64,000 nt of DNA, from contig JALEJS010000034.1 in assembly GCA_022769545.1 (NCBI GenBank), positions 1 through 64,000 of the forward strand, given 5' to 3'. The notes below the pieces were generated by a model, which saw only the letters and a program-made list of their open reading frames with translations, had not been told where the DNA came from and did no database searches. Origin of the DNA: Blautia sp. Its GTDB lineage: Bacteria; Bacillota; Clostridia; Lachnospirales; Lachnospiraceae. Positions 1 through 64,000 of this stretch are shown here, in pieces. Numbering within the stretch: the first letter of the stretch is position 1; every line of letters starts with the position of its first letter. Both the position numbers and the translations under genes were made by a program.

Positions 1-428
1 TCAACCATATCACATTTGTTCATGAATACAACGATGTAAGGAACACCTACCTGACGGGAAAGAAGGATGTGCTCTTTTGTCTGAGCCATAACACCGTCTG
101 TAGCTGCTACTACGAGGATAGCGCCATCCATCTGAGCTGCACCTGTGATCATGTTCTTAACGTAGTCAGCATGTCCTGGGCAGTCAACGTGTGCATAGTG
201 ACGTTTTTCTGTTTCATACTCAACGTGAGCGGTAGAAATTGTAATACCACGCTCTCTTTCTTCCGGAGCTTTGTCGATGTTTTCGAAATCTGTAGCTGTG
301 TTACCAGCAACTCTTTCAGAAAGAACTTTTGTGATAGCTGCAGTCAGGGTTGTTTTACCATGGTCAACGTGTCCAATGGTACCAATGTTACAATGTGGTT
401 TTGTTCTCTCAAACTTAGCCTTTGCCAT
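1..428 (-). CDS. tuf: Elongation factor Tu, N-terminal part (cut by window edge)
   Basis: EF-Tu delivers aminoacyl-tRNA to the ribosomal A site as a GTP complex. The visible 142 codons begin [16 protein letters not shown] and carry the G1 P-loop GHVDHGKT (about residues 19-26), the switch-II DCPGH motif, and the NKCD base-recognition motif at the window edge. The ATG is preceded by a GGAGG ribosome binding site. It lies downstream of fusA on the same strand, the standard str-operon order, but also has its own strong promoter. The C-terminal two domains are outside the window. Confidence 0.98.
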
Positions 429-500
429 TTTAAATTTCCTCCTTGAAACTTGTCTCTTTTAAAAGATATACATTTTCATTATCAAAACCTGCTATCCTTG

Positions 501-529
501 ATTATATTGCAAACCAAGGATATTTGCAA
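501..529 (-). promoter_or_regulatory. Sigma-A promoter of tuf
   Basis: On the minus strand TTGCAA (-35) is followed after exactly 17 bases by a perfect TATAAT (-10). It lies about 70 bases upstream of the tuf start, so tuf can be transcribed independently of fusA. Confidence 0.75.
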
Positions 530-606
530 GTCATTTTTATTATATATGAAAGTCTGATGAATCAGCTTTTTCCGGACGAATATCCGAAGTCATAAAATGT
601 GCCGGA

Positions 607-2727
607 TCAGTCTTTCTTTGCCAGAACTTTTTCCTGTACGGACTTCGGTACCGGCTCATATTTCTCGAAGAACATGGAATAGTTACCACGTCCCTGTGTT
701 CTGGAACGAAGGTCTGTTGCATATCCGAACATTTCGGAAAGCGGTACATGCCCGCGGATCATCTTGCCTCCACCGATATCTTCCATACCTTCGATACGGC
801 CACGGCGGGAGTTGATGTCACCGATAACATCGCCCATGTAGTCCTCCGGAGTGGTAACCTCGACTCTCATGATCGGCTCAAGAAGAATCGGAGCTGCCTT
901 GTGCATCGCATCCTTAAATGCAAGAGATCCTGCAATGTGGAATGCCATTTCGGAAGAGTCGACTTCATGGTAAGAACCATCGTATACATTTGCATGTACA
1001 CCGACTACCGGGAATCCTCCAAGGATACCTGCTTTCATTGCTTCTTCGATACCTTCACCAACTGCCGGGATGTATTCCTTCGGAATTGCACCACCAACAA
1101 CTGAGGATTCGAACTTGTACAGTTCTTCTCCGTTGGCATCCATTGGCTCGAATTTTACTTTACAATGACCATACTGTCCACGACCACCGGACTGTTTTGC
1201 ATACTTGCTGTCCACATCAACCGCTTTGGTGATGGTCTCTTTATATGCAACCTGAGGAGCACCAACGTTTGCCTCTACTTTAAATTCACGAAGGAGACGG
1301 TCAACGATGATTTCCAGATGAAGCTCACCCATACCAGCGATGATGGTCTGTCCTGTTTCCTGGTTTGTATGTGCACGGAAGGTCGGGTCTTCTTCTGCAA
1401 GTTTTGCAAGAGATTCACCAAGTTTACCCTGTCCTGCTTTTGTCTTAGGCTCAATTGCCAGCTCGATAACCGGTTCCGGGAATTCCATGGATTCCAGAAT
1501 AACCGGATGCTGCTCATCACAGATGGTATCACCGGTTGTTGTGAACTTGAATCCGATTGCTGCTGCAATATCACCGGAATATACCTTATCCAGCTCTTCT
1601 CGCTTGTTTGCATGCATCTGCAGGATACGTCCCACACGCTCTTTCTTTCCTTTTGTAGCATTCAGCACATAGGAACCGGAGTTCATGGTACCGGAATATA
1701 CACGGAAATAAGCAAGCTTACCAACAAACGGGTCTGTCATGATCTTGAATGCCAGTGCGGAGAACGGCTCTTCATCAGAAGAATGTCTCACGATCGGATT
1801 ACCATCCATATCTTCACCCTCGATTGCCGGGATGTCGGTAGGAGCCGGCATATATTCGATGACTGCATCCAGCATCTTCTGTACGCCCTTGTTGCGGTAT
1901 GCAGATCCACAGCAAACCGGAACGGCGGTACATTCACATGTAGCTTTTCTAAGCGTTGCTTTCAGCGCCTCTACGGATGGCTCTTCCCCTTCCAGGTATT
2001 CCATCATCAGATCGTCATCCAGCTCGCAGATCTTCTCCACCAGCTCCGTACGATACAGTTCTGCATCGTCTGCCATATCTTCCGGAATATCTGTAATGGT
2101 AATATCATCACCCTTATCATCATTGTAGATGTAGGCTTTCATTTCAAACAGATCGATGATTCCTTTGAACTCATCCTCTTTACCAATTGGCAGCTGCAGA
2201 CAGATCGCATTTTTACCCAGACGGGTTTTGATCTGTTCTACCGCACCGTAGAAGTCTGCACCAAGGATATCCATCTTGTTGATGAATGCCATACGCGGTA
2301 CGTTGTAGGTATCAGCCTGACGCCATACGTTTTCAGACTGCGGCTCTACACCACCCTTTGCACAGAAGACACCGACAGCGCCGTCCAGCACACGAAGAGA
2401 ACGCTCTACCTCAACAGTAAAGTCAACGTGTCCCGGGGTATCAATGATATTGATACGATGCTCCAGAGCACCTGGTTTCGGCTTGCAGTTTTCTTCCAGT
2501 GTCCAGTGACAGGTCGTAGCTGCGGATGTGATTGTGATACCACGTTCCTGTTCCTGCTCCATCCAGTCCATGGTAGCAGTACCTTCGTGGGTATCACCAA
2601 TTTTGTAGTTTACACCGGTATAATAAAGGATACGTTCTGTAAGAGTTGTCTTACCCGCATCGATATGAGCCATGATACCAATATTCCTGGTACGCTCAAG
2701 CGGATATTCTCTTCCTTCTTTAGCCAA
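607..2727 (-). CDS. fusA: Elongation factor G
   Basis: EF-G is the GTPase that drives ribosomal translocation and, with RRF, ribosome recycling. The 706-residue product has the usual length. It shows the P-loop AHIDAGKTT near residue 20, the DTPGHVDF switch-II motif, the NKMD base-recognition motif, and the domain IV/V region with the GRGQYGH stretch. The start codon is TTG, preceded by AGAGGAGG at good spacing. It sits 17 bases downstream of rpsG, so the two are co-transcribed and probably translated in tandem. Confidence 0.98.
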
Positions 2728-2744
2728 TTGCGTTTCCTCCTCTA

Positions 2745-3215
2745 TTAGAAGCGATAGTGAGCAAATGCCTTATTTGCTTCAGCCATCTTATGCATGTCTT
2801 CTTTTCTCTTAACAGATGCGCCTGTGTTGTTCATCGCATCAAGAAGCTCATTTGCAAGTCTTTCTTCCATTGTCTTCTCGCCTCGTTTACGAGAGAACAT
2901 GGTCAGCCAGCGAAGAGCCAGTGCCTGACGACGGTCAGGTCTTACTTCGATCGGCACCTGATAGGTAGCACCACCGATACGTCTTGCTTTTACTTCCAGA
3001 ACAGGCATGATGTTGTTCATTGCCTCTTCGAAAACTTCAATAGCTGGTTTGCCAGCTTTTTCTTCTACTCTGGCGAAAGCACCGTATACAATCTTCTGAG
3101 CGACACCCTTCTTACCATCTAACATGATGTTATTGATAAGCTTGGTAACCACTTTGTTGTTGTACATCGGGTCTGCCAGAACGTCTCTTTTCTGAGTATG
3201 TCCTTTACGTGGCAC
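2745..3215 (-). CDS. rpsG: 30S ribosomal protein S7
   Basis: S7 nucleates assembly of the 30S head by binding the 3' domain of 16S rRNA. The 156-residue product is the family's usual length. I chose the GTG start at 3215 because it follows AAGGAGGGAAGTAAC and gives the standard N-terminus [11 protein letters not shown]; an in-frame codon seven residues upstream has no such site. The 171-base rpsL-rpsG gap is longer than usual for this operon. In E. coli S7 autoregulates at this junction; whether that holds here cannot be told. Confidence 0.97.
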
Positions 3216-3386
3216 GTTACTTCCCTCCTTAATCAACAGATTAATTCATCGGTACTCACTTTTGAAACTAAGGTGTTCGCACTGGTAAAGTCCTATATTT
3301 AACCCGCAACCGACAGGGTATATGGAATACCGTACAAATTTATAGTCACTCGTGATTTCTCGATTAAATTAGAATAAATCTTCGTC

Positions 3387-3806
3387 TTATTTTTTAACTT
3401 TCGGTCTCTTAGCTCCGTATTTGGAACGGGCCTGTTTTCTGTTAGCAACACCTGCGGTATCCAGTGTACCTCTGATGATGTGGTATCTGGTACCAGGTAA
3501 GTCCTTAACACGTCCGCCACGGATAAGAACAACGCTGTGCTCCTGAAGGTTGTGACCTTCACCTGGGATATAGCTTGTTACTTCGATACCATTGGAAAGA
3601 CGAACTCTGGCGATTTTTCTAAGAGCAGAGTTAGGTTTTTTCGGTGTAGCAGTCTTAACTGCGGTACAAACGCCACGTTTCTGCGGTGCAGACTGTTCAA
3701 CAGCTTTCTTTCTAAGAGAGTTGTATGTTCTCTGCAGAGCCGGTGCTGTAGATTTCTTTACAGCTGTCTGACGTCCTTTTCTTACTAACTGGTTAAATGT
3801 TGGCAT
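3387..3806 (-). CDS. rpsL: 30S ribosomal protein S12
   Basis: S12 sits at the decoding centre and contacts helices 18, 27 and 44 of 16S rRNA. The 139-residue protein starts [13 protein letters not shown]. It contains the decoding loop [13 protein letters not shown], whose KPNS lysine is the classical streptomycin-resistance position and is wild type here, and the [10 protein letters not shown] loop. The ATG follows GGAGGTGAATTGGA. It is the first gene of the str unit and has its own consensus promoter, because the rpoBC operon that usually precedes it is displaced by about 6 kb. Confidence 0.98.
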
Positions 3807-3910
3807 TCCAATTCACCTCCCGATTAATTCTCCATATTGTATGGGGCCTTGCGGTTGCTATTGTTTGATTTTGCGCACGAAAAAACAGCGATTCACTCGC
3901 ACGCCCGATT

Positions 3911-3939
3911 ATTATATCCCTTATGAAAAATCCTGTCAA
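3911..3939 (-). promoter_or_regulatory. Consensus sigma-A promoter of rpsL-rpsG-fusA
   Basis: A perfect TTGACA -35 and a perfect TATAAT -10 are separated by 17 bases on the minus strand, about 105 bases upstream of the rpsL start. This gives the str genes transcription independent of rpoBC. Confidence 0.85.
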
Positions 3940-3998
3940 GCCATTTAAGCACAATTTTTTTCTCAAACAGGCCGAAAAACTGCATTTTCACGAAATAA

Positions 3999-4027
3999 TT
4001 GCATTTTCAGATATACTTCATTATAAT
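3999..4027 (+). promoter_or_regulatory. Probable sigma-A promoter of the amidase gene
   Basis: TTGCAT and a perfect TATAAT are separated by 17 bases on the plus strand, about 80 bases upstream of the preferred start codon at 4108. Confidence 0.65.
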
Positions 4028-4055
4028 GATGCCAAAGGTCAAAAGGTCTGAAGCC
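4028..4055 (+). repeat. Left arm of an interspersed palindromic repeat
   Basis: The stretch containing GGTCAAAAGGTCTGAAGCCG closely matches the left arm of the nested palindrome at 47640-47710 (GGTCAAAAGGTCTGAAACCG there). The right arm is absent here. The match begins immediately after the -10 hexamer of the amidase promoter, so it would be part of that transcript's 5' leader. Confidence 0.55.
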
Positions 4056-4107
4056 GATCATGATGTTATTACATCACCATTTTATAAGAAAGGATTTTCG
4101 ATATCAT

Positions 4108-5868
4108 ATGAGACATCTATCAGACAATTCTCGTTTTTGCCGCTTCGCAGGTACCCTCCTGACAGGAAGTCTGCTTTTTTCTTCCTTTTTTCTTACATGT
4201 CCGATATACGCAGAGCAGGCCTATCCGCCTTCTTTGTCGGTGATTGAAGAACAGACAGTCTCTCCGGAACAGGAAACCTACGGCACGCCTTCCGGCAATG
4301 AAATCGCTTCCCAGGAAGACGTTTCCGACGAAACTGCTCCTGCAGAAGCAGACACCGCCATGCAGCCTCCGACTCCGAACGAGCAGGTAATTCATGCAGA
4401 AGAGGGAACCATTTCCCAGAAGGATTCCGACACTTCTGTGTTCAGCACTGCAGAATCCCGGATACAGAACAGCAGGAAAAAGCACATCATCGGAATCGAT
4501 CCCGGACACCAGAGTGAATCCATAGATATGAGCGCTCTGGAACCCAACGGGCCAAATTCTTCCGAAATGAAAGCAAAATGCTCTACCGGCACACAGGGAT
4601 CTTATACCGGGCTGAATGAATATCAGCTGAACCTGGATGTATCCCTGCAGTTGAAAGATATCCTGGAACAGCGTGGTTATCAGGTCGTTCTTACCCGTGA
4701 AAATAATGAGACCGCAATCAGCAACAGTGAGCGGGCGCAGCTTGTTGCCGCTGCCGGTGCGGAAATATATGTTCGCATTCACGCTAACGGAGATGATACA
4801 CATACGGCCAGTGGTGCTCTGACTATGTGTCCTTCCCCGGACAATCCCTATGTCCCGCAGCTTTATGAAGAATCCAACCGGCTTTCCCAGTGCATTCTGG
4901 ACAGCTACTGCTCTGCTACCGGATTCAAAAACCTGGGCATTCAGTACACAGATACCATGACCGGAATCAACTGGAGCACCATCCCCGTTACCATCCTGGA
5001 AATGGGATTCATGACTTACGAAAGCGACGATCGGCAAATGAGTGACCCTTCTTTCCAGACGATTATGGCATCCGGAATTGCCGACGGCATTGATTCCTAC
5101 TTCGGAACCATGGAAAGCAGTGACACCTCCCTTGATCAGTCCCCGGTCGAATCCGCTCTTTTAAAAGTGCAGGAAGAATTTCCGCAGGCAAACGGTACAT
5201 GGGCCTGTTATCTGTGTGATCTCAGCACAGACTCCCTGGCCGCCATCGGAAATGTATCCATGCAGTCTGCAGGTCTGATCAGTCTCTTTATCATGGGCAG
5301 CGTATATGAGCAGTATGATACCCTGATTCAGAAATATGGTTCCTCCCTTGATACTGCGCTGGCTTCCATGATCACGGACAGCGATGACGCCGCCGCAGTC
5401 CAGCTTCTGGACGCTCTCGGAAACGGAGATTCCCGGGCCGGGATGACTGCTGTCAACCAGTTCTGTCAGAACCACGGATTTGGCAGCACCTCCATCGGAC
5501 GTCTTCCCGGAGATACAGACAACCGCACCGCTGATAATTACACTTCTGTGACAGACTGCGGAAATTTCCTGAAAAACATTTACCAGGGGACTCTCGCCGG
5601 CTCCGACCGCATGAATGAACTTCTTGGTCAGCAGAAACAAACGGATAAAATCCCCTCACTTCTGCCGGCAGATGCAAAAACAGCCAACAAAGCCGGCGAA
5701 CTTTCCAATGTAAAAAACGACGCCGCCATCCTGTACGGCACTGCGGACGGCAAAGATCTGATCCTTGTTTTTATGTCAGAAAATCTTACCGATGCCGATG
5801 CCGCACAGTCATTCATCGCACAGGAAAGTTTATCCATTTATAACATATTTCATTCACAGACAAATTAA
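4108..5868 (+). CDS. Secreted N-acetylmuramoyl-L-alanine amidase fused to a degenerate beta-lactamase-like domain
   Basis: A 586-residue exported protein. The ATG at 4108 gives a signal peptide (hydrophobic LLTGSLLFSSFFL, likely cut after IYA). An Amidase_3 domain at about residues 130-335 shows the zinc/catalytic pattern DPGH, NEYQLN, RIHANG and ILEMGF, which cleaves the MurNAc-L-Ala bond of peptidoglycan. A low-complexity linker rich in E, T and P precedes it. The C-terminal 230 residues follow the class A beta-lactamase/serine hydrolase fold, but the usual SxxK is replaced (QSAGLISLFIM), SDN is SDD, and KTG is KAG. That domain is therefore probably catalytically dead and may bind wall stem peptides. 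An upstream in-frame ATG at 4060 lacks a good ribosome site. Confidence 0.88.
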   Translation: MRHLSDNSRFCRFAGTLLTGSLLFSSFFLTCPIYAEQAYPPSLSVIEEQTVSPEQETYGTPSGNEIASQEDVSDETAPAEADTAMQPPTPNEQVIHAEEGTISQKDSDTSVFSTAESRIQNSRKKHIIGIDPGHQSESIDMSALEPNGPNSSEMKAKCSTGTQGSYTGLNEYQLNLDVSLQLKDILEQRGYQVVLTRENNETAISNSERAQLVAAAGAEIYVRIHANGDDTHTASGALTMCPSPDNPYVPQLYEESNRLSQCILDSYCSATGFKNLGIQYTDTMTGINWSTIPVTILEMGFMTYESDDRQMSDPSFQTIMASGIADGIDSYFGTMESSDTSLDQSPVESALLKVQEEFPQANGTWACYLCDLSTDSLAAIGNVSMQSAGLISLFIMGSVYEQYDTLIQKYGSSLDTALASMITDSDDAAAVQLLDALGNGDSRAGMTAVNQFCQNHGFGSTSIGRLPGDTDNRTADNYTSVTDCGNFLKNIYQGTLAGSDRMNELLGQQKQTDKIPSLLPADAKTANKAGELSNVKNDAAILYGTADGKDLILVFMSENLTDADAAQSFIAQESLSIYNIFHSQTN

Positions 5869-5894
5869 ATTTATGAATAATCTCTGTAAAGTTT

Positions 5895-5920
5895 CAGCCG
5901 GAATCCTAGGATTCCGGCTG
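5895..5920. terminator. Bidirectional terminator between convergent genes
   Basis: A perfect 26-base palindrome (arms CAGCCGGAATCCT) is followed by TTCTT on the plus strand and by A/T-rich sequence on the other. It ends the amidase gene and overlaps the last codons of the convergent gene. Confidence 0.75.
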
Positions 5921-7129
5921 TTCTTCGTATGACTTCTCCCATATTTCCGAAAACACTGCCAGCGGGCAGTCCGTCAGCAGACACATCAGAATAAAACACT
6001 CATATGGATTAACAATATATATTTCGCTCATCCCGCATTTCTGCAGGATTTCCTTGATTTTTTCCAGAAAATAGTGATATCTGGTATAGGGATCCTCGTC
6101 CTCCATTTCCTGAGAAACAATAAAAAACTCCAATGTAATCAGATCGAAACGTTCTACCGGGAATTTGTGATTCAGAATGTTTGCAATTCTCTGACGGCTG
6201 AATCGCTTCTGGCTGAAATGCTTTGCCAGAATGGAGGCAGACATTTTTTTCAGATTTCCCATTTCATTGATGGGAATTCCGCTGCAGATCACTTTTTCCA
6301 CATCTGCAGGCGTAATATTTTTTGCCGTCCAGATCTTGCTGCCCTTCTGTTCCTCTTCATCCTTCTGATACAGGCCTGCCACGATCTCCTTCGCATGCTC
6401 AAAGAGTTCCATAAACTGAGCAAATGCCTGACTCTTCTCCGATTTCGGATCAACCCAGCCGGATTTCAGATATGCCAGATAATCCAGAAGCTTCTGCTCC
6501 GAATCCAGATTCACATTTGTCCCGTAAATCACCTCGTGATCTGTTTTCTCCATCGGCTGCATTTCCTGGTACATTTTCTTATATTCTTCTGTCTTATAAT
6601 AGCCATAATGATTACTGTAACAGTACCAGTAAATCACTTCCTCCGGATTCTGAAAATCAAAATCCTGCTCCCGGAGAACCCGGGTAAGAAATTCTGATAC
6701 ATCCTCCACGGTCATCCGCAGTCCGAATCCCAGCAGAAAGACGGTCTCGCGTTTTACAGACGCCTGCACCAGCCAGTTATTTACCAGTGCCGGAAGCTTT
6801 GTGGACGTCGGCGTCATGGATTTCGGAGTAAAGGTTTCCTTAAAGGATTCCACAACAATATCCCGGTACACCTCTTTCGGCACCTCCGCGAAGGGCTCTT
6901 CGATCCCTGCCCGTTCGTAAATATATCGTTTCAGGTAATCTCCGAAAGAAATCAGCTCCATCTCTTTGTACAGATAATGGAAAATAACATCTGCATCCTC
7001 ATCCTCAAAATCATCCAGGCTGACCACTTCCCGGAAACGCCGTGCCGCTTTCCTGGTAAATTCAAAATCCTGAACGGAATCAAACGCTACTGTCTGTTCA
7101 AAATCCAGATCCTGCATACGATTTTTCAT
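5906..7129 (-). CDS. Uncharacterised protein, third gene of a Ser/Thr kinase-PP2C module
   Basis: I do not recognise a named domain in this 407-residue protein. It is acidic, looks soluble and mainly helical, with no signal peptide and no clear membrane segment. Conspicuous stretches are an N-terminal FEQTVAFDSVQDFEF, which contains possible phosphothreonine sites, and a central KETVFLLGFGLRM-like helix (spelled KRETVFLLGFGLRM). It starts 15 bases after the phosphatase gene and follows kinase and phosphatase in one operon. I infer that it is a substrate or effector of that pair. The ATG follows AAGGGG at good spacing. Confidence 0.75.
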   Translation of the reverse strand: MKNRMQDLDFEQTVAFDSVQDFEFTRKAARRFREVVSLDDFEDEDADVIFHYLYKEMELISFGDYLKRYIYERAGIEEPFAEVPKEVYRDIVVESFKETFTPKSMTPTSTKLPALVNNWLVQASVKRETVFLLGFGLRMTVEDVSEFLTRVLREQDFDFQNPEEVIYWYCYSNHYGYYKTEEYKKMYQEMQPMEKTDHEVIYGTNVNLDSEQKLLDYLAYLKSGWVDPKSEKSQAFAQFMELFEHAKEIVAGLYQKDEEEQKGSKIWTAKNITPADVEKVICSGIPINEMGNLKKMSASILAKHFSQKRFSRQRIANILNHKFPVERFDLITLEFFIVSQEMEDEDPYTRYHYFLEKIKEILQKCGMSEIYIVNPYECFILMCLLTDCPLAVFSEIWEKSYEEQPES

Positions 7130-7144
7130 AATATTCCCCTTTGC

Positions 7145-7957
7145 TTAACACGATCCCAAAAGCCTGCATTTTACTTTTTCCCAAAAACGGATATCTTTTC
7201 TCTGTATCTGGCAGAGAATTAATGTGAGATTATCTCTTCCCCCACATTCCATCACCTTGTCCCGGAGAATCCGTACCGTCTCCTCCACATTCCGGCCAAG
7301 CGCAAGTATCTCGCAGATTCCGTCATCCGAAAGCATGTCCGTCACACCGTCGCTGCAGATCAGGTACTTCTCTCCGTTTCTGCACAGAATGGATTCCAGT
7401 GACGGTTCCAGCTGATATACATCCTCACCGGCTCCAAGATACTGCGTCAGCGGTGCCTTTCCAAAAATGCTTCCCGGCAGCACATGATCCACAGAAATCT
7501 GCCTCAGCACACCATCCTGAAACTGATAGATTCTGCTGTCTCCCAGATTACAGATATGAATACACCCGCCGGAAAAAGCTGCACCCGCCAGCGTTGATCC
7601 CATAGAAGATATCCTGTTTTCCTCACCGTACTCACAAATAGAGCGATTCATCCGGATACAGGCTCCCCGCCAGAAACCTTCCGGTTTCCTGCCAAGGGTC
7701 AGTCTTTCTTCCTGGTAAAACTTTCCGAAGCTCCTGGCTGCAAGATATGCAGCCGTCTCCCCGCAGCATTCTCCTCCCATACCGTCGAACACGGCAAATA
7801 CCGGATGTTCTTTCTCAGAGACGCTGCCGGACAGGATTTCCGTCATTCCATCATTTTCCTCCGGAAGAAATTCTCCCCTGCACCAGAAATTATCCTCATT
7901 ATTTGCACGGATTTTTCCTGTATTGCTTGTAAATGCGTAATCGATCTGATATACCAT
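7145..7957 (-). CDS. PP2C-family Ser/Thr protein phosphatase
   Basis: A 270-residue metal-dependent (PPM) phosphatase that would dephosphorylate Ser/Thr residues set by the adjacent kinase. It shows the PP2C motifs in order: RANNEDNF near residue 20 (metal-binding Asp), FAVFDGMGGE near residue 55 (motif II), SSMGSTLAGAAF, CNLGDSRIY, LICSDGVTDML, and GGRDNLTLILCQI at the end. It is cytoplasmic, with no membrane segment. It begins 12 bases after the kinase stop, so the two are translationally linked, as in the PrkC/PrpC pair of Bacillus. Confidence 0.95.
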   Translation of the reverse strand: MVYQIDYAFTSNTGKIRANNEDNFWCRGEFLPEENDGMTEILSGSVSEKEHPVFAVFDGMGGECCGETAAYLAARSFGKFYQEERLTLGRKPEGFWRGACIRMNRSICEYGEENRISSMGSTLAGAAFSGGCIHICNLGDSRIYQFQDGVLRQISVDHVLPGSIFGKAPLTQYLGAGEDVYQLEPSLESILCRNGEKYLICSDGVTDMLSDDGICEILALGRNVEETVRILRDKVMECGGRDNLTLILCQIQRKDIRFWEKVKCRLLGSC

Positions 7958-7969
7958 GATCGTCCTTCC

Positions 7970-9574
7970 TCAGTTTTCTGCCTGCTTCAGCGCATTGGAC
8001 CAGTACCGTTCTCCCCGTTCCAGGTATTCCGGCTCATCCAGCTCATTGTCATGGCTTTCGCCATACTTATCGATCCATCGGATCAGGCTTCCTTCATGAT
8101 AATAATAAAGCTCTTCATCATCTCCTGACCAGATGTAGGCAAAAAACAATTCATTATTCCAATAATAGTATTCCTCATATACCCCTTCTTCCGACTCCTC
8201 GGGATATACAAGAACCTTCATAAGATTTCCATTCTCATCATAATAACGCAGAATGCTGTCCTCCGCACCTTCCCGCCTGTAATCGGAAAGATTATTGACA
8301 ATTTCCGTTGCATGATCCTTGATTTCCTGAATACATTCCGAAAAATCATCCACCTGCTGAGGATTCAGCTCGCTGTTGCTGTTCTCCAGAAGTCCCAGAA
8401 GTTCCTGCGACTGCTCTCGCACCGCCTCCTTCAGAACCTTCTTGATATACAGATTCGCCCCGGTTCCCAGCGCCAGAACGCCGACAATAATAATCGGAAT
8501 CATTGCACGCAGACGAATGTACCGGCGATTCTGACGTCTTACCGTTTTCCTTACCGGCCTTTCGTCCTTCGCATCAACGTCTTCATACTCCTCCGGAAGC
8601 TCTTCCGGTTCCCATTGCCCGGCCTCCTCAATCTCCTCCGGCTTCTGCATTTCGTCTGTTTCCTGATCCCGGAGCCTTTCCAGCGCCTTCCGGAACTGTG
8701 CGGCAGTCTGGTAACGATCCTGCGGATCATAGGCACAGGCCTTTAATATCACCCGTCCAAACTCTCTGCTCGCCTGTACCGGTGCATCCAAAGCGGCACC
8801 GGACATTCTTCTGTTCAGTGCATTTTCTTTATCACGATAAGTAATCAGCTGCTTCTCCAGACTCAGGAACGGCAGCCGGTTCTGATTCATCAGCTTATAC
8901 AGAACAAGTCCGAGAGAATAAATATCCACACGGCTGTCATATTTCTCCCCCCGAAACAGCTCCGGTGCCATATAGGAATACGTCCCCTTTTTGGAAAACC
9001 CGCCCATGCTGCGTTCCAGTTCACGGGCAATCCCAAAATCGCCCAGCTTAAAATCTCCAAACCTGGATACAAAAATGTTTTCCGGCTTAATGTCTCTGTG
9101 GATGATATTCAGCTGCGCGCAGTATTCCAGAGCACGGCACAGGTCAATTCCCAGCTTCAGGACTTCCTCTTCTGTAAGGTTTCTGCCTGCACAATACTCA
9201 ATAAAGCTCTCCAGATACTCCATGCGAATGGATATGTCCCATCCGATTTCATCCAGATATTCCACCACCTTGTAATCCTCCACGGAAACAATGTGGGAAT
9301 TTCCCCGGAAATATTCCATGGTGTTGATTTCCTGAATGCATTCCTCCAAAAGCCCCTCAAAATAATTTCTGGCAGTCTCCTCACTGCCCGTCTCGTTCAG
9401 GACTCCATTCAGTTCGCTCTTACTGTAAGGGATGGACAGGATCTTGATTGCAGAATAAAAGGATCTGCCTTTTTCTGTCCGCTGTGCCTTATACACTTTT
9501 CCGTAAGAGCCTTCCCCGATTTTTTCAACAATTTTCCACTCCGGCCAGGCCGATACCGGCAGTTCTCTGTCCAT
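7970..9574 (-). CDS. Membrane-anchored Hanks-type Ser/Thr protein kinase
   Basis: A 534-residue kinase. The catalytic domain (about 10-280) has a glycine-rich loop GEGSYGKVYKA, the lysine in AIKIL, HRDIKPEN, the GDFGIAREL activation segment start, and APEL. An acidic linker follows, then a single membrane helix (AMIPIIIVGVLALGTGANLYI, residues 357-377) and an outside domain of about 155 residues rich in Y, W, D and E. The extracellular part is not made of PASTA repeats, so the ligand is unlikely to be muropeptide as in PrkC. The start at 9574 follows AAAGGAGGG; an upstream alternative at 9601 is weaker. It precedes the phosphatase in an operon. Confidence 0.93.
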   Translation of the reverse strand: MDRELPVSAWPEWKIVEKIGEGSYGKVYKAQRTEKGRSFYSAIKILSIPYSKSELNGVLNETGSEETARNYFEGLLEECIQEINTMEYFRGNSHIVSVEDYKVVEYLDEIGWDISIRMEYLESFIEYCAGRNLTEEEVLKLGIDLCRALEYCAQLNIIHRDIKPENIFVSRFGDFKLGDFGIARELERSMGGFSKKGTYSYMAPELFRGEKYDSRVDIYSLGLVLYKLMNQNRLPFLSLEKQLITYRDKENALNRRMSGAALDAPVQASREFGRVILKACAYDPQDRYQTAAQFRKALERLRDQETDEMQKPEEIEEAGQWEPEELPEEYEDVDAKDERPVRKTVRRQNRRYIRLRAMIPIIIVGVLALGTGANLYIKKVLKEAVREQSQELLGLLENSNSELNPQQVDDFSECIQEIKDHATEIVNNLSDYRREGAEDSILRYYDENGNLMKVLVYPEESEEGVYEEYYYWNNELFFAYIWSGDDEELYYYHEGSLIRWIDKYGESHDNELDEPEYLERGERYWSNALKQAEN

Positions 9575-9679
9575 ACCATCCCTCCTTTGCATATTCATCA
9601 TTCACGTGTGTAAATTATAACATATCCTCTTCAGGAAATTGTAATATAATTCTTATTTTTATATTATTTTAATATACCG

Positions 9680-9718
9680 GAGCAAAACAAAGAACTGCCG
9701 CATTGCCTGCAGCAGTTC
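9680..9718 (-). terminator. Terminator after rpoC
   Basis: On the minus strand GAACTGC pairs with GCAGTTC around a short loop and is followed by TTTGTTTTG. It separates rpoC from the downstream kinase operon. Confidence 0.7.
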
Positions 9719-9725
9719 CTGATTT

Positions 9726-12700
9726 TTATTCTTCTTCTGTTGTTGTCACCAGATCCTTCTCCAGCTCTTCCAGAATTTCTTCTACACTTTCAGTGCTTTT
9801 AACCGGCTCCTCGTACACTTCTTCATGCACTTTTTCTTCCGGCATTCCAGTATCCAGTGCCACTTCGCTGTAGCGCTTCAGACCGGTACCGGCCGGAATC
9901 AGTTTTCCGATAATAACATTTTCCTTCAGTCCGATCAGCGGGTCAATCTTTCCTTTGATCGCAGCCTCTGTCAGAACCTTGGTTGTCTCCTGGAAGGAAG
10001 CAGCGGACATGAAGGAATTTGTTGCCAGAGCAGCTTTTGTGATACCAAGCATAACCTGTTTTCCTTCTGCCGGTGTTTTTCCTTCTTTTACCAGCGCTTC
10101 GTTTACCTCTTCGAAGTCGAGGACGTTCACCAGCGAACCCGGAAGGAAATCCGTGTCTCCGTTTTCTTCGATGCGAATCTTCTTCAGCATCTGACGGACA
10201 ATCACTTCGATATGCTTATCGCTGATCTCAACACCCTGAAGACGGTATACTCGCTGTACTTCGCGAAGCATATAGTCCTGAACCGCACGAACACCTTTGA
10301 TTCTCAGAATATCATGCGGGTTTACGCTACCTTCTGTCAGCTCATCGCCGGCTTCCAGCATCTGTCCATCCAGCACCTTCACACGGGATCCGTATGGAAT
10401 CAGATATGTCTTGGACTCTCCGCTCTCCGGATCGGTCACGATGATCTCACGTTTTTTCTTTGTATCATTGATGGCAGCCACACCTTTAATCTCAGTGATG
10501 ATTGCAAGACCTTTCGGCTTTCTCGCCTCAAAAAGCTCCTCGACACGGGGAAGACCCTGTGTGATGTCTCCGCCGGCAACACCACCGGTATGGAAGGTTC
10601 TCATGGTCAGCTGTGTACCAGGCTCACCGATCGACTGCGCTGCGATAATACCGACAGCCTCACCAACCTGTACCGCCTCACCGGTTGCCATGTTTGCGCC
10701 ATAGCATTTTGCACAGATTCCGCTCTTACACTTACAGGTAAGAATGGTACGGATCTTCACAGTATCAATCGCTTCTCCCTGTGCGTTCACGCCCTCCTTC
10801 ATGATACGGGCAGCACGCTTCGGTGTGATCATATGATTTGCTTTTACGATCACATCACCATCTTTGTTTGTGATAGTCTCACAGGAAAATCTTCCGGTGA
10901 TTCGCTCCTGCAGATTCTCAATTTCCTCTTTTCCGTCCATGAAGCCTTTGACATACATGCCGGAAATCTCATCCCTGTTTTCACAGCAATCCATCTCACG
11001 GACGATCAGCTCCTGAGATACATCAACCATTCGTCTGGTCAGGTAACCGGAGTCAGCCGTACGAAGCGCTGTATCGGAAAGTCCTTTACGTGCTCCATGC
11101 GCAGACATGAAGTACTCCAGTACGTCAAGACCTTCACGGAAGTTTGACTTGATAGGAAGCTCGATGGTATGACCGGTTGTATCCGCCATCAGGCCTCGCA
11201 TACCTGCCAGCTGTTTGATCTGTTTATCAGAACCACGGGCACCGGAGTCCGCCATCATGAAGATATTGTTGTACTTGTCCAGACCGCCCAGCAGAGCCTT
11301 CGTGAGCTCATCGTCAGTCTTTTTCCAGGTATCCACAACCTCTTTGTAACGTTCTTCTTCTGTGATCAGACCACGTTTGTAGTTCTTTGTGATCAGGTCC
11401 ACCGTATCCTGCGCCTGTTTGATCATTTCCGGCTTCTGCGGCGGAACCGTCATATCCGAAATCGATACCGTCATTGCCGCACGGGTGGAATATTTATAAC
11501 CAGTGGATTTGATGGCATCCAGGACCTCTGCGGTCTTGGTTGCACCATGTGTATTGATAACCTTTTCCAGAATCTGCTTCAGCTGCTTCTTGCCAACCAG
11601 GAAATCAATCTCCGGAAGAAGCTCATTGCCCGGAATGCTTCTGTCCACAAATCCGAGATCCTGCGGAAGAATTTCATTAAACAGCAGACGTCCCAGCGTG
11701 GTGCTTACATTTCCAGTGCATTTTTCTCCGTCCGCTGTGGTTTTGGTCATACGGACATTGATTCTTGTCTGCAGTGTGATTACTTTATTTTCATATGCAA
11801 GAATTGCTTCATTTACACTCTTAAAATATTTTCCTTCTCCCTTGCTTCCCGGTCTTTCCTGCGTCAGATAATAAATACCAAGAACCATATCCTGGGAAGG
11901 AACGGCTACCGGACCGCCGTCAGACGGCTTCAGCAGGTTGTTCGGTGAAAGCAGAAGGAAACGGCACTCTGCCTGTGCCTCTACAGACAGCGGAAGATGA
12001 ACTGCCATCTGGTCACCGTCAAAGTCTGCATTGAACGCTGTACAAACCAGCGGATGCAGCTTAATTGCCTTACCTTCTACCAGAATCGGCTCAAACGCCT
12101 GGATACCCAGACGATGCAGAGTAGGTGCACGGTTCAGCATAACCGGATGCTCCTTGATCACCTCTTCCAGCACATCCCACACAGCCGGCTCCAGCTTTTC
12201 CACCATTTTCTTTGCATTCTTAATATTATGAGAAGTTCCGTTTGCCACCAGCTCCTTCATAACAAAAGGCTTAAACAGCTCAATTGCCATTTCTTTCGGA
12301 AGACCGCACTGATAAATCTTCAGCTCCGGTCCCACGACGATAACGGAACGTCCGGAGTAGTCCACACGTTTTCCCAGAAGGTTCTGACGGAAACGTCCGG
12401 ATTTACCTTTCAGCATGTCAGAAAGAGATTTCAGTGCACGGTTGCCCGGTCCTGTTACCGGACGTCCGCGACGGCCATTGTCGATCAGGGCATCGACGGC
12501 TTCCTGAAGCATACGCTTTTCGTTGCGCACAATGATATCCGGAGCCCCAAGCTCCAGCAGTCTTTTCAGACGGTTGTTACGGTTGATGATTCTTCTGTAA
12601 AGATCATTCAGGTCAGATGTGGCGAAACGTCCGCCATCCAGCTGAACCATCGGACGAAGATCCGGCGGAATAACCGGAATCACCGTCATGATCATCCATT

Positions 12701-13397
12701 CCGGACGGTTGCCGGATTCACGGAAGGATTCCACAACCTCCAGACGCTTGATAATTCTGGCACGCTTCTGTCCTGTTGCGTCTGCCAGCTCCGCCTTCAG
12801 CTCCTCGGCATCCTTGTCCAGATCAATTGCTTCCAGAAGCTCTTTGATGGACTCTGCGCCCATGCCGGCACGGAATCCGCTGCCATACGCCTCACGGGCA
12901 TCCTGATACTCTCTTTCTGTCAGAACCTGTTTGTACTGCAGACCGGAATCCGCCGGATCCAGCACAATATAGTTGGCAAAGTAAAGTACCTTCTCCAGTG
13001 TCCGGGGAGACAGGTCAAGTATCAGTCCCATACGGGACGGAATTCCCTTGAAATACCAGATATGAGAAACCGGTGCTGCCAGCTCGATATGGCCCATACG
13101 CTCTCTGCGGACGGAAGCCTTTGTCACCTCAACTCCACATCGATCGCAGACAACACCCTTATAACGGATTTTTTTGTATTTGCCGCAGTGACATTCCCAA
13201 TCCTTGCTCGGCCCGAAGATCCTCTCACAGAAAAGACCGTCTTTTTCGGGCTTCAGAGTACGGTAGTTAATCGTCTCCGGCTTTAAGACTTCACCTCGTG
13301 ACCACTCTCTGATTTTCTCAGGGGACGCCAGTCCGATTTTGATGGCATCGAAAGTCATTGGCTGATATGCTGCTTTTGTATTGGTTGATTCTGCCAT
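9726..13397 (-). CDS. rpoC: DNA-directed RNA polymerase subunit beta'
   Basis: The beta' subunit forms the clamp and half of the active centre of RNA polymerase. The 1223-residue protein begins [20 protein letters not shown]. It has the N-terminal zinc finger ([20 protein letters not shown]), the catalytic magnesium loop [12 protein letters not shown], and the second zinc site [14 protein letters not shown] chose the start at 13397 because it restores the family N-terminus and follows AAAGGGGAAAG; 21 upstream codons are in frame but overlap the end of rpoB. It follows rpoB by 16 bases. Confidence 0.98.
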
Positions 13398-13413
13398 GTA
13401 TTCTTTCCCCTTT

Positions 13414-16400
13414 CTACTCTTCATCATCAAGAGTTTCATCAAACTCCATGAAATCGTCATCTTCGTCGTCGAAATCTTCTTCTACACCCACGAGTTCTCC
13501 GTCTTCAAACTCCTGCTGTGTATAGCCATGCTCTCCGAATGACTCCTCTTCTCTGTGGTTTCTGGAATCTCCTTCGATCACAGAGCGAAGATCTGTATCA
13601 CCGTAGTCCACAGTCTCCATGATTTCAACTTCTGTTCTGTCTTCTCTGAGCACTCTCACATCCAGACCGAGGGACTGCAGCTCTTTGAGCAGAACCTTGA
13701 AGGATTCCGGAATTCCCGGCTCAGGAATATTATCACCCTTGATAATTGCCTCGTATGTCTTAACACGGCCCACGACATCATCGGATTTCACCGTCAGGAT
13801 CTCCTGCAGCGTGTAGGAAGCGCCATATGCCTCCAGCGCCCAGACCTCCATCTCTCCGAAACGCTGTCCGCCGAACTGTGCCTTACCGCCCAGCGGCTGC
13901 TGTGTAACCAGAGAGTATGGACCCGTGGAACGTGCATGGATCTTATCGTCTACCAGATGATGCAGCTTCAGATAATGCATGTGTCCGATGGTTACCGGAC
14001 TGTCAAAATATTCACCGGTACGTCCGTCACGAAGGCGAACTTTACCGTCTCTGGACAGGGGAACCCCTTTCCAGAGCTCTCTGTGTGCCTTGTTCTCATC
14101 CAGGAACTGCATTACCTCCGGTGCAAGTGTATCTTCATATTTTGCACGGAATTCCTCAAAATCTTCCGTGTTTACATAATCGTTCGCCAGTTCCAGCGTA
14201 TCCTGAATATCTTTCTCGTTCGCACCGTCAAATACCGGTGTGGCGATGTTAAATCCAAGTGCCTTCGCCGCCAGACTCAGGTGAATCTCCAGGACCTGTC
14301 CGATGTTCATACGAGACGGCACACCCAGCGGATTCAGCACGATATCCAGCGGACGGCCATTGGGCAGGAACGGCATATCTTCCACCGGAAGCACACGGGA
14401 AACAACACCCTTGTTGCCGTGACGGCCGGCCATCTTGTCACCAACAGAAATTTTTCTCTTCTGTGCAATGTAAATACGCACAGACTGATTTACACCGGGA
14501 GACAGCTCATCGCCATTCTCTCTGGTAAATACCTTTGCATCTACAACAATACCGTATTCACCGTGAGGTACCTTCAGAGAAGTGTCACGTACCTCGCGGG
14601 CCTTCTCACCGAAGATTGCACGCAGAAGGCGTTCTTCTGCCGTCAGCTCTGTCTCACCCTTCGGAGTTACCTTGCCGACCAGAATATCTCCCGCGCGAAC
14701 CTCTGCCCCGATACGGATGATTCCACGTTCATCCAGATCCTTCAGTGCTTCATCACCCACGCCCGGAACATCTCGTGTGATCTCTTCCGGCCCCAGCTTG
14801 GTATCGCGGGATTCCACTTCATATTCTTCAATATGAATGGACGTATATACGTCATTCTGAACCAGTCTTTCACTTAAGAGAACTGCATCCTCGTAGTTAT
14901 AACCCTCCCAGGTCATGAAACCGATCAGCGGATTTTTACCCAGCGCCAGCTCTCCATTGGACGTGGACGGGCCGTCTGCGATCACCTGTCCGGCTTCCAC
15001 ATGCTCGCCCTGGAAAACAACCGGCTTCTGATTATAGCAGTTGCTCTGGTTGCTTCTCATAAATTTTGTCAGATGATAGTCATCTCTGGTTCCGTCATCA
15101 TTTTTAATCGTAATATCTGTGGAGGTAGAGCGTTCCACCGTTCCGGACTTTCTCGCCACGATGCACACACCGGAGTCCACAGCCGTCTTCGTCTCCATAC
15201 CGGTACCGACAACCGGGGCCTCTGTGATCATAAGCGGTACAGCCTGACGCTGCATGTTGGATCCCATCAGCGCACGGTTCGCATCGTCATTCTGCAGGAA
15301 CGGAATCAGCGCTGTCGCAACAGAGAACACCATCTTCGGAGACACATCCATGTAATCAAACATATTGCGCTCATATTCCTGTGTCTCTTCGCGATAACGG
15401 CCGGATACATTTTTACGGATAAAATGCCCTTCTGCATCCAGCGGCTCGTTCGCCTGCGCCACATGGTAATTATCCTCTTCATCCGCAGTCATATAGACAA
15501 CTTCCTCTGTAACACGCGGATTTTTCGGATCTGATTTATCTATTTTTCGATACGGAGCTTCCACAAAACCATACTGATTAATTCTTGCATAGGATGCAAG
15601 TGAGTTGATCAGACCGATGTTCGGTCCTTCAGGGGTCTCAATCGGACACATTCTTCCATAATGAGAATAGTGTACGTCTCGAACCTCGAATCCGGCTCTG
15701 TCACGGGAAAGACCGCCCGGTCCCAATGCGGACAGACGTCTCTTATGCGTCAGCTCACCCAGCGGGTTATTCTGATCCATGAACTGGGACAGCTGGGAAG
15801 AACCAAAGAACTCCTTCACAGCCGCCGTAACCGGCTTGATATTAATCAGGGACTGCGGAGAAATATTCTCTGTGTCCTGTGTTGTCATTCTTTCGCGAAC
15901 CACACGTTCCAGTCTGGAAAGACCGATACGATACTGGTTCTGCAGCAGTTCACCAACGGCACGGATACGACGATTTCCCAGGTGGTCGATATCATCATCA
16001 TTTCCAAGGCCGTATTCCAGATGCATATTATAGTTAATGGAAGCAAAAATATCTTCCCGTGTAATGTGCTTCGGAATCAGATCATGCACATCACGCTTCA
16101 CTGCCGCAATTCTGTCCTCCAGGCTGTCATTATCTTCCAGAATTTTTTCCAGGACAGGATAATATACTAATTCTGTAATTCCAATACTCTTCGGATCTTC
16201 AATTTCCGGAAGGAAATGACGGATATCCACCATCATACTGGAGAGGACTTTGATTTTCCGGTCTTCTTCTCCCTGAATCCATACATACGGAACAGCTGCA
16301 TTCTGGATCTCGCGGGCCAGTTCTCTGGTCACATTGGCACCCTCTTCTGCGAGGATTTCACCGGTAAGAGGATCCACAACAGTCTCTGCAAGCTTATGTC

Positions 16401-17271
16401 CGACAATACGTTTGTCAAAGTGAAGCTTCTTATTAAATTTATAACGTCCGACCTTTGCCAGATCATACCTTCTCGGATCGAAGAACATGGCTGTAATCAG
16501 GCTTTCCGCACTCTCTACCGCAAGCGGCTCGCCCGGTCGGATCTTCTTGTAAAGCTCCAGCAGACCTTCCTGATAATTGGTAGAAGTATCCTTTCCGAAG
16601 CTGGCGAGAATCTTCGGTTCCTCACCAAACAGCTCCACGATCTCCGCATTTGTGCCTACTCCCAATGCACGAATCAATACGGTAATGGGAACTTTTCGGG
16701 TTCTGTCCACACGAACATAAAATACATCATTGGAATCTGTCTCATATTCCAGCCATGCGCCTCTGTTTGGAATAACGGTACTGGAAAATAACCGTTTTCC
16801 CACTTTATCGTGGGCAATGGCATAGTAAATACCAGGGGAACGTACCAGCTGGCTTACAATCACTCGCTCTGCTCCGTTTATCACAAACGTTCCTGTAGCA
16901 GTCATTAACGGCAGATCACCCATAAAAATCTCATGTTCATTGATTTCTTCGGTTTCCTTGTTGATCAGTCTTACACGAACCTTCAAAGGCGCTGCATAAG
17001 TTACGTCGCGTTCTTTACACTGCTCGATGGTGTATTTTGCATCTTTTTCCTCGAACGTAAAGTCAATGAACTCCAGACTGAGTTTTCCGCTGTAATCAGT
17101 AATCGGAGAGATATCATCAAATACTTCTTTCAATCCCTCGTCAAGAAACCACTGGTAGGAATCTTTCTGGACTTCGATCAGGTTTGGCATTTCCAGGACT
17201 TCTTTTTGTCTCTGGTAACTCATGCGCATGCTTTTTCCAGTTTTTACAGAACGAATTCTGTTTTTTTCCAT
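13414..17271 (-). CDS. rpoB: DNA-directed RNA polymerase subunit beta
   Basis: The beta subunit makes up the other half of the RNA polymerase active centre and is the target of rifampicin. The 1285-residue protein starts [20 protein letters not shown]. The rifampicin cluster reads [28 protein letters not shown] in two adjoining parts with no classical resistance change (Q, D, H and S positions are wild type). The C-terminus ends in an acidic tail rich in D and E. The start at 17271 follows GGGGTGAAACGTCA. It has a promoter of its own as well as read-through from rplJL. Confidence 0.98.
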
Positions 17272-17367
17272 TGACGTTTCACCCCTGTTTTTCTTAAATT
17301 TATTACAACATGTTCCCACTAAACAACAGACATAGTAGGCATATCTTGCCATAATATAGCATTCTTC

Positions 17368-17396
17368 ACTATAGCACAACAAAAAAAGCCTGTCAA
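17368..17396 (-). promoter_or_regulatory. Internal sigma-A promoter for rpoBC
   Basis: TTGACA and TATAGT are separated by 17 bases on the minus strand, about 97 bases upstream of the rpoB start. A weaker overlapping pair (TTGTGC-17-TATTAT) lies 17 bases further downstream. Confidence 0.7.
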
Positions 17397-17531
17397 CAAT
17401 ATCTTTCAGAATTTTTCACATTTTTTTGTTCGTTTTTTTATAACATATGCTGTATTTACGCACATCCCAAACAGATCGTTATTCTGTCAGTAAACAAAGC
17501 GGACAAGTCCGCTTCGAACTCCCTATGATGC

Positions 17532-17578
17532 AAAAAAAGCTGTCATGCCGCGGCCACAGGACCACAGCATGACAGCTT
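17532..17578 (-). terminator. Terminator or attenuator after rplL
   Basis: A 12-bp perfect stem (AAGCTGTCATGC with GCATGACAGCTT) and a GC-rich loop are followed by a run of T on the minus strand. Since rpoBC follows, it probably acts as a partial terminator that sets the L12 to polymerase ratio. Confidence 0.75.
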
Positions 17579-17598
17579 CCGCTTTTGTCATTCTCTGA

Positions 17599-17970
17599 TT
17601 ATTTAAGAGTAACTTTAGCGCCTTCTGCTTCCAGTTTTGCTTTAAGATCTTCTGCTTCTGCTTTGGAAACAGCTTCTTTCACAACCTTCGGAGCACCGTC
17701 AACAACTTCTTTTGCTTCTTTCAGTCCAAGACCGGTTACTTCACGAACAACTTTGATAACTTTAACCTTGTTCGGGCCTACTTCTGTCAGTTCTACATCG
17801 AACTCATCTTTTTCTTCTGCTGCTTCTGCCGGGCCAGCTGCTGCTACTACAACACCTGCTGCTGCGGATACGCCAAACTCTTCTTCACAAGCTTTTACCA
17901 GCTCGTTCAGCTCTAATACGGATAATTCTTTGATAGCTTCAATAAATTCAGCTGTTGTTAATTTTGCCAT
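17599..17970 (-). CDS. rplL: 50S ribosomal protein L7/L12
   Basis: L7/L12 forms the flexible stalk that recruits translational GTPases. The 123-residue protein has the N-terminal dimerisation helices ([20 protein letters not shown]), an alanine-rich hinge at about residues 35-52, and the C-terminal domain with [15 protein letters not shown], which contacts EF-Tu and EF-G. I chose the ATG at 17970, which follows GGAGGAAAATAAA, over an in-frame start five codons upstream that lies inside the ribosome site. It follows rplJ by 43 bases. Confidence 0.97.
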
Positions 17971-18013
17971 TTTATTTTCCTCCATTTATTTTTCGTTTTA
18001 TTATTTTAATAAA

Positions 18014-18547
18014 TTATTCTGCAGCCGGAGCTTCTTCTGCTTTCGCTGCAATTGCTGCTTCAGCACCACCTGCTTCTGCAACCTGGTTAAGAACACGTGC
18101 AAGGTTGGTAATCGGGGACTGAATGCTTCCAAGCAGTTTTGCAAGAAGTTCGTCTCTGGACGGAATGCTTGCCAGTGCCTGTACACCCGCCTGATCATTG
18201 TAATTTCCTTCAACCACACCTGCGATCAGTTCCAGTTTCGGGAACTGTTTTGCATATTTAGCCAGAATTCTTGCCGGAGCAGTTGCGTCTGTCTTGGAAA
18301 CCGCGATTGCGTTTGTTCCTTCCAGATGCTTATCCAGGCATTCATATGCTGTGCCTTCAAATGCACGATGCATCATGGTGTTCTTATATACTTTATAAAA
18401 TACACCAGACTCTCTCAGCTCTTTACGAAGAATGGTATCCTGTTCTACGGTCAGACCGCTGTAGTTTACAAGTACTACAGACTGGGCGTCTTTCACGCTC
18501 TCAGCAATTTCTTCTACGATTGGCTGTTTCAGTTCTACTTTTGCCAT
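18014..18547 (-). CDS. rplJ: 50S ribosomal protein L10
   Basis: L10 anchors the L7/L12 stalk to 23S rRNA and represses its own operon by binding the leader RNA. The 177-residue product starts MAKVELKQPIVEEI, shows VLVNYSGLTVEQDT and LAKLLGSIQSPITNL, and ends in an alanine/glutamate-rich L12-binding tail. The ATG at 18547 gives the family N-terminus; the overlapping GTG four codons upstream is closer to AAGGAGG but unlikely. The usual upstream rplK-rplA pair is absent; an acetyltransferase gene lies there instead. Confidence 0.96.
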   Translation of the reverse strand: MAKVELKQPIVEEIAESVKDAQSVVLVNYSGLTVEQDTILRKELRESGVFYKVYKNTMMHRAFEGTAYECLDKHLEGTNAIAVSKTDATAPARILAKYAKQFPKLELIAGVVEGNYNDQAGVQALASIPSRDELLAKLLGSIQSPITNLARVLNQVAEAGGAEAAIAAKAEEAPAAE

Positions 18548-18579
18548 GAAATGGTACACCTCCTTATAGATTTGTATAC

Positions 18580-18712
18580 CGCCGATAAAAAAGGATCCTA
18601 CTGCATGACAGTAAGACCCTGGTAATCTTTCTCAGAATACTATGTCCTCGGTAGGCGTTTTAATCCTTATGCCTTACGGCACCTACTGTCTTCGGCAGCG
18701 TTCTGTAGTACG
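18580..18712 (-). ncRNA. Ribosomal protein L10 leader RNA
   Basis: The minus-strand leader between the promoter and rplJ contains GCCGAAGACAGTAGGTGC and a downstream pairing partner GCCTACCGAGG. It ends in a hairpin (CCTACTGCATGACAGTAAG region) just before the gene. This is the typical L10 leader of Firmicutes, whose kink-turn is bound by L10(L12) to repress rplJL. The boundaries are approximate. Confidence 0.8.
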
Positions 18713-18738
18713 ATATCATTTTTACAGCGGAATGTCAA
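18710..18738 (-). promoter_or_regulatory. Promoter of the L10 leader-rplJL unit
   Basis: TTGACA is followed after 17 bases by TATCGT on the minus strand. Directly upstream is a 10-bp inverted repeat, GTAAAATTTT (18746-18755 and 18772-18781), which could serve as an AT-rich UP element or as the terminator of the preceding gene. Confidence 0.65.
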
Positions 18739-18782
18739 GTTTTTTGTAAAATTTTTCTTGCTGTATTCTGCAAAATTTTACT

Positions 18783-19352
18783 TTAAATGTCTTTTTTCTG
18801 TGGATCCTCCATCGGATGCATTTTACCCGCCAGTATCACCTGGTCTTTCATCATTTTTTCAAGGAACCCGGCATATTCTTCATACGTAAGCACGCCGTCC
18901 GAAGAAAGCAGTTCAAAGTCCGTGCCGTAGACATAGGCAAATACTCCTGTTTCCTTCACACCATTCTTCATATAAAAATGCTTTCTGCGCTTCCTCTCCT
19001 CATAATTTTCCGCCTGCGGATTCAGCGCTTCGATTTCCAGAATATATTTCCGATCCCGAAAACGTTCCAGCATTTCCTGAATGGCCAGGCTGCCCAGACC
19101 GGTTCCCCGAACACTGTCCTCTATGGCAAAATAATCCAGAAGAGCCTTGTCCCCGGAAATCATATTGATGATCAGTCCGGCGAACCTTCCCTCCTGCTCA
19201 AGAGACAGTATTTCCAGTCTTCCTTCCGCCTCCATCTTCTCAAAAAGCCAGAGCGGTTTCTTCTCTGCTTCCGGAAATGCACGCTCATACAGTTCCCAAA
19301 GCGGCTTTTCATACTTTTTTCCAGCTTCACTTCTTATATTAATAATCTTCAT
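18783..19352 (-). CDS. GNAT-family N-acetyltransferase
   Basis: A 189-residue protein with the GNAT fold. Its acetyl-CoA motif A reads EDSVRGTGLGSLAIQEML near residue 85, preceded by the beta-4 strand ALLDYFAIE. The C-terminal part KHFYMKNGVKETG resembles the usual motif B region. The acceptor substrate cannot be told from sequence. It begins two bases after the stop of the small protein upstream and is probably co-transcribed with it. Confidence 0.85.
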   Translation of the reverse strand: MKIINIRSEAGKKYEKPLWELYERAFPEAEKKPLWLFEKMEAEGRLEILSLEQEGRFAGLIINMISGDKALLDYFAIEDSVRGTGLGSLAIQEMLERFRDRKYILEIEALNPQAENYEERKRRKHFYMKNGVKETGVFAYVYGTDFELLSSDGVLTYEEYAGFLEKMMKDQVILAGKMHPMEDPQKKDI

Positions 19353-19354
19353 TT

Positions 19355-19603
19355 TTACCCCGCCATATCCGGCCAGGAACGAATCTCTGCCGAAATCTTC
19401 TGTTCATAGTCACCTTCCACATCCTCACTGCGTCCTGCCGCAAACACATTGGTTTCTGCACCCCAGCCTCCGTCCTGAAACTCCCACACATGAAATTTCA
19501 GTCCGCGAAACAGAAAGTCCAGACTCCCGCAGCCATCCTCTTCTGTATATTCATATGATATTCCTTTTTCCTTTAAGGCATCCTGTATCTTTCCCAGACG
19601 CAT
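19355..19603 (-). CDS. Small conserved protein of unknown function
   Basis: An 82-residue soluble protein starting MRLGKIQDALKEKGISYEYTE. It reads as a compact alpha/beta protein, with a conserved-looking LKFHVWEFQDGGWGAETN segment. I do not assign a function. The ATG at 19603 follows GAAAGGAGACAGAAG, so I reject a longer form beginning 14 codons upstream. It lies between a DUF6472-type gene and the acetyltransferase on the same strand with almost no spacing, which suggests one three-gene operon. Confidence 0.7.
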   Translation of the reverse strand: MRLGKIQDALKEKGISYEYTEEDGCGSLDFLFRGLKFHVWEFQDGGWGAETNVFAAGRSEDVEGDYEQKISAEIRSWPDMAG

Positions 19604-19641
19604 CTTCTGTCTCCTTTCCTGACCAGCCGCATTTTCTCTCT

Positions 19642-19818
19642 TCACATCTGACTGCGCACGATCCGATATTCATCCCCCATCTGAAAATAGGGACACTGTT
19701 TAAAATCACCGGTGATAAATCTGGCCATCTCATCTTCGTCCAGATTCACTTCACAGATATAACATTCACATTCGTCATCATAAGAATAATTCGCACAATA
19801 CTCACAGTTACTGCTCAT
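19642..19818 (-). CDS. DUF6472-type cysteine-rich small protein
   Basis: A 58-residue protein with N-terminus MSSNCEYCANYSYDDECECY. Its five cysteines (residues 5, 8, 18, 20 and 42) include a CxxC pair, and it is very acidic. The arrangement suggests a small zinc-binding or redox protein. I recognise the family (DUF6472) from other Lachnospiraceae; its function is unknown. The ATG follows GGGGGAG at good spacing. It begins the short operon with the 82-residue protein and the acetyltransferase. Confidence 0.75.
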   Translation of the reverse strand: MSSNCEYCANYSYDDECECYICEVNLDEDEMARFITGDFKQCPYFQMGDEYRIVRSQM

Positions 19819-19909
19819 GTCTCACACTCCCCCTGCACGGTGCCTCTTTCCGACCCGGATCCGGTCACTGTCTCAGCTGCATTTCTGCAATACCATTTTA
19901 AACGAATAT

Positions 19910-19957
19910 AAGAAAAAATCAAGCCCTGTCACGAGCAGTCTTTGCATGACAGGACTT
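19910..19957 (-). terminator. Terminator of the lactate dehydrogenase-Etf operon
   Basis: On the minus strand AAGTCCTGTCA pairs with TGACAGGGCTT around a 15-base loop, followed by a T-rich tail. It lies directly after etfA. Confidence 0.8.
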
Positions 19958-19968
19958 TTGATTCTTAT

Positions 19969-20976
19969 TTATGCTTTCTGTTCCTTAAATGCAGCAATCA
20001 GCGCCGGGACAACTTCATTCAGATTTCCGACAATTCCATAATCCGCAACATTGAAAATCGGCGCATCCGGATCTTTGTTTATCGCAATAATCGTATCCGC
20101 CCCGGATATACCGGTCAGATGCTGGATCGCACCCGAAATACCAATGGCAAAATATACCTTTGGAGCAACCGTTTTGCCAGACTGTCCCACCTGATAAACC
20201 TGCGGTTTCCAGCCGGCATCCACAACTGCACGGCTGCAGCCCACCGTCGCTCCCAGCACATCTGCCAGCTCTTCGATGATTTTAAAATTCTCCGCCGAGC
20301 CGATTCCCCGACCACCGGAAACAATGATTTCCGCCTCTGAAAGGTTCACGGTCTCCGCAACCTCCTGTACCCGTTCCACAAGCGTAGTACGAATCTGTTC
20401 TTCCGGAACATGAATATCTTCCTTTATAATTTTGCCGGTACGTTCCCTGTCGTAACCTCCCTTTTTAAACACTCCCGGACGCACGGTTCCCATTTGTGGA
20501 CGGTTGTTTGGACACATAATCGTGGCCATCAGATTTCCGCCAAATGTCGGACGTGTCCATGCCATATTACCCGTTTCCTCATCTACACCGATTTCCGTAC
20601 AGTCCGCCGTCAGCCCTGTTCGGATGCGGCAGGAAACCCTCGGCCCAAGATCACGGCCATTGTTCGTCGCACCGACGATCAACGTTTCCGGTTTGTATTT
20701 TTCTGTCAGTGCCACAAGCGCATTTGCAAAAGCATCCGTCGTATAATATTCATATTCCGGTCCATCCACGACAATTGCCGAATCTGCACCATAGGCAATC
20801 GCATCCCGGGCAATCGCATCCACCTGGTATCCGATAACGACAGCTACCAGCTCACATCCTTTCTTCTGTGCAAGCGGCTTCGCCGCATTCAGGAGCTCAT
20901 ATCCCACATTCTTCGCCTTACCACACTCTGTTTCAATAAAAATCCACATGTTTTTATAATCATTCAGATCACTCAT
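19969..20976 (-). CDS. etfA: Electron transfer flavoprotein subunit alpha
   Basis: A 335-residue EtfA (LctC-like). With EtfB and the adjacent dehydrogenase it would pass electrons between lactate, NAD and ferredoxin by flavin-based electron confurcation, as known for Acetobacterium woodii LctBCD. The C-terminal FAD domain shows VSGGRGIG and [19 protein letters not shown], the EtfA signature. I saw no N-terminal ferredoxin extension. The start at 20976 ([15 protein letters not shown]) follows GAGGAGGGCGAGAGA. It follows etfB by 13 bases and is the last gene of the operon. Confidence 0.95.
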
Positions 20977-20989
20977 TCTCTCGCCCTCC

Positions 20990-21793
20990 TCATAAAATCT
21001 TTGCATCACATACCATCTCTGCAAGCTTTTTCGCAGCCGCTTCCGCTCTCATACCGCGAATGATCATACCGTGTTTTTCCCTTATCGGTGTGTATGTGGA
21101 TTTTACTTTTGTGGGAGATCCGTTCAGACCGCAGCGTCCGAGATCAATCGTTGTCAGATCTTTTTCCGAAAGCACCGGAATTTCCTTTGTTCTGGCTTCT
21201 TTTCTAGTCTTATAGGTAGGATATCTTGGTTCATACGGAAGTCTTACAACAGTTACCACTGCCGGAAGCTTTACAGAAATAATGTCATAGCCCGCATCAC
21301 ATTCCCGCTTCACCTGCAGGTCTCCGTTTTCTTCTCTGATGTCAAGGGCATAGGTCACCTGTGGAATTCCCAGATGTTCTGCAATTTCAGGGCCGACCTG
21401 TGCCGTGTCACCATCAATCGCCTGCTTTCCACAGAGAATCAGGTCAAACCTGATTCCTTCCTTTTCCTCAACGGTTCTGATCGCCTCAGACAGAATGTAA
21501 CTGGTTGCAAGGGTATCTGATCCCCCAAACTTTCTTCCCGAAATCAGATATCCTGCATCTGCTCCTACTGCCAGGCAGGATTTCACTGCCTCCGCTGCCT
21601 GTGGAGGACCCATCGTAATTACCACAAGCCTGCCACCCAGTTTTTCTTTTAATCTGACACCAACCTCCTGGGCATATGTGTCAAACGGATTCACTATACT
21701 TGGCACTCCGGTACGTATCAGCGTATGCTTCACCGGATCAATTTTAATTTCATTGGTATCGGGTACCTGTTTGATACAAACACATATATTCAT
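20990..21793 (-). CDS. etfB: Electron transfer flavoprotein subunit beta
   Basis: A 267-residue EtfB beginning MNICVCIKQVPDTNEIKIDP. It shows the family features DTYAQEVGVRLKE, GADAGYLISGRKFGG and CGKQAIDGDTAQVGPEIAE. In bifurcating Etf complexes this subunit carries the second FAD, which splits electrons; the GDTAQVGP segment lies in the region that binds it. It follows the FAD dehydrogenase gene by 84 bases and precedes etfA, so the order is dehydrogenase, beta, alpha. Confidence 0.95.
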   Translation of the reverse strand: MNICVCIKQVPDTNEIKIDPVKHTLIRTGVPSIVNPFDTYAQEVGVRLKEKLGGRLVVITMGPPQAAEAVKSCLAVGADAGYLISGRKFGGSDTLATSYILSEAIRTVEEKEGIRFDLILCGKQAIDGDTAQVGPEIAEHLGIPQVTYALDIREENGDLQVKRECDAGYDIISVKLPAVVTVVRLPYEPRYPTYKTRKEARTKEIPVLSEKDLTTIDLGRCGLNGSPTKVKSTYTPIREKHGMIIRGMRAEAAAKKLAEMVCDAKIL

Positions 21794-21877
21794 CTTTTTC
21801 TCCCTGTCTTCTTAACGAAACGGCTGCGACTGTCTCTGATACAGCCGCACCAGATCCTCATGGTTTCCTATACACTT

Positions 21878-23290
21878 CTATAATTTATAACAGACCTTTC
21901 CCGGATTCAGAATCATCTTCGGATCAAATACTCTCTTGATTCCCTCCATGAGTGCTATATTCGTATCTCCCACAGAATCAACAAGATAACGTATCTTTCC
22001 GGATCCGATTCCATGTTCCCCGGAAACCAGTCCTCCGCAGTCTGTTGCCGCCTTATAAATAATCTCAAAAAAACAATCCACCCTTGCTTTAAATTCTTCC
22101 TCAGACAAATCATTGGAGCACTGATAAATGTGAAGATTTCCGTCACCTGCATGACCAAATGAACGGATAACCAGCCCGCATTCCTCACCTGTCTTATTTA
22201 CAAACGCAAGGTATTCCGCAACTCTGTTCACAGGAACCACAACATCACACTCATCCAGAAGCTTTGTTTCCTCCATGATTGCTTCCAGGAAGGAGGACCT
22301 TGCCGCCCATGCATCCTTGATTCTGGTGGGTGTATCTGCAATCAGTACGTTGATGGCACCTGCCTCCATAACGATCTTTGCTGCCTGATCGATCATCCTC
22401 TCAATCTCGTCTTCTGAATTGCCATCCAGTGTCACGAGAAGATACGCGCCGATTTCTGTCCCATCCAGCCGTTCCGGAAATACTGCCTTCCCCACATAAC
22501 GCTCTGATGCAAGGACAATTTCCCGTTCCATAAATTCGATAGCCTGGGGGTCCATATGAGCCATTTTAAACTTTGGCACAGTGGAAAGTGCCGTTTCCAG
22601 ATCTTTATAAGGGATAATCAGGGAAACCACCTTCTTTGGCGCGGGAATGATTTTCAATGTGAGTTCCGTAATGATTCCAAGGGTTCCTTCCGATCCGATC
22701 ATCAGGTTCAGAAGCGAATATCCGGAAGATGTCTTCGAAACCGTAGCCCCAAAATGAGTAATCTCTCCCGTGGGGAGAACGACGGTCATTGCCCTCACAT
22801 AATCCCGCGTGGCGCCATATTTCACCGCCCGCATACCGCCGGCATTGGTTGCCACATTTCCGCCGACACATGCAAATTTTTCTCCCGGATCCGGCGGATA
22901 AAGCATTCCTTTGCTCTGGCAGTCCTGTGCAAGATCATTCAAAAGTACTCCCGCCTCAATGTTTACCACAAAATTTTCCATGTCATAGGAAATGATCCGG
23001 TTCATTTTTGAAATATCCATGAGAACACCTCCGCAAAGCGGAACCGCTCCGCCTGCAAGACCAGTTCCCGCCCCTCTCGGTGTAACAGGGATATTGTTGT
23101 CATAACAGATCTTCATAACTGCCGCAACTTCTTCCGTAGAACGCGGCTGAACTGCAAGATCCGGCATTCGTGTACCGTAGATCGGCATTTCATCTCTCGC
23201 GTAGTCCGGATTGATATCCTCTCCTTCAAACACATGCTCTGAAACCGCTTTGATCTGTCTGATGATTTCAGGTGTTAACTGGTTGTACAT
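21878..23290 (-). CDS. Etf-linked FAD-dependent lactate (2-hydroxyacid) dehydrogenase
   Basis: A 470-residue member of the GlcD/D-LDH family, most likely the LctD-type subunit of an electron-confurcating lactate dehydrogenase. The N-terminal PCMH FAD domain has RGAGTGLAGGAVP and PDPGEKFACVGGNVATNAGG. The C-terminal cap domain has SFGHAGDGNLH and SGEHGIGSGK, the metal and substrate histidine region. The start follows AAAGGAGGAAAATGAA. It is the first gene of the operon, and its adjacency to etfBA supports Etf as its electron acceptor. Glycolate or other 2-hydroxyacids remain possible substrates. Confidence 0.92.
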   Translation of the reverse strand: MYNQLTPEIIRQIKAVSEHVFEGEDINPDYARDEMPIYGTRMPDLAVQPRSTEEVAAVMKICYDNNIPVTPRGAGTGLAGGAVPLCGGVLMDISKMNRIISYDMENFVVNIEAGVLLNDLAQDCQSKGMLYPPDPGEKFACVGGNVATNAGGMRAVKYGATRDYVRAMTVVLPTGEITHFGATVSKTSSGYSLLNLMIGSEGTLGIITELTLKIIPAPKKVVSLIIPYKDLETALSTVPKFKMAHMDPQAIEFMEREIVLASERYVGKAVFPERLDGTEIGAYLLVTLDGNSEDEIERMIDQAAKIVMEAGAINVLIADTPTRIKDAWAARSSFLEAIMEETKLLDECDVVVPVNRVAEYLAFVNKTGEECGLVIRSFGHAGDGNLHIYQCSNDLSEEEFKARVDCFFEIIYKAATDCGGLVSGEHGIGSGKIRYLVDSVGDTNIALMEGIKRVFDPKMILNPGKVCYKL

Positions 23291-23742
23291 TTCATTTTCC
23301 TCCTTTTGCTTTTTATACTTCCATCATTTTTTATTTGAATTTTTCATTTGAACACATCCGTCGCACTTCCATATCGCCTTTTTCAGTCTGCGGCACCGTT
23401 AAAACGAGCCAACAAAAAAGGGGGACCCGTTTGTCCGAACTGGCTGATCTGATATTTATCATCAAAATCAAATTTTAGACAGCCTTTTTAGCACATTTTC
23501 ATCTTTGAAAATGCAAATTCGTCGGTTTCTGGGTCACCCATCTTATATATTTATATTACCACAACAATTTTTAATGTCAATAAAATTTAAAATTTTTTAT
23601 TTTAAATTTTATTTTTCGTCGATTTTACCAAATCACGATTCTGGTGAGAATAAAATCTGATCTCTGACAGAATAACCTGTTGTATATTCCACATTGCATC
23701 GCGAAAGAAGGGTTGGAAACGCAGCGCGTCCCCAACCCCCTT
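23291..23742 (-). promoter_or_regulatory. Long leader and promoter region of the lactate dehydrogenase-Etf operon
   Basis: The 452-base gap between the dehydrogenase and spoIIID holds, on the minus strand, TTGACA at 23575-23580 with a TAATATAAA -10 region, giving a leader of about 250 bases. The leader contains a palindrome TGGGTGACCCA (about 23530-23541), a hairpin GCATTTTC/GAAAATG, and GGAC/GTCC followed by CCCTTTTTT. A 13-bp perfect inverted repeat (TAAAATTTAAAAT, 23581-23611) abuts the -35 and could be an operator. I see no gene here. Confidence 0.55.
23704..23740 (-). terminator. Terminator after spoIIID
   Basis: GGGTTGG pairs with CCAACCC on the minus strand around a GC-rich loop, followed by TTCTTTC, immediately after the spoIIID stop. 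Confidence 0.65.
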
Positions 23743-24000
23743 TTATCGATGTTCCATATGCAGATATTTTTCTTTTGTCGCCATTCCGCCCCGAATATGC
23801 CGCTCCTGTTTGTTTACATCCAGAACGACCCTTGCCTGACTGGCAAGCGCAGGATTTAACCGGGAAAGACGCTCGGTGACATCTTTATGTACCGTAGATT
23901 TACTGATCCCGAATTTTTTTGCCGTCTGTCGCACCGTTGCTCTGGTTTCAATAATATATTTCGCAATTTCCACCGCACGTTCTTCAATATAGTCTTTCAA
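23743..24000 (-). CDS. spoIIID: Sporulation transcriptional regulator SpoIIID
   Basis: An 85-residue DNA-binding protein that switches gene expression in the mother cell during sporulation. The sequence opens KDYIEERAVEIAKYIIE, and the helix-turn-helix reads TVRQTAKKFGISKSTVHKDV. Length and motif match SpoIIID closely. The start codon is TTG, 7 bases after GGAGG. A sigma-E-like promoter lies just upstream, as expected for a gene made in the early mother cell. It identifies the organism as an endospore former. Confidence 0.96.
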   Translation of the reverse strand: MKDYIEERAVEIAKYIIETRATVRQTAKKFGISKSTVHKDVTERLSRLNPALASQARVVLDVNKQERHIRGGMATKEKYLHMEHR

Positions 24001-24029
24001 GGATAAGCCTCCGAAGCCACTGTTTTTAC

Positions 24030-24059
24030 AGTGTATGCGAAGGCACCCGACGCTATGAA
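24030..24059 (-). promoter_or_regulatory. Sigma-E-like promoter of spoIIID
   Basis: On the minus strand TTCATAGC is followed after 14 bases by CATACACT, close to the Bacillus sigma-E consensus (CATATT, then CATACAAT). The predicted start is about 25 bases ahead of the TTG codon. Confidence 0.65.
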
Positions 24060-24186
24060 TTCCGCACAGTACTTATCCGCCATCTTTTTTAACATAAAAC
24101 CAATGTTTCTGTTAAAAACGCCTGGTGGATTGCGCCCTCTCCCTTTGTTACAATATGTTAAAAATAATTGCAAAGGTGGTATATGT

Positions 24187-24225
24187 ATGAGAAAATACTA
24201 TATAGACAACATCCGCTGGATGACC
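24187..24225 (+). pseudogene. N-terminal remnant of an acyltransferase-3 family gene
   Basis: The thirteen codons MRKYYIDNIRWMT, with a ribosome binding site (AAAGGTGG) in front, are the hallmark start of membrane O-acyltransferases (acyltransferase family 3), which continue with a membrane helix. Here the frame instead runs into a repeat arm (24219-24242) and a non-membrane sequence. I read it as the stump of a lost gene. The remaining frame, to 24378, overlaps the dihydroorotase and is not credible as a protein. Confidence 0.55.
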
Positions 24226-24242
24226 TTGGGTCCAGCAAAACA
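24219..24242 (+). repeat. Right arm of an interspersed palindromic repeat
   Basis: ATGACCTTGGGTCCAGCAAAA matches the right arm at 47692-47713 (ATGACCTTGGACCCGCCAAAA) with few changes, and similarity continues through the following AACAnGAGnAAG. The left arm is missing here. The junction lies exactly where the acyltransferase remnant stops matching its family. Confidence 0.5.
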
Positions 24243-24262
24243 GGAGGAAGGAGTATATAAAT

Positions 24263-25525
24263 ATGATCATCAAGAACGGATTAATGATAGATCCACACAC
24301 AAACGAAATGAAAAAGACAGATATCCGGATATCCGACGGAATCATCCGCGAGCTTGGACAGATAGAGGCAGGTTCTGAAGATGAGGTTCTCGATATCTCA
24401 GGACTTGTGATCGCTCCGGGCCTGATTGACACACACGTGCATTTTCGCGACCCCGGTTTCACATACAAGGAAGATCTGCATACGGGTGCCCTCGCGGCCG
24501 CCAAAGGAGGCTTCACCTCTGTAATCTGTATGGCGAATACTTCCCCCACCGTAGACTCTGTTCCGGTGCTGAAGGACATACTCACCCGCGCAGACAGCGA
24601 AGCCATTCATATTTATCAGACAGCGGCTGTCTCTCATGGACTGAAAGGTGAGACGCTTACTCCCATGGAAGAACTGAAGGCTGCCGGTGCCTGCGGATTT
24701 ACAGATGACGGAATCCCCCTTAAGGATGCTGTCCTCTGCTTCCAGGCTATGAAAAAGGCAGCAGATCTGGGACTCCCCATCAGCCTTCACGAAGAAGATC
24801 CCGCGTTCATCACCAACAACGGAATCAACCACGGCAAAGTTTCCGAAGCACTGGGAATTGAGGGTTCTCCGGCTGTTGCCGAGGAAGTACTGGTTGCCCG
24901 CGACTGCATGCTGGCACTCCATTCCGGTGCCGAAACAGTCATTCAGCACATCAGTTCCGGAAATTCCGTTGCGCTCGTGCGCACGGCAAAAGCCATGGGA
25001 GCAAAAATTCATGCCGAAGCGACCCCACATCATTTCACACTGACCGAGGAAGCCGTTCTCACACATGGAACGCTGGCCAAAATGAATCCGCCTCTCAGGA
25101 CAGAGAAAGACCGGATGGCCATCATCGAAGGACTGGCAGACGGAACCATTGACCTGATTGCCACGGACCATGCACCTCACAGTGCCGAGGAAAAGGCCCG
25201 GCCAGTCACTTCTGCCCCCAGCGGAATCATCGGTCTGGAGACAGCACTGAGCCTTGGCATTACTTTCCTGGTTAAGCCCGGCCATCTGACCCTCATGCAG
25301 CTTCTGGAAAAAATGACAGCCAACCCGGCTGCTCTCTACAGGCTTCCCGGCGGACGCATTGCGGTAAATGCCCCGGCTGATTTCGTGATTTTCAACCCGG
25401 ACGAGGAATGGATTCCGGAAACCTTTGCTTCGAAATCCTCCAATACCCCATTCCTTGGAATGCGCCTGCAGGGCAGGATCATACACACCATCTGCAAAGG
25501 CAGAATCTGTTATTCCGCGTCCTGA
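24263..25525 (+). CDS. pyrC: Dihydroorotase
   Basis: A 420-residue class I dihydroorotase, which cyclises carbamoyl-aspartate to dihydroorotate in pyrimidine synthesis. It has the zinc motif DTHVHFRDPG near residue 56, the CMANTSPTVDS segment, histidines in SLHEEDP and EATPHHF, the catalytic aspartate in ATDHAPHS, and the NPAALYRLPGGRI C-terminus. The ATG follows AGGAGGAAGGAG. It stands alone, away from other pyr genes, and I see no PyrR-type attenuator upstream. Its leader contains an acyltransferase remnant and a repeat arm. Confidence 0.93.
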   Translation: MIIKNGLMIDPHTNEMKKTDIRISDGIIRELGQIEAGSEDEVLDISGLVIAPGLIDTHVHFRDPGFTYKEDLHTGALAAAKGGFTSVICMANTSPTVDSVPVLKDILTRADSEAIHIYQTAAVSHGLKGETLTPMEELKAAGACGFTDDGIPLKDAVLCFQAMKKAADLGLPISLHEEDPAFITNNGINHGKVSEALGIEGSPAVAEEVLVARDCMLALHSGAETVIQHISSGNSVALVRTAKAMGAKIHAEATPHHFTLTEEAVLTHGTLAKMNPPLRTEKDRMAIIEGLADGTIDLIATDHAPHSAEEKARPVTSAPSGIIGLETALSLGITFLVKPGHLTLMQLLEKMTANPAALYRLPGGRIAVNAPADFVIFNPDEEWIPETFASKSSNTPFLGMRLQGRIIHTICKGRICYSAS

Positions 25526-25609
25526 ATGAGAGTCAGAAAAAGAGAATCGATCCGGCAGGGACTCAGCTTCTGCGGTTTACCACATAGATTCCGATGCATA
25601 CCAGCACCA

Positions 25610-25640
25610 GGAAACGGCGGCAGGCCCTGCCGCTGTTTCC
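25610..25640 (+). terminator. GC-rich stem-loop after pyrC
   Basis: GGAAAC-GGCGGCAG and CTGCCGC-GTTTCC form a long stem with a tiny loop, about 85 bases after the stop. No clear U-tract follows, so its role as a terminator is uncertain. Confidence 0.45.
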
Positions 25641-25715
25641 GCCAGAAAATACCTTCAAATCAAACGCATGTAAGACATGATCGTCACCTTAATATATACA
25701 AATTTTCTAATAACA

Positions 25716-25744
25716 TTGACATTTCCCCCTTGACATTATACAAT
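25716..25744 (+). promoter_or_regulatory. Promoter of the PfkB-SIS-phosphorylase-deaminase operon
   Basis: TTGACA is followed after 17 bases by TACAAT. The GntR-regulon operator begins 11 bases downstream of the -10, across the likely start of transcription. Confidence 0.75.
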
Positions 25745-25755
25745 TTTATTAAAGG

Positions 25756-25768
25756 TTAGACGTACTAC
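25756..25768 (+). promoter_or_regulatory. Operator A of the GntR regulon
   Basis: TTAGACGTACTAC, identical over 13 bases to operator B and sharing the core GACGTAC with operators C and D. Its position overlapping the transcription start fits repression. Confidence 0.75.
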
Positions 25769-25798
25769 ATTGTGCCCAGGCACAGGAAAGGAGTATCT

Positions 25799-26719
25799 AT
25801 GACACAATCCGTTGATTATTACGTCCTGACACAGCTGCTTCTGGACGATATCTATTTTCCCACCGGCGAAAGCAAACTGAATCAGCTGGGCGGTGGGACC
25901 TACACCGTTGCCGGAATGCGCATATGGTCTGATCGGGTAGGCTTCTGCTGTGCACCCGGATGCGATTATGAAGGGAACTATGATAAATGGTTTCTGGACA
26001 ACCAGATCTGCATTTCCGGAGGCCGCAGAGAGAAGAACTGTACCCATGCGCGTCTGAATTATTTTCCGGACGGAGAGCGGGAGGAAATTCTCCTTCCCGG
26101 CTGCGCCACACACAGAGAATCCCAGCCCCTGGTGTCGGAAATCCCTCCGGAATACCGTGACTGCCGCGGCATGTATTTCTTTAAGGACTGTGAACAGCCC
26201 TTCTGGGATGAATTGCTGCCATTTCTGACGCATGGTTCTGCCATTTCCTGCTGGGAGATTTTCGGTGCATCCGCCTGTCCTCAGAACCGGGATTTCATCG
26301 GGGATGTACTGCACCACATTGACCTGTTTTCCCTGAATCTGACGGAAGGAAGACGCCTTACCGGGCTCTCGGAGCCTCTGGATATTGTGAAGGCCCTCCG
26401 GGATATGAATGCCGGAAATTTCATCTTTCGTATGGGGGCCAACGGAGCGATCGCAGCTTCTCCTCAGAAATTGTATCATATCCCTGCCGTTGCAACAAAC
26501 GTCGTTGATGTCACAGGCGGCGGGAACTCTTCCACCGGCGGATTTACCGTAGGCTTCTGCGAGACAGACGGCGATATTCTGGAAGCCGGTTTATGTGCGG
26601 CTGTCGCTTCATCCTTTATTATCGAACAATACGGTGTACCCGCTAACATAGATGATCATCTGATGCAGCAGGCACGTCAGAGACGTGACGCACTCAGAAC
26701 ACTTGTAAAACCATTGTGA
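25799..26719 (+). CDS. PfkB-fold protein with atypical GGGN catalytic motif
   Basis: A 306-residue member of the ribokinase/PfkB superfamily. The C-terminal signature, normally DTxGAGD with Asp as catalytic base, reads DVTGGGNSSTGGF, so the base is replaced by Asn. The N-terminal glycine pair is present (LGGGTYTVAG). From memory, the GGGN form also occurs in MAK32-like eukaryotic relatives; whether such proteins phosphorylate anything is unclear to me. It may be a sugar-binding sensor or a kinase with altered chemistry. The ATG follows AGGAAAGGAG. It is the first gene of a GntR-controlled operon with SIS, phosphorylase and deaminase genes. Confidence 0.82.
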   Translation: MTQSVDYYVLTQLLLDDIYFPTGESKLNQLGGGTYTVAGMRIWSDRVGFCCAPGCDYEGNYDKWFLDNQICISGGRREKNCTHARLNYFPDGEREEILLPGCATHRESQPLVSEIPPEYRDCRGMYFFKDCEQPFWDELLPFLTHGSAISCWEIFGASACPQNRDFIGDVLHHIDLFSLNLTEGRRLTGLSEPLDIVKALRDMNAGNFIFRMGANGAIAASPQKLYHIPAVATNVVDVTGGGNSSTGGFTVGFCETDGDILEAGLCAAVASSFIIEQYGVPANIDDHLMQQARQRRDALRTLVKPL

Positions 26720-26734
26720 CAGGAGGTAATACCC

Positions 26735-27862
26735 ATGGCAGAAAATCTTTATCTGAAACATATTGAAAGTATTCCACATATGGTGGAACAGATTTTTCCG
26801 GCACTGAATCAGGAAGCGCTCCGACTGACTGCGGAAGTCGCTGACTGGCCGCTGACGGCAGTCTATCTTTACGGAAGCGGCGATTCTCTTGCCGCAGCCA
26901 CCGGTGCCACCGGCGCCTTTATGGAGCTGTGTCATCTTCCGTGCTTTGCACTTACATCCATGCAGGCCTCCCGCTACGCTCCCGGCTACTGTATGCCCGA
27001 ACCCAAAACCGTCCTGACCATCGGTCTTAGCAATTCCGGCAGGGTTGCCCGTGGTCTGGAAGCCACCACTGCACTGGCGAATGCAGGCTACTGTCCGATT
27101 CTCATAACTTCCAACCCGGACAGCCCCGGCGGAAAAGCTGCCGGAAAAGTATTTCATGCCTTTGTTCCGCCCTTTGATCCGGTTCCGATTCCCGGAGTGC
27201 GCGGCTACGTCACCGCGCAGCTGTCGCTTTATCTCTTTGCCGTTCATCTTGCTTTTGCCAGAAATCAGCTGACCGAAGCTGCACGGGATGAACTGCTGGA
27301 CACACTGAAAAACACCGGTCAGCTGCTCCGGACTTCCCTGGACGATAACCGTCAGAAGCTTCAGGCTTTCGGTGAGCTGTGCGCCCGCGAAAAGCGTGTG
27401 GAATTCCTGTCCGCAGGTCCCTGTCGTGCTTCTGCTGATTTTGGTATGGCAAAGACGCTGGAAGCTACCGGCTACACAGCACTCAGTCCGGAGCTGGAGG
27501 AATTCTCACACATGAACTTTTTCTCCCTGGAGCCGGAGCATATCCCAACTGTGATCGTATGCCCGGAATCCTCACGCTGCCTTGTCCGCAGCCGGGAGCT
27601 GGAAGAGTCCATGCGTTTTCAGGGACGGCCCTGTCTGATCATGACAGACGGTGCTTCCTTCCTCGCAGACGAAGCCCACACCATACGCGTACCGGTTCCA
27701 CAGCGTGAAATGTTTGCCCCACTTGTCTTCTCTTTCCTGACCGCTCTTCTGACGGCATACATGCCGCTGGAGGAAGGCGACGACTACATGCACGGTCACC
27801 GCGGTCCATTCCACGAAGAAGACTTTCCGACCATTATCACCAGCAAGCTGGTATTTGATTAG
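26735..27862 (+). CDS. Double SIS-domain sugar isomerase/deaminase-like protein
   Basis: A 375-residue protein with two SIS (phosphosugar-binding) domains. The first, about residues 40-160, has YLYGSGDSLAAA and IGLSNSGRVARG; the second, about 215-360, has VEFLSAGPCRASADFG and a run of conserved E residues (SPELEEFSHMNFF). Such proteins bind or isomerise phosphosugars, as in GlmS or FrlB/AgaS, but no glutamine amidotransferase domain is present. It lies 15 bases after the PfkB gene, with AGGAGG at its start. In context it probably handles the sugar moiety of the regulon's substrate. Confidence 0.85.
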   Translation: MAENLYLKHIESIPHMVEQIFPALNQEALRLTAEVADWPLTAVYLYGSGDSLAAATGATGAFMELCHLPCFALTSMQASRYAPGYCMPEPKTVLTIGLSNSGRVARGLEATTALANAGYCPILITSNPDSPGGKAAGKVFHAFVPPFDPVPIPGVRGYVTAQLSLYLFAVHLAFARNQLTEAARDELLDTLKNTGQLLRTSLDDNRQKLQAFGELCAREKRVEFLSAGPCRASADFGMAKTLEATGYTALSPELEEFSHMNFFSLEPEHIPTVIVCPESSRCLVRSRELEESMRFQGRPCLIMTDGASFLADEAHTIRVPVPQREMFAPLVFSFLTALLTAYMPLEEGDDYMHGHRGPFHEEDFPTIITSKLVFD

Positions 27863-27877
27863 AAAAGGAGGCTTTTT

Positions 27878-28768
27878 ATGAATTGCTTTGATAAAATCAT
27901 CAGCCAATACGACTATTCTGACCGCATGAAGCCCGGCGGCTTTGTCATCGACGGCAAACCGGCGCTCACTCAGATCGATCCGGAGCTTGTCGGAGATTAC
28001 GTCATCATGGTGGTGCGTGATCCCCTGCTTGTCTACGGCGGCGACCCTGCCGAGGTTCTCTCCGAACGTCTTGAAAACCGCGTTCTGGCCGGAAAATCCG
28101 GAATGTTTACCACCTACAGCGGCTATTATAAAGGCGCACACATCAGCATCGTTTCCGGCGGCAGCGGCAGTCCGGAAGCCGAACTGATTCTGGTGGAATT
28201 TATGCATTACACCAAGGCCAGCACGTTCATCCGTCTCGGAGGAGCGGCCGGCGTTCACGAAGACGTCCATTCCGGTGATGTGGTCATCGCCAACGGTGTG
28301 GTAAGAGACGAAGGCATGAGCCAGGCTTATGTTACCCCGACCTACCCGGCTTCCTGCAGCTACGATCTGGTAGCCGCACTGGCAAAGGCAGCCGATGACC
28401 GGAACTATTCCTATCACATCGGCATCGGACGCTCCCAGGACAGCGAGCATGTCAGCTGCGGACGTCCGTCTGTGGGCGGCTATTTCCAGCCAAGACATGC
28501 GGAAATCATCGATTATTACAACCGCGCGCGGGTGATGTACTGGGATCGTGAATCTTCCGGTATTGTTACGCTCTGCAACCTTTTCGGCCGCAGAGGCGGC
28601 GCCGTTGTTTCCGTAGACAACAACCTGGTTACCGGAGAATCCTTCTCCGCCGGCGACGGCCAGGATCACGCCATCGACATTGCCTTTGACGGTCTGGCAA
28701 ACCTTCACAAAATGGATGAGGAAGCAAAAAAACAGGGGAAACGTTACTGGGTTCCCCGTCTGGACTGA
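27878..28768 (+). CDS. Nucleoside phosphorylase of the PNP/UDP family
   Basis: A 296-residue phosphorylase-family-1 protein, nearest in appearance to uridine phosphorylase. It shows the phosphate-binding region SGGSGSPEAEL, the core FIRLGGAAGVHEDVHSGDVVIANGVVRDEG, and a substrate-loop segment. The usual ribose-contacting MExE is represented by YWDRESSG, so the glutamate is kept but the methionines are not. It would cleave an N-glycosidic bond with phosphate to give a free base and a sugar 1-phosphate. The ATG follows AAAAGGAGG. Its place before an 8-oxoguanine-deaminase-like gene suggests a purine-like base. Confidence 0.88.
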   Translation: MNCFDKIISQYDYSDRMKPGGFVIDGKPALTQIDPELVGDYVIMVVRDPLLVYGGDPAEVLSERLENRVLAGKSGMFTTYSGYYKGAHISIVSGGSGSPEAELILVEFMHYTKASTFIRLGGAAGVHEDVHSGDVVIANGVVRDEGMSQAYVTPTYPASCSYDLVAALAKAADDRNYSYHIGIGRSQDSEHVSCGRPSVGGYFQPRHAEIIDYYNRARVMYWDRESSGIVTLCNLFGRRGGAVVSVDNNLVTGESFSAGDGQDHAIDIAFDGLANLHKMDEEAKKQGKRYWVPRLD

Positions 28769-28844
28769 CCCCTTATTTCAAAAATCAGGAGCCCCAAACA
28801 ACAGCAGAATCACACAACGGACTTTCAAAAAGGAGGGCTGACTT

Positions 28845-30203
28845 ATGAGTACTTTATTAATCAAAAACATCCAGGCTCTGGTATCCTGCGACAGCAGGGA
28901 TCAGGTTTACACAGACACAAATCTTTTCTGCAAAGACGGTATCATTGTCTCTATCGGCGATGAAGCCCCGCCTGCAGATCAGGTGATCGACGGAACCGGA
29001 ATGCTGTGCTATCCGGGACTGGTAAACACGCACCATCATCTCTATCAGGTATTTTCCCGAAATCTTCCACAAGTGCAGAATCTTGAGCTGTTTGACTGGC
29101 TCAGGACCCTGTATGAGGTCTGGAAAATGCTGAACGAGGATACCATCCGTCTCTCATCGCTGACCGGTATGGGAGAACTGATGAAAAACGGATGCACAAC
29201 TGTTTTTGACCACCATTATGTATTTCCCAATCATTGTGGAGATCTGATCGGTGCACAGTGGGATGCTGCCAGTCAGCTTGGTGTACGGATGCACTTTTCC
29301 AGAGGCAGCATGGACCGTTCCAAAAAGGACGGCGGACTGCCGCCAGACTCTGTCGTACAGACTGTGGACGAGATCATGAAAGACAGTATTCAGCTCATTG
29401 AGCGCTACCAGGATTCCTCCTTCCAGTCCATGCACCGGATCGCACTGGCGCCCTGCTCTCCGTTTTCTGTTTCCGCAGACCTTTTGCGGGAAAGTGCTCT
29501 TCTGGCACGCCAGTACCATGTCCGTCTGCACACGCATCTGTGCGAAACGCTGGACGAAGAACGTTTTATGCTGGAAACCACAGGGCTGCGTCCGCTGGCT
29601 TATATGGAACAGCTTGGATGGACCGGTGATGACGTATGGTTTGCACACGGCATTCACTTCAACGATGACGAGCTGAATCTTCTGGCACAGACACAGACCT
29701 GCGTCTGCCACTGTCCCATCTCCAACATGAAGCTCTCCTCCGGCATTGCCCGTATCCCGGAAATGCTTTCCCTCGGCGTTCCTGTCGGGCTTGGTGTTGA
29801 CGGCAGCGCAAGCAATGACGGATCCAATCTTCTGGAAGAGATGAGAGTATGCTTCCTTCTGCACAGACTGAATTCCAGTGATTGTGCTCCTTCCGGCTAT
29901 GATGTTCTGAAAATGGCCACCATGGGAAGTGCACGCCTTCTGGGCCGTCAGGATGAAATCGGCAGTCTGGAAGCCGGAAAATGTGCTGATCTTTTCCTGG
30001 TTCGAAGCAATCGTCTGGAACTGGTTGGTGCATGCCGCGATCCGAAATCGGTTCTTGCAACAGTCGGGCTGAAGGGAAGCGTGGATTATACCATCATCAA
30101 CGGAAAGATTGTCGTAGAACACGGTGCACTCACTTCCGTGGATGAAGAAAAACTGTCTTATGAGGCAGAACAGCACATCAATCAGTATCTCAAGGATCTT
30201 TGA
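28845..30203 (+). CDS. Amidohydrolase of the 8-oxoguanine deaminase type
   Basis: A 452-residue member of the ATZ/TRZ amidohydrolases. Metal ligands are seen in VNTHHHLYQ, HTHLCET, FAHGIHF and GVDGSASNDGSNL. The string THHHLYQVFSRNLP and the GSASNDGSNL loop resemble bacterial 8-oxoguanine deaminases, which convert 8-oxoguanine to urate and ammonia. Hydroxy-s-triazine or isoxanthopterin deaminases are close alternatives. It is the last gene of the operon, 76 bases after the phosphorylase, and ends before a bidirectional terminator. Confidence 0.82.
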   Translation: MSTLLIKNIQALVSCDSRDQVYTDTNLFCKDGIIVSIGDEAPPADQVIDGTGMLCYPGLVNTHHHLYQVFSRNLPQVQNLELFDWLRTLYEVWKMLNEDTIRLSSLTGMGELMKNGCTTVFDHHYVFPNHCGDLIGAQWDAASQLGVRMHFSRGSMDRSKKDGGLPPDSVVQTVDEIMKDSIQLIERYQDSSFQSMHRIALAPCSPFSVSADLLRESALLARQYHVRLHTHLCETLDEERFMLETTGLRPLAYMEQLGWTGDDVWFAHGIHFNDDELNLLAQTQTCVCHCPISNMKLSSGIARIPEMLSLGVPVGLGVDGSASNDGSNLLEEMRVCFLLHRLNSSDCAPSGYDVLKMATMGSARLLGRQDEIGSLEAGKCADLFLVRSNRLELVGACRDPKSVLATVGLKGSVDYTIINGKIVVEHGALTSVDEEKLSYEAEQHINQYLKDL

Positions 30204-30292
30204 CCGATCTTTCCTGCCCTCTCATTTTGCCCTCTGCACAAACTGCAGCGGGGCAAATGATGATAAGCGGATCACCTCCGCACTTTATGGTA

Positions 30293-30340
30293 CAAAAAAC
30301 CAGGCTCAGCCCTGAAAACAGGGTAAGCCTGGTTTTTTGT
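30293..30340. terminator. Bidirectional terminator between convergent regulon operons
   Basis: ACCAGGCT pairs with AGCCTGGT, with an inner CCCTG/CAGGG stem, flanked by AAAAAA and TTTTTT. It serves both the deaminase operon (plus) and the creatininase operon (minus). Confidence 0.9.
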
Positions 30341-30381
30341 ATCTTGTTATTTGTATTTTGTATCAGACCGGATTGCCGGAA

Positions 30382-31131
30382 TCAGTCACACAGCTCCTCC
30401 AGAGAATTCAGCTGATCGATCACGCACTGCAGGATCAGCTCAGTCAGTTTTTCTCCCTTTTCCACGGATGCCAGATGAGGCGCTCCCACGATGCCATTCG
30501 GATCCACTTCTGTCGTAAACCAGGAATCCCTGCGTCTGGGCAGTCTCTCCACACGTCCGGAAAAAGCAGAAAGCTCTTCCATATGTACCAGCTCCGGATA
30601 CTCGTAAAGCATCTGTGAGGTTTCATCCTCTCCTGCATGCACTTCCAGCTCCGGCGCTGTTTCCAGCACACTTCGCGCGTAATTATTGAATATGGAATGG
30701 CGGGTATCCACCACATACACATCCAGTCCGTAATTCCGCTTCCACTCCTGTGCAAGGCCATGCAGGAACGGCTTATTTCCTCCATGACTGTTCAGGATGA
30801 GCAGCTTTTTCCAGCCATGCTGCTTCAGGCAGTTCAGAACATCCTCCACAATCGCCTTAATCGTTGAGGAACGCAGAGTAATTGTACCAGACAGATCCAT
30901 ATGTTCCGGACTCAGTCCATAATGAATCGGCGGAAGCACATAGACCTCCGGTTTCACTCTCTCATCCTTTGTCAGACGCCGTACAACATACTCGATGATC
31001 AGATCATCGGTACCTACCGGCATATGAGGTCCATGCTGCTCGATCGCTCCGATGGGAAGCATGGCATATATTTCATCTTTATTCAGCTCACTGTGTTTTT
31101 TCCAGCTTAAATCACGAAAAAAATGTATCAT
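30382..31131 (-). CDS. Creatininase-family amidohydrolase
   Basis: A 249-residue protein of the creatinine amidohydrolase/MftE/ArfB family, which hydrolyses cyclic amides or formamides using two metal ions. Metal ligands are intact: Glu and His in GAIEQHGPHMPVGTDD, His in NSHGGNK, and Glu in HAGEDETSQML. It follows the enamidase-like gene by 12 bases and shares its operator. The substrate is unknown; family members act on creatinine, formamidopyrimidine nucleotides or peptides, so a ring-opening or deformylation step is plausible here. Confidence 0.87.
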   Translation of the reverse strand: MIHFFRDLSWKKHSELNKDEIYAMLPIGAIEQHGPHMPVGTDDLIIEYVVRRLTKDERVKPEVYVLPPIHYGLSPEHMDLSGTITLRSSTIKAIVEDVLNCLKQHGWKKLLILNSHGGNKPFLHGLAQEWKRNYGLDVYVVDTRHSIFNNYARSVLETAPELEVHAGEDETSQMLYEYPELVHMEELSAFSGRVERLPRRRDSWFTTEVDPNGIVGAPHLASVEKGEKLTELILQCVIDQLNSLEELCD

Positions 31132-31143
31132 TTCTGATTCCTC

Positions 31144-32421
31144 TTATTTATTTGCCTTGAAATGAGTCTGTGCGCTCATTCCTTCGTAATGTCTTCCAAC
31201 CTGCGGCGGGAAGAACAGATGCTCTGTGATACCGGAAACAAAGTATGGCTCTCCATTGATCTTGCAGGTACGTGCTGTCGGTCTGGAGTCATGTCCACGG
31301 AATGCAATGATACGTCCGTCAACGATCACAAGAGAGTTTCCAAACGGATCACCCTGCTCGATTGCTTTCAGTGCATCCGTTCCGCAGGATCCCGGAGGAC
31401 AGTCAATGACCTGAAGGTCTGCCTCTCGGCCGATTTCAATCTTACCGGTATTCAGACCGTACAGATCTGCGGTATTTCCGGTTGCCATCGCAATACATTT
31501 TTCTGCCGGAATGTCATTCAGTGCAGAAGCTTTTACAATACAGCGGTTCATTGCACCTGGCATGGATGCCTGTCCGGTAGGAGAATCGCTGCCCATAACC
31601 AGACGATGCAGCTGATTGGTCTTATCCATATGGCGAAGCATTTTATTAAAGTTTACAAAGTTTCCGTTTACAACAAGCTCCAGCGGAATATCGCTCTCAT
31701 CCATCAGTCTCTGAATATGTGAGAAATCAACACCTGTGGAACCGCCGTTGGTATGTGCCACCTTATTGGGTCTTAACTTCAGAATTTCCTCAGAAGTTAC
31801 CCAGGAAGATCCCGGAATAGAAGGCGGTGCAAGGTGTACCGAGAAGAAGAAATCATACTTCCGAGCCCACTCAAGCATTGGAGCAACCTCATCCGGATCA
31901 CACAGACCGCCGCCGCCGATTTCTGCGATCAGCCATACGCCGGCATCATGCATCTCTTTAAAGTCCTGCTCTGTGAGACCATGTACCAGAACAAGTGCTC
32001 CTCCGTGGAATTTCAGACCGCCGCCCGGACGGAAACGGTCAAATACACGCTTGGAGAGAATTGCCGCTGCCTTACATCCGATCGCATCATCGTAAAAGCG
32101 TGGCCAGCCCGGTCCCTGCTCTCCTTCGGAAACCATGGATGTGGTTCCATAGTACAGCGCATCCGAATAGCAGCCAACTGCGCCGCGCTGCGGTGCATAA
32201 TCATCCAGTGTATTATGAATATGACAATCGATAAAGCCCGGGCAGACAATCTGTCCGTCCACATCCACAACGGTATCGATACCGCTCAGATCCAGGTCTT
32301 TTTCATAGCCGATACCTGCGATCAGCCCATCTCTCACAACAATGGTATCACCCGGGATGATTCCCTTTGTGATATCACCGCTGACGATCTTGTCAATGTT
32401 TTTTAAAATAATATCATTCAT
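31144..32421 (-). CDS. Enamidase-like cyclic amidohydrolase
   Basis: A 425-residue amidohydrolase that reads like Eubacterium barkeri enamidase, the ring-opening enzyme of nicotinate fermentation. It shows NIDKIVSGDITKGI, the metal pair in DCHIHNTLDDYAPQ, GLTEQDFKEMHDAGVWLIAE with the bridging glutamate typical of enamidase, histidines in FSVHLAP and KVAHTNGG, and the aspartate in GSDSPTG. The ATG follows AAAGGAGGAAGC. It opens the minus-strand unit under operator B, before the creatininase. No other nicotinate-pathway genes are present, so the true substrate is probably another N-heterocycle. Confidence 0.87.
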   Translation of the reverse strand: MNDIILKNIDKIVSGDITKGIIPGDTIVVRDGLIAGIGYEKDLDLSGIDTVVDVDGQIVCPGFIDCHIHNTLDDYAPQRGAVGCYSDALYYGTTSMVSEGEQGPGWPRFYDDAIGCKAAAILSKRVFDRFRPGGGLKFHGGALVLVHGLTEQDFKEMHDAGVWLIAEIGGGGLCDPDEVAPMLEWARKYDFFFSVHLAPPSIPGSSWVTSEEILKLRPNKVAHTNGGSTGVDFSHIQRLMDESDIPLELVVNGNFVNFNKMLRHMDKTNQLHRLVMGSDSPTGQASMPGAMNRCIVKASALNDIPAEKCIAMATGNTADLYGLNTGKIEIGREADLQVIDCPPGSCGTDALKAIEQGDPFGNSLVIVDGRIIAFRGHDSRPTARTCKINGEPYFVSGITEHLFFPPQVGRHYEGMSAQTHFKANK

Positions 32422-32442
32422 TTCGCTTCCTCCTTTTCAGTT

Positions 32443-32460
32443 ATACGTTAGACGTACTAC
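32443..32460 (-). promoter_or_regulatory. Operator B of the GntR regulon
   Basis: The site contains TTAGACGTACTAC, identical to operator A. It lies between the enamidase-like gene and its probable promoter (TTGCAA at 32501-32506, 17 bases, TAGTAT at 32478-32483, minus strand), in the region shared with the divergent gntR gene. Confidence 0.75.
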
Positions 32461-32477
32461 GGTCTTCCTCTGTTTCT

Positions 32478-32506
32478 ATACTAACATATCCCTGCCGCAT
32501 TTGCAA
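32478..32506 (-). promoter_or_regulatory. Promoter of the enamidase-creatininase unit
   Basis: TTGCAA and TAGTAT separated by 17 bases on the minus strand; operator B starts 17 bases downstream. A weaker match than the other three regulon promoters. Confidence 0.55.
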
Positions 32507-32570
32507 TTGCTTTTCCCTCCCCGGTCTGAGAATTTGTCCTGAAACAAAAATCGCTTGTCTTTTACGAATT

Positions 32571-32598
32571 CAGGTATTATTATATTTATTAATACTGG
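32571..32598 (+). promoter_or_regulatory. Imperfect palindrome upstream of gntR
   Basis: GTATTA and TAATAC face each other across an AT-rich centre within the likely gntR promoter. It does not contain the GACGTAC core, so autoregulation through it is only a possibility. Confidence 0.35.
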
Positions 32599-32639
32599 TA
32601 AAATATAACACAAAGCAAGAACAAGGAGCACTCTCAATC

Positions 32640-33380
32640 ATGAATAAGCAACCCATTAAAAAACGGCTGGTAAAAAGCAAGACTCTCTCCATGCAGGTTT
32701 ATGACATCCTCTGTCAGAGCATCCTGAAAATGAAGCCCAATCAGAACAAGCTTCCATCCGAAGAAGAACTGGCCAGGCAGCTTGGCGTAAGCCGTGCCAC
32801 CATTCGTGAAGCACTGAAGCTTTTGTCCATCAAACGGGCAATTTCTTCCATTCACGGACGGGGAACCTTTGCTCATCCTTCTGTCCTGAAGCTGAAAAAC
32901 CGCATTGATCAGGACAATGATTTCGGTCAGATGATCAAACAGCACTATGGGAACGTTCAGATCGACGTTGCATGGAATGAAGAAGAGTCCGCAGATTCTC
33001 TGTATGACAAATGGTTCCCGGATATGCTCTCGGTAAAGCTCTGCCTGAACTATTCCGCAGACCAGCAGAAACGGCTTTTTACCCGCTATCACTTTCCAAG
33101 AGATTTTTTCACACAACCACTTCCTGAGCAGCTGAAAATTGCCAGTCTTCCTCATCTGAGCCATCTTTACATGGCCGAGGACATCGACTACTGCGCAATG
33201 GAATGCCGTGTCAAAATAGACTCTGAAGCCTGCGAACAGCTGGATCTCCCCCAGGGAACTCCCCTGATGTGCTGGGATGAAGTCATCTACGATGTGGGGG
33301 ACCGTTCGGTCGGAACCGGCGAAGTGTTTGTTCACCCGGAAAACATGGTCATGACCATGGTCGCACGTCTCGAATACTGA
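32640..33380 (+). CDS. GntR-family (HutC/UTRA-type) transcriptional regulator
   Basis: A 246-residue regulator. The N-terminal winged helix-turn-helix reads LPSEEELARQLGVSRATIREALKLL and GRGTFAHP, typical of GntR. The C-terminal 150 residues, with the final strand pattern GTGEVFVHPENMVMTMVARL, fit the UTRA effector domain, which binds a small sugar or amine ligand. The ATG follows AAGGAG. It is divergent from the enamidase-like gene and lies among four units that carry the same GACGTAC site, so I infer that it represses them until a ligand from the pathway binds. Confidence 0.9.
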   Translation: MNKQPIKKRLVKSKTLSMQVYDILCQSILKMKPNQNKLPSEEELARQLGVSRATIREALKLLSIKRAISSIHGRGTFAHPSVLKLKNRIDQDNDFGQMIKQHYGNVQIDVAWNEEESADSLYDKWFPDMLSVKLCLNYSADQQKRLFTRYHFPRDFFTQPLPEQLKIASLPHLSHLYMAEDIDYCAMECRVKIDSEACEQLDLPQGTPLMCWDEVIYDVGDRSVGTGEVFVHPENMVMTMVARLEY

Positions 33381-33412
33381 TTCATTCTGCAGCAACAAGC
33401 AGACTTTCCATG

Positions 33413-33502
33413 CAGGGGCTGATGCAAAATATCGATCTGCCAGTGTTCAACCGGAATGCTTTGACTGGTTACGGTATTTTACAACAGCCCCTGTGTTTTT
33501 TG
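33413..33502 (+). terminator. Long structured terminator after gntR
   Basis: CAGGGGCTG (33413-33421) pairs with CAGCCCCTG (33485-33493), followed by TGTTTTTTG. Inside are further nested pairs, AAAATA/TATTTT and CCAGT/ACTGG, so the whole 80-base span folds into one interrupted stem. This is much longer than an ordinary terminator. Confidence 0.65.
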
Positions 33503-33534
33503 TCTTACATCATTTCCATCTTCAAACAGGCAGA

Positions 33535-34617
33535 TCAGCCCTGTATATCTACGTTTTCTCCTGTCTGTGCATCAAAGAACACACAGTTTTCAAGATCCAC
33601 TGCCAGCGCAATTTCCGTACCCACATCATAGCGTACCGTTCTGGACACACGGCTGCAATACTGTTTTTTGTTCAGCATGAAATAGATCAGTGTCTCTGCT
33701 CCCAGATTTTCGATAAGAGAAACCTTCACCGGCATGATGAATTTCTTATCTCCCTGGTGAATGTTCATCTGCTCCGGTCTCACTCCAACGAAATATTTTC
33801 CGTTCTTCAGTGATTTCATCCGCTCTGTCAGAACATCCGAAGAAACATCAAATCCTGCAATACTGCATTTCTCATCCCGGATTTCCATCTCGAAGAAGTT
33901 GATGGAAGGTGTTCCCAGAAATCCTGCAACAAACTGATTTGCCGGCCGCTCATACAGATCCATCGGTGTTCCGATCTGCTGGATCCGTCCTTCATTTAAG
34001 ATGGCGATCCGGTCTCCCAGCGTCATTGCCTCCTCCTGATCATGTGTAACGATTACAGTCGTGATCTTCAGCTTTCTCTGAAGCTCCTTGATCTCCACAC
34101 GAACCTGACGGCGCAGCTTCGCATCCAGATTGGAAAGCGGTTCATCCAGAAGCATCAGTTTTGCACGGATGGCAACAACTCTGGCAATTGCCACACGCTG
34201 CTGCTGTCCTCCGGAAAGCTGGTTCGGATAACGCTTTGCATAGGGCAGCATATCCACAACATTCAGCGCTTCTTCCACACGGGCTTTCCGCTCCTCTGCC
34301 GGGAGCTTGCGCATCTTCAGACCGAACTCCACATTCTGCCATACTGTCATATGCGGGAACAGAGCATAGTTCTGAAATACGACACCGATATTTCTCTTAT
34401 GTGCCTCGAGATCCAGAATACTTTCTCCATCGATGCACACATTTCCACCGTTTGCTTCAATGAAACCTGCGACAATTCGAAGTATGGTTGTCTTACCGGA
34501 ACCGCTGGGTCCCAGAAGTGCTACCATCTCACCGTCATTTACTGTAATATTGGTGTCCTTTAACACCTGATTTGACTTATATGCTTTTGATAAATTTTTA
34601 ATTTCCAATGTAGCCAC
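33535..34617 (-). CDS. PotA-like ABC transporter ATP-binding protein
   Basis: A 360-residue ATPase of the spermidine/putrescine-iron class. It has Walker A GPSGSGKTT, the Q-loop region VFQNYALFPHMTV, the signature LSGGQQQRVAIARV, Walker B LMLLDEPLSNLD, the switch histidine in VTHDQ, and a C-terminal TOBE domain. The start is GTG. It is the last gene of a four-gene importer whose binding protein is transcribed first from operator C. The TOBE domain suggests regulation by substrate or partner, but I cannot name the ligand. Confidence 0.93.
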   Translation of the reverse strand: MATLEIKNLSKAYKSNQVLKDTNITVNDGEMVALLGPSGSGKTTILRIVAGFIEANGGNVCIDGESILDLEAHKRNIGVVFQNYALFPHMTVWQNVEFGLKMRKLPAEERKARVEEALNVVDMLPYAKRYPNQLSGGQQQRVAIARVVAIRAKLMLLDEPLSNLDAKLRRQVRVEIKELQRKLKITTVIVTHDQEEAMTLGDRIAILNEGRIQQIGTPMDLYERPANQFVAGFLGTPSINFFEMEIRDEKCSIAGFDVSSDVLTERMKSLKNGKYFVGVRPEQMNIHQGDKKFIMPVKVSLIENLGAETLIYFMLNKKQYCSRVSRTVRYDVGTEIALAVDLENCVFFDAQTGENVDIQG

Positions 34618-34636
34618 AGTTCTTTACCGTCCCTTT

Positions 34637-35434
34637 CTAAAAATATTTTGACCAGTGTGCAAATTTTTCCGCCAGAATCGATATAATCAGTACAACCATA
34701 ATAATAATGGTGGAATATGCCAGTACCATCGGGTTCAGTCCCTCTGTTACCATGGAGGAGTATACCCGGACAGGGAACGTGATCATATTGCTTGAACTGA
34801 TGAACAATGTGATAATCAGTTCGGAAAAAGACAACATAAATCCAAACATGGAGGCTACAATAATGCCCGGCGCAATCTGCGGCAGTGTAACATAAAGAAA
34901 CGCCTTTGCCGGTGTGGCGCCCAGACTGTTCGCCGCATCCACCAGACCGTAATCAAATTCCGCAAGGCAGGAGCCGACAACTCTCATATAATATGGTGTC
35001 ACGATCACCACATGAGCCAGCACAAGTGTCCAGAAGTTGCCGCGGATTCCAAGCTTTGCCAGCCAGAGCATCAGGCCGACGCCAAGGGCAATCGCCGGAA
35101 GAAACAGCGGTGCCATAAACAGTGTCTGCACGGATTTCACAAGCTTTCTGCTTCCCTTTGTGAGGGCAAAGCATGCCGGAATACACAGAACATCTGCCAC
35201 GATCATGGTTGTACAGGCAATTTTCAGGCTGGCTGCCAGCGATTTGATATGTTCTCTGTTGGAAAATGCTTCCTTATACCAGTGCAGGCTGAGCTTGCTC
35301 GGCGGAAACTCAAAATATCCCGCGTCACTGAAGGATGCACCTACCACTGCGATCATGGGTGATACCAGAAACAGAAGAATTAAAATTGCCACAAAGGCAA
35401 GAAGAAATCGGGAAATCAGTTGTTTACGTTTCAC
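34637..35434 (-). CDS. PotC-like ABC transporter permease
   Basis: A 265-residue inner-membrane permease with about six helices. The BPD_transp_1 coupling loop reads LVDAANSLGATPAKAFLYVTLPQI. The GTG start at 35434 follows AGGAGGCCTGAAC and lies two bases after the stop of the partner permease, so the two are tightly coupled. It forms the translocation pathway with the PotB-like subunit and moves the GntR-regulon substrate into the cell. Confidence 0.92.
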   Translation of the reverse strand: MKRKQLISRFLLAFVAILILLFLVSPMIAVVGASFSDAGYFEFPPSKLSLHWYKEAFSNREHIKSLAASLKIACTTMIVADVLCIPACFALTKGSRKLVKSVQTLFMAPLFLPAIALGVGLMLWLAKLGIRGNFWTLVLAHVVIVTPYYMRVVGSCLAEFDYGLVDAANSLGATPAKAFLYVTLPQIAPGIIVASMFGFMLSFSELIITLFISSSNMITFPVRVYSSMVTEGLNPMVLAYSTIIIMVVLIISILAEKFAHWSKYF

Positions 35435-35436
35435 GT

Positions 35437-36297
35437 TCAGGCCTCCTGTCTCTTTTTCATATGTTTTGGAACCACATTTGCAACACAGAATACCACCAGT
35501 ACCAGCGCAATCAGGATCATGGCAATCGCAGATGCAAACGGCCAGTTATAAAGTGCCATCGCCTGCTGATAGATACTTGTTCCGATCACGGATACCTTGC
35601 CGCGGCCCAGAAGCAGCGGTGTGGTATAGGAATTCAGGCAGCATCCGAACACCAGGACAAAGCCGGAAATGATTCCGTTTTTGCTCAGCGGAAGCGTCAC
35701 ACGGATAAAGCGCTGGAATCCATTGGCGCCCAGATTATCTGCTGCCTCCAGAACATTCTCCGGAATCGCCTGTATCACGGTCAGAATGGGCAGTATCATA
35801 TAGGGCAGGAATCCCTGTGTCAGACCGATCAGCACACCGCTTTCTTTCCCCAGGAATTCAATCGGTTCATTAATAATCCCCATTGCCAGCAGAGCATTGT
35901 TGATCGGACCGTAGCTTGTCAGAATGCCATAAAGGCCAAGGGTCTGTACCATAACGCCTGCTACCAGCGGCAGAATTACGATTACCAGAAGAATTGTTTT
36001 CTTATATTTCTTTGCTTTCGAAATATAATATGCCACCGGATATCCCAAAACAGCACAGATAATCGCTGTCAGAAAGCTCAGACGAATGGTACGTCCTACC
36101 ACACGCGGATAAAAGCTGTCTGCAAAAAATTTCTGATACGCGTCAATTGTGTATGGTGTGCTCGGGATAACCTGACCGGATTTGTATGTCAGGAAACTGT
36201 AATAGAGCAGCACAAGAAACGGTATGATAAAAAGAATTACGAAAACGGCTGTCAGGGGAACAATCATGGCATTTGCACGATTTACAGATTTTTTCAC
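35437..36297 (-). CDS. PotB-like ABC transporter permease
   Basis: A 286-residue permease with an N-terminal anchor helix (MIVPLTAVFVILFIIPFLVLL) and five more membrane helices. The EAA coupling loop reads VLEAADNLGANGFQRFIRVTLP. The start is GTG after GGGAGGG. A strong hairpin lies between this gene and the upstream binding-protein gene, which would lower permease levels relative to the binding protein, as commonly seen in ABC importer operons. Confidence 0.92.
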   Translation of the reverse strand: MKKSVNRANAMIVPLTAVFVILFIIPFLVLLYYSFLTYKSGQVIPSTPYTIDAYQKFFADSFYPRVVGRTIRLSFLTAIICAVLGYPVAYYISKAKKYKKTILLVIVILPLVAGVMVQTLGLYGILTSYGPINNALLAMGIINEPIEFLGKESGVLIGLTQGFLPYMILPILTVIQAIPENVLEAADNLGANGFQRFIRVTLPLSKNGIISGFVLVFGCCLNSYTTPLLLGRGKVSVIGTSIYQQAMALYNWPFASAIAMILIALVLVVFCVANVVPKHMKKRQEA

Positions 36298-36340
36298 TGT
36301 GATCCCTCCCTGATCTCTCTTATCAAAAAATCGCTGTAAT

Positions 36341-36385
36341 GCAGCGCCATTATGTATGGTCTGTAAGCCTACACAATGGCGCTGC
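36341..36385 (-). terminator. Intercistronic stem-loop between binding protein and permease genes
   Basis: GCAGCGCCATT and AATGGCGCTGC form an 11-bp perfect stem with a 23-base loop. No immediate U-tract follows on the minus strand, so it probably stabilises the upstream message or attenuates read-through. Confidence 0.7.
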
Positions 36386-36412
36386 CCTTTACAACGACTT
36401 TGTTATAATTTA

Positions 36413-37456
36413 TTAATTATTCTCAATCAGTCTGTTATACTGGTCGGTCCAGTCGCTCTCACGTTCCAGGATATAATCCCAGTCAAGAGAAACCAGTTTG
36501 TCAACGTCATCACCGTAAACAAGCTTCTTAGCGACATCTTCACCCACTACTACATCCTTGTTACATGGAGAGAAGAATATTTTTTCTGCATATGCGGTCT
36601 GGGTATCAACACCGATACAACGGTTTACAAATTCTTTTGCCAGCGCTTCGTGTGCAGTATTTTTTGCAATAACAATGGTATCCTTTGCAAGAACGGAACC
36701 CGGATCGCTCGGATATACGAATTCACACGGGAAGCCCTGCTCGATATAGTCATTGCTGTAGCTGTTGAAGATAACTGCAGCCTTAACAGTACCCTGTTTC
36801 AGTTCCAGGAACAGCTCGTCCAGATCGTTGAAGAACAGCGGGAACGGTCCAAGTTCTGCGATCTTCGCAAAAATTTCTTCTTCCTGTGTTTCCAGATCCA
36901 GTCCCCATGCCTGTGCGGTAATGTCTACAAATGCATCGTCCTCGAAGCTCGGGAAAGTGGAAAGTGCAACTTTTCCTTTCAGATCTTCACGCCACAGATC
37001 CTTCCAGGATGTGATCGGCTCTGTAACCAGCTCGTTGTTGTAACAGATTCCAAGACCCATGATGGACATACCGTAGCCACCGGTCTGAGCGAAATCATAA
37101 AGAGATGCCACGTTGCTAAGGCTGGTATCAACCTCCTGTGCCACGCCGTCATCAATGGCCTGTTTGGATTCGTAAATGTTCAGGAAAAGAACGTCCATGG
37201 ACGGGTTGTCAACCTCTGCATACATTTTTGCTTTTCTCTCGCTGGTTCCCCCCAGAACAAGATCGATCGTGCAGCCGTATTCTTCTTCCATAGGATCTAC
37301 GACACTCTCGCGAAGTACAGATTCAATTGTACCTCCCCAAACACCAACAACCAATGTTTCATCCTTGAAATCATCCGTTGTTTCTGCCATTGCACATACT
37401 GGCAGTGAACATGCCATGGTTGCGGAAAGCAACAGGCTCAGAAACAGTTTTTTCAT
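36413..37456 (-). CDS. PotD-like extracellular solute-binding protein
   Basis: A 347-residue binding protein, first gene of the importer. The N-terminus MKKLFLSLLLSATMACSLPVCAMA is a signal sequence, probably cut after AMA; a clear lipobox is missing, although two cysteines are near. The mature part resembles spermidine/putrescine-type proteins (VVGVWGGTIESVLRE, MDVLFLN, ITSWKDLWREDLKGKV). The start at 37456 follows AAGGAGGAAAG. It is under promoter and operator C. The ligand need not be a polyamine, as this family also binds many other cations and organic compounds. Confidence 0.9.
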   Translation of the reverse strand: MKKLFLSLLLSATMACSLPVCAMAETTDDFKDETLVVGVWGGTIESVLRESVVDPMEEEYGCTIDLVLGGTSERKAKMYAEVDNPSMDVLFLNIYESKQAIDDGVAQEVDTSLSNVASLYDFAQTGGYGMSIMGLGICYNNELVTEPITSWKDLWREDLKGKVALSTFPSFEDDAFVDITAQAWGLDLETQEEEIFAKIAELGPFPLFFNDLDELFLELKQGTVKAAVIFNSYSNDYIEQGFPCEFVYPSDPGSVLAKDTIVIAKNTAHEALAKEFVNRCIGVDTQTAYAEKIFFSPCNKDVVVGEDVAKKLVYGDDVDKLVSLDWDYILERESDWTDQYNRLIENN

Positions 37457-37544
37457 ATTCTTTCCTCCTTCTGTAAGAAATGTAAGGTGATGTGGCCGCA
37501 AATGCGTACCCGCTTTGATACCGACAGTACTCCTGCCTTTAATA

Positions 37545-37559
37545 GGTACGACGTACGTC
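37545..37559 (-). promoter_or_regulatory. Operator C of the GntR regulon
   Basis: GGTACGACGTACGTC contains the near-perfect palindrome GTACG-A-CGTAC and the common core GACGTAC. It begins 8 bases downstream of the -10 of the importer promoter, across the transcription start. Confidence 0.75.
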
Positions 37560-37567
37560 ATGTTTTC

Positions 37568-37596
37568 ATATTATCACAGGAACAGTGACGTGTCAA
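37568..37596 (-). promoter_or_regulatory. Promoter of the ABC importer operon
   Basis: TTGACA, 17 bases, TAATAT on the minus strand, about 110 bases upstream of the binding-protein start. Confidence 0.75.
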
Positions 37597-37611
37597 TAAA
37601 GCCAAAGCTGT

Positions 37612-37669
37612 TTCAAAAAAAAATAAAGCCAAAGATAATTTTCGGTAAAATCAAATTATCTCTGGCTTT
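37612..37669 (-). terminator. Terminator of the cupin-kinase operon
   Basis: A 17-bp stem with one mismatch (arms 37625-37641 and 37653-37669) is followed on the minus strand by a run of nine T. It insulates the importer promoter from the upstream operon. Confidence 0.85.
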
Positions 37670-37675
37670 TCTTTA

Positions 37676-38152
37676 CTATTTATCCCATGTCACCTTTACT
37701 GCCCCGTTGTCCAGCAAAGTAAAGCTGTCCGGATCTTCTCCCGTTTTTCCGAGAATGTAATAATCTACCGGTTTTTCGGTTCCCCGGCAGATGTCATACC
37801 AGATTCCCGGCCGAATCAAAAAGATTTCCCCGGGTTCCAGTACAAATGCCTCTACCTTTTCTGTCTGCGGAATGTTTTCCGTCTCTTCTGCTACCGCTAC
37901 GATCATCGGATGCTCTGTACAGATCAGCAGACGCTGGCTATCCATGGTACGCGTCATCGCTTCCAGCTCATATGGCTGTACCGAATCGCTGTGACAGGCC
38001 GTCACTCTGGCCTCATGGCTCATGCAGAGTCCTTCTGTCATCCAGCATTCCCATCCGTCTCCCGCGAAGCACTCCGAATCCGTCAGACGTTCAAATGCTC
38101 CGTAGGGACTGCACGTATGCACTTCCGCTTTTTTTGCCTTTATCTCTCTCAT
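37676..38152 (-). CDS. Ureidoglycolate-lyase-like cupin protein, copy 2
   Basis: A 158-residue cupin-fold protein distantly like ureidoglycolate lyase (AllA). Parallels are the opening SPYGAFERL, the strand MIVAVAEE, and FVLEPGEIFLIRPGIWYDI near residue 120, where AllA has its metal-site and closing strands. It is a diverged paralogue of the next gene upstream; the histidine after the tryptophan in that copy (IWHDA) is tyrosine here. It starts 17 bases after that gene. It may be a partner subunit rather than an enzyme. Confidence 0.65.
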   Translation of the reverse strand: MREIKAKKAEVHTCSPYGAFERLTDSECFAGDGWECWMTEGLCMSHEARVTACHSDSVQPYELEAMTRTMDSQRLLICTEHPMIVAVAEETENIPQTEKVEAFVLEPGEIFLIRPGIWYDICRGTEKPVDYYILGKTGEDPDSFTLLDNGAVKVTWDK

Positions 38153-38169
38153 AATCTGCTCCTTTCCGT

Positions 38170-38652
38170 TTACTCCAGTTCGATTTTTACAGGTTCCGGA
38201 AGAACCGGCAGCCATGCCGTCTCACTCGGTTCCCCATTTGTATAGGAAAGGAAAAAATACATGGTTTTCCGTTCGGCGCTGTGACAGGCATCATGCCAGA
38301 TTCCCCGTTTCAGAACAACCACATCTCCGGGAGAAAGCAGGAAAGAAGCCACATCCTCCTCTCTGGGATTGCCCCAGGGATCACTGTCCGCCACACTGAG
38401 AATGATCGGTGCACTTCCCGCAAACTGCACCTCCTCCGAAGAAAGGTGCCGTTCCATACTGTCCACCAGAAACGTTTTTCCGTTGTCACACTGGGTAATT
38501 CCAAATTTCAGCGGACGCTCCACCACCACATCCTTTGTGGTAAACATCCGGTACCAGTCACCGCTGCATCTCTCTCCCTGTGTCACATGATAGTAACTGC
38601 CATACGGGCGAAAATTTTCTTCATTTACAGGTACTACACATCCTTTTTTCAT
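38170..38652 (-). CDS. Ureidoglycolate-lyase-like cupin protein, copy 1
   Basis: A 160-residue cupin-fold protein related to ureidoglycolate lyase/hydrolase (AllA) and similar small proteins. It has ENFRPYGSYYHV at the start, FLVDSMERHLSSEEVQF, APIILSVADSD, FLLSPGDVVVLKRGIWHDACH and a final strand. AllA converts ureidoglycolate to glyoxylate and urea at the end of purine breakdown, so a related hydrolytic or lyase step is possible. Its ATG overlaps the stop of the PfkB kinase gene by four bases (ATGA), showing translational coupling. Confidence 0.72.
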   Translation of the reverse strand: MKKGCVVPVNEENFRPYGSYYHVTQGERCSGDWYRMFTTKDVVVERPLKFGITQCDNGKTFLVDSMERHLSSEEVQFAGSAPIILSVADSDPWGNPREEDVASFLLSPGDVVVLKRGIWHDACHSAERKTMYFFLSYTNGEPSETAWLPVLPEPVKIELE

Positions 38653-39587
38653 GACTTTGCCTCTCCCCTTTCCTGTCTGAATAATTCCATCCTTTTTTTC
38701 ATATCTTCCATAGACGCAATTCCGCCTCTCGGCCCATGTACGGTCACCGCATGCGCCCCCGCTGCATTGGACAGCTCTGCCGCGTCTGCCAGTTCCATTC
38801 CCGACAGCCAGCATGCAGTAAAGGTACAGTTAAAGGTATCGCCGGCTCCTGTGGGATCCACCACTTTCACAGGATTGCCCGGTATCCGGACTTCTTTTTC
38901 ACGGCTGCGGCAATAGCAGCCGTCTGCTCCCAGCGTGATCACCACTGCTTCCGCCTGATGGCAGAACAGTTCTTCCATACACTCTCCGTCTGTCCGCCCA
39001 CTCTTCATTTTTTTCCAGCCTTCCTCATTAAAAAACAGCAGACTGGCATATTGGAAAAGCGGATCCTCCCAGCTGTCAAAGGTGGAAGTCTCCAGATCAA
39101 ACACCAGCTTTACACCGTTTTCTGTCAGCGACTTCGCCAGTTCCTCCCAGCCCTCCAGCCGGTGAAACTCCATCATGGAGGTATAAATGCATTCGGCTCC
39201 CATAAGAAGCTCCCGGAGGGGTTCTTCCACAGGATAGCGGATCCCGCTGGAATCGGACACAAGAATTGTCCTCTCAGCAGGTGTATTGACGATTATGCAT
39301 TTGAGATCCGGAACCCCGTCATCCGTGATCGCATAGCTCAGATCCAGCTTCCACTTTTCCAGATCCTCCCGGATGATCCGGCTGTTATTTCCGGAATTCA
39401 ATGCGGTAATCATGTATGTCTTTTTTCCAAGTCCTGCAAGCACACAGGCCGCATTCGGAATCATGCCGCCCACTTTACTTCCTGTACAGCGCACAATTCC
39501 TTTCTCTCCTTCCGCGACCCACTGATCTGCTGCATAATACTCATCCATGCAGGCCACACCCAACGCAACTACATATTTTTCTTCCAT
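38649..39587 (-). CDS. PfkB-family carbohydrate kinase (canonical)
   Basis: A 312-residue ribokinase-like kinase with intact catalytic signature VDPTGAGDTFNCTF, the N-terminal GSKVGGMIPNAAC region, and ATP-binding VITLGADGCY. It would phosphorylate a sugar or nucleoside-derived ribose using ATP. It is the first gene of a three-gene unit under operator D, ahead of the two cupin proteins. Unlike the PfkB-fold protein at 25799, it retains the catalytic aspartate, so the two proteins probably do different jobs. Confidence 0.9.
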   Translation of the reverse strand: MEEKYVVALGVACMDEYYAADQWVAEGEKGIVRCTGSKVGGMIPNAACVLAGLGKKTYMITALNSGNNSRIIREDLEKWKLDLSYAITDDGVPDLKCIIVNTPAERTILVSDSSGIRYPVEEPLRELLMGAECIYTSMMEFHRLEGWEELAKSLTENGVKLVFDLETSTFDSWEDPLFQYASLLFFNEEGWKKMKSGRTDGECMEELFCHQAEAVVITLGADGCYCRSREKEVRIPGNPVKVVDPTGAGDTFNCTFTACWLSGMELADAAELSNAAGAHAVTVHGPRGGIASMEDMKKRMELFRQERGEAKS

Positions 39588-39616
39588 TTTTTTCGCTCCT
39601 GCCGTTCCTGATAATT

Positions 39617-39631
39617 CGTACGACGTACTAC
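39617..39631 (-). promoter_or_regulatory. Operator D of the GntR regulon
   Basis: CGTACGACGTACTAC combines the palindrome GTACG-A-CGTAC seen in site C with the TAC tail seen in sites A and B. It begins 6 bases downstream of the -10. Confidence 0.75.
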
Positions 39632-39637
39632 AGTCTG

Positions 39638-39666
39638 ATTGTAGTCAATTTCCGAAGACTTGTCAA
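39638..39666 (-). promoter_or_regulatory. Promoter of the kinase-cupin unit
   Basis: TTGACA, 17 bases, TACAAT on the minus strand, directly ahead of operator D and about 50 bases from the kinase start. Confidence 0.8.
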
Positions 39667-39882
39667 CCATTCTGCGTGTCAGCATCGCTCCCATCCATAC
39701 ATTGTACTGCAGGAAGCACATGCATTCCAAATAGACCATGGCGGCAGTTTTTTTTCTGTTGAAATAAGGATAAAAATTGACCGGATCACATAACTGTGAC
39801 ATAATGTAGTTATCAGGGTTCCCATAAATTCCGAATGTTTTGCAGGATTGTATTATTTCATATGAAAAAGGAGGGTTCTTTT

Positions 39883-40809
39883 ATGCTGCACGAAGTGAGT
39901 TTTTTATCCTTTAACGAGCGTGATATGGTTCAGGGCTGGATTTACGTTCCTGCCTGTAAACCCAAAGGAATTGTTCAGCTGATCCACGGATTCGGCGAGC
40001 ATTCCCGCCGCTATTTTCACATGATCGTCAAATTTATGGATGCAGGCTACATTGTTGCTGCTGACGATCATGTCGGCCATGGAAAAACGGCAATGGCAAA
40101 CAATACCTGGGGAAACTGGGGCGAAAAAGGCTGCCACACCATGATGGAAGATGAGCACCTGCTCACACTCCTGGTAAAAGAAAAATATCCGGAGCTTCCT
40201 TATTTCCTCTTCGGACACAGCATGGGTTCCTTCATCGCAAGAGATTATGCCGCAAAATACGGAAATGAGCTTTCCGGAATGACCATCTGCGGAACAACCG
40301 GCATCTTCCGTGGTGCCGCAGAGGCTGCCGCTGCTCTGGAAGCAATTGTCGCAGAAGGGAAAGGCGACGAATCGGACCCTGCTCTCGTAGGGTCTCTTCT
40401 GGGATGGATGTGCGAGCGGTGCGGAGAGGTGTCCATCGGCAATGAGTGGATCTGCGCAGATCCATATGTACAGATCGATCATGCCACAGACCCGTTCGAT
40501 GCCTTTACCAAGCCAACCAACAACCGCTCTCTTCTGTACTTTGTTCAGATGATGGAATGCATTACCGGAACAGACTGGGCCGAAAAGGTTCCCAAAGAGC
40601 TTCCTGTTTACAACATCGGCGGCGATCAGGATCCTGTCGGCGAATACGGACAGGGAATTTACCAGGTGACAAACTGGCTGTGTCAGACCGGCCACTGTGT
40701 AAAAACCAGGGTTTATTCCGGATATCGTCATGAGATTCACAATTACAGCGATCTGAAGGATGAGGTGGAAGCCGGAATCATTGCCTTTATGGACAGTGTC
40801 ATCGGATAA
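39883..40809 (+). CDS. Alpha/beta hydrolase, monoacylglycerol lipase/lysophospholipase type
   Basis: A 308-residue serine hydrolase. It opens with LSFNERDMVQGWIYVP-like strands (here SFLSFNERDMVQGW), the oxyanion segment IHGFGEHSRRY, the nucleophile elbow FGHSMGSF, an aspartate in NIGGDQDPVG and the histidine in YSGYRHEIHN. It has no signal peptide and would act in the cytoplasm on ester lipids. The ATG at 39883 follows AAAGGAGGG; a longer form from 39835 is less likely. It lies divergent to the GntR-regulon kinase but lacks the operator itself. Confidence 0.9.
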   Translation: MLHEVSFLSFNERDMVQGWIYVPACKPKGIVQLIHGFGEHSRRYFHMIVKFMDAGYIVAADDHVGHGKTAMANNTWGNWGEKGCHTMMEDEHLLTLLVKEKYPELPYFLFGHSMGSFIARDYAAKYGNELSGMTICGTTGIFRGAAEAAAALEAIVAEGKGDESDPALVGSLLGWMCERCGEVSIGNEWICADPYVQIDHATDPFDAFTKPTNNRSLLYFVQMMECITGTDWAEKVPKELPVYNIGGDQDPVGEYGQGIYQVTNWLCQTGHCVKTRVYSGYRHEIHNYSDLKDEVEAGIIAFMDSVIG

Positions 40810-40844
40810 CACACAATTTTTCAGATATCTTTCTGCAGCCATAC

Positions 40845-40890
40845 AAAACGACAGCGAAAATGGATTCTGCCATTTCCGCTGTCGTTTTTT
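40845..40890. terminator. Bidirectional terminator
   Basis: ACGACAGCG with AAATGG pairs with CCATTT and CGCTGTCGT, flanked by A and T runs. It separates the convergent hydrolase gene and the small membrane-protein gene. Confidence 0.88.
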
Positions 40891-40916
40891 CGATATGTCT
40901 TTTTTGATACATCTTT

Positions 40917-41306
40917 TTACAGACCATTCATAATCTGCATAATGTCTCTGTTGATCTCTCCGGGAAGACCACTCTGCTGGACACAGCCTATGATTGCGGT
41001 AATAAACGGAACCATACACAAAAACCAGCCCACCAGAAGTCCTACGATTTTTCCGGTCCAGTCACCATCACTGTAGTTCACAACAAGGGAACCATTCTGT
41101 ATGAAGCAGTTTGCTGTAATTCCCTTTCCCAGACCCAGAAGCATATTGATTCCGCCACAGTCTTTCTCAAACTGAATCCTGAGATTCGTCGGGCCTCCTG
41201 CCATTGTCACAACATACCCCTTCATCTGATAAATTTCCCGCAGTCTCTGTCCCAGATATCTCAAATCAAAATTCACCGGAACATTCATCATAAATGTATT
41301 TGCCAA
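40917..41306 (-). CDS. Small membrane protein of unknown function
   Basis: A 129-residue protein with a soluble alpha/beta N-terminal part (FDLRYLGQRLREIYQMKGYVV), followed by one or two hydrophobic segments (LLVGWFLCMVPFITAIIGCV) near the C-terminus. I do not recognise the family. The start is TTG after AGGAGGAAGG. It lies downstream of the DUF2752 gene on the same strand and probably shares its transcript. Confidence 0.65.
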   Translation of the reverse strand: MANTFMMNVPVNFDLRYLGQRLREIYQMKGYVVTMAGGPTNLRIQFEKDCGGINMLLGLGKGITANCFIQNGSLVVNYSDGDWTGKIVGLLVGWFLCMVPFITAIIGCVQQSGLPGEINRDIMQIMNGL

Positions 41307-41365
41307 CTTTCCTTCCTCCTTGTAAACAGTTACTTTCTATGCACATGCACTGTTTTTTCCATATT

Positions 41366-41686
41366 TTAAACAATGCAGATACACCATCGTCCCAGGAACA
41401 GCAGCATGAAAACACATAAAACAATCTGCTCTCCTTTTTTCCCAATATACCATTTCTCCCGAAAAAACAGATATATCACAGTGATAATCACAATCGGGAA
41501 CAGGCTGTGATACTGGAATGCTTTCTGAAAATCCAGCCGCAAACATGCCAGTATTGCCCTTGTCATCCCGCATCCCGGGCAGGGCTTGTGAAACAGTGCC
41601 CGGAAAGGGCACCGGTATTGCGACAGGCATGCCAGAATGATACATGCCAGAATTCCTCTTTTTATGTATACATTCGACCTCTTCAT
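41366..41686 (-). CDS. DUF2752-domain membrane protein
   Basis: A 106-residue protein with the DUF2752 signature KPCPGCGMTRA near residue 35, an N-terminal membrane helix, and two more hydrophobic helices (SLFPIVIITVIYLFF and IVLCVFMLLFLG). The CPGCG motif might bind metal, but no function is established to my knowledge. The ATG follows AAGGAG. It starts 9 bases after the stop of the SH3-domain gene and is probably in the same operon. Confidence 0.8.
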   Translation of the reverse strand: MKRSNVYIKRGILACIILACLSQYRCPFRALFHKPCPGCGMTRAILACLRLDFQKAFQYHSLFPIVIITVIYLFFREKWYIGKKGEQIVLCVFMLLFLGRWCICIV

Positions 41687-41695
41687 TACACTCCT

Positions 41696-42577
41696 TCAGC
41701 GAATCCCCAGCTTGTTCAGATCCACATTGATCCACTGTCCGCCTTCCCGGAAATCCTGTGTTCCCTCGAAATGCATGGACAGGGTATCCGAGTCCTTCAA
41801 AACCAGCTCATAAGGCCAGTAAAACTTCTCACTGAAGGAATCCTTGCGATACAGTGACTTTCCACCCGAATCTGCCACAAACAGATCCGGTCCCATATAT
41901 CCGCAGATATACAGATTTCCCGCATCATCAAACACATAGCCTTTCTCCAGAGCTGCCCCTGCATACTCGCTGTTTTTCCATACAATTTGTCCGTTTGTCT
42001 CATCCAGTGCAAGAATCGTACCGTCCTCCACCAGGTAGTAATACCCGTTCTGCACAGTCAGTCCCGTCACCCGCTCACACTGTGCACAGTCGTAGGAAGC
42101 CGTCACATACTGCCAGCATACATTTCCGCCTGCATCATGGCAGGTCACGATACCATGTTCTTTTCCGCCGGAAACGACCCGCTCGAATGTGATTCCCTCC
42201 TGCCGGATTTCCTGAACCGGAGGATCCGTCACGCTGACCTGTGTCAGGGCAATCCACCCCTGCATTCCTTCGTATTCTGTAAATCCCCAGTTGTTCCCAT
42301 TGGATGCCGTGGCTTCCTTCGTCACATGAAGAATCACCCCGTTTGGTATCATATAGCTGATGAGTCTGTCATACTCCACTCCCGGCCCCCGGCGAAAGTT
42401 TACACCTCCGTCCGGTGCGGATACCACTACATAGTATTCCGCACTCCATGCAGAATCTCCCATCCAGTAATCATTCGCAAAGACCGTCCGGTTTCCTGCC
42501 AGAAGAAACATAAATGCACAGACAGCAGCCACCACCGTCTGTCTCAGCCGACACCGGCGGTTCCCATTATCCCGCAT
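41696..42577 (-). CDS. Secreted SH3-domain protein with PQQ-like repeats
   Basis: A 293-residue exported protein. An N-terminal basic stretch and hydrophobic VVAAVCAFMFLLAG, ending VFA, form a signal sequence. A bacterial SH3 domain follows (about residues 45-115: GGVNFRRGPGVEYDRLISYMIPNGVIL, GWIALTQVSV in parts). The rest has beta-propeller-like strands such as GTILALDETNGQIVWKN, typical of PQQ repeats. It probably binds the cell wall. I chose the start at 42577 for its GGAGGAGGCGGAAC site; an ATG 18 codons upstream is also open. Confidence 0.75.
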   Translation of the reverse strand: MRDNGNRRCRLRQTVVAAVCAFMFLLAGNRTVFANDYWMGDSAWSAEYYVVVSAPDGGVNFRRGPGVEYDRLISYMIPNGVILHVTKEATASNGNNWGFTEYEGMQGWIALTQVSVTDPPVQEIRQEGITFERVVSGGKEHGIVTCHDAGGNVCWQYVTASYDCAQCERVTGLTVQNGYYYLVEDGTILALDETNGQIVWKNSEYAGAALEKGYVFDDAGNLYICGYMGPDLFVADSGGKSLYRKDSFSEKFYWPYELVLKDSDTLSMHFEGTQDFREGGQWINVDLNKLGIR

Positions 42578-42649
42578 GTTCCGCCTCCTCCTTCCCGTAT
42601 TTCCGTGCATACGCTCCATCCGTTCCCGCATGTTCCGACACAGATTTTT

Positions 42650-43192
42650 TTATTTCTGATCCTTTACTTTTTCATAGAGATCCGTTCCCTCGGAATCGAT
42701 CACAACGATCGCCGGAAGATTCTCCACTTCCAGCTTCCGGATTGCCTCTGTTCCAAGATCCTCATAGGCAATCACCTCTGATTTTATGATCTGACGGGAA
42801 AGAAGCGCGCCTGCACCGCCCACTGCCGCAAAATACACTGCGCCGTTTCGGACAATGGCATCCCGTACCTCCTGTGTCCGCTTTCCTTTTCCGATCATTC
42901 CCCTCAGCCCGAGATCCAGCAGCTGCGGTGTATATTTGTCCATACGGCTGGAGGTCGTAGGACCTGCCGAACCGATGACCCTTCCCGGTCTTGCCGGTGT
43001 AGGACCAAGATAGTAAATGATATTCTCCTCCAGTTCAACCGGAAGCTTCTCCCCTGCATTCAGGGCCTCCTGCATTCTTTTATGAGCTGCATCTCTGGCT
43101 GTATAGATTGTCCCGGAAATATAGACATAATCCCCGGCCTTTAAGCTTCGTGCCGTTTCTGCATCCAGAGGTGCCTTGATATATTTTTCCAT
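42650..43192 (-). CDS. Class I fumarate hydratase, beta subunit
   Basis: A 180-residue beta (C-terminal domain) subunit of the two-subunit, iron-sulfur class I fumarase, which hydrates fumarate to malate. It shows the swivelling-domain features GDYVYISGTIYTARDAAHKR, GPTPARPGRVIGSAGPTTSSRM and GKGKRTQEV. It follows the alpha gene by 9 bases. L(+)-tartrate dehydratase is the close alternative and cannot be fully excluded by sequence alone. Confidence 0.9.
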   Translation of the reverse strand: MEKYIKAPLDAETARSLKAGDYVYISGTIYTARDAAHKRMQEALNAGEKLPVELEENIIYYLGPTPARPGRVIGSAGPTTSSRMDKYTPQLLDLGLRGMIGKGKRTQEVRDAIVRNGAVYFAAVGGAGALLSRQIIKSEVIAYEDLGTEAIRKLEVENLPAIVVIDSEGTDLYEKVKDQK

Positions 43193-43201
43193 CCCGTCCT
43201 C

Positions 43202-44044
43202 CTATAATTCTCTGACAATGTGGCGGTTTACATGGCAGCACAGATTCACGGCCACCGGCAGCCCGGCAATGTGCGTCGGGTAAGTATTGATATTTACCGC
43301 AAGCGCGGTAACCGTGCCGCCCAGTCCTGCGGGGCCGATTCCCAGGCCGTTGATCCGTTTCAGAACCTCTTCCTCCAGCTCCCGGATATGAGGCACGGAC
43401 GAATGCTCTCCCACCTCTCTGGTCAGAGCTTTTTTTGCCAGAAGCGCAGCTTTTTCAAAGGTTCCTCCGATGCCTACGCCTACCACCACCGGCGGACAGG
43501 CATTGGGACCGGCTTCCTGAACCGCTTCCACGATGGCCTCCCGGACACCTTCCACTCCCTGCGCCGGCTTCAGCATATACATTTTGCTCATATTCTCGCT
43601 TCCGAAGCCCTTCGGCGCAACCGTAATTTTTACTTTGTCTCCCGGCACCAGATCGTAATAGATCACTGCCGGGGTATTATCCTTTGTATTTTCCCGGATA
43701 AGCGGATCACTCACCACCGATTTGCGCAGGTAGCCTTCCGTATAACCCCGGCGCACGCCTTCGTTGATAGCATCCTCCAGACTGCCGCCCGTAAAATGAA
43801 CCTCCTGTCCGATTTCCAGAAAAATCACCGCCATTCCTGTGTCCTGGCAGATTGGGATCATCTCCTCCCCTGCAATCTTCAGATTTTCCTGAAGCTGCCC
43901 GAGAATCTGTTTTCCCAGAGGATTCTGCTCCTCCTGCTCTGCCCGGTCAATGGCTTTTTTCATATCCTCCGAAAGAAAATGGGTTGCCTGAATGCACATA
44001 TCCCGAATCTCTTCCGTCAGCTTTTCCACATGTATCTCACGCAT
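43202..44044 (-). CDS. Class I fumarate hydratase, alpha subunit
   Basis: A 280-residue alpha subunit that carries the [4Fe-4S] cluster. Its cysteines lie in PICQDTGMAVIF, GPNACPPVVVGVGIGG, and NLCCHVNRH at the C-terminus. Other typical strings are GVRRGYTEGYLRKS and PKGFGSENMSKM. It is oxygen-labile and typical of anaerobes. It precedes the beta subunit gene in an operon. Confidence 0.93.
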   Translation of the reverse strand: MREIHVEKLTEEIRDMCIQATHFLSEDMKKAIDRAEQEEQNPLGKQILGQLQENLKIAGEEMIPICQDTGMAVIFLEIGQEVHFTGGSLEDAINEGVRRGYTEGYLRKSVVSDPLIRENTKDNTPAVIYYDLVPGDKVKITVAPKGFGSENMSKMYMLKPAQGVEGVREAIVEAVQEAGPNACPPVVVGVGIGGTFEKAALLAKKALTREVGEHSSVPHIRELEEEVLKRINGLGIGPAGLGGTVTALAVNINTYPTHIAGLPVAVNLCCHVNRHIVREL

Positions 44045-44068
44045 ATCATCTGCCTCCTGCCGACTTTT

Positions 44069-44446
44069 TTATATCGAATCGGATCCGGCCTGCGCTCCTG
44101 CCAGCACCGTCTCCCATTCTTTTTCACGGAATCCAACCAGAATAAAATCCTCTCCCACCACAATCGGTCTTTTTACGATCATTCCATCCGAAGCCAGAAG
44201 TGCATACTGCTCTTCCTCGCTCATGGAGGGAAGCCGGTCCTTCAGCCCCATCTCTCGGTAAAGCATTCCGCTGGTATTAAAAAAGCGCATCAGAGGAAGA
44301 CCACTTCGCTGATGCCATTCCTTCAGCTCTTCCAGTGTCGGTTTTTCTTCTCTGATATGTCTGTCCACATAAGCCACACCATGAGAATCCAGCCATTTTT
44401 TCGCCTTCTGACAGGTCGTACATTTCGGATATTCCACAAATAACAT
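44069..44446 (-). CDS. ArsC/Spx-family thioredoxin-like protein
   Basis: A 125-residue protein of the arsenate reductase/Spx superfamily. It has the redox motif PKCTTCQKAKKW near residue 8, where a CxxC pair replaces the single cysteine of ArsC, and MLYREMGLKD, RPIVVGEDFILVGFREKEW at the end. This layout matches the YffB/Spx-like group with a C-terminal RPxx segment. The ATG at 44446 has better spacing from CAGGAGA than one two codons upstream. Its cellular partner is unknown. Confidence 0.85.
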   Translation of the reverse strand: MLFVEYPKCTTCQKAKKWLDSHGVAYVDRHIREEKPTLEELKEWHQRSGLPLMRFFNTSGMLYREMGLKDRLPSMSEEEQYALLASDGMIVKRPIVVGEDFILVGFREKEWETVLAGAQAGSDSI

Positions 44447-44510
44447 ATTCATATTCTCCTGTTTCAAAAATGATTCTGCATAATCTATCATACACTCATC
44501 TGAAATTTTT

Positions 44511-45842
44511 TTACAGCAGATTTTTCCAGATCCCCTTCTCAAATACCACTACTGTAAGAGCAAACCGGACACACTCCTCCAGTGACAGGATAAAGTACAC
44601 CCAGGGCACAGATAGCTTCCAGACAAAAGCCCCGAGAAGACCCAGAGGTACTCCGAACATCCATGTTCCGATAAGATCGATCCACATAATATATTTCGTC
44701 TTTCCGCCGCTGCGCACGATTCCGCCGCCCAGAATCATGTTCTGGACCTTCACCGGAGCAATCACGGCAAACGCCACCAGTATCTGACGGGCCAGACGCC
44801 TTACCTGTGGCTCCACACGGAAGATTTTTACATAGAATCCTCCGGTCCCGATCAGCACCGCTGACAGAAGCAGCGATCCGAGAAGCCCCATCCGCATCAG
44901 TTTCCGGGATTCCCGTGTTGCCCGGTCATATTCTCCGGCTCCGAGATCTTTTCCGATCAGAATTCCTGCCGCCTGCGAAAGACCGCTGAGCGCACCGATC
45001 AGGAGTGTCTGAACCGGCACCGTCAGCGTGACCGCCGCGCATGCTTCCGTTCCCATGTTGCCATAAATGGCGGTATACACATTTTCGCCCAGGCACCACA
45101 AAAATTCACAGATCAGCAGCGGTCCCAGAATTCCCAGATACTGCCAGAGCTTCTCTTTATCCGGTTTCCAGAGAAACGCAAGCCGCATTTCCTGTCTTTT
45201 ATAATGCCTCCAAAAGAACGCGATTGTCAGGACACATGCCGCAGTCTGCGAAAGGACCGTGGCAAGAGCCGCTCCCTGCACACCCATCTTCGGGAGCCCT
45301 CCCCGTCCGAAAATCAGAAGATAATTCAGACCGGTATTCAATACTGCCGAAACAATTGCTGCATACAGGGGAAGCCGTGCGGCTTCCATACAGCGCAGCA
45401 GAACAGCTGTCATGCCGCTGACCGCCATCGGCACAAAGCCCCAGGCGTAAATCTGAAGATATTTCACCGCAAACTGTCTGGCCGCCTCATCCCGGGTATA
45501 TATCCGCATGATTGGTCCGGGAAACAACAGACAAAGCAGCAGAAAGAGGATTCCCAGAAAACCTGCGATTCCCATGTTTGCAAAAAAGCTTCTGCTGGTC
45601 TCACGGTCATTTTTCTGTCCCATGTACTGGGAGATCAGGATGCCTGCCGCTGTCGCCGCTCCGCCCAGAAGAACGGAATAAAGAGCGGCAAATTTTCCTC
45701 CAAGCCCCACACCGGCAATGCTGCTGCTCCCCAGCTGACCAATCATCAGCTGATCTACCACGCTGAAGGATGCCTGCAGCAGTGACTGCGCAGCCACAGG
45801 AATCGCAATTTTCATTACGCTTCCGTAAAAATTCTTTTCCAT
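44511..45842 (-). CDS. MATE-family multidrug/sodium efflux protein
   Basis: A 443-residue inner-membrane exporter with twelve predicted helices in two MatE halves. The first has MKIAIPVAAQSLLQASFSVVDQ and GQLGSSSIAGVGLGGK; the second half starts near residue 230. It would export cationic compounds using a Na+ or H+ gradient. I chose the ATG at 45842; the frame is open to a TTG 36 bases upstream, but that lies inside a repeated 28-base site (45873-45900), which is more likely regulatory. Confidence 0.9.
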   Translation of the reverse strand: MEKNFYGSVMKIAIPVAAQSLLQASFSVVDQLMIGQLGSSSIAGVGLGGKFAALYSVLLGGAATAAGILISQYMGQKNDRETSRSFFANMGIAGFLGILFLLLCLLFPGPIMRIYTRDEAARQFAVKYLQIYAWGFVPMAVSGMTAVLLRCMEAARLPLYAAIVSAVLNTGLNYLLIFGRGGLPKMGVQGAALATVLSQTAACVLTIAFFWRHYKRQEMRLAFLWKPDKEKLWQYLGILGPLLICEFLWCLGENVYTAIYGNMGTEACAAVTLTVPVQTLLIGALSGLSQAAGILIGKDLGAGEYDRATRESRKLMRMGLLGSLLLSAVLIGTGGFYVKIFRVEPQVRRLARQILVAFAVIAPVKVQNMILGGGIVRSGGKTKYIMWIDLIGTWMFGVPLGLLGAFVWKLSVPWVYFILSLEECVRFALTVVVFEKGIWKNLL

Positions 45843-45872
45843 ATTTCCAACACACCTTCCTGGATGTTTTTT

Positions 45873-45900
45873 CGCCAAGTCTCAAGTGCGTTCGACTTGA
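45873..45900 (-). repeat. Copy 1 of a 28-base site, upstream of the MATE gene
   Basis: Read on the minus strand this site differs from copy 2 (47582-47609, plus strand) at only two of 28 positions. Each copy has inverted ends CAAGTC/GACTTG around a 12-base centre. It lies 30 bases upstream of the MATE start codon. Confidence 0.65.
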
Positions 45901-46006
45901 TTCTCACCTTCATCATAAGCATATCATTCCTGTCTTACAATAGGTTAAGCGCGTAACCGCACCCAAAAATGTCGTGTCAGATTTATGCAATATTTACAAT
46001 TTCTTT

Positions 46007-47425
46007 TTATCTCTGCAATGTCTCAAGACGAAGTGTATTGGTATTTCCGGACTGCCCGTTAATGGGACCTCCGGTAAGGATCAGATTGTCTCCTTTTTTC
46101 AGGCCCAGCACATCCTGTGCACGATGGAGTCCATGATAGAACATCACATCCATGGAGCTGAATTCCTCACTCAGCACCGGCGTCACACCCCAGCTCAGGT
46201 TCAGCTTTCTCCACGCACGTTCCGAAGTCGTCATGCCGATGATATCCACCGGACAGCGGAAACGGCTGACCATTCTGGCGGTCTTTCCGCTGACGGAACT
46301 CACCACAATAGCCTTGGCGTCCACATCAATGGCCATGGCACAGGTTCCGTGAGAAACCGCATCCAGATTGTTGTGGATCTCATACCGGGTAGTCCGGAAC
46401 CATTCGGTATAATCAATCCCTTTCTCCGTATACTCTGCAATTTCTGCCATATTCTTCACCGCTGCAACCGGATATTTTCCTGCAGCAGACTCTCCGGAAA
46501 GCATCACAGCAGAAGTTCCGTCATAAACGGCATTGGCCACGTCTGAAATCTCCGCTCTCGTCGGGCGGGGATTATGAATCATGGATTCCAGCATTTCTGT
46601 CGCCGTGATAACCCGTTTGCCCATAAGGCGGCATTTATTGATCAGATATTTCTGAATGGACGGAAGCTCCATGAATGGAATTTCCACACCAAGATCACCT
46701 CTTGCAATCATGATTCCATCAGCCAGTTCACAGATTTCATCGATACGATCCACACCCGAGCGATTCTCAATTTTCGCAATAATATCGATCTGGTCTCCGC
46801 CGTTTTCATTCAGAAAGTCTTTCAGCTCACGCATATCCTTTCCGTTGGAAACAAAGGACGCCGCCACAAAGTCCACCTCATTGCGGATACCAAACAACAG
46901 ATCCTCTTTATCCTGCTGGCTGAGATATTCTCCCGGCATAACCTTATTGGGGAAATTCATGCTTTTATGGTCAGACAAAACGCCTCCGGCAATCACATCA
47001 CAAATGGCGTTGTTTCCCTCCAGCTTCTTTACCTGACAGATTACAAGGCCATTGTTGACCAGAATGCGATCGCCCACATTCAGTTCGCGGATCAAATTGG
47101 GGTAGTTTACAGCAACACGCGTCTGATCCCCCACAATATCATCCGTGGTAAAGATAAACTCATCTCCGTCTTCCAGCGTAATCTTTTTATTTTCAAAAGT
47201 TTTAATCCGGTATTCCGGTCCTTTCGTATCCAGCATAATTGCAATGGGGAGCTGCAGTTTCTCACGCACCTTCCGGATCAGATCAATTTTCTGCTGGTGT
47301 TCTTCATGCGTTCCGTGGGAAAAATTCAACCGTGCCACATTCATGCCGGCCTGACACATCTGTGTTAATGTTTCTTCGTTGTCACTTGACGGACCAATCG
47401 TACAGATAATTTTCGTTTTTCTCAT
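46007..47425 (-). CDS. pyk: Pyruvate kinase
   Basis: A 472-residue pyruvate kinase that makes pyruvate and ATP from phosphoenolpyruvate. It shows KIICTIGPSSDNEETL, NFSHGTHEEH, LDTKGPEYRIK, and the active-site signature IIAKIENRSGVDRIDEI with ARGDLGVEIP. The C-terminal extra phosphotransfer domain of some Gram-positive enzymes is absent, so this is the short form. The start at 47425 follows GAGGAGCAGGAAA. It is a single-gene unit with its own consensus promoter. Confidence 0.97.
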   Translation of the reverse strand: MRKTKIICTIGPSSDNEETLTQMCQAGMNVARLNFSHGTHEEHQQKIDLIRKVREKLQLPIAIMLDTKGPEYRIKTFENKKITLEDGDEFIFTTDDIVGDQTRVAVNYPNLIRELNVGDRILVNNGLVICQVKKLEGNNAICDVIAGGVLSDHKSMNFPNKVMPGEYLSQQDKEDLLFGIRNEVDFVAASFVSNGKDMRELKDFLNENGGDQIDIIAKIENRSGVDRIDEICELADGIMIARGDLGVEIPFMELPSIQKYLINKCRLMGKRVITATEMLESMIHNPRPTRAEISDVANAVYDGTSAVMLSGESAAGKYPVAAVKNMAEIAEYTEKGIDYTEWFRTTRYEIHNNLDAVSHGTCAMAIDVDAKAIVVSSVSGKTARMVSRFRCPVDIIGMTTSERAWRKLNLSWGVTPVLSEEFSSMDVMFYHGLHRAQDVLGLKKGDNLILTGGPINGQSGNTNTLRLETLQR

Positions 47426-47537
47426 TTTCCTGCTCCTCACTTATTTTTTTGATTCCAGCGCCAGAAATACACTTTTATACAGCAACTCCATCCCTTCTCC
47501 GGACTGCGGCATCTGACCTTTGAAATCTGCTAATTTG

Positions 47538-47566
47538 ACTATAACAAACCAAAAAAACACTGTCAA
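47538..47566 (-). promoter_or_regulatory. Sigma-A promoter of pyk
   Basis: TTGACA, 17 bases, TATAGT on the minus strand, about 113 bases upstream of the pyk start. Confidence 0.8.
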
Positions 47567-47581
47567 CCATCTGATCAACGT

Positions 47582-47609
47582 TCAAGTCAAACGCACGTGA
47601 GACTTGGCG
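47582..47609 (+). repeat. Copy 2 of a 28-base site, upstream of pyk
   Basis: Reads TCAAGTCAAACGCACGTGAG and then ACTTGGCG on the plus strand; 26 of 28 positions match the inverted copy at 45873-45900. It starts 16 bases upstream of the pyk -35 hexamer. Confidence 0.65.
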
Positions 47610-47644
47610 CGCGGATTTTTATATAGTATAATAGAAAGATACCA

Positions 47645-47705
47645 GGGTCAAAAGGTCTGAAACCGCATCGTGCCTGCACGATCGTGGATGAATGACCTTG
47701 GACCC
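47645..47705 (+). repeat. Nested palindromic repeat element, full copy
   Basis: Three nested stems can be paired: GGGTC with GACCC (47645-47649, 47701-47705), AAGGTC with GACCTT (47652-47657, 47694-47699), and ATCGTGC with GCACGAT (47667-47673, 47676-47682). Its left arm recurs at 4028-4055 and its right arm at 24219-24242, so it is an interspersed element rather than a one-off terminator. Confidence 0.65.
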
Positions 47706-47774
47706 GCCAAAACATGAGAAAGTTTTGACTTCAATGTCACACAAAAGAACTATGAAGAAAGAGGTGGATGCCCT

Positions 47775-48302
47775 GTGAAGCAGCAGCAAACATTCGCAGA
47801 TATTGAATACTCCAACCGCAAGCATATAACCAAACGGGAAGAATTTCTTAACGCTATGGATCAGCTCGTCCCATGGTCAGAGTGTCTGGCTGCCATTCGC
47901 CCGTTTTATCCATCCGGAAAACGCGGCCGCAGGCCAAGAGGTATGGAAACCATGCTCCGCATGTATCTGCTGCAAAAATGGTTTCAGCTCTCGGACGAAC
48001 GAATCGAGGACGCCGTATATGACAGCTATGCCATGCGCTCTTTTCTGCATCTGGATTTTCTGCATGAGCAGGTACCGGATTCCACCACTTTGCTGAAATT
48101 CCGGCATCTTCTCGAAGACAAAGGGCTGGAGCAGCAAATATCTGCAAAGATTCACACTTGCCTGGAGAAAGCCGGACTCACACTTCGCAGGGGAACGGTT
48201 ATCGATGCCTCGCTGACCGCTATTCCGGCACCTCCTAAAAAACAGCACACACATCGAAAATCCACAGACGATTCGTTTGACCAGTTACAGTTTCATTTTT
48301 AG
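47775..48302 (+). pseudogene. IS5-family transposase, 3'-truncated remnant
   Basis: A 175-codon frame with a GTG start after AAAGAGGTGG. It matches the N-terminal half of IS5-type DDE transposases: QQTFADIEYSNRK, FYPSGKRGRRPRGMETMLRMYLL in parts, DAVYDSYAMRSFL, and PDSTTLLKFRHLLE. It ends soon after GTVIDASLTAIP, where the first catalytic aspartate lies, so the remaining catalytic residues are missing. I could not find a downstream half or terminal inverted repeats. It is surely non-functional. Confidence 0.85.
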
Positions 48303-48382
48303 CACGGAATCATTTGACCTTATTGTAATTCTGTACTGCAGACGGACTCCATAACCAATTATGAAAGAAAAGAGGACAAATT

Positions 48383-48946
48383 ATGTATGATTCAAAAATG
48401 CGGAAAAATATTCTGATCCCACTGTTTTCTGCCGCGCTGCTGACTCTCTGCCCGTCAGCCGCAAGCGCCCGGTCCATGCCCGAATTCACCGCAAAAGATC
48501 TGGAAGGAAACGAGATTACCGAAGAAATCTTTGCCGAAAAGGATATTACCATGGTCAATATCTGGGGAACCTTTTGCGGTCCCTGCGTGGAGGAAATGCC
48601 TTATCTGGGTGAAATCTCACGCTCTATGCCGGATAACCAGCAGCTGATCGGTCTGGTGATCGACGTGACAGATGAGACCGATCCCAATTTTGCCCTGGCC
48701 AAAAAGATTCTGGAAAAAGCAGATGCCGACTTTACGCAGATTATTACGAATGCCGATCTCTCAGAATTACTTATGGATGTAACTGCCGTTCCCACCACGA
48801 TATTTGTGGACAGCGAGGGAAACCTTCTGGGCGATGCTGTCGTGGGAAATAATGTGGAAGAATATAAAAAGAGACTGGCAGAATATGCCGAAGAATTTCC
48901 GGAAGAAAAATCCGATACACAGGAGAGCACATCCGAAAATGTCTGA
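48383..48946 (+). CDS. Exported TlpA/ResA-like thioredoxin-fold protein
   Basis: A 187-residue extracytoplasmic thiol oxidoreductase. The signal sequence (KNILIPLFSAALLTLCPSAASA) is followed by an AhpC/TSA-type fold, with MVNIWGTFCGPCVEEMPYL holding the CxxC redox pair (residues about 71-74) and the cis-proline TAVPTTIFVDSEG. It ends in an acidic tail. Its stop overlaps the next small gene by 8 bases. With the CXXC microprotein and the NapH-like ferredoxin that follow, it probably receives electrons from the cytoplasm to reduce disulfides outside the membrane. Confidence 0.9.
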   Translation: MYDSKMRKNILIPLFSAALLTLCPSAASARSMPEFTAKDLEGNEITEEIFAEKDITMVNIWGTFCGPCVEEMPYLGEISRSMPDNQQLIGLVIDVTDETDPNFALAKKILEKADADFTQIITNADLSELLMDVTAVPTTIFVDSEGNLLGDAVVGNNVEEYKKRLAEYAEEFPEEKSDTQESTSENV

Positions 48947-49085
48947 GCGCAAAAAAACGCACCTGCAGATCCTGCTGATTCTTTCCGCCATATTCTTTCT
49001 GATTCTGGGAATCTGCCGGAATGAAGCAGCTGTCGTGTGGAACAAGGCCGTCAACATCTGTATGGAATGCATAGGACTGGGGTAA
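48939..49085 (+). CDS. CD1871A-type CXXC membrane microprotein
   Basis: A 48-residue protein with one membrane helix (LQILLILSAIFFLILGIC) followed by a short outside tail ending NICMECIGLG, which contains the CxxC pair. It matches the small CD1871A-family proteins that I recall lying between a thioredoxin-like gene and a 4Fe-4S protein gene in clostridia. It overlaps the thioredoxin gene by 8 bases and is followed after 5 bases by the ferredoxin gene. The CxxC might shuttle electrons between them; this is an inference. Confidence 0.8.
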   Translation: MSERKKTHLQILLILSAIFFLILGICRNEAAVVWNKAVNICMECIGLG

Positions 49086-49090
49086 TACAT

Positions 49091-49987
49091 ATGAAATCTG
49101 TCAACGCCTTCAAGCGAAAGCTGATTCAGATCGCAGCCTTCGGCTTTACAAACATTCATATCGAAAATTTTAAGACAGGCAGCATTTACAAAGGCCCATG
49201 GAAGCACTTCTGTGCCCCGGGCCTTAACTGCTATTCCTGCCCGGCAGCCGCGCTGTCCTGTCCGATCGGAGCACTTCAGGCAGTCAGCAGCTCCATGGAA
49301 TTTCAGCTCAGCTTCTATGTGACAGGCTTTCTTCTGGCTGCAGGAGTCCTTCTGGGACGATTGATCTGTGGCTTTCTCTGTCCCTTCGGACTTTTCCAGG
49401 AACTTCTTCACAAAATTCCTTTCCCGAAACGAAAGCTCTGGTCACCGCTTCGCTTTCTGAAATATATCATACTGCTCCTGTTTGTAATCCTGCTGCCGAT
49501 GGTTGCCACAAACTATATGGGCATGGGCAAACCGTCTTTCTGTCAGTTCATCTGTCCGGCCGGCACTTTGGAAGGCGGAATTCCTCTTTTTATGACTCAC
49601 CCGGAGCTTCGCAGCGCACTGGGATCTCTGTTCCGTCTGAAAGTTCTTATACTTGCCGGAACACTTCTGGGATGTCTGATCGTCTACCGCTTTTTCTGCA
49701 AGGCATTATGCCCCCTCGGAGCCATTTACGGTCTTCTCAACAAAGTCAGCATCTATCATCTGGAAATTGATCCGGACAAATGTATAAGCTGCCAAACGTG
49801 TGTACACATCTGTAAGATGGATGTAAATCCTCTGAAAGATCCGGATTCTGCGGAATGCATCCGCTGCGGACAGTGCCGGGAGGTCTGCCCTGCCAAGGCC
49901 ATATCTCTTGGCTTCCGGAGAAAAAAGAAAAAGCCGAAGCAAAACGCCTTCGGCTGTGTGAAAAACCATTTTTCGCGCATAAAATAA
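49091..49987 (+). CDS. NapH-like membrane 4Fe-4S ferredoxin
   Basis: A 298-residue polytopic membrane protein with about four to five helices. Cysteine-rich loops are CAPGLNCYSCPAAALSCP, CGFLCPFG, CQFICPAG and CKALCPLG, plus two C-terminal ferredoxin motifs (CISCQTCVHICKMDVNP and CIRCGQCREVCP). This is the NapH/YccM layout, which moves electrons across or into the membrane. The start follows GGGG within the end of the CXXC gene. It lacks an FMN-binding domain, so it is not a full NosR/RnfG type. It probably feeds the CXXC protein and thioredoxin. Confidence 0.9.
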   Translation: MKSVNAFKRKLIQIAAFGFTNIHIENFKTGSIYKGPWKHFCAPGLNCYSCPAAALSCPIGALQAVSSSMEFQLSFYVTGFLLAAGVLLGRLICGFLCPFGLFQELLHKIPFPKRKLWSPLRFLKYIILLLFVILLPMVATNYMGMGKPSFCQFICPAGTLEGGIPLFMTHPELRSALGSLFRLKVLILAGTLLGCLIVYRFFCKALCPLGAIYGLLNKVSIYHLEIDPDKCISCQTCVHICKMDVNPLKDPDSAECIRCGQCREVCPAKAISLGFRRKKKKPKQNAFGCVKNHFSRIK

Positions 49988-50012
49988 CAAAAAAGCATGG
50001 AATTTCTGCCCC

Positions 50013-51149
50013 ATGGAAATATATGTTGTTCAGGCAGGTGATACGGTAAGCCGCATTGCCAGATTATTCTACGTGGATCTTTCTGAAATTATTTATGCCA
50101 ACCAGCTGCCAGCGCCCTACGATCTTGCGGTAGGGCAGGCACTCCTGATTCCCACAGATAATTCACCCGCAGAATCAGTACCTCTGCGCGTCAATGGATA
50201 TGCTTATCCCTTTATCAGTCCCTGGGTACTGAACCAGACACTTCCCTTTTTGACAGAGCTGTCTGTCTTTTCCTATGGCTTTACAGCCGACGGCGATCTG
50301 ATACCGCCCTTCACAGACGAATCGAACATGGTGACGGCCGCCCTCCGGGAGGGTGTTCTGCCCATTCTCACCCTGACACCCCTGGACGCAGCCGGACAAT
50401 TCAGCAACTATCTGATCCATCAGCTGGTGAACAGCCCCGAAGCCATGAACCGGCTGATCGACAATCTTCTGATCGTCATGGCAGAAAAAAACTACCGTGG
50501 ACTGGACATTGACTTTGAATATATCCCGGCCGTTGACCGGGACGCTTTCACCTCATTCGTCCGTCTCTGTGCTCAGCGCATGCACGCTGCCGGCAGCTAT
50601 CGGGTATCGGTTGCCCTCGCCCCAAAAACCTCTGCCGCACAGCAGGGACTGCTTTACGAAGGAAAAGATTATCCGGCACTCGGTGAAGCTGCAGATGCCG
50701 TATTGCTTATGACTTATGAATGGGGGTATACCTATGGTCCGCCTATGGCGGTTGCCCCATTAAACAAGGTACGCCAGGTGGTGGAATACGCTGTAACGGA
50801 AATTCCACCTTCCAAAATCTATCTCGGAATTCCCAACTATGGCTATGACTGGCCGCTTCCCTATGTATCCGGCGTAACCAGAGCCCGCACACTGGGAAAT
50901 GTGGAAGCGGTTATGCTGGCCATACAGCAGGGAGCCTCCATACGGTTTGATGAAACAGCACAGTCCCCCTATTTTCGCTATACGGAAAGAGAGATCATCC
51001 ATGAGGTCTGGTTTGAAGACGTGCGAAGTCTTCAGGCAAAATTTGATCTGATACAGGAATATCACCTCACCGGGGCCGGATACTGGAATATCATGCAGCT
51101 GTTCCGGGCAAACTGGCTGCTTCTTGCCGACCAGTTTCAAATTGTATGA
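50013..51149 (+). CDS. LysM-GH18 cortex-lytic/spore-germination type hydrolase
   Basis: A 378-residue protein with one N-terminal LysM domain (IYVVQAGDTVSRIARLF, residues 1-48) and a glycoside hydrolase 18 barrel. The catalytic strand reads YRGLDIDFEYIP, with the DxDxE acid present, and the barrel ends in GAGYWNIM. This is the YaaH/SleL architecture, whose members cleave cortex peptidoglycan during germination. It lacks a signal peptide, as do other spore-coat members of this group. It follows the ferredoxin gene by 25 bases. Confidence 0.9.
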   Translation: MEIYVVQAGDTVSRIARLFYVDLSEIIYANQLPAPYDLAVGQALLIPTDNSPAESVPLRVNGYAYPFISPWVLNQTLPFLTELSVFSYGFTADGDLIPPFTDESNMVTAALREGVLPILTLTPLDAAGQFSNYLIHQLVNSPEAMNRLIDNLLIVMAEKNYRGLDIDFEYIPAVDRDAFTSFVRLCAQRMHAAGSYRVSVALAPKTSAAQQGLLYEGKDYPALGEAADAVLLMTYEWGYTYGPPMAVAPLNKVRQVVEYAVTEIPPSKIYLGIPNYGYDWPLPYVSGVTRARTLGNVEAVMLAIQQGASIRFDETAQSPYFRYTEREIIHEVWFEDVRSLQAKFDLIQEYHLTGAGYWNIMQLFRANWLLLADQFQIV

Positions 51150-51164
51150 ACCATCTGCCGCACA

Positions 51165-52187
51165 TCATTCACATTCCGTCTCTGTGATCTGCTTCACACT
51201 GCCTCTGATCACCAGCTGCACCGGCAATATCTGAAACGGCTCTTCACAATGTCCCTCCTTCAGATCTTTCAGTGCAGCCAGCGCTCTTCTCGCGCGGTCT
51301 TCCACATCCTGACCGATCGTGGTAAGTCCGGGAAAGACATTTTCACACATGGGAATATTATCAAATCCGGTGACGGAGAGCTCCTCCGGCACACAGATTT
51401 TCCTCTGCTGCAGAAACAGCATCAGCTCAATGGCATATTTATCGGACGCCGCAAAAACAGCCGTATGGTATGTGAGAATCTCCTCCAGATGCCGTTCATA
51501 AAAACGCATCCTCTCTGCTTTTAACATGGGAATCTGCAGAAAGCCTGCCTTTCCGCCTCTCATTCCCGCCTGACATCCCACGATCCGCTCTTTATCCATA
51601 CAGGAATAATTATCCGCAATGCAGAGTACGTTCCGATGTCCCATGCGGTACAGATAATTTCCCATTTCATAACCGCCCCCGTAATTGTCCACAAAGAGGT
51701 TGCAGATCCTCTGATTTTCTTCAAAATAACCGTCGTACACCACAAACGGAATGCGCATATTGTCCCGGAGCATCTGATAGTCGCTTTCACAGAATCCGAT
51801 CAGTATCAGTCCCTCCATATTCCACATAGATGCATACCGGATAATGTCGTTACAGTCTGCCGTGGTTTTCACCATCATAAAATAGCCGGCGTTCTCAATT
51901 TCGTTGGCAAGCGCATTGAGAGAAGAGGAAACAAAGGGATCCTCCAGCACCCGGCGTTCATACTTCGGGTGGTTATTGATCACAACTCCGATGATCCTGG
52001 AATCATTCTGTGCCAGAAGAACAGCTGCCATGCTTGGAATATAGCCGCGTTTCTCCAGCAGCTCCTGCACCCGCTTCACGGTCTCCTCTGATATTTTCTT
52101 TGTTTTTCCATGAATCACATTGGAAACCGTAGCGGTACTCAGTCCAAGTTCCTCTGCGATATCACGGATGCGAATGCGCTCTCCCAT
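51165..52187 (-). CDS. LacI-family transcriptional regulator
   Basis: A 340-residue repressor. The helix-turn-helix is RIRDIAEELGLSTATVSNVIHGKTKKI, and a periplasmic-binding-like effector domain follows (IIGVVINNHPKYE, VTGFDNIPMCENVFPGLTTI). The ligand is probably a sugar, but the residues do not tell which. The ribosome site is weak (GGAAGGA at a distance of 13). A 14-base palindrome TCTGCTGACGCAGA lies 33 bases upstream and recurs upstream of the next gene, so it may be this regulator's operator. Confidence 0.92.
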   Translation of the reverse strand: MGERIRIRDIAEELGLSTATVSNVIHGKTKKISEETVKRVQELLEKRGYIPSMAAVLLAQNDSRIIGVVINNHPKYERRVLEDPFVSSSLNALANEIENAGYFMMVKTTADCNDIIRYASMWNMEGLILIGFCESDYQMLRDNMRIPFVVYDGYFEENQRICNLFVDNYGGGYEMGNYLYRMGHRNVLCIADNYSCMDKERIVGCQAGMRGGKAGFLQIPMLKAERMRFYERHLEEILTYHTAVFAASDKYAIELMLFLQQRKICVPEELSVTGFDNIPMCENVFPGLTTIGQDVEDRARRALAALKDLKEGHCEEPFQILPVQLVIRGSVKQITETECE

Positions 52188-52219
52188 AGTCTTTTTTGTC
52201 TTCCTTCCTGATCGGCATA

Positions 52220-52233
52220 TCTGCTGACGCAGA
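52220..52233. promoter_or_regulatory. Palindromic site TCTGCTGACGCAGA, copy 1
   Basis: Inverted TCTGC/GCAGA around TGAC, followed by CATCACC. It lies just upstream of the LacI-type gene and directly after the HD-domain gene. An identical 14-mer is at 52905-52918. Confidence 0.6.
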
Positions 52234-52247
52234 CATCACCAAAATTA

Positions 52248-52838
52248 CTACACCTGATACCGCTCCATTTCTTCTCCGATCTGCGCTTCACAGGACCGCA
52301 TCGCTTGGATCGTTTTATCAAACAGATCGTCCAGTTCCCAGCCCAGACGCTGTGCACCGTCACGGATTACATCCCTGGAGCATCCGGCCGCAAACCGTTT
52401 ATCCTTGAATTTCTTTTTCAGGCTCTTAACCTCCATATCCATAACACTCTTCGACGGGCGCATCAGTGCCGCAGACCAGATCAGGCCTGTCAGTTCATCC
52501 GCTGCAAACAGAACCTTCTCCATCTCATGCTTCGGCTCCTGCTCACTGCAGATTCCATAGCCATGCGAACAGATGGAATAAATCATATCCTCACCGACGC
52601 CTCCGTCCCGCAAAAGCCCCGGTGCTTTCCGGCAGTGCTCCTCCGGATACCGTTCGAAATCGATGTCATGAAGAAGTCCCGTAATTCCCCAGTATTCCTC
52701 CTCTTCTCCATAACCAAGCTCCTTCGCATACCAGCGCATCACACCTTCCACTGTGAGTGCATGCTGAATATGAAACGGTTCCTTATTGTACTTTTTCAGA
52801 AGCTCCATAGCCTCTTCTCTTGTCAGATTACTCTTCAT
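52248..52838 (-). CDS. HD-domain phosphohydrolase-like protein
   Basis: A 196-residue HD-superfamily protein with histidine in HIQHALTVEGVM, the HD pair in GLLHDIDFERYPEEH, and a third histidine in SICSHGYG. These bind metal and hydrolyse phosphate esters. It is a small stand-alone type seen in clostridia, with no signalling domains attached, so nucleotides are likely substrates. It is single, between two copies of the TCTGCTGACGCAGA palindrome. Confidence 0.85.
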   Translation of the reverse strand: MKSNLTREEAMELLKKYNKEPFHIQHALTVEGVMRWYAKELGYGEEEEYWGITGLLHDIDFERYPEEHCRKAPGLLRDGGVGEDMIYSICSHGYGICSEQEPKHEMEKVLFAADELTGLIWSAALMRPSKSVMDMEVKSLKKKFKDKRFAAGCSRDVIRDGAQRLGWELDDLFDKTIQAMRSCEAQIGEEMERYQV

Positions 52839-53140
52839 GTTCTGCCTCTTTTCCTGACACCGCCTTCCCGGACAGCATCATCCTTTTCTCTCAAAACGGG
52901 CCGGTCTGCTGACGCAGATCTCACCGTGTCTAAACACATTAAGCATACCACAGGCTTTCTGTAATTTCCAGACACATCTGTCTCTTCTGCCGAAAGAAGG
53001 AGACAGCAAAGAAAAAAAGAACATTGCGATTCCGGAAACAGCTTCGCACAGAATGTGCAGCACCTGGGAAAAAGAATGCAGATATTGTACCGGATTCCCA
53101 AATGTGATAAGGTGTAAAAAAACACAGAAAGAAGAAGCTT
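52839..53140. other. Divergent region between the HD gene and chrA
   Basis: The 302-base gap contains the second palindromic site (52905-52918). I see no convincing promoter and no coding sequence; the open frames across it are short and lack good starts. Confidence 0.5.
52905..52918. promoter_or_regulatory. Palindromic site TCTGCTGACGCAGA, copy 2
   Basis: Identical to copy 1 over 14 bases, and followed by TCTCACC where copy 1 has CATCACC. It lies 67 bases upstream of the HD gene start. Confidence 0.6.
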
Positions 53141-53752
53141 ATGAAAAAAGCAAACGAAGAAACCATTTCATCCCGTCAGAAGCCGCTTACCGATGGGCAG
53201 ATGTGTATGCAGCTTTTCTGGATCACACTGACCCTGAGTGCGAGCACCTTTGGCGGAGGATTTGTCATCATCAGTATGATGCAGAAAAAGCTGGTGCATC
53301 AGCTGCACTGGCTGACGGAGGATGAAATGCTGGATATGACAGCGATTGCACAGTCATCGCCCGGTGCACTGGGCGTAAACATTGCCATTGTAACCGGTTA
53401 CCGGCTGCAGCGTCTGAAAGGTGCCCTCATCTGCGCGGTGGGCGCTGTAATTCCCCCCATCGTAATCATTTCCATCCTTTCTCTTTTTTACAGTCAGTTC
53501 CGGGATAACCGCTATATAGCCATTATGCTTCAGGTCATGCGGGCCGGCGTGGCTGCTGTTATCGCAGACGTGGTAATCGGCCTGGCCGAAAAAATCATAA
53601 AATCGAAAAGCATTCTCTGGATCGGAATGATGGCCGCTGCATTTGCAGCCACCTGTTTTTTTCGGGTCAGTGCTGTCACAATCATCCTGATCTGTGGCGC
53701 GACAGGGCTGCTTCATGCCCTGACTCCGTCCGGAAAGGAGGGCAAGGGATGA
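53141..53752 (+). CDS. Chromate transporter family protein, first half
   Basis: A 203-residue membrane protein equal to one half of a ChrA (CHR family) antiporter, with the motif SASTFGGGFVIISMMQ near residue 30 and IAQSSPGALGVNIA at the first substrate loop. Two-gene (short-chain) CHR pairs form a heterodimer. It overlaps the second half by 4 bases (ATGA). The ribosome site is weak. Chromate export is the known role of relatives; the natural substrate in an anaerobe may be another oxyanion. Confidence 0.9.
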   Translation: MKKANEETISSRQKPLTDGQMCMQLFWITLTLSASTFGGGFVIISMMQKKLVHQLHWLTEDEMLDMTAIAQSSPGALGVNIAIVTGYRLQRLKGALICAVGAVIPPIVIISILSLFYSQFRDNRYIAIMLQVMRAGVAAVIADVVIGLAEKIIKSKSILWIGMMAAAFAATCFFRVSAVTIILICGATGLLHALTPSGKEGKG

Positions 53753-54327
53753 TCTATCTTCAATTATTCTGGGCATTTTTTCAGATCGGCCTGTTCAGCT
53801 TCGGCGGCGGATACGCTGCTGTCCCGCTGATCCAGAGCCGTGTCGTCGAGGGATACCACTGGCTGGAAATGAGCCAGTTTGCAGATCTGATCACCATTGC
53901 AGAGATGACTCCCGGACCAATTGCAGTAAACAGTGCCACCTTTGTCGGACAGCAGATCGCCGGTCTTCCCGGTGCGCTGGTCTGCACGCTGGGCTGCATC
54001 CTTCCGGCGTTTATCATTGTTCTGCTTCTGTCCTGGCTGTACATAAAATACCGCAGTCTGAAGGCTATGCAGGGAATTCTTACCGGACTTCGCCCCGCTA
54101 TTGTGGCAATGATCGCCTCCGCAGGAGTAACCCTTCTGACACTGGCATTGTTTGATGCATCTTTGACGGAACTCTGCCTTTCCGATTTTCGGATTGTGGA
54201 ATGCATTCTGTTCTGCGTCAGCCTGCTTGTACTCCGGAAAATAAAAATCGGCCCCATACCGGTTATTTTTGGTTCCGGCATTGTCGGCATGATCGTCTAT
54301 GTTCTCCTGGAGAAGATTGGTGTATGA
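53749..54327 (+). CDS. Chromate transporter family protein, second half
   Basis: A 192-residue partner of the preceding half transporter. It shows GLFSFGGGYAAVPLIQ near residue 12 and IAEMTPGPIAVNSATFVGQQ, the CHR family loop, and then four or five hydrophobic helices. Translation is coupled by an ATGA overlap. A terminator follows closely, so the two genes form a complete unit. Confidence 0.92.
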   Translation: MIYLQLFWAFFQIGLFSFGGGYAAVPLIQSRVVEGYHWLEMSQFADLITIAEMTPGPIAVNSATFVGQQIAGLPGALVCTLGCILPAFIIVLLLSWLYIKYRSLKAMQGILTGLRPAIVAMIASAGVTLLTLALFDASLTELCLSDFRIVECILFCVSLLVLRKIKIGPIPVIFGSGIVGMIVYVLLEKIGV

Positions 54328-54341
54328 TCCTAAACGGAAAT

Positions 54342-54380
54342 GTCTGCCGGCAGAAAATTCTTCCGGCAGACAAAAATCAT
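54342..54380. terminator. Terminator between the chromate transporter and GH43 genes
   Basis: GTCTGCCGG pairs with CCGGCAGAC, followed by AAAAATCATTT; it sits between convergent genes. Confidence 0.8.
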
Positions 54381-55931
54381 TTATTCATTTTCTGATGAAC
54401 GCAGTTCTGTTTGCATATAACGAAATCTTTCAAACCACGCATGGTGATTTCCCTCTGCAAAAAGTCCCACATAGCATCCTGTAAATGTCATCGGCATACA
54501 TTCTGTAGATAACAGCTGTGATCTTCCCTGTCCAACTTTTTTCAAATCTGTTTTCTGTGTCCCGACCCAGAATTCATACACTTTTTTATCTGAAGTCACA
54601 CATAGATGTACTTTTTCCTTCTCAGGAATCGTTACAAAGCCTTCGACTGTCTCCATGTCGCCAACATGTTTACGAAGAACAACCACCTTCGCTCCGGCAG
54701 CACAGGTAACCGCCAGATCATAATGATGCTCATAAGTATGGTAGATTGTAAGACCGGCCATCTCCCCTTCTTCGCAGGGATCACAGTCCACCCAGACCTC
54801 AGATTTCATATCAAAATGCTGCTGTCTGCGGCCGACAAAAGCAGGAGAATCACATGCATTCAGCCCGCACCTTGCACCATGGATCCGGATACGATCATGT
54901 TCTTTATCAAAAACATATAATCTCGGGTCCGGATTTCTTAAGTAATTCCATTCCAGGGAAAGTTCTTCTCTGATATCACTGTATAATCCGATATTACAGG
55001 ACGACTGCACCACCATCAAAGGTTCTGCAAAAGGCTCACGATCCACCGTCATATCCGGCAGGATCTTTCTTCCCGCATTCACCACCGGCCAGCCATCTTC
55101 CGTCCACTCTACAGGAGCGATCATTGTCTCCCGGCCAATATGATGCAGCATATACTGCGTTGTCCGGATTCCATGAAAAACCATCCATGTCTTTCCATCC
55201 GGTGCATCGATCAGATCTCCATGTCCCAATGCCTGAAAATGATGAAGCATGGTATCTCTATGCGTCAAAATCGGATTAAACGGACAGCCCTCAAACGGCC
55301 CTTTCGGGGACTTACTTCTGGCAATGGTGACCATATGACCATATTCCGTTCCTCCTTCTGCGATCATCAGATAGTACCAGCCATTTCGAAGGAACATATG
55401 CGGTGCTTCCGGATATTTTCCGCCGCTTCCCTTCCATAAAAGTTCGGTTTCCGTAAGCATTTCACCTGTTTCAATGTCAATCTGACACTGGCCGATTGCC
55501 TGATCATCTTCCATGTCATATGTACTCTGGAAATATACTTTTCCATCCACATCCCAGAATAAAGAAGGGTCAATGCCGCCTTGTTTTACCCAGATCGGAT
55601 CGGACCACTCTCCGTGAATATCATCCGTCCACACAAAGAAATTACCGCCATGATCAAAATTGGTAACCGATACGTAAAAGCGGTTGTCATGCACACGAAT
55701 AGTAGGTGCCCAAAGTCCTCCGGATGACTGACAGCCTTCCAGATTCAGCTGGGATTTTCTCGTGAGAACGTGGCCGATCTGGGTCCAGTGAATCAAATCT
55801 CTGCTGTGAAATAACGGAATACCCGGGAAAAATTCAAAGGAACTCGTGACCAGGTAATAGTCCTGTCCGACTCTACATACACTTGGATCCGGATAAAACC
55901 CCGGAATAATCGGATTTTTATAAGAAATCAT
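54381..55931 (-). CDS. GH43 beta-xylosidase/alpha-L-arabinofuranosidase
   Basis: A 516-residue intracellular enzyme (no signal peptide) with an N-terminal five-bladed propeller. The base is in NPIIPGFYPDPSVC, the pKa-modulating aspartate in GGIDPSLFW, and the acid in GKYPEAPHM. A C-terminal beta-sandwich of about 190 residues follows, as in GH43 subfamily 11-type xylosidases. It would release xylose or arabinose from short oligosaccharides. The ATG at 55931 is preferred; a GTG two codons upstream is also possible after AGGAGG. It is the third gene of the GH95-GH127-GH43 operon. Confidence 0.92.
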   Translation of the reverse strand: MISYKNPIIPGFYPDPSVCRVGQDYYLVTSSFEFFPGIPLFHSRDLIHWTQIGHVLTRKSQLNLEGCQSSGGLWAPTIRVHDNRFYVSVTNFDHGGNFFVWTDDIHGEWSDPIWVKQGGIDPSLFWDVDGKVYFQSTYDMEDDQAIGQCQIDIETGEMLTETELLWKGSGGKYPEAPHMFLRNGWYYLMIAEGGTEYGHMVTIARSKSPKGPFEGCPFNPILTHRDTMLHHFQALGHGDLIDAPDGKTWMVFHGIRTTQYMLHHIGRETMIAPVEWTEDGWPVVNAGRKILPDMTVDREPFAEPLMVVQSSCNIGLYSDIREELSLEWNYLRNPDPRLYVFDKEHDRIRIHGARCGLNACDSPAFVGRRQQHFDMKSEVWVDCDPCEEGEMAGLTIYHTYEHHYDLAVTCAAGAKVVVLRKHVGDMETVEGFVTIPEKEKVHLCVTSDKKVYEFWVGTQKTDLKKVGQGRSQLLSTECMPMTFTGCYVGLFAEGNHHAWFERFRYMQTELRSSENE

Positions 55932-55946
55932 CTGCACCCTTCCTCC

Positions 55947-57893
55947 TTAATATCGGCACCATACCTGCATTTCACCTTCTCCGCGATTTCCCCACAAGAA
56001 ATACGGAACTGCTTTCACCAGAATCTCCTCCTCTTCAAGAGAGAGCGGCGCATATAAACAATTACCCCATTGTTCTTCTTTTCTTCGGAAGCCCTTACCC
56101 CAGAGAGATCCTATTCCATCCAGGATCTGATCCTGCGCATGGTACTCCCATTCACAGTTTGTATCCAGACGAATGGCAGAAAGATTCTTACCATTATCCA
56201 CTTCTTCCAGGCAGAAAACCATAGGTCCTCTCTGGATCGCAGCCTTCCCGGCATCACTTTTCACTTGCGGATTTGCACACATCAGCTCCGCTTTCATTGC
56301 AAAACGAAGGCTGATTTTCGTTCCCTTCTCCACGTGTCTGATCCATACATAGCCATTCAGACAATCCGGCTTCACCTCTTTTCCATTTACCTGCATCGTC
56401 CACTCACGGCACCATCCCGGGATGCGCAGTGCAACATCTGCTCCGTCTTCCGGGATTTCTTCTATCACCAGTTCTGTCTGTTCTTCCAATGGATAGTTGC
56501 CTGCCTGCTTCACTACAAAGGCACCTTTTCCCGTTTCCACTTTCGCCTCTCCTGATATATAGAGATGCACATACAGATTGCTGTCATCATAAGAATAAAT
56601 ATACTGTCCCAAAGAAGACAGAAAACGGGCAATATTCGGCGGACAGCATGCACATCCGTACCAGCTCTGACGCACAGATTTCACATGCTTCCGATCCGGA
56701 TTTTTCCGGCTTGCCTCCGGCCATACTTCCATAGGATTCACATAGAAGAACCGTTTTCCATCTGTGGACATGGAAGCAAGCACAACATTATACAGAACTT
56801 TTTCAATGATGTCTCCATATTCACCCTGAAGATCCATCTGCAGCATCCGATGTGCAAAAAAAGCAAGACCTATGGATGCACAGGTTTCCGCGTAAGCCGT
56901 TTCATTTGGAAGGTCATAATCAAAGGTAAATGCCTCCCCGATGTGTGTAGAGCCAATTGCTCCTGTGATGTACATTTGTTTCTTCGTCACATTGTCCCAT
57001 AATGCACGGCAGGCGTCGTACATCTTCTCATTCTTCGTCAGTCTCGCAATGTCTGCCATCGCGGTATACATATACATTGCTCTTACCGAATGCCCGACGG
57101 CTTCCCGCTGCTGATCCACCGGCTTATGAGACTGATCGTATTCCAGATCCGGTGTCGGGACCGGCGTGTTCGTTTTAAAAGTACATTTCTTTCTGCTGGT
57201 TTCCCACTCATGCACAAAATAGTTGGGAGCTTTTCCACGCTCTTCCAGAAAATACCTGCTCAGATCCAGGTACATCTGATTCCCTGTCACCTCATACAGT
57301 TTTACCAGTGCCAGTTCTATCTCCTGGTGTCCCGGATATCCCTGTATTTTATCCTTTTCCGGACCAAAACGCCTTGCAATATGATCTGCGCATCTGCACA
57401 TCACATCCAGAAGAGCCCTTTTTCCCGTCGCCAGATAATACGCAGCTGCAGCCTCCATCATATGGCCTGCACAATACATTTCATGACATTCGTACAGATT
57501 CTTCCACTCTTCCTCCTGCCTTCCGATCATGAAATAGGTATCCAGGTACCCGTCTTCCTGCTGTGCTTCCTGAATCAACTCTACCACCTCATCAATGGTC
57601 TTCTCCAGTTCCGGATCCGGATAACATGCAAGACTGTAAGCGGCTGCTTCCAGCCACTTTGCAAGGTCACTGTCCTGAAATACTTCTCCATAAAAGCTTC
57701 CATTTTTTCGCCCTGCGGCAATCAGAAAATTGTCAATGGCATGGCTTGGTTCTATTCCGGGAATCCTGTCATTCAGAACCTCCCACTGATAAGGAATCAT
57801 GACCTCTCTCACAAGATCCACATATTTCCCGATAAATGTATCATTGATCTTTACCTGCTTCATATCTGCTGCTTTATATTTTCCCCCACACAC
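55947..57893 (-). CDS. GH127 beta-L-arabinofuranosidase
   Basis: A 648-residue GH127 enzyme. The zinc and nucleophile cysteine cluster reads ETYAETCASIGLAFF and WYGCACCPPNIARFL, and the alpha/alpha barrel has IQGYPGHQEIELALVKLYE. HypBA1 of Bifidobacterium, of the same family, releases L-arabinofuranose from beta-linked sugar chains of hydroxyproline-rich glycoproteins using a cysteine nucleophile. The start codon is GTG at 57893, after AGGAGGAGGGAATC. It is cytoplasmic, so transported oligosaccharides are the substrates. It lies in an operon 15 bases before GH43. Confidence 0.93.
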   Translation of the reverse strand: MCGGKYKAADMKQVKINDTFIGKYVDLVREVMIPYQWEVLNDRIPGIEPSHAIDNFLIAAGRKNGSFYGEVFQDSDLAKWLEAAAYSLACYPDPELEKTIDEVVELIQEAQQEDGYLDTYFMIGRQEEEWKNLYECHEMYCAGHMMEAAAAYYLATGKRALLDVMCRCADHIARRFGPEKDKIQGYPGHQEIELALVKLYEVTGNQMYLDLSRYFLEERGKAPNYFVHEWETSRKKCTFKTNTPVPTPDLEYDQSHKPVDQQREAVGHSVRAMYMYTAMADIARLTKNEKMYDACRALWDNVTKKQMYITGAIGSTHIGEAFTFDYDLPNETAYAETCASIGLAFFAHRMLQMDLQGEYGDIIEKVLYNVVLASMSTDGKRFFYVNPMEVWPEASRKNPDRKHVKSVRQSWYGCACCPPNIARFLSSLGQYIYSYDDSNLYVHLYISGEAKVETGKGAFVVKQAGNYPLEEQTELVIEEIPEDGADVALRIPGWCREWTMQVNGKEVKPDCLNGYVWIRHVEKGTKISLRFAMKAELMCANPQVKSDAGKAAIQRGPMVFCLEEVDNGKNLSAIRLDTNCEWEYHAQDQILDGIGSLWGKGFRRKEEQWGNCLYAPLSLEEEEILVKAVPYFLWGNRGEGEMQVWCRY

Positions 57894-57929
57894 GATTCCC
57901 TCCTCCTTTCTGTATCCTGTATGAATAGC

Positions 57930-57966
57930 AGGAAATCCCCCACCGGCACAGGCGGGGGATTTCCCT
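57930..57966 (-). terminator. Intercistronic stem-loop between GH95 and GH127
   Basis: GGAAATCCCCC pairs with GGGGGATTTCC around a GC-rich loop. No U-tract follows, so it is more likely an mRNA-stabilising or processing hairpin than a terminator. Confidence 0.65.
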
Positions 57967-57980
57967 AAGGAATAATGTAA

Positions 57981-60443
57981 TTATCCGGCAAACTCGAATT
58001 CCAGTTCCACTATGCCATTTTCTTTCAGACTCAGTGTGAATTCTTTGCCATTTTCATCATGAAGCTGTCCGTCTACCATCAGCTTGTTGTATCCCACCGG
58101 GAAAAGGAGTTTGATATCCTGATCCTTCAGAGAAGAAATCTTCACAGATGCTTTACCAGCTTTCATATCCCATTCCATGGATTCGATCTTCGCAAATGTA
58201 TACAGCCATACACCATGAACACTTCCTTTGGAAAGATCCTCCGGGACAGATGGAAGGAGTTTGATAAATCCTTCGTCAGAATATACCAGCATCTCCAGGA
58301 GCATCGCCGGCATTGCACCCAGCAGGTCCGGGCAGAAGACACGATACGGATAATGTACGGTATTCAGCGTTCTTGTAACATAACCGTGTTCCATCAACGT
58401 ACGCAGATTGTGCATTGCATCCTTGTGGTCATCCAGTCTGACTGCCGTAAAATATCTGTGGATCACACCATGTGCAGAGTCGTCCTGGTGTCCGCGTTTC
58501 CGGTTGGAAAGGATAAATGGTTTCACCAGTTCCGGTGTTTTTTCCGGAGAAATCGCACGTCCCGGCCAGATATCATAGTGGTGAGAAACGTGTCTGTGGT
58601 CATAATTTTCACCGGAATATTTGAAGGACCATTCTTTAATGGCACCATCTTCATCCATAAGGAAATCCGGTAATTTGCTTCTCAGAGCTTTCCATTTCGG
58701 AAGATCCGGCTCATCCAGTCCAAGAATCTCACAGGCTTCCATAAGATTATCCAGAACCTCACGGCATACCATCACATCCATAAGAGAATTTACGTTCATT
58801 GCATACACATCCTTCGGGAACGGAATGTGATAATCGTTCATAGAAGGATCTTCCGGTGAATAACTTGGATAGAACAATACTTTTCCATTTTCATCTTCAT
58901 CCGACAGATAATCTTCATAGAACAGAGCAATTTCTTTCAGTCCCGGCACAACACGTTCTCTCAGGAATTCCTCATCGCCGCTTACCAGATAATGGCCCCA
59001 GAACTCATTGTAGATCCATCCGAGGCAGGCCGTCCAGCAGTAGTGCGGATATACGATGGAGAACTGATAAAATTTCCCGGAGTTGTAATCACAATGAATG
59101 TTTCCAAGCACACCGCGCGCACCGTAGAATCTCTGTGCATTCAGACGGAAATCATCAAATTTCCGCTCGTAAAAACGGAAATAAGTATCCATTACTTCCG
59201 GAAGTCCTGTCATATTTCCGGCACATACCTGAAGGTTTGTATTGATGTTATGCTGGAATAGAGACGGGGGATCTTCTCCTGTATCTGTGATCATGAAGAA
59301 ACGTCCCATATCGTAAAGCTTCTCCATCAGCATCGGACTGATCTCGCCTTCACTGTGCTGCTCATTCAGAAGCTCCTCTGCTGCCAGTGCCCAGTCACCA
59401 TGAAATGTGATTTCGGAACGTCTCATCATCGGCTCCAAATGCGCTCTGTTTGCTTCCAGCATTTCCTCATAGGTGCCTGTAATTTTCTTCACGTCTTCCA
59501 GTACTTTTTCCGCAAAAGAATGACGATAATCTTCTTCGTATTTCACAGTTCTGGAAAGAATTGTAACACTATGTGCACCTTCAATATTCACGTACCCATC
59601 TTCTGCACGTGTTACTTCTCCATCTGTCTGAATCACAGAACAGCAGCAGTAGCCTCTCTCACCAAACTGAGGATCATATGCCAGCGATACGGTACAGCTA
59701 TCCGGTCCTGTACAGATCTTCACATCACTTCCCTCAATTTTGTACATATCATTGTATGTAACCAGTACAAACTGATCAAAATGATCCGGCAGGTCGTATC
59801 CGCCAGGTGCCACAAAACGCATTTTCACATCAAAGGCTTCGCCGTTCATTTTCTTCGCATTCTGAACAACGACATCATCATCAAAGGATACAAAGGATCT
59901 GCGGATCATTCCGCCATTGTCATCCTCACAGCGGACAATTGCTTCCCCGGACATCATATCCAGATATCTTAAATAATCATGAGGATTTTTGCCTTCTTCA
60001 AATTCCATTAAGAGCTCAATGACGGAATGAAGTCTTGGATGCAGTCTTGGGAATTCAACGCCAAACGGACGGCTGTCGATCCACTTGTCATAGCCGGCGT
60101 CCTTCGTCGCTTTGTCCATTACTTTCGCTGCTGCTTCAAAGTTTCCTTCTCTTAAATACTTACGGGCTTCCGGAATCGCATAGGCAACATCCGGCGGTTC
60201 CGGAGTATCTTTCCAGCGCATATCCATGATTCTCTCACGGCGATAGATCACTCTTTCATGATAAGGATCACCGACAATGTCAATTCTTTGCACACCGTTT
60301 GCAGTAACCAAAACATCCTCATCTGCTTTCGAAGGATACAGACTGCTGACACTCTTATACGGTAATAACCTGCGTCGTTTTTCGATATCCATCGGTGGAT
60401 ATTTCAATCCAAACTCTACGGCATGCATACCATAACTACTCAT
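57981..60443 (-). CDS. GH95-family glycoside hydrolase
   Basis: An 820-residue enzyme in three parts: a beta-sandwich N-domain (residues 1-280), an alpha/alpha barrel (about 330-700) and a C-terminal beta-domain. Family features are NINTNLQVCAGNMTGLPEVM, WGHYLVSGDEEFLRERVVP, YSPEDPSMNDYHIPF and NYDHRHVSHHYDIWPG. GH95 includes alpha-L-fucosidases and alpha- or beta-galactosidases acting on L-fucose/L-galactose linkages. It has no signal peptide, so it acts on imported sugars. The ATG follows AAGGAGGTACATT. It leads the operon from a consensus promoter. Confidence 0.9.
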   Translation of the reverse strand: MSSYGMHAVEFGLKYPPMDIEKRRRLLPYKSVSSLYPSKADEDVLVTANGVQRIDIVGDPYHERVIYRRERIMDMRWKDTPEPPDVAYAIPEARKYLREGNFEAAAKVMDKATKDAGYDKWIDSRPFGVEFPRLHPRLHSVIELLMEFEEGKNPHDYLRYLDMMSGEAIVRCEDDNGGMIRRSFVSFDDDVVVQNAKKMNGEAFDVKMRFVAPGGYDLPDHFDQFVLVTYNDMYKIEGSDVKICTGPDSCTVSLAYDPQFGERGYCCCSVIQTDGEVTRAEDGYVNIEGAHSVTILSRTVKYEEDYRHSFAEKVLEDVKKITGTYEEMLEANRAHLEPMMRRSEITFHGDWALAAEELLNEQHSEGEISPMLMEKLYDMGRFFMITDTGEDPPSLFQHNINTNLQVCAGNMTGLPEVMDTYFRFYERKFDDFRLNAQRFYGARGVLGNIHCDYNSGKFYQFSIVYPHYCWTACLGWIYNEFWGHYLVSGDEEFLRERVVPGLKEIALFYEDYLSDEDENGKVLFYPSYSPEDPSMNDYHIPFPKDVYAMNVNSLMDVMVCREVLDNLMEACEILGLDEPDLPKWKALRSKLPDFLMDEDGAIKEWSFKYSGENYDHRHVSHHYDIWPGRAISPEKTPELVKPFILSNRKRGHQDDSAHGVIHRYFTAVRLDDHKDAMHNLRTLMEHGYVTRTLNTVHYPYRVFCPDLLGAMPAMLLEMLVYSDEGFIKLLPSVPEDLSKGSVHGVWLYTFAKIESMEWDMKAGKASVKISSLKDQDIKLLFPVGYNKLMVDGQLHDENGKEFTLSLKENGIVELEFEFAG

Positions 60444-60492
60444 AATGTACCTCCTTTTTATATGAATATGTGTTTCCGAATCTTATGACAAA

Positions 60493-60521
60493 ATTATACT
60501 TCGCATCACCTCTACGGTAAA
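60493..60521 (-). promoter_or_regulatory. Promoter of the GH95-GH127-GH43 operon
   Basis: TTTACC, 17 bases, and a perfect TATAAT on the minus strand, about 50 bases before the GH95 start. The poor -35 fits a need for an activator. Confidence 0.65.
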
Positions 60522-60522
60522 T

Positions 60523-60551
60523 GGAATATACTGGACACAAAAGCGGAATAT
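60523..60551. promoter_or_regulatory. Two GGAATAT direct repeats, possible YesN-binding sites
   Basis: GGAATAT occurs at 60523-60529 and 60545-60551, 22 bases apart (two helical turns), immediately upstream of the -35. This spacing is typical for AraC-family activators such as the adjacent YesN. Confidence 0.5.
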
Positions 60552-60565
60552 TTTGAACGAAATAT

Positions 60566-62071
60566 CTATTCAGGATTATTCTCCAGCTGCGTTTTATAAA
60601 CCGAAGGACTCACTCCGTACTGCTGCTTAAACACCTTGCTGAAATAGTACTGATCACTGAATCCCACCAGCTCTGCAATATCCTTTACCTTCATGTTCTG
60701 ATACTCTTCCAACAGTTTTTTTGCCTCTTCGATCCGAATGCGATTATAAAAACTGATGGGGGTATCACTATAATAAATCTTAAAAATTCTGCAGATGTAG
60801 GAAGAAGATATCTCAAAATGAGCAGCCACATCCTGCAAAGAAAGATTATTGTACACATTCTGGCGCATATATTCTGTCAGCTGCTGAACCAGTTCCATGG
60901 AAATCCCCTGTTTTTCTTCTTTTACACTGGAAAAACATGCCGTATACTCTAAAAGGCTCTCTTCTAATGCCTCAAAGCTGTCATTGGCAATCAGAATCTT
61001 GTCCGCCAATGTTACCGGCTCTTCCATCGGATACTGATTCTCTCCAACCGTAATGAATAACTCCTCCAACAAGGCGAGCAGATATTTTCGAATAACCGAA
61101 ACCGTGTATCTTTGCTCCTTCCAGATCTTCATCTGTTTCCGGATTTCTCTTCGAAAATCATCTGCAGATCGATTCATCAGAATGCGTTCCATCTTCTTTT
61201 TAAAAATATCAATGGCCTCTTTCTGAAGAATATAGTTTCTCCTGTCATTGTACGGGTCCGAATGATGAATCACCTGGCACTCATCCAGAACGATTTCTTT
61301 TCGAAGGCGCTTGGTCAGATTTTCATACTGCATTCCTATTTTTAAACAATCATCCAAAAGTTCCGAGCAGATCAGATTGACTCTGCGGTATTTTTGCTTT
61401 AAAGAATTCAGAAGACACTCACTTTGCGCAAGCATCTCCTGTTCCGGGAAACAGGACCGGTTATATATCACGACCTTTTCATTGTTCAGCTTCGTATTCG
61501 CGATCCAGTAATTGCTTCCGTTTCGCTCTAATCCCATATTGTCATAAAGCATTTTCTTAGACAGCGGTGGTGCATATTCCTGGACAAGTCCCACACGAAC
61601 CACCGACAGATAATACTGCCCGGGAATAAACGGATTTCTGATTTCCAGTCCATCCTGAATCATTTTTTCCAGAATAATTTCCTGTCTCTGAATCTTCAAA
61701 AAATCAATTTCTTCCCGTAAACGCGACATAATATTATCAAACTGCTTTTCATCCACCGGCTTCATAATATAATCATCTACCTGAAGCCGCAGCGCCTCAT
61801 GCGTAAACTCAAAATCACCATAGCCGCTGATGATCACGCACTTCACCTGTGGGTAAATACCCTTCGCTTTTTGTATCAGTGTCAGACCATCTACCATCGG
61901 CATTTTTATATCTGTAATAATAATATCCGGCTGGAAATCCTCCATGATCTCCAGCGCAGATTCTCCGTCATAAGCCTCCTGGATCATCGCTTCCGCATCC
62001 ATTTTTCTCAATAAGCGGATGAGATCTCGCATAATTAATTTACTGTCTTCAGCTACCAGAATATGATACAT
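60566..62071 (-). CDS. YesN-like AraC-type response regulator
   Basis: A 501-residue response regulator. The receiver (residues 1-120) has acidic residues in LVAEDSKL, the phosphoacceptor Asp54 in IIITDIKMP, and the conserved lysine in YIMKPVDE. A long middle linker follows, then a C-terminal AraC DNA-binding domain (about 400-500) with LSLQDVAAHFEISSSYICRIFK and VGFSDQYYFSKVFKQQYG. It pairs with the YesM kinase encoded 24 bases upstream and probably activates the glycosidase operon just downstream. Confidence 0.95.
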   Translation of the reverse strand: MYHILVAEDSKLIMRDLIRLLRKMDAEAMIQEAYDGESALEIMEDFQPDIIITDIKMPMVDGLTLIQKAKGIYPQVKCVIISGYGDFEFTHEALRLQVDDYIMKPVDEKQFDNIMSRLREEIDFLKIQRQEIILEKMIQDGLEIRNPFIPGQYYLSVVRVGLVQEYAPPLSKKMLYDNMGLERNGSNYWIANTKLNNEKVVIYNRSCFPEQEMLAQSECLLNSLKQKYRRVNLICSELLDDCLKIGMQYENLTKRLRKEIVLDECQVIHHSDPYNDRRNYILQKEAIDIFKKKMERILMNRSADDFRREIRKQMKIWKEQRYTVSVIRKYLLALLEELFITVGENQYPMEEPVTLADKILIANDSFEALEESLLEYTACFSSVKEEKQGISMELVQQLTEYMRQNVYNNLSLQDVAAHFEISSSYICRIFKIYYSDTPISFYNRIRIEEAKKLLEEYQNMKVKDIAELVGFSDQYYFSKVFKQQYGVSPSVYKTQLENNPE

Positions 62072-62095
62072 ACCATTTCTCCTTATAAGCCAGGC

Positions 62096-63871
62096 TTAGT
62101 TCACCTCGTCCTCAACACATAAAATATCTCCTTCCAAATATATTTCTGTTCCCGGACTATCCACATTGTTTTTTATCTCGAATTTTATTCCGTTTTCAAA
62201 AAAAAGATTTAAACGAAGAAGGGAATTCAATATCCCCAGGCCCCCCAGCCCCGGCATATTCCCATCATCGCTGTTAACATCAACCGTCAGTCGGTCTGCC
62301 TTCATTCTGTCGTTAATCTCCTGAATCTTTCCCGGATCAAACCCTTTTCCATTGTCCCGGATGGAAATTCTCCATTTCTGATCCTGCACGTTTGCAGAAA
62401 CACAAATGTTATATGGCGGTTTACACCCCTCGAAGGCATGTTGGATCGCATTTTCCACAAACGGAAGAATACTCAGTCTGGGAATATCCATCGCCTCTGC
62501 TTCTCTGGAAACAACGATCTCATACTGCAGGAAATCTTCATAGTACTGCTTCTGAAGTGCCAGATAATTCGTAATACACTTTATTTCCTCTCCAAGCCTT
62601 ACCCGATGTGCATTGGAATTCACTGTATATCGAAGCATATCCGAAAGCTGTTTACACATACTGCAGACATCCTCTGTTCGCTTTTCTCTTGCAGAAATAC
62701 TTATGGAATACAGCACATTATGGATAAAATGCGGAGAGATCTGTGCCTGTAACGCCGCAAGGCGGGCACTTGTTTCTGCTTTATTCGAAGCAATTTCCCT
62801 CTCTGTCGATACCTTCAGATTATCAAGAATCTCCTGAAAAGCATCTTTCAGATCCATGATCTCATTATTGTCGGTATTGGAGTATTGTACCCCCATATTC
62901 TCGTAGGTAACTGCCCGCACACTGTCACGCAGATCACGAAGTGGTTTTACCAGCATTCTTGTAAACAGGAACATCATTACAATGGTAACGATACATATCA
63001 CGATCAAAAACAGCATGGTCGTTCTCTGCAGAAGATTTACGGAAGAATACAAAACCTGCATCGGATAGCGAATAAATACCTGCAGTCCGGAATATTCGGA
63101 AATCGTGCTGAAATTCATCAGACTATCGCTTCGGAATACCCCCTCCGACTCCTGAAGCAGCTGATCCTGAAGCATCCGTTCCTTTTCTTCGGATATATCC
63201 TTCGGCGGATATACCACCTCATTGCTTTCATTTAAAATCACCACATTTGCGGCATTATTTAAATCACAGATTTCATTTAATTTTTTATAACTAGACTGTA
63301 CCTCAATATATCCGTATCTGTTTCCGCTGACATCATAGAATGCACGAATAAAAGAGATCGAAGATTTCTTTTCATCCTGCTCTTTATTCGCATAGATAAC
63401 GAGTTTTTTATTCCGCAGTTTTTCTTTGTTTTCTTCACTGGAAAATGCCTTTTGAAAATTACTGTTATCCTGGTTATACACAAACTGAAAATCACCATTT
63501 TCACTATAGATGTACACATTCACATACGGAAAGGATGTCAGTGTAATCGCATTTGAAACAGCATCTGCAATCTTTCGTTCCCGGATCAGGCTTTCATAAT
63601 CATCCAGACTTCCTCTGTTTGTTTTAATTTCCCTGAGAAAGTGCAGCAGCGTCGGATCCGATATCATTTTCTTTGTGATATCATCCATTTTTTCCACATA
63701 AGTATCTACATTTTCGGATACCTTCATACAGATCTGTCTGCTGTTATTAATACTTTCATCCTGCAGCCTGCGGAAGATGTGTATATGAACAAATACACTG
63801 AATGATGCAATCGCAAATACGATCACACACGTAAAAACCATGTTTAGCTTCGTCTGAAACTTAAAATTCAT
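62096..63871 (-). CDS. YesM-like sensor histidine kinase
   Basis: A 591-residue membrane kinase. A membrane helix at about residues 12-32 and a second near 280-305 (LFLIVICIVTIVMMFLFT) bracket an extracellular sensing domain of about 245 residues, followed by HAMP. The His_kinase domain has ISPHFIHNVLYSIS with the phosphorylated histidine, and the ATPase part has RDNGKGFDPGKI and GLGGLGILN. Family members sense sugars, sometimes through an ABC binding protein. The ATG at 63871 follows AAAGGAG. It precedes yesN and follows a sugar permease gene. Confidence 0.94.
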   Translation of the reverse strand: MNFKFQTKLNMVFTCVIVFAIASFSVFVHIHIFRRLQDESINNSRQICMKVSENVDTYVEKMDDITKKMISDPTLLHFLREIKTNRGSLDDYESLIRERKIADAVSNAITLTSFPYVNVYIYSENGDFQFVYNQDNSNFQKAFSSEENKEKLRNKKLVIYANKEQDEKKSSISFIRAFYDVSGNRYGYIEVQSSYKKLNEICDLNNAANVVILNESNEVVYPPKDISEEKERMLQDQLLQESEGVFRSDSLMNFSTISEYSGLQVFIRYPMQVLYSSVNLLQRTTMLFLIVICIVTIVMMFLFTRMLVKPLRDLRDSVRAVTYENMGVQYSNTDNNEIMDLKDAFQEILDNLKVSTEREIASNKAETSARLAALQAQISPHFIHNVLYSISISAREKRTEDVCSMCKQLSDMLRYTVNSNAHRVRLGEEIKCITNYLALQKQYYEDFLQYEIVVSREAEAMDIPRLSILPFVENAIQHAFEGCKPPYNICVSANVQDQKWRISIRDNGKGFDPGKIQEINDRMKADRLTVDVNSDDGNMPGLGGLGILNSLLRLNLFFENGIKFEIKNNVDSPGTEIYLEGDILCVEDEVN

Positions 63872-63896
63872 AAACACATCTCCTTTTTGAAGCCCG

Positions 63897-64000
63897 TTAC
63901 CCCTTCACTGCCCCTTCTGTCAGACCACTGATAAATTCTTTCTGCATCAGCAGGAATAAAATAATGATCGGAAGTGCAGCAATCACCAGGTCTGCAAACA
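63897..64000 (-). CDS. Carbohydrate ABC transporter permease, C-terminal end (cut by window edge)
   Basis: The last 34 codons of a MalG/LplC-type permease. The translated end FADLVIAALPIIILFLLMQ followed by KEFISGLTEGAVKG and a TAA stop has the last membrane helix and the (Y/E)FxxGLTxGAVKG tail characteristic of sugar importers of the CUT1 class. Most of the gene lies beyond the window. It lies upstream of yesM, in keeping with the usual importer-kinase-regulator-glycosidase order. Confidence 0.92.
   Translation of the reverse strand, partial: FADLVIAALPIIILFLLMQKEFISGLTEGAVKG

Follow-up and report, generated by a model that had tools for sequence, protein, structure and literature searches.

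The reductive uric-acid pathway comprises XdhD, YgfK, SsnA, HyuA, YgeW, YgeY and YgeX, and SsnA is its marker. PfkB and SIS proteins form the known pair of fructosamine kinases and deglycases. The known substrate of enamidase is a reduced pyridone, and we know of none among imidazole rings. The 8-oxoguanine deaminase family also acts on isocytosine (PMC6186785, PMC12828455). It is able to release alkylamines, the catalytic residues of the guanine-deaminase machinery have been described, and dimethylguanine hydrolases were described with the motif C-Q-x-x-N (PMC13054789). The window analysed here (the whole stretch of DNA, 64,000 nucleotides) carries a gene set with relatives of several of these proteins. 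In titles and the beginnings of abstracts we found no paper joining 'enamidase' and '8-oxoguanine deaminase', none joining three of ADP-ribosylglycohydrolase, PfkB, nucleoside phosphorylase and SIS domain and, among the first 12 of 183 matches, none on this gene set.

Results

The gene set is real and forms one regulon. Every gene named in the initial annotation is present as an intact ORF (Table 1), and the ATG at 25799 that it chose as the PfkB1 start is correct. That these genes belong to one regulon had only been asserted; it is now supported by a putative GntR operator, since the window holds three copies of the pattern GTNNGACGTACNAC (0.06 expected), one at each operon promoter, and the rest of the 2.96-Mb assembly holds none. 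The operator is also present at the same promoters of related loci, and the GntR gene itself scores 54 bits with the family profile. Two promoter-like sites accompany the outer operators, and such sites overall are not above chance in the region (20 found, 17.5 expected). The dihydroorotase gene at 24263-25525 was considered as a member of the set and rejected: it exceeds the cut-off of the ordinary dihydroorotase model and has no operator.

Table 1. Genes and putative regulatory sites of the set (positions in the window)
Feature	Position	Strand	Description	Basis
Promoter-like site	25716..25744	+	TTGACA-17-TACAAT, 11/12	
Putative GntR operator	25755..25768	+	GTTAGACGTACTAC, before PfkB1, 11 bases past the -10 box	
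PfkB1	25799..26719	+	PfkB-fold, GGGN not GAGD, doubtful kinase	profile match, motif, start check
SIS	26735..27862	+	sugar-phosphate isomerase/deglycase-fold protein	
NP	27878..28768	+	nucleoside phosphorylase-fold, phosphate site degraded, probably N-glycoside-cleaving	
Deaminase	28845..30203	+	8-oxoguanine deaminase family amidohydrolase	
Creat	30382..31131	-	creatininase-family amidohydrolase	
Enam	31144..32421	-	enamidase-like amidohydrolase, most conserved of the set	
Putative GntR operator	32447..32460	+	GTTAGACGTACTAC, between Enam and GntR	
GntR	32640..33380	+	GntR-family regulator, mid-set	
PotA-like	33535..34617	-	ABC ATPase	
PotC-like	34637..35434	-	permease	
PotB-like	35437..36297	-	permease	
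PotD-like	36413..37456	-	solute-binding protein, start refined	
UGL1	37676..38152	-	weakly ureidoglycolate-lyase-like (cupin-fold), start refined	
UGL2	38170..38652	-	relative of UGL1, just below Pfam cut-off, start refined	
PfkB2	38649..39587	-	ribokinase-like kinase, GAGD motif intact	
Putative GntR operator	39618..39631	+	GTACGACGTACTAC, before PfkB2, 7 bases past the minus-strand -10 box	
Promoter-like site	39638..39666	-	TTGACA-17-TACAAT, 11/12	

Three hydrolases make up the base side of the set. The deaminase scores 564.6 bits with PRK08203 (8-oxoguanine deaminase), above the curated equivalog cut-off of 532, and the catalytic Gln, Glu, His and Asp of the guanine-deaminase machinery are kept in 16/16 deaminase sequences. 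By sequence, its substrate is likely a guanine-like base, with 8-oxoguanine as the leading candidate; a 2-amino-oxo type of base fits the enzyme, and 8-oxoguanosine or a relative, as named in the initial annotation, is a candidate for the cargo. Enam matches the Eubacterium barkeri enamidase 2vun across its length (324 bits, 42% identity), and the two have in common the His/His/Glu/His/His/Asp positions that we take to be metal ligands, invariant in 4/4. Creat scores 215.2 bits with PF02633, above the Pfam cut-off, and 102.8 bits with the TIGR04448 equivalog, below its cut-off of 235. We also considered that Enam stands in for HyuA and Creat for YgeY, and rejected both because D-hydantoinase is over its cut-off in 17/18 Enam genomes (only Enam genomes were counted) and because the window's own genome already has YgeY.

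The sugar-side proteins are more diverged. NP belongs to the PNP_UDP_1 family (PF01048, 79 bits) and reaches 126.5 bits with the uridine phosphorylase model, whose curated cut-off is 280.3. In the uridine phosphorylase fold three arginines bind phosphate; two of them are lost and one is kept in 9/9, while three canonical phosphorylases aligned with these sequences retain the GDPxR motif; the phosphorolysis step of the initial annotation is doubtful because most of the phosphate site is missing. That there are two kinases, as proposed there, is doubtful: PfkB2 (136.7 bits) keeps the Asp of the GAGD motif, presumably the catalytic residue, in 7/7, whereas PfkB1 matches the family in its C-terminal half only (58.7 bits) and has Asn at that position in 10/10 relatives, which makes it a doubtful kinase. 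SIS passes its profile cut-off (30.0 bits, cut-off 25). The likeness of two proteins to ureidoglycolate lyase (PF04115, cut-off 23) is marginal, UGL1 lying just above the cut-off (25.8 bits) and UGL2 just below it (22.8 bits).

Relatives of Enam, counted at at least 70% identity, were found in 19 loci, which carry the labels Bacillota, Chloroflexota, Spirochaetota or Fusobacteriota. The deaminase adjoins Enam in 17/19 of these and Creat does so in 17/19, so that the lack of co-conservation by which the proposal could have been refuted was looked for and not found. The set is modular, with a stable core and an exchanged importer, which is PotABCD-like in 4 loci, Bmp/PnrA-like in 8 (202.6 bits in L041) and Rbs-like in 3. 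The six sugar-side genes occur together in 5 loci and in 0/8 of those with a Bmp-type importer (Fisher p 0.007). In genome G745, Enam and Creat occur with no match for the deaminase, SsnA, D-hydantoinase or XDH, and in genome G746 a Bmp importer accompanies Enam but there is no deaminase. Enam is carried by 3/64 genomes of the genus and 2/391 of the class. Among cultured strains, Anaerotruncus colihominis DSM 17241 also carries the full set, which can therefore be tested there.

Enam genomes are rich in genes of purine breakdown. SsnA is above its cut-off in 15/18 of them against 19/366 class genomes, and the XDH family is found in 18/19 against 76/391, in a comparison whose genomes are not independent and whose background is one class. 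The association between SsnA and Enam may reflect no more than the usefulness of each trait to anaerobes that use purines. The initial annotation had noted that ygeX, ygeY, ygfK and xdh are missing; this is true of the window, whose cluster also has no ssnA or ygeW, but not of the genome. YgeX, YgeY, YgeW, carbamate kinase, XdhABC, a selenium-dependent XDH, YgfK and SsnA are all over their cut-offs there, with most of the urate-pathway genes and a D-hydantoinase on one other contig (C37). In this genome the XDH that adjoins YgfK passes the TIGR03311 cut-off and not that of TIGR03313, and no protein could be identified as the XdhD or the YgfM known from the E. coli pathway. None of its urate-pathway genes carries the operator.

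Discussion

We propose, with what we judge to be an even chance of being right, that this GntR regulon serves the uptake and breakdown of a sugar-linked guanine-like (2-amino-oxo) base and feeds the uric-acid pathway. Gene content, operator, co-conservation, modularity and the genome-level association with SsnA are observed, while the nature of the cargo, the order of the reactions and the link to the urate pathway are what we infer. The glycoside would enter through the PotABCD-like importer, and its sugar would be freed and processed by two groups of proteins, NP/PfkB1/SIS and PfkB2/UGL1/UGL2, by hydrolysis or another reaction and not by ordinary phosphorolysis. The deaminase would then strip the 2-amino group to give a urate- or xanthine-type product, the conversion of 8-oxoguanine to urate being the leading case, and this product would enter the reductive uric-acid pathway, which is mostly encoded on the other contig. 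Enam and Creat may likewise work on the base, with a cyclic amide or amidine as substrate. Against the scheme count the lack of an obvious job for Enam and Creat if the deaminase by itself yields urate or xanthine, the absence of the operator from the urate-pathway genes, the missing XdhD and YgfM assignments, the genomes G745 and G746, and the deaminase of L035, which lies outside the Enam-linked clade. Much of the initial interpretation agrees with this scheme (regulon, import, sugar-side enzymes, deaminase, ring and amide hydrolases, guanine-like base), but phosphorolysis and a kinase role of PfkB1 are doubtful. If the scheme holds, anaerobic purine breakdown in the gut, a process that affects the uric-acid balance of the host, would have an extra input branch, whose substrate might be a modified guanine nucleoside. 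The set also places Enam, the DRES-type NP, the GGGN PfkB protein and the SIS protein, four groups of diverged enzymes, in one shared, testable context.

It is rather unlikely, yet worth weighing, that Enam, the deaminase and Creat are instead a self-contained hydrolytic route (deamination, ring opening, amide hydrolysis) for a non-purine 2-amino-oxo heterocycle, either a pyrimidine aglycone such as divicine or isouramil or an iminohydantoin, with the urate pathway as a fellow traveller. In several loci (L034, L036, L041 and L042 among them) the three hydrolases and one importer are the entire set, and in L031 an oxidoreductase and a TIM-barrel protein replace the six sugar genes, so that the sugar may vary. 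Although isocytosine is a substrate of the deaminase family (PMC6186785, PMC12828455), the family's more distant deaminases lie inside urate clusters (L116-L118), the Bmp importers are of the purine-nucleoside type going by their family name, and the association with SsnA and XDH is strong.

A purine could also be attacked at its imidazole ring first: Enam would open the five-membered ring, Creat would deformylate the formamidopyrimidine and the deaminase would take the 2-amino group off the remaining pyrimidine. We regard this order as improbable, as it leaves the SsnA link unexplained and as, to our knowledge, enamidase is known from a reduced pyridone and not from imidazole rings. ArfB, a deformylase of such a compound, is a member of the creatininase family, but the match of Creat to it is weak (23.0 bits), far below the cut-off of 180. 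Acceptance of isocytosine by the deaminase family (PMC6186785) would suit the last step.

We likewise attach little probability to a catabolic route that serves the whole class of oxidised guanine nucleosides. In it 8-oxoguanosine would be deaminated towards urate, Creat (as a creatinine-like ring opener) and Enam would act on the hydantoin-type compounds that arise when guanine is oxidised further, and the two ureidoglycolate-lyase-like proteins would work downstream. If true, bacteria would have here a system dedicated to damaged nucleic acid from food or host, which feeds uric-acid fermentation.

Use of ordinary guanosine or uridine by redundant enzymes is very improbable: the set does contain fold families of nucleoside catabolism, but NP falls far short of the uridine phosphorylase model and misses phosphate-site residues, Enam and Creat would be left with nothing to do, and the set is rare. 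Least probable of all is the use of Amadori or glycation products, with PfkB and SIS acting as in fructoselysine use on a glycation-derived hydroimidazolone base, for which the kinase-deglycase pairing, weak fructoselysine 6-kinase matches and alkylamine release by the deaminase family can be cited, but against which stand the Asn of PfkB1, the misfit with nucleoside-type importers and purine association, and the company that NP, PfkB1 and SIS keep elsewhere, namely ADP-ribosylglycohydrolase and nucleoside hydrolase genes.

Comparison with known systems

All four importer proteins fail the equivalog cut-offs of the PotABCD polyamine importer. NP shares the fold of the uridine and purine nucleoside phosphorylases (NP-I) but has DRES for the ribose motif in 9/9. 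The enamidase of nicotinate fermentation (E. barkeri, 2vun) differs from Enam in its active-site loops, and Enam's own loops are common to 17/17 bacterial orthologs in our motif table; the cluster has no nicotinate gene, a contrast with locus L045 that was judged by eye. Enam was rejected as a nicotinate enamidase because of these different loops and missing genes. Within the 8-oxoguanine deaminase/AtzB cluster of the amidohydrolase superfamily, where the closest solved relatives are 3hpa and 7ww2, the deaminase falls with the Enam-linked sequences in a clade of their own (16/17, L035 lying outside; support 0.77), apart from those located within urate clusters. Where N2,N2-dimethylguanine hydrolase (NdmH) is described with C-Q-x-x-N, 16/16 sequences have CSPFS, at a position that we infer from spacing only. 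The same three diverged proteins NP, PfkB1 and SIS stand side by side or near one another close to ADP-ribosylglycohydrolase genes (L018-L022), with other importers and with no Enam, deaminase core or Creat in the sequence examined there. As for the reductive uric-acid pathway, the cluster shares neither its genes nor an operator with it, but most of the pathway is present in the same genome, and SsnA is enriched in genomes that carry Enam.

A predicted regulon of three operons

In the window, every gene of the regulon is an intact ORF. The genes encode an enamidase-like (Enam) and a creatininase-family (Creat) amidohydrolase, an 8-oxoguanine deaminase family protein, a nucleoside phosphorylase-fold protein (NP), a sugar-phosphate isomerase/deglycase-fold protein (SIS), two PfkB-fold proteins, two weakly ureidoglycolate-lyase-like proteins (UGL1, UGL2) and a PotABCD-like importer. 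A 14-base site, GTNNGACGTACTAC, a putative GntR operator, lies upstream of PfkB1, between Enam and GntR, and upstream of PfkB2; allowing at most one mismatch, 3 were found in the window versus 0.06 expected from shuffles. The slightly looser GTNNGACGTACNAC has three matches in the whole assembly, all at these places, and its reversed control pattern has six, so the number of sites is unremarkable by itself and it is their placement that is remarkable. GTNNGACGTACNAC also matches twice in genome G306 (upstream of PfkB1 and of Enam), once in Anaerotruncus colihominis (upstream of Enam) and nowhere in a scan of genome G741. Among the loci scanned with the still looser GTNNNACGTNNNAC, it is found upstream of Enam and PfkB1 in L119/L026, L027, L030 and L044 (A. 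colihominis DSM 17241), upstream of Enam in L029, within a gene in L031 and additionally in L030, and is absent from L033, L036, L038 and L040. At PfkB1 and PfkB2 the putative operator directly follows the stretch's two best promoter-like sites, as expected for repression, promoter-like sites overall being not above chance (20 versus 17.5). Judged by these patterns, the three operons appear to be one regulon.

Features of the regulon and of related loci
Feature	Position	Strand
Regulon	window 25799-39587	
Operon 1: PfkB1-SIS-NP-deaminase		+
Operon 2: Enam-Creat		-
Operon 3: PfkB2-UGL2-UGL1-PotD-PotB-PotC-PotA		-
GntR gene, pointing away from Enam		+
EtfA, EtfB and GlcD-like FAD dehydrogenase, single run outside the regulon	window 19969-23290	
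Short ORF, by eye resembling a truncated transposase	window 47775-48302	
D-hydantoinase, own genome	C37:190097-191443	
YgeX, YgeY, YgeW, carbamate kinase, XdhA, XdhB, XdhC, selenium-dependent XDH, YgfK, SsnA, all above cut-offs, own genome	C37, ~196-217 kb	
L123/L124, not in the window; with the D-hydantoinase they hold most of the gene set for anaerobic uric-acid use	C37, 193-230 kb	
Second NP-type protein	L044:12079-12864; L029:8730-9518	
GFO/IDH/MocA oxidoreductase and xylose-isomerase-like TIM-barrel gene, flanked by deaminase and Enam	L031:7280-9276	
Three consecutive ADP-ribosylglycohydrolase-like genes past the Enam core	L028:4751-7862	
Cluster in an Enam genome: Bmp importer, two 8-oxoguanine-deaminase relatives, XDH-type genes	L114:2353-13831	
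Pterin_bind (methyltransferase-type) gene near Enam, Leptolinea assembly	L035:8432-9322	

A conserved core with exchangeable modules

A single scan of 84,980 species genomes, relying on two short patterns that relatives may have escaped, gave 47 loci with Enam relatives, 18 of them (19 counting the window) at least 70% identical. Record titles place the 19 in Oscillospiraceae, Blautia, Anaerotruncus, Peptococcaceae, other Bacillota, Leptolinea, Treponema, Spirochaetia and Fusobacteria, labels that may be wrong because most are metagenome assemblies. Enam is rare within the sampled groups: own genome counted, it occurs in 3/64 genomes of the genus and 2/391 of the class, the other one in the class being an E. 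barkeri-like enamidase.

The deaminase (exceptions L032, L033) and Creat (exceptions L033, L039) are each present in 17 of the 19 loci; L032 and L039 stop close to a contig end, and the two partners in L035 are the most distant (48% and 27%). The importer is PotABCD-like in four loci (window, L119/L026, L027, L038), Bmp/PnrA-like in eight (L033-L037, L040-L042), Rbs-like in three (L029, L030, L044) and, by eye, sugar-type in L031; no complete importer was seen in L028, L032 and L039. NP, PfkB1, SIS, PfkB2, UGL1 and UGL2 are all present in five loci (window, L119/L026, L027, L030, L044), and L038 has only SIS of these six. The full set thus occurs in 5/7 Pot or Rbs loci versus 0/8 Bmp loci (Fisher p 0.007), a pattern indicating that a single base-side core is joined to differing importers and sugar modules. 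This modular make-up favours a glycoside cargo in window-type loci. The oxidoreductase/TIM-barrel pair of L031 looks as if it were an alternative sugar module.

NP relatives are found in 4/299 family genomes, own counted. Relatives of NP, PfkB1 and SIS occur together in five loci (L018-L022) of three other genomes, each near an ADP-ribosylglycohydrolase gene and often near a nucleoside hydrolase gene; the trio is therefore not bound to this base. These loci, whose neighbours also include UPF0047 and deoxyribosyltransferase-like genes, appear from their gene content to be an undescribed N-glycoside-type cluster.

A proposed link to the uric-acid pathway

SsnA, a marker of the reductive uric-acid pathway, is above cut-off in 15/18 Enam genomes versus 19/366 class genomes (16/18 versus 25/366 at E 1e-100; Fisher p ~2e-14, own genome excluded), p values being only a guide because the genomes are non-independent and broader than the background class. 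The xanthine dehydrogenase (XDH) family is found in 18/19 versus 76/391, the deaminase at E 1e-80 in 15/18 versus 12/391 (L037 genome left out), and D-hydantoinase above cut-off in 17/18 Enam genomes, a count without class background. A search of genome G745 matched none of the four. The own genome carries pathway genes on another contig, C37; two members of the E. coli pathway, XdhD and YgfM, were not identified in it as such (pathway composition as in PMC12507026 and PMC12990295).

The deaminase retains the Gln, Glu, His and Asp of the guanine-deaminase machinery, as given in PMC13054789, in 16/16 sequences. Of 17 Enam-linked sequences, 16 fall in one clade (support 0.77) with four others, each from a genome with Enam or an enamidase; family members within urate clusters (L116-L118) form a separate clade.

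We infer that the cargo would supply a guanine-like base, which would be freed of its sugar and deaminated to urate or xanthine, and that this product would then feed the uric-acid pathway of the same genome. Such a route accounts for the presence of a deaminase, of the importers and of a sugar module, and for the association seen at the level of whole genomes. It leaves Enam and Creat unaccounted for, two enzymes whose importance is evident from their conservation; they may act where the base carries a modification, or on further oxidised forms. Alternatively, they may constitute a separate route, forming with the deaminase a hydrolytic pathway of their own for a non-purine 2-amino-oxo heterocycle; isocytosine is another substrate of the deaminase family (PMC6186785, PMC12828455).

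Comparison with known enzymes

PfkB1 has GGGN or GCGN in 10/10 sequences and PfkB2 GAGD in 7/7. The active-site stretch of SIS retains Glu and His, and its closest true solved relatives match weakly (GlmS domain, 21.8 bits). NP retains one of uridine phosphorylase's three phosphate-binding arginines, and DRES replaces the ribose motif in 9/9. Three phosphorylases from similar loci retain the usual motifs, unlike NP, and the second NP-type protein likewise lacks these motifs and the phosphate-site residues. Enam is 45% identical to an archaeal locus and about 42% or less to the true enamidases of nicotinate fermenters. It keeps the metal positions of the E. barkeri enamidase; its loops are unlike those of that enzyme and are common to 17/17 bacterial orthologs in a motif table that left out L037 and L039.
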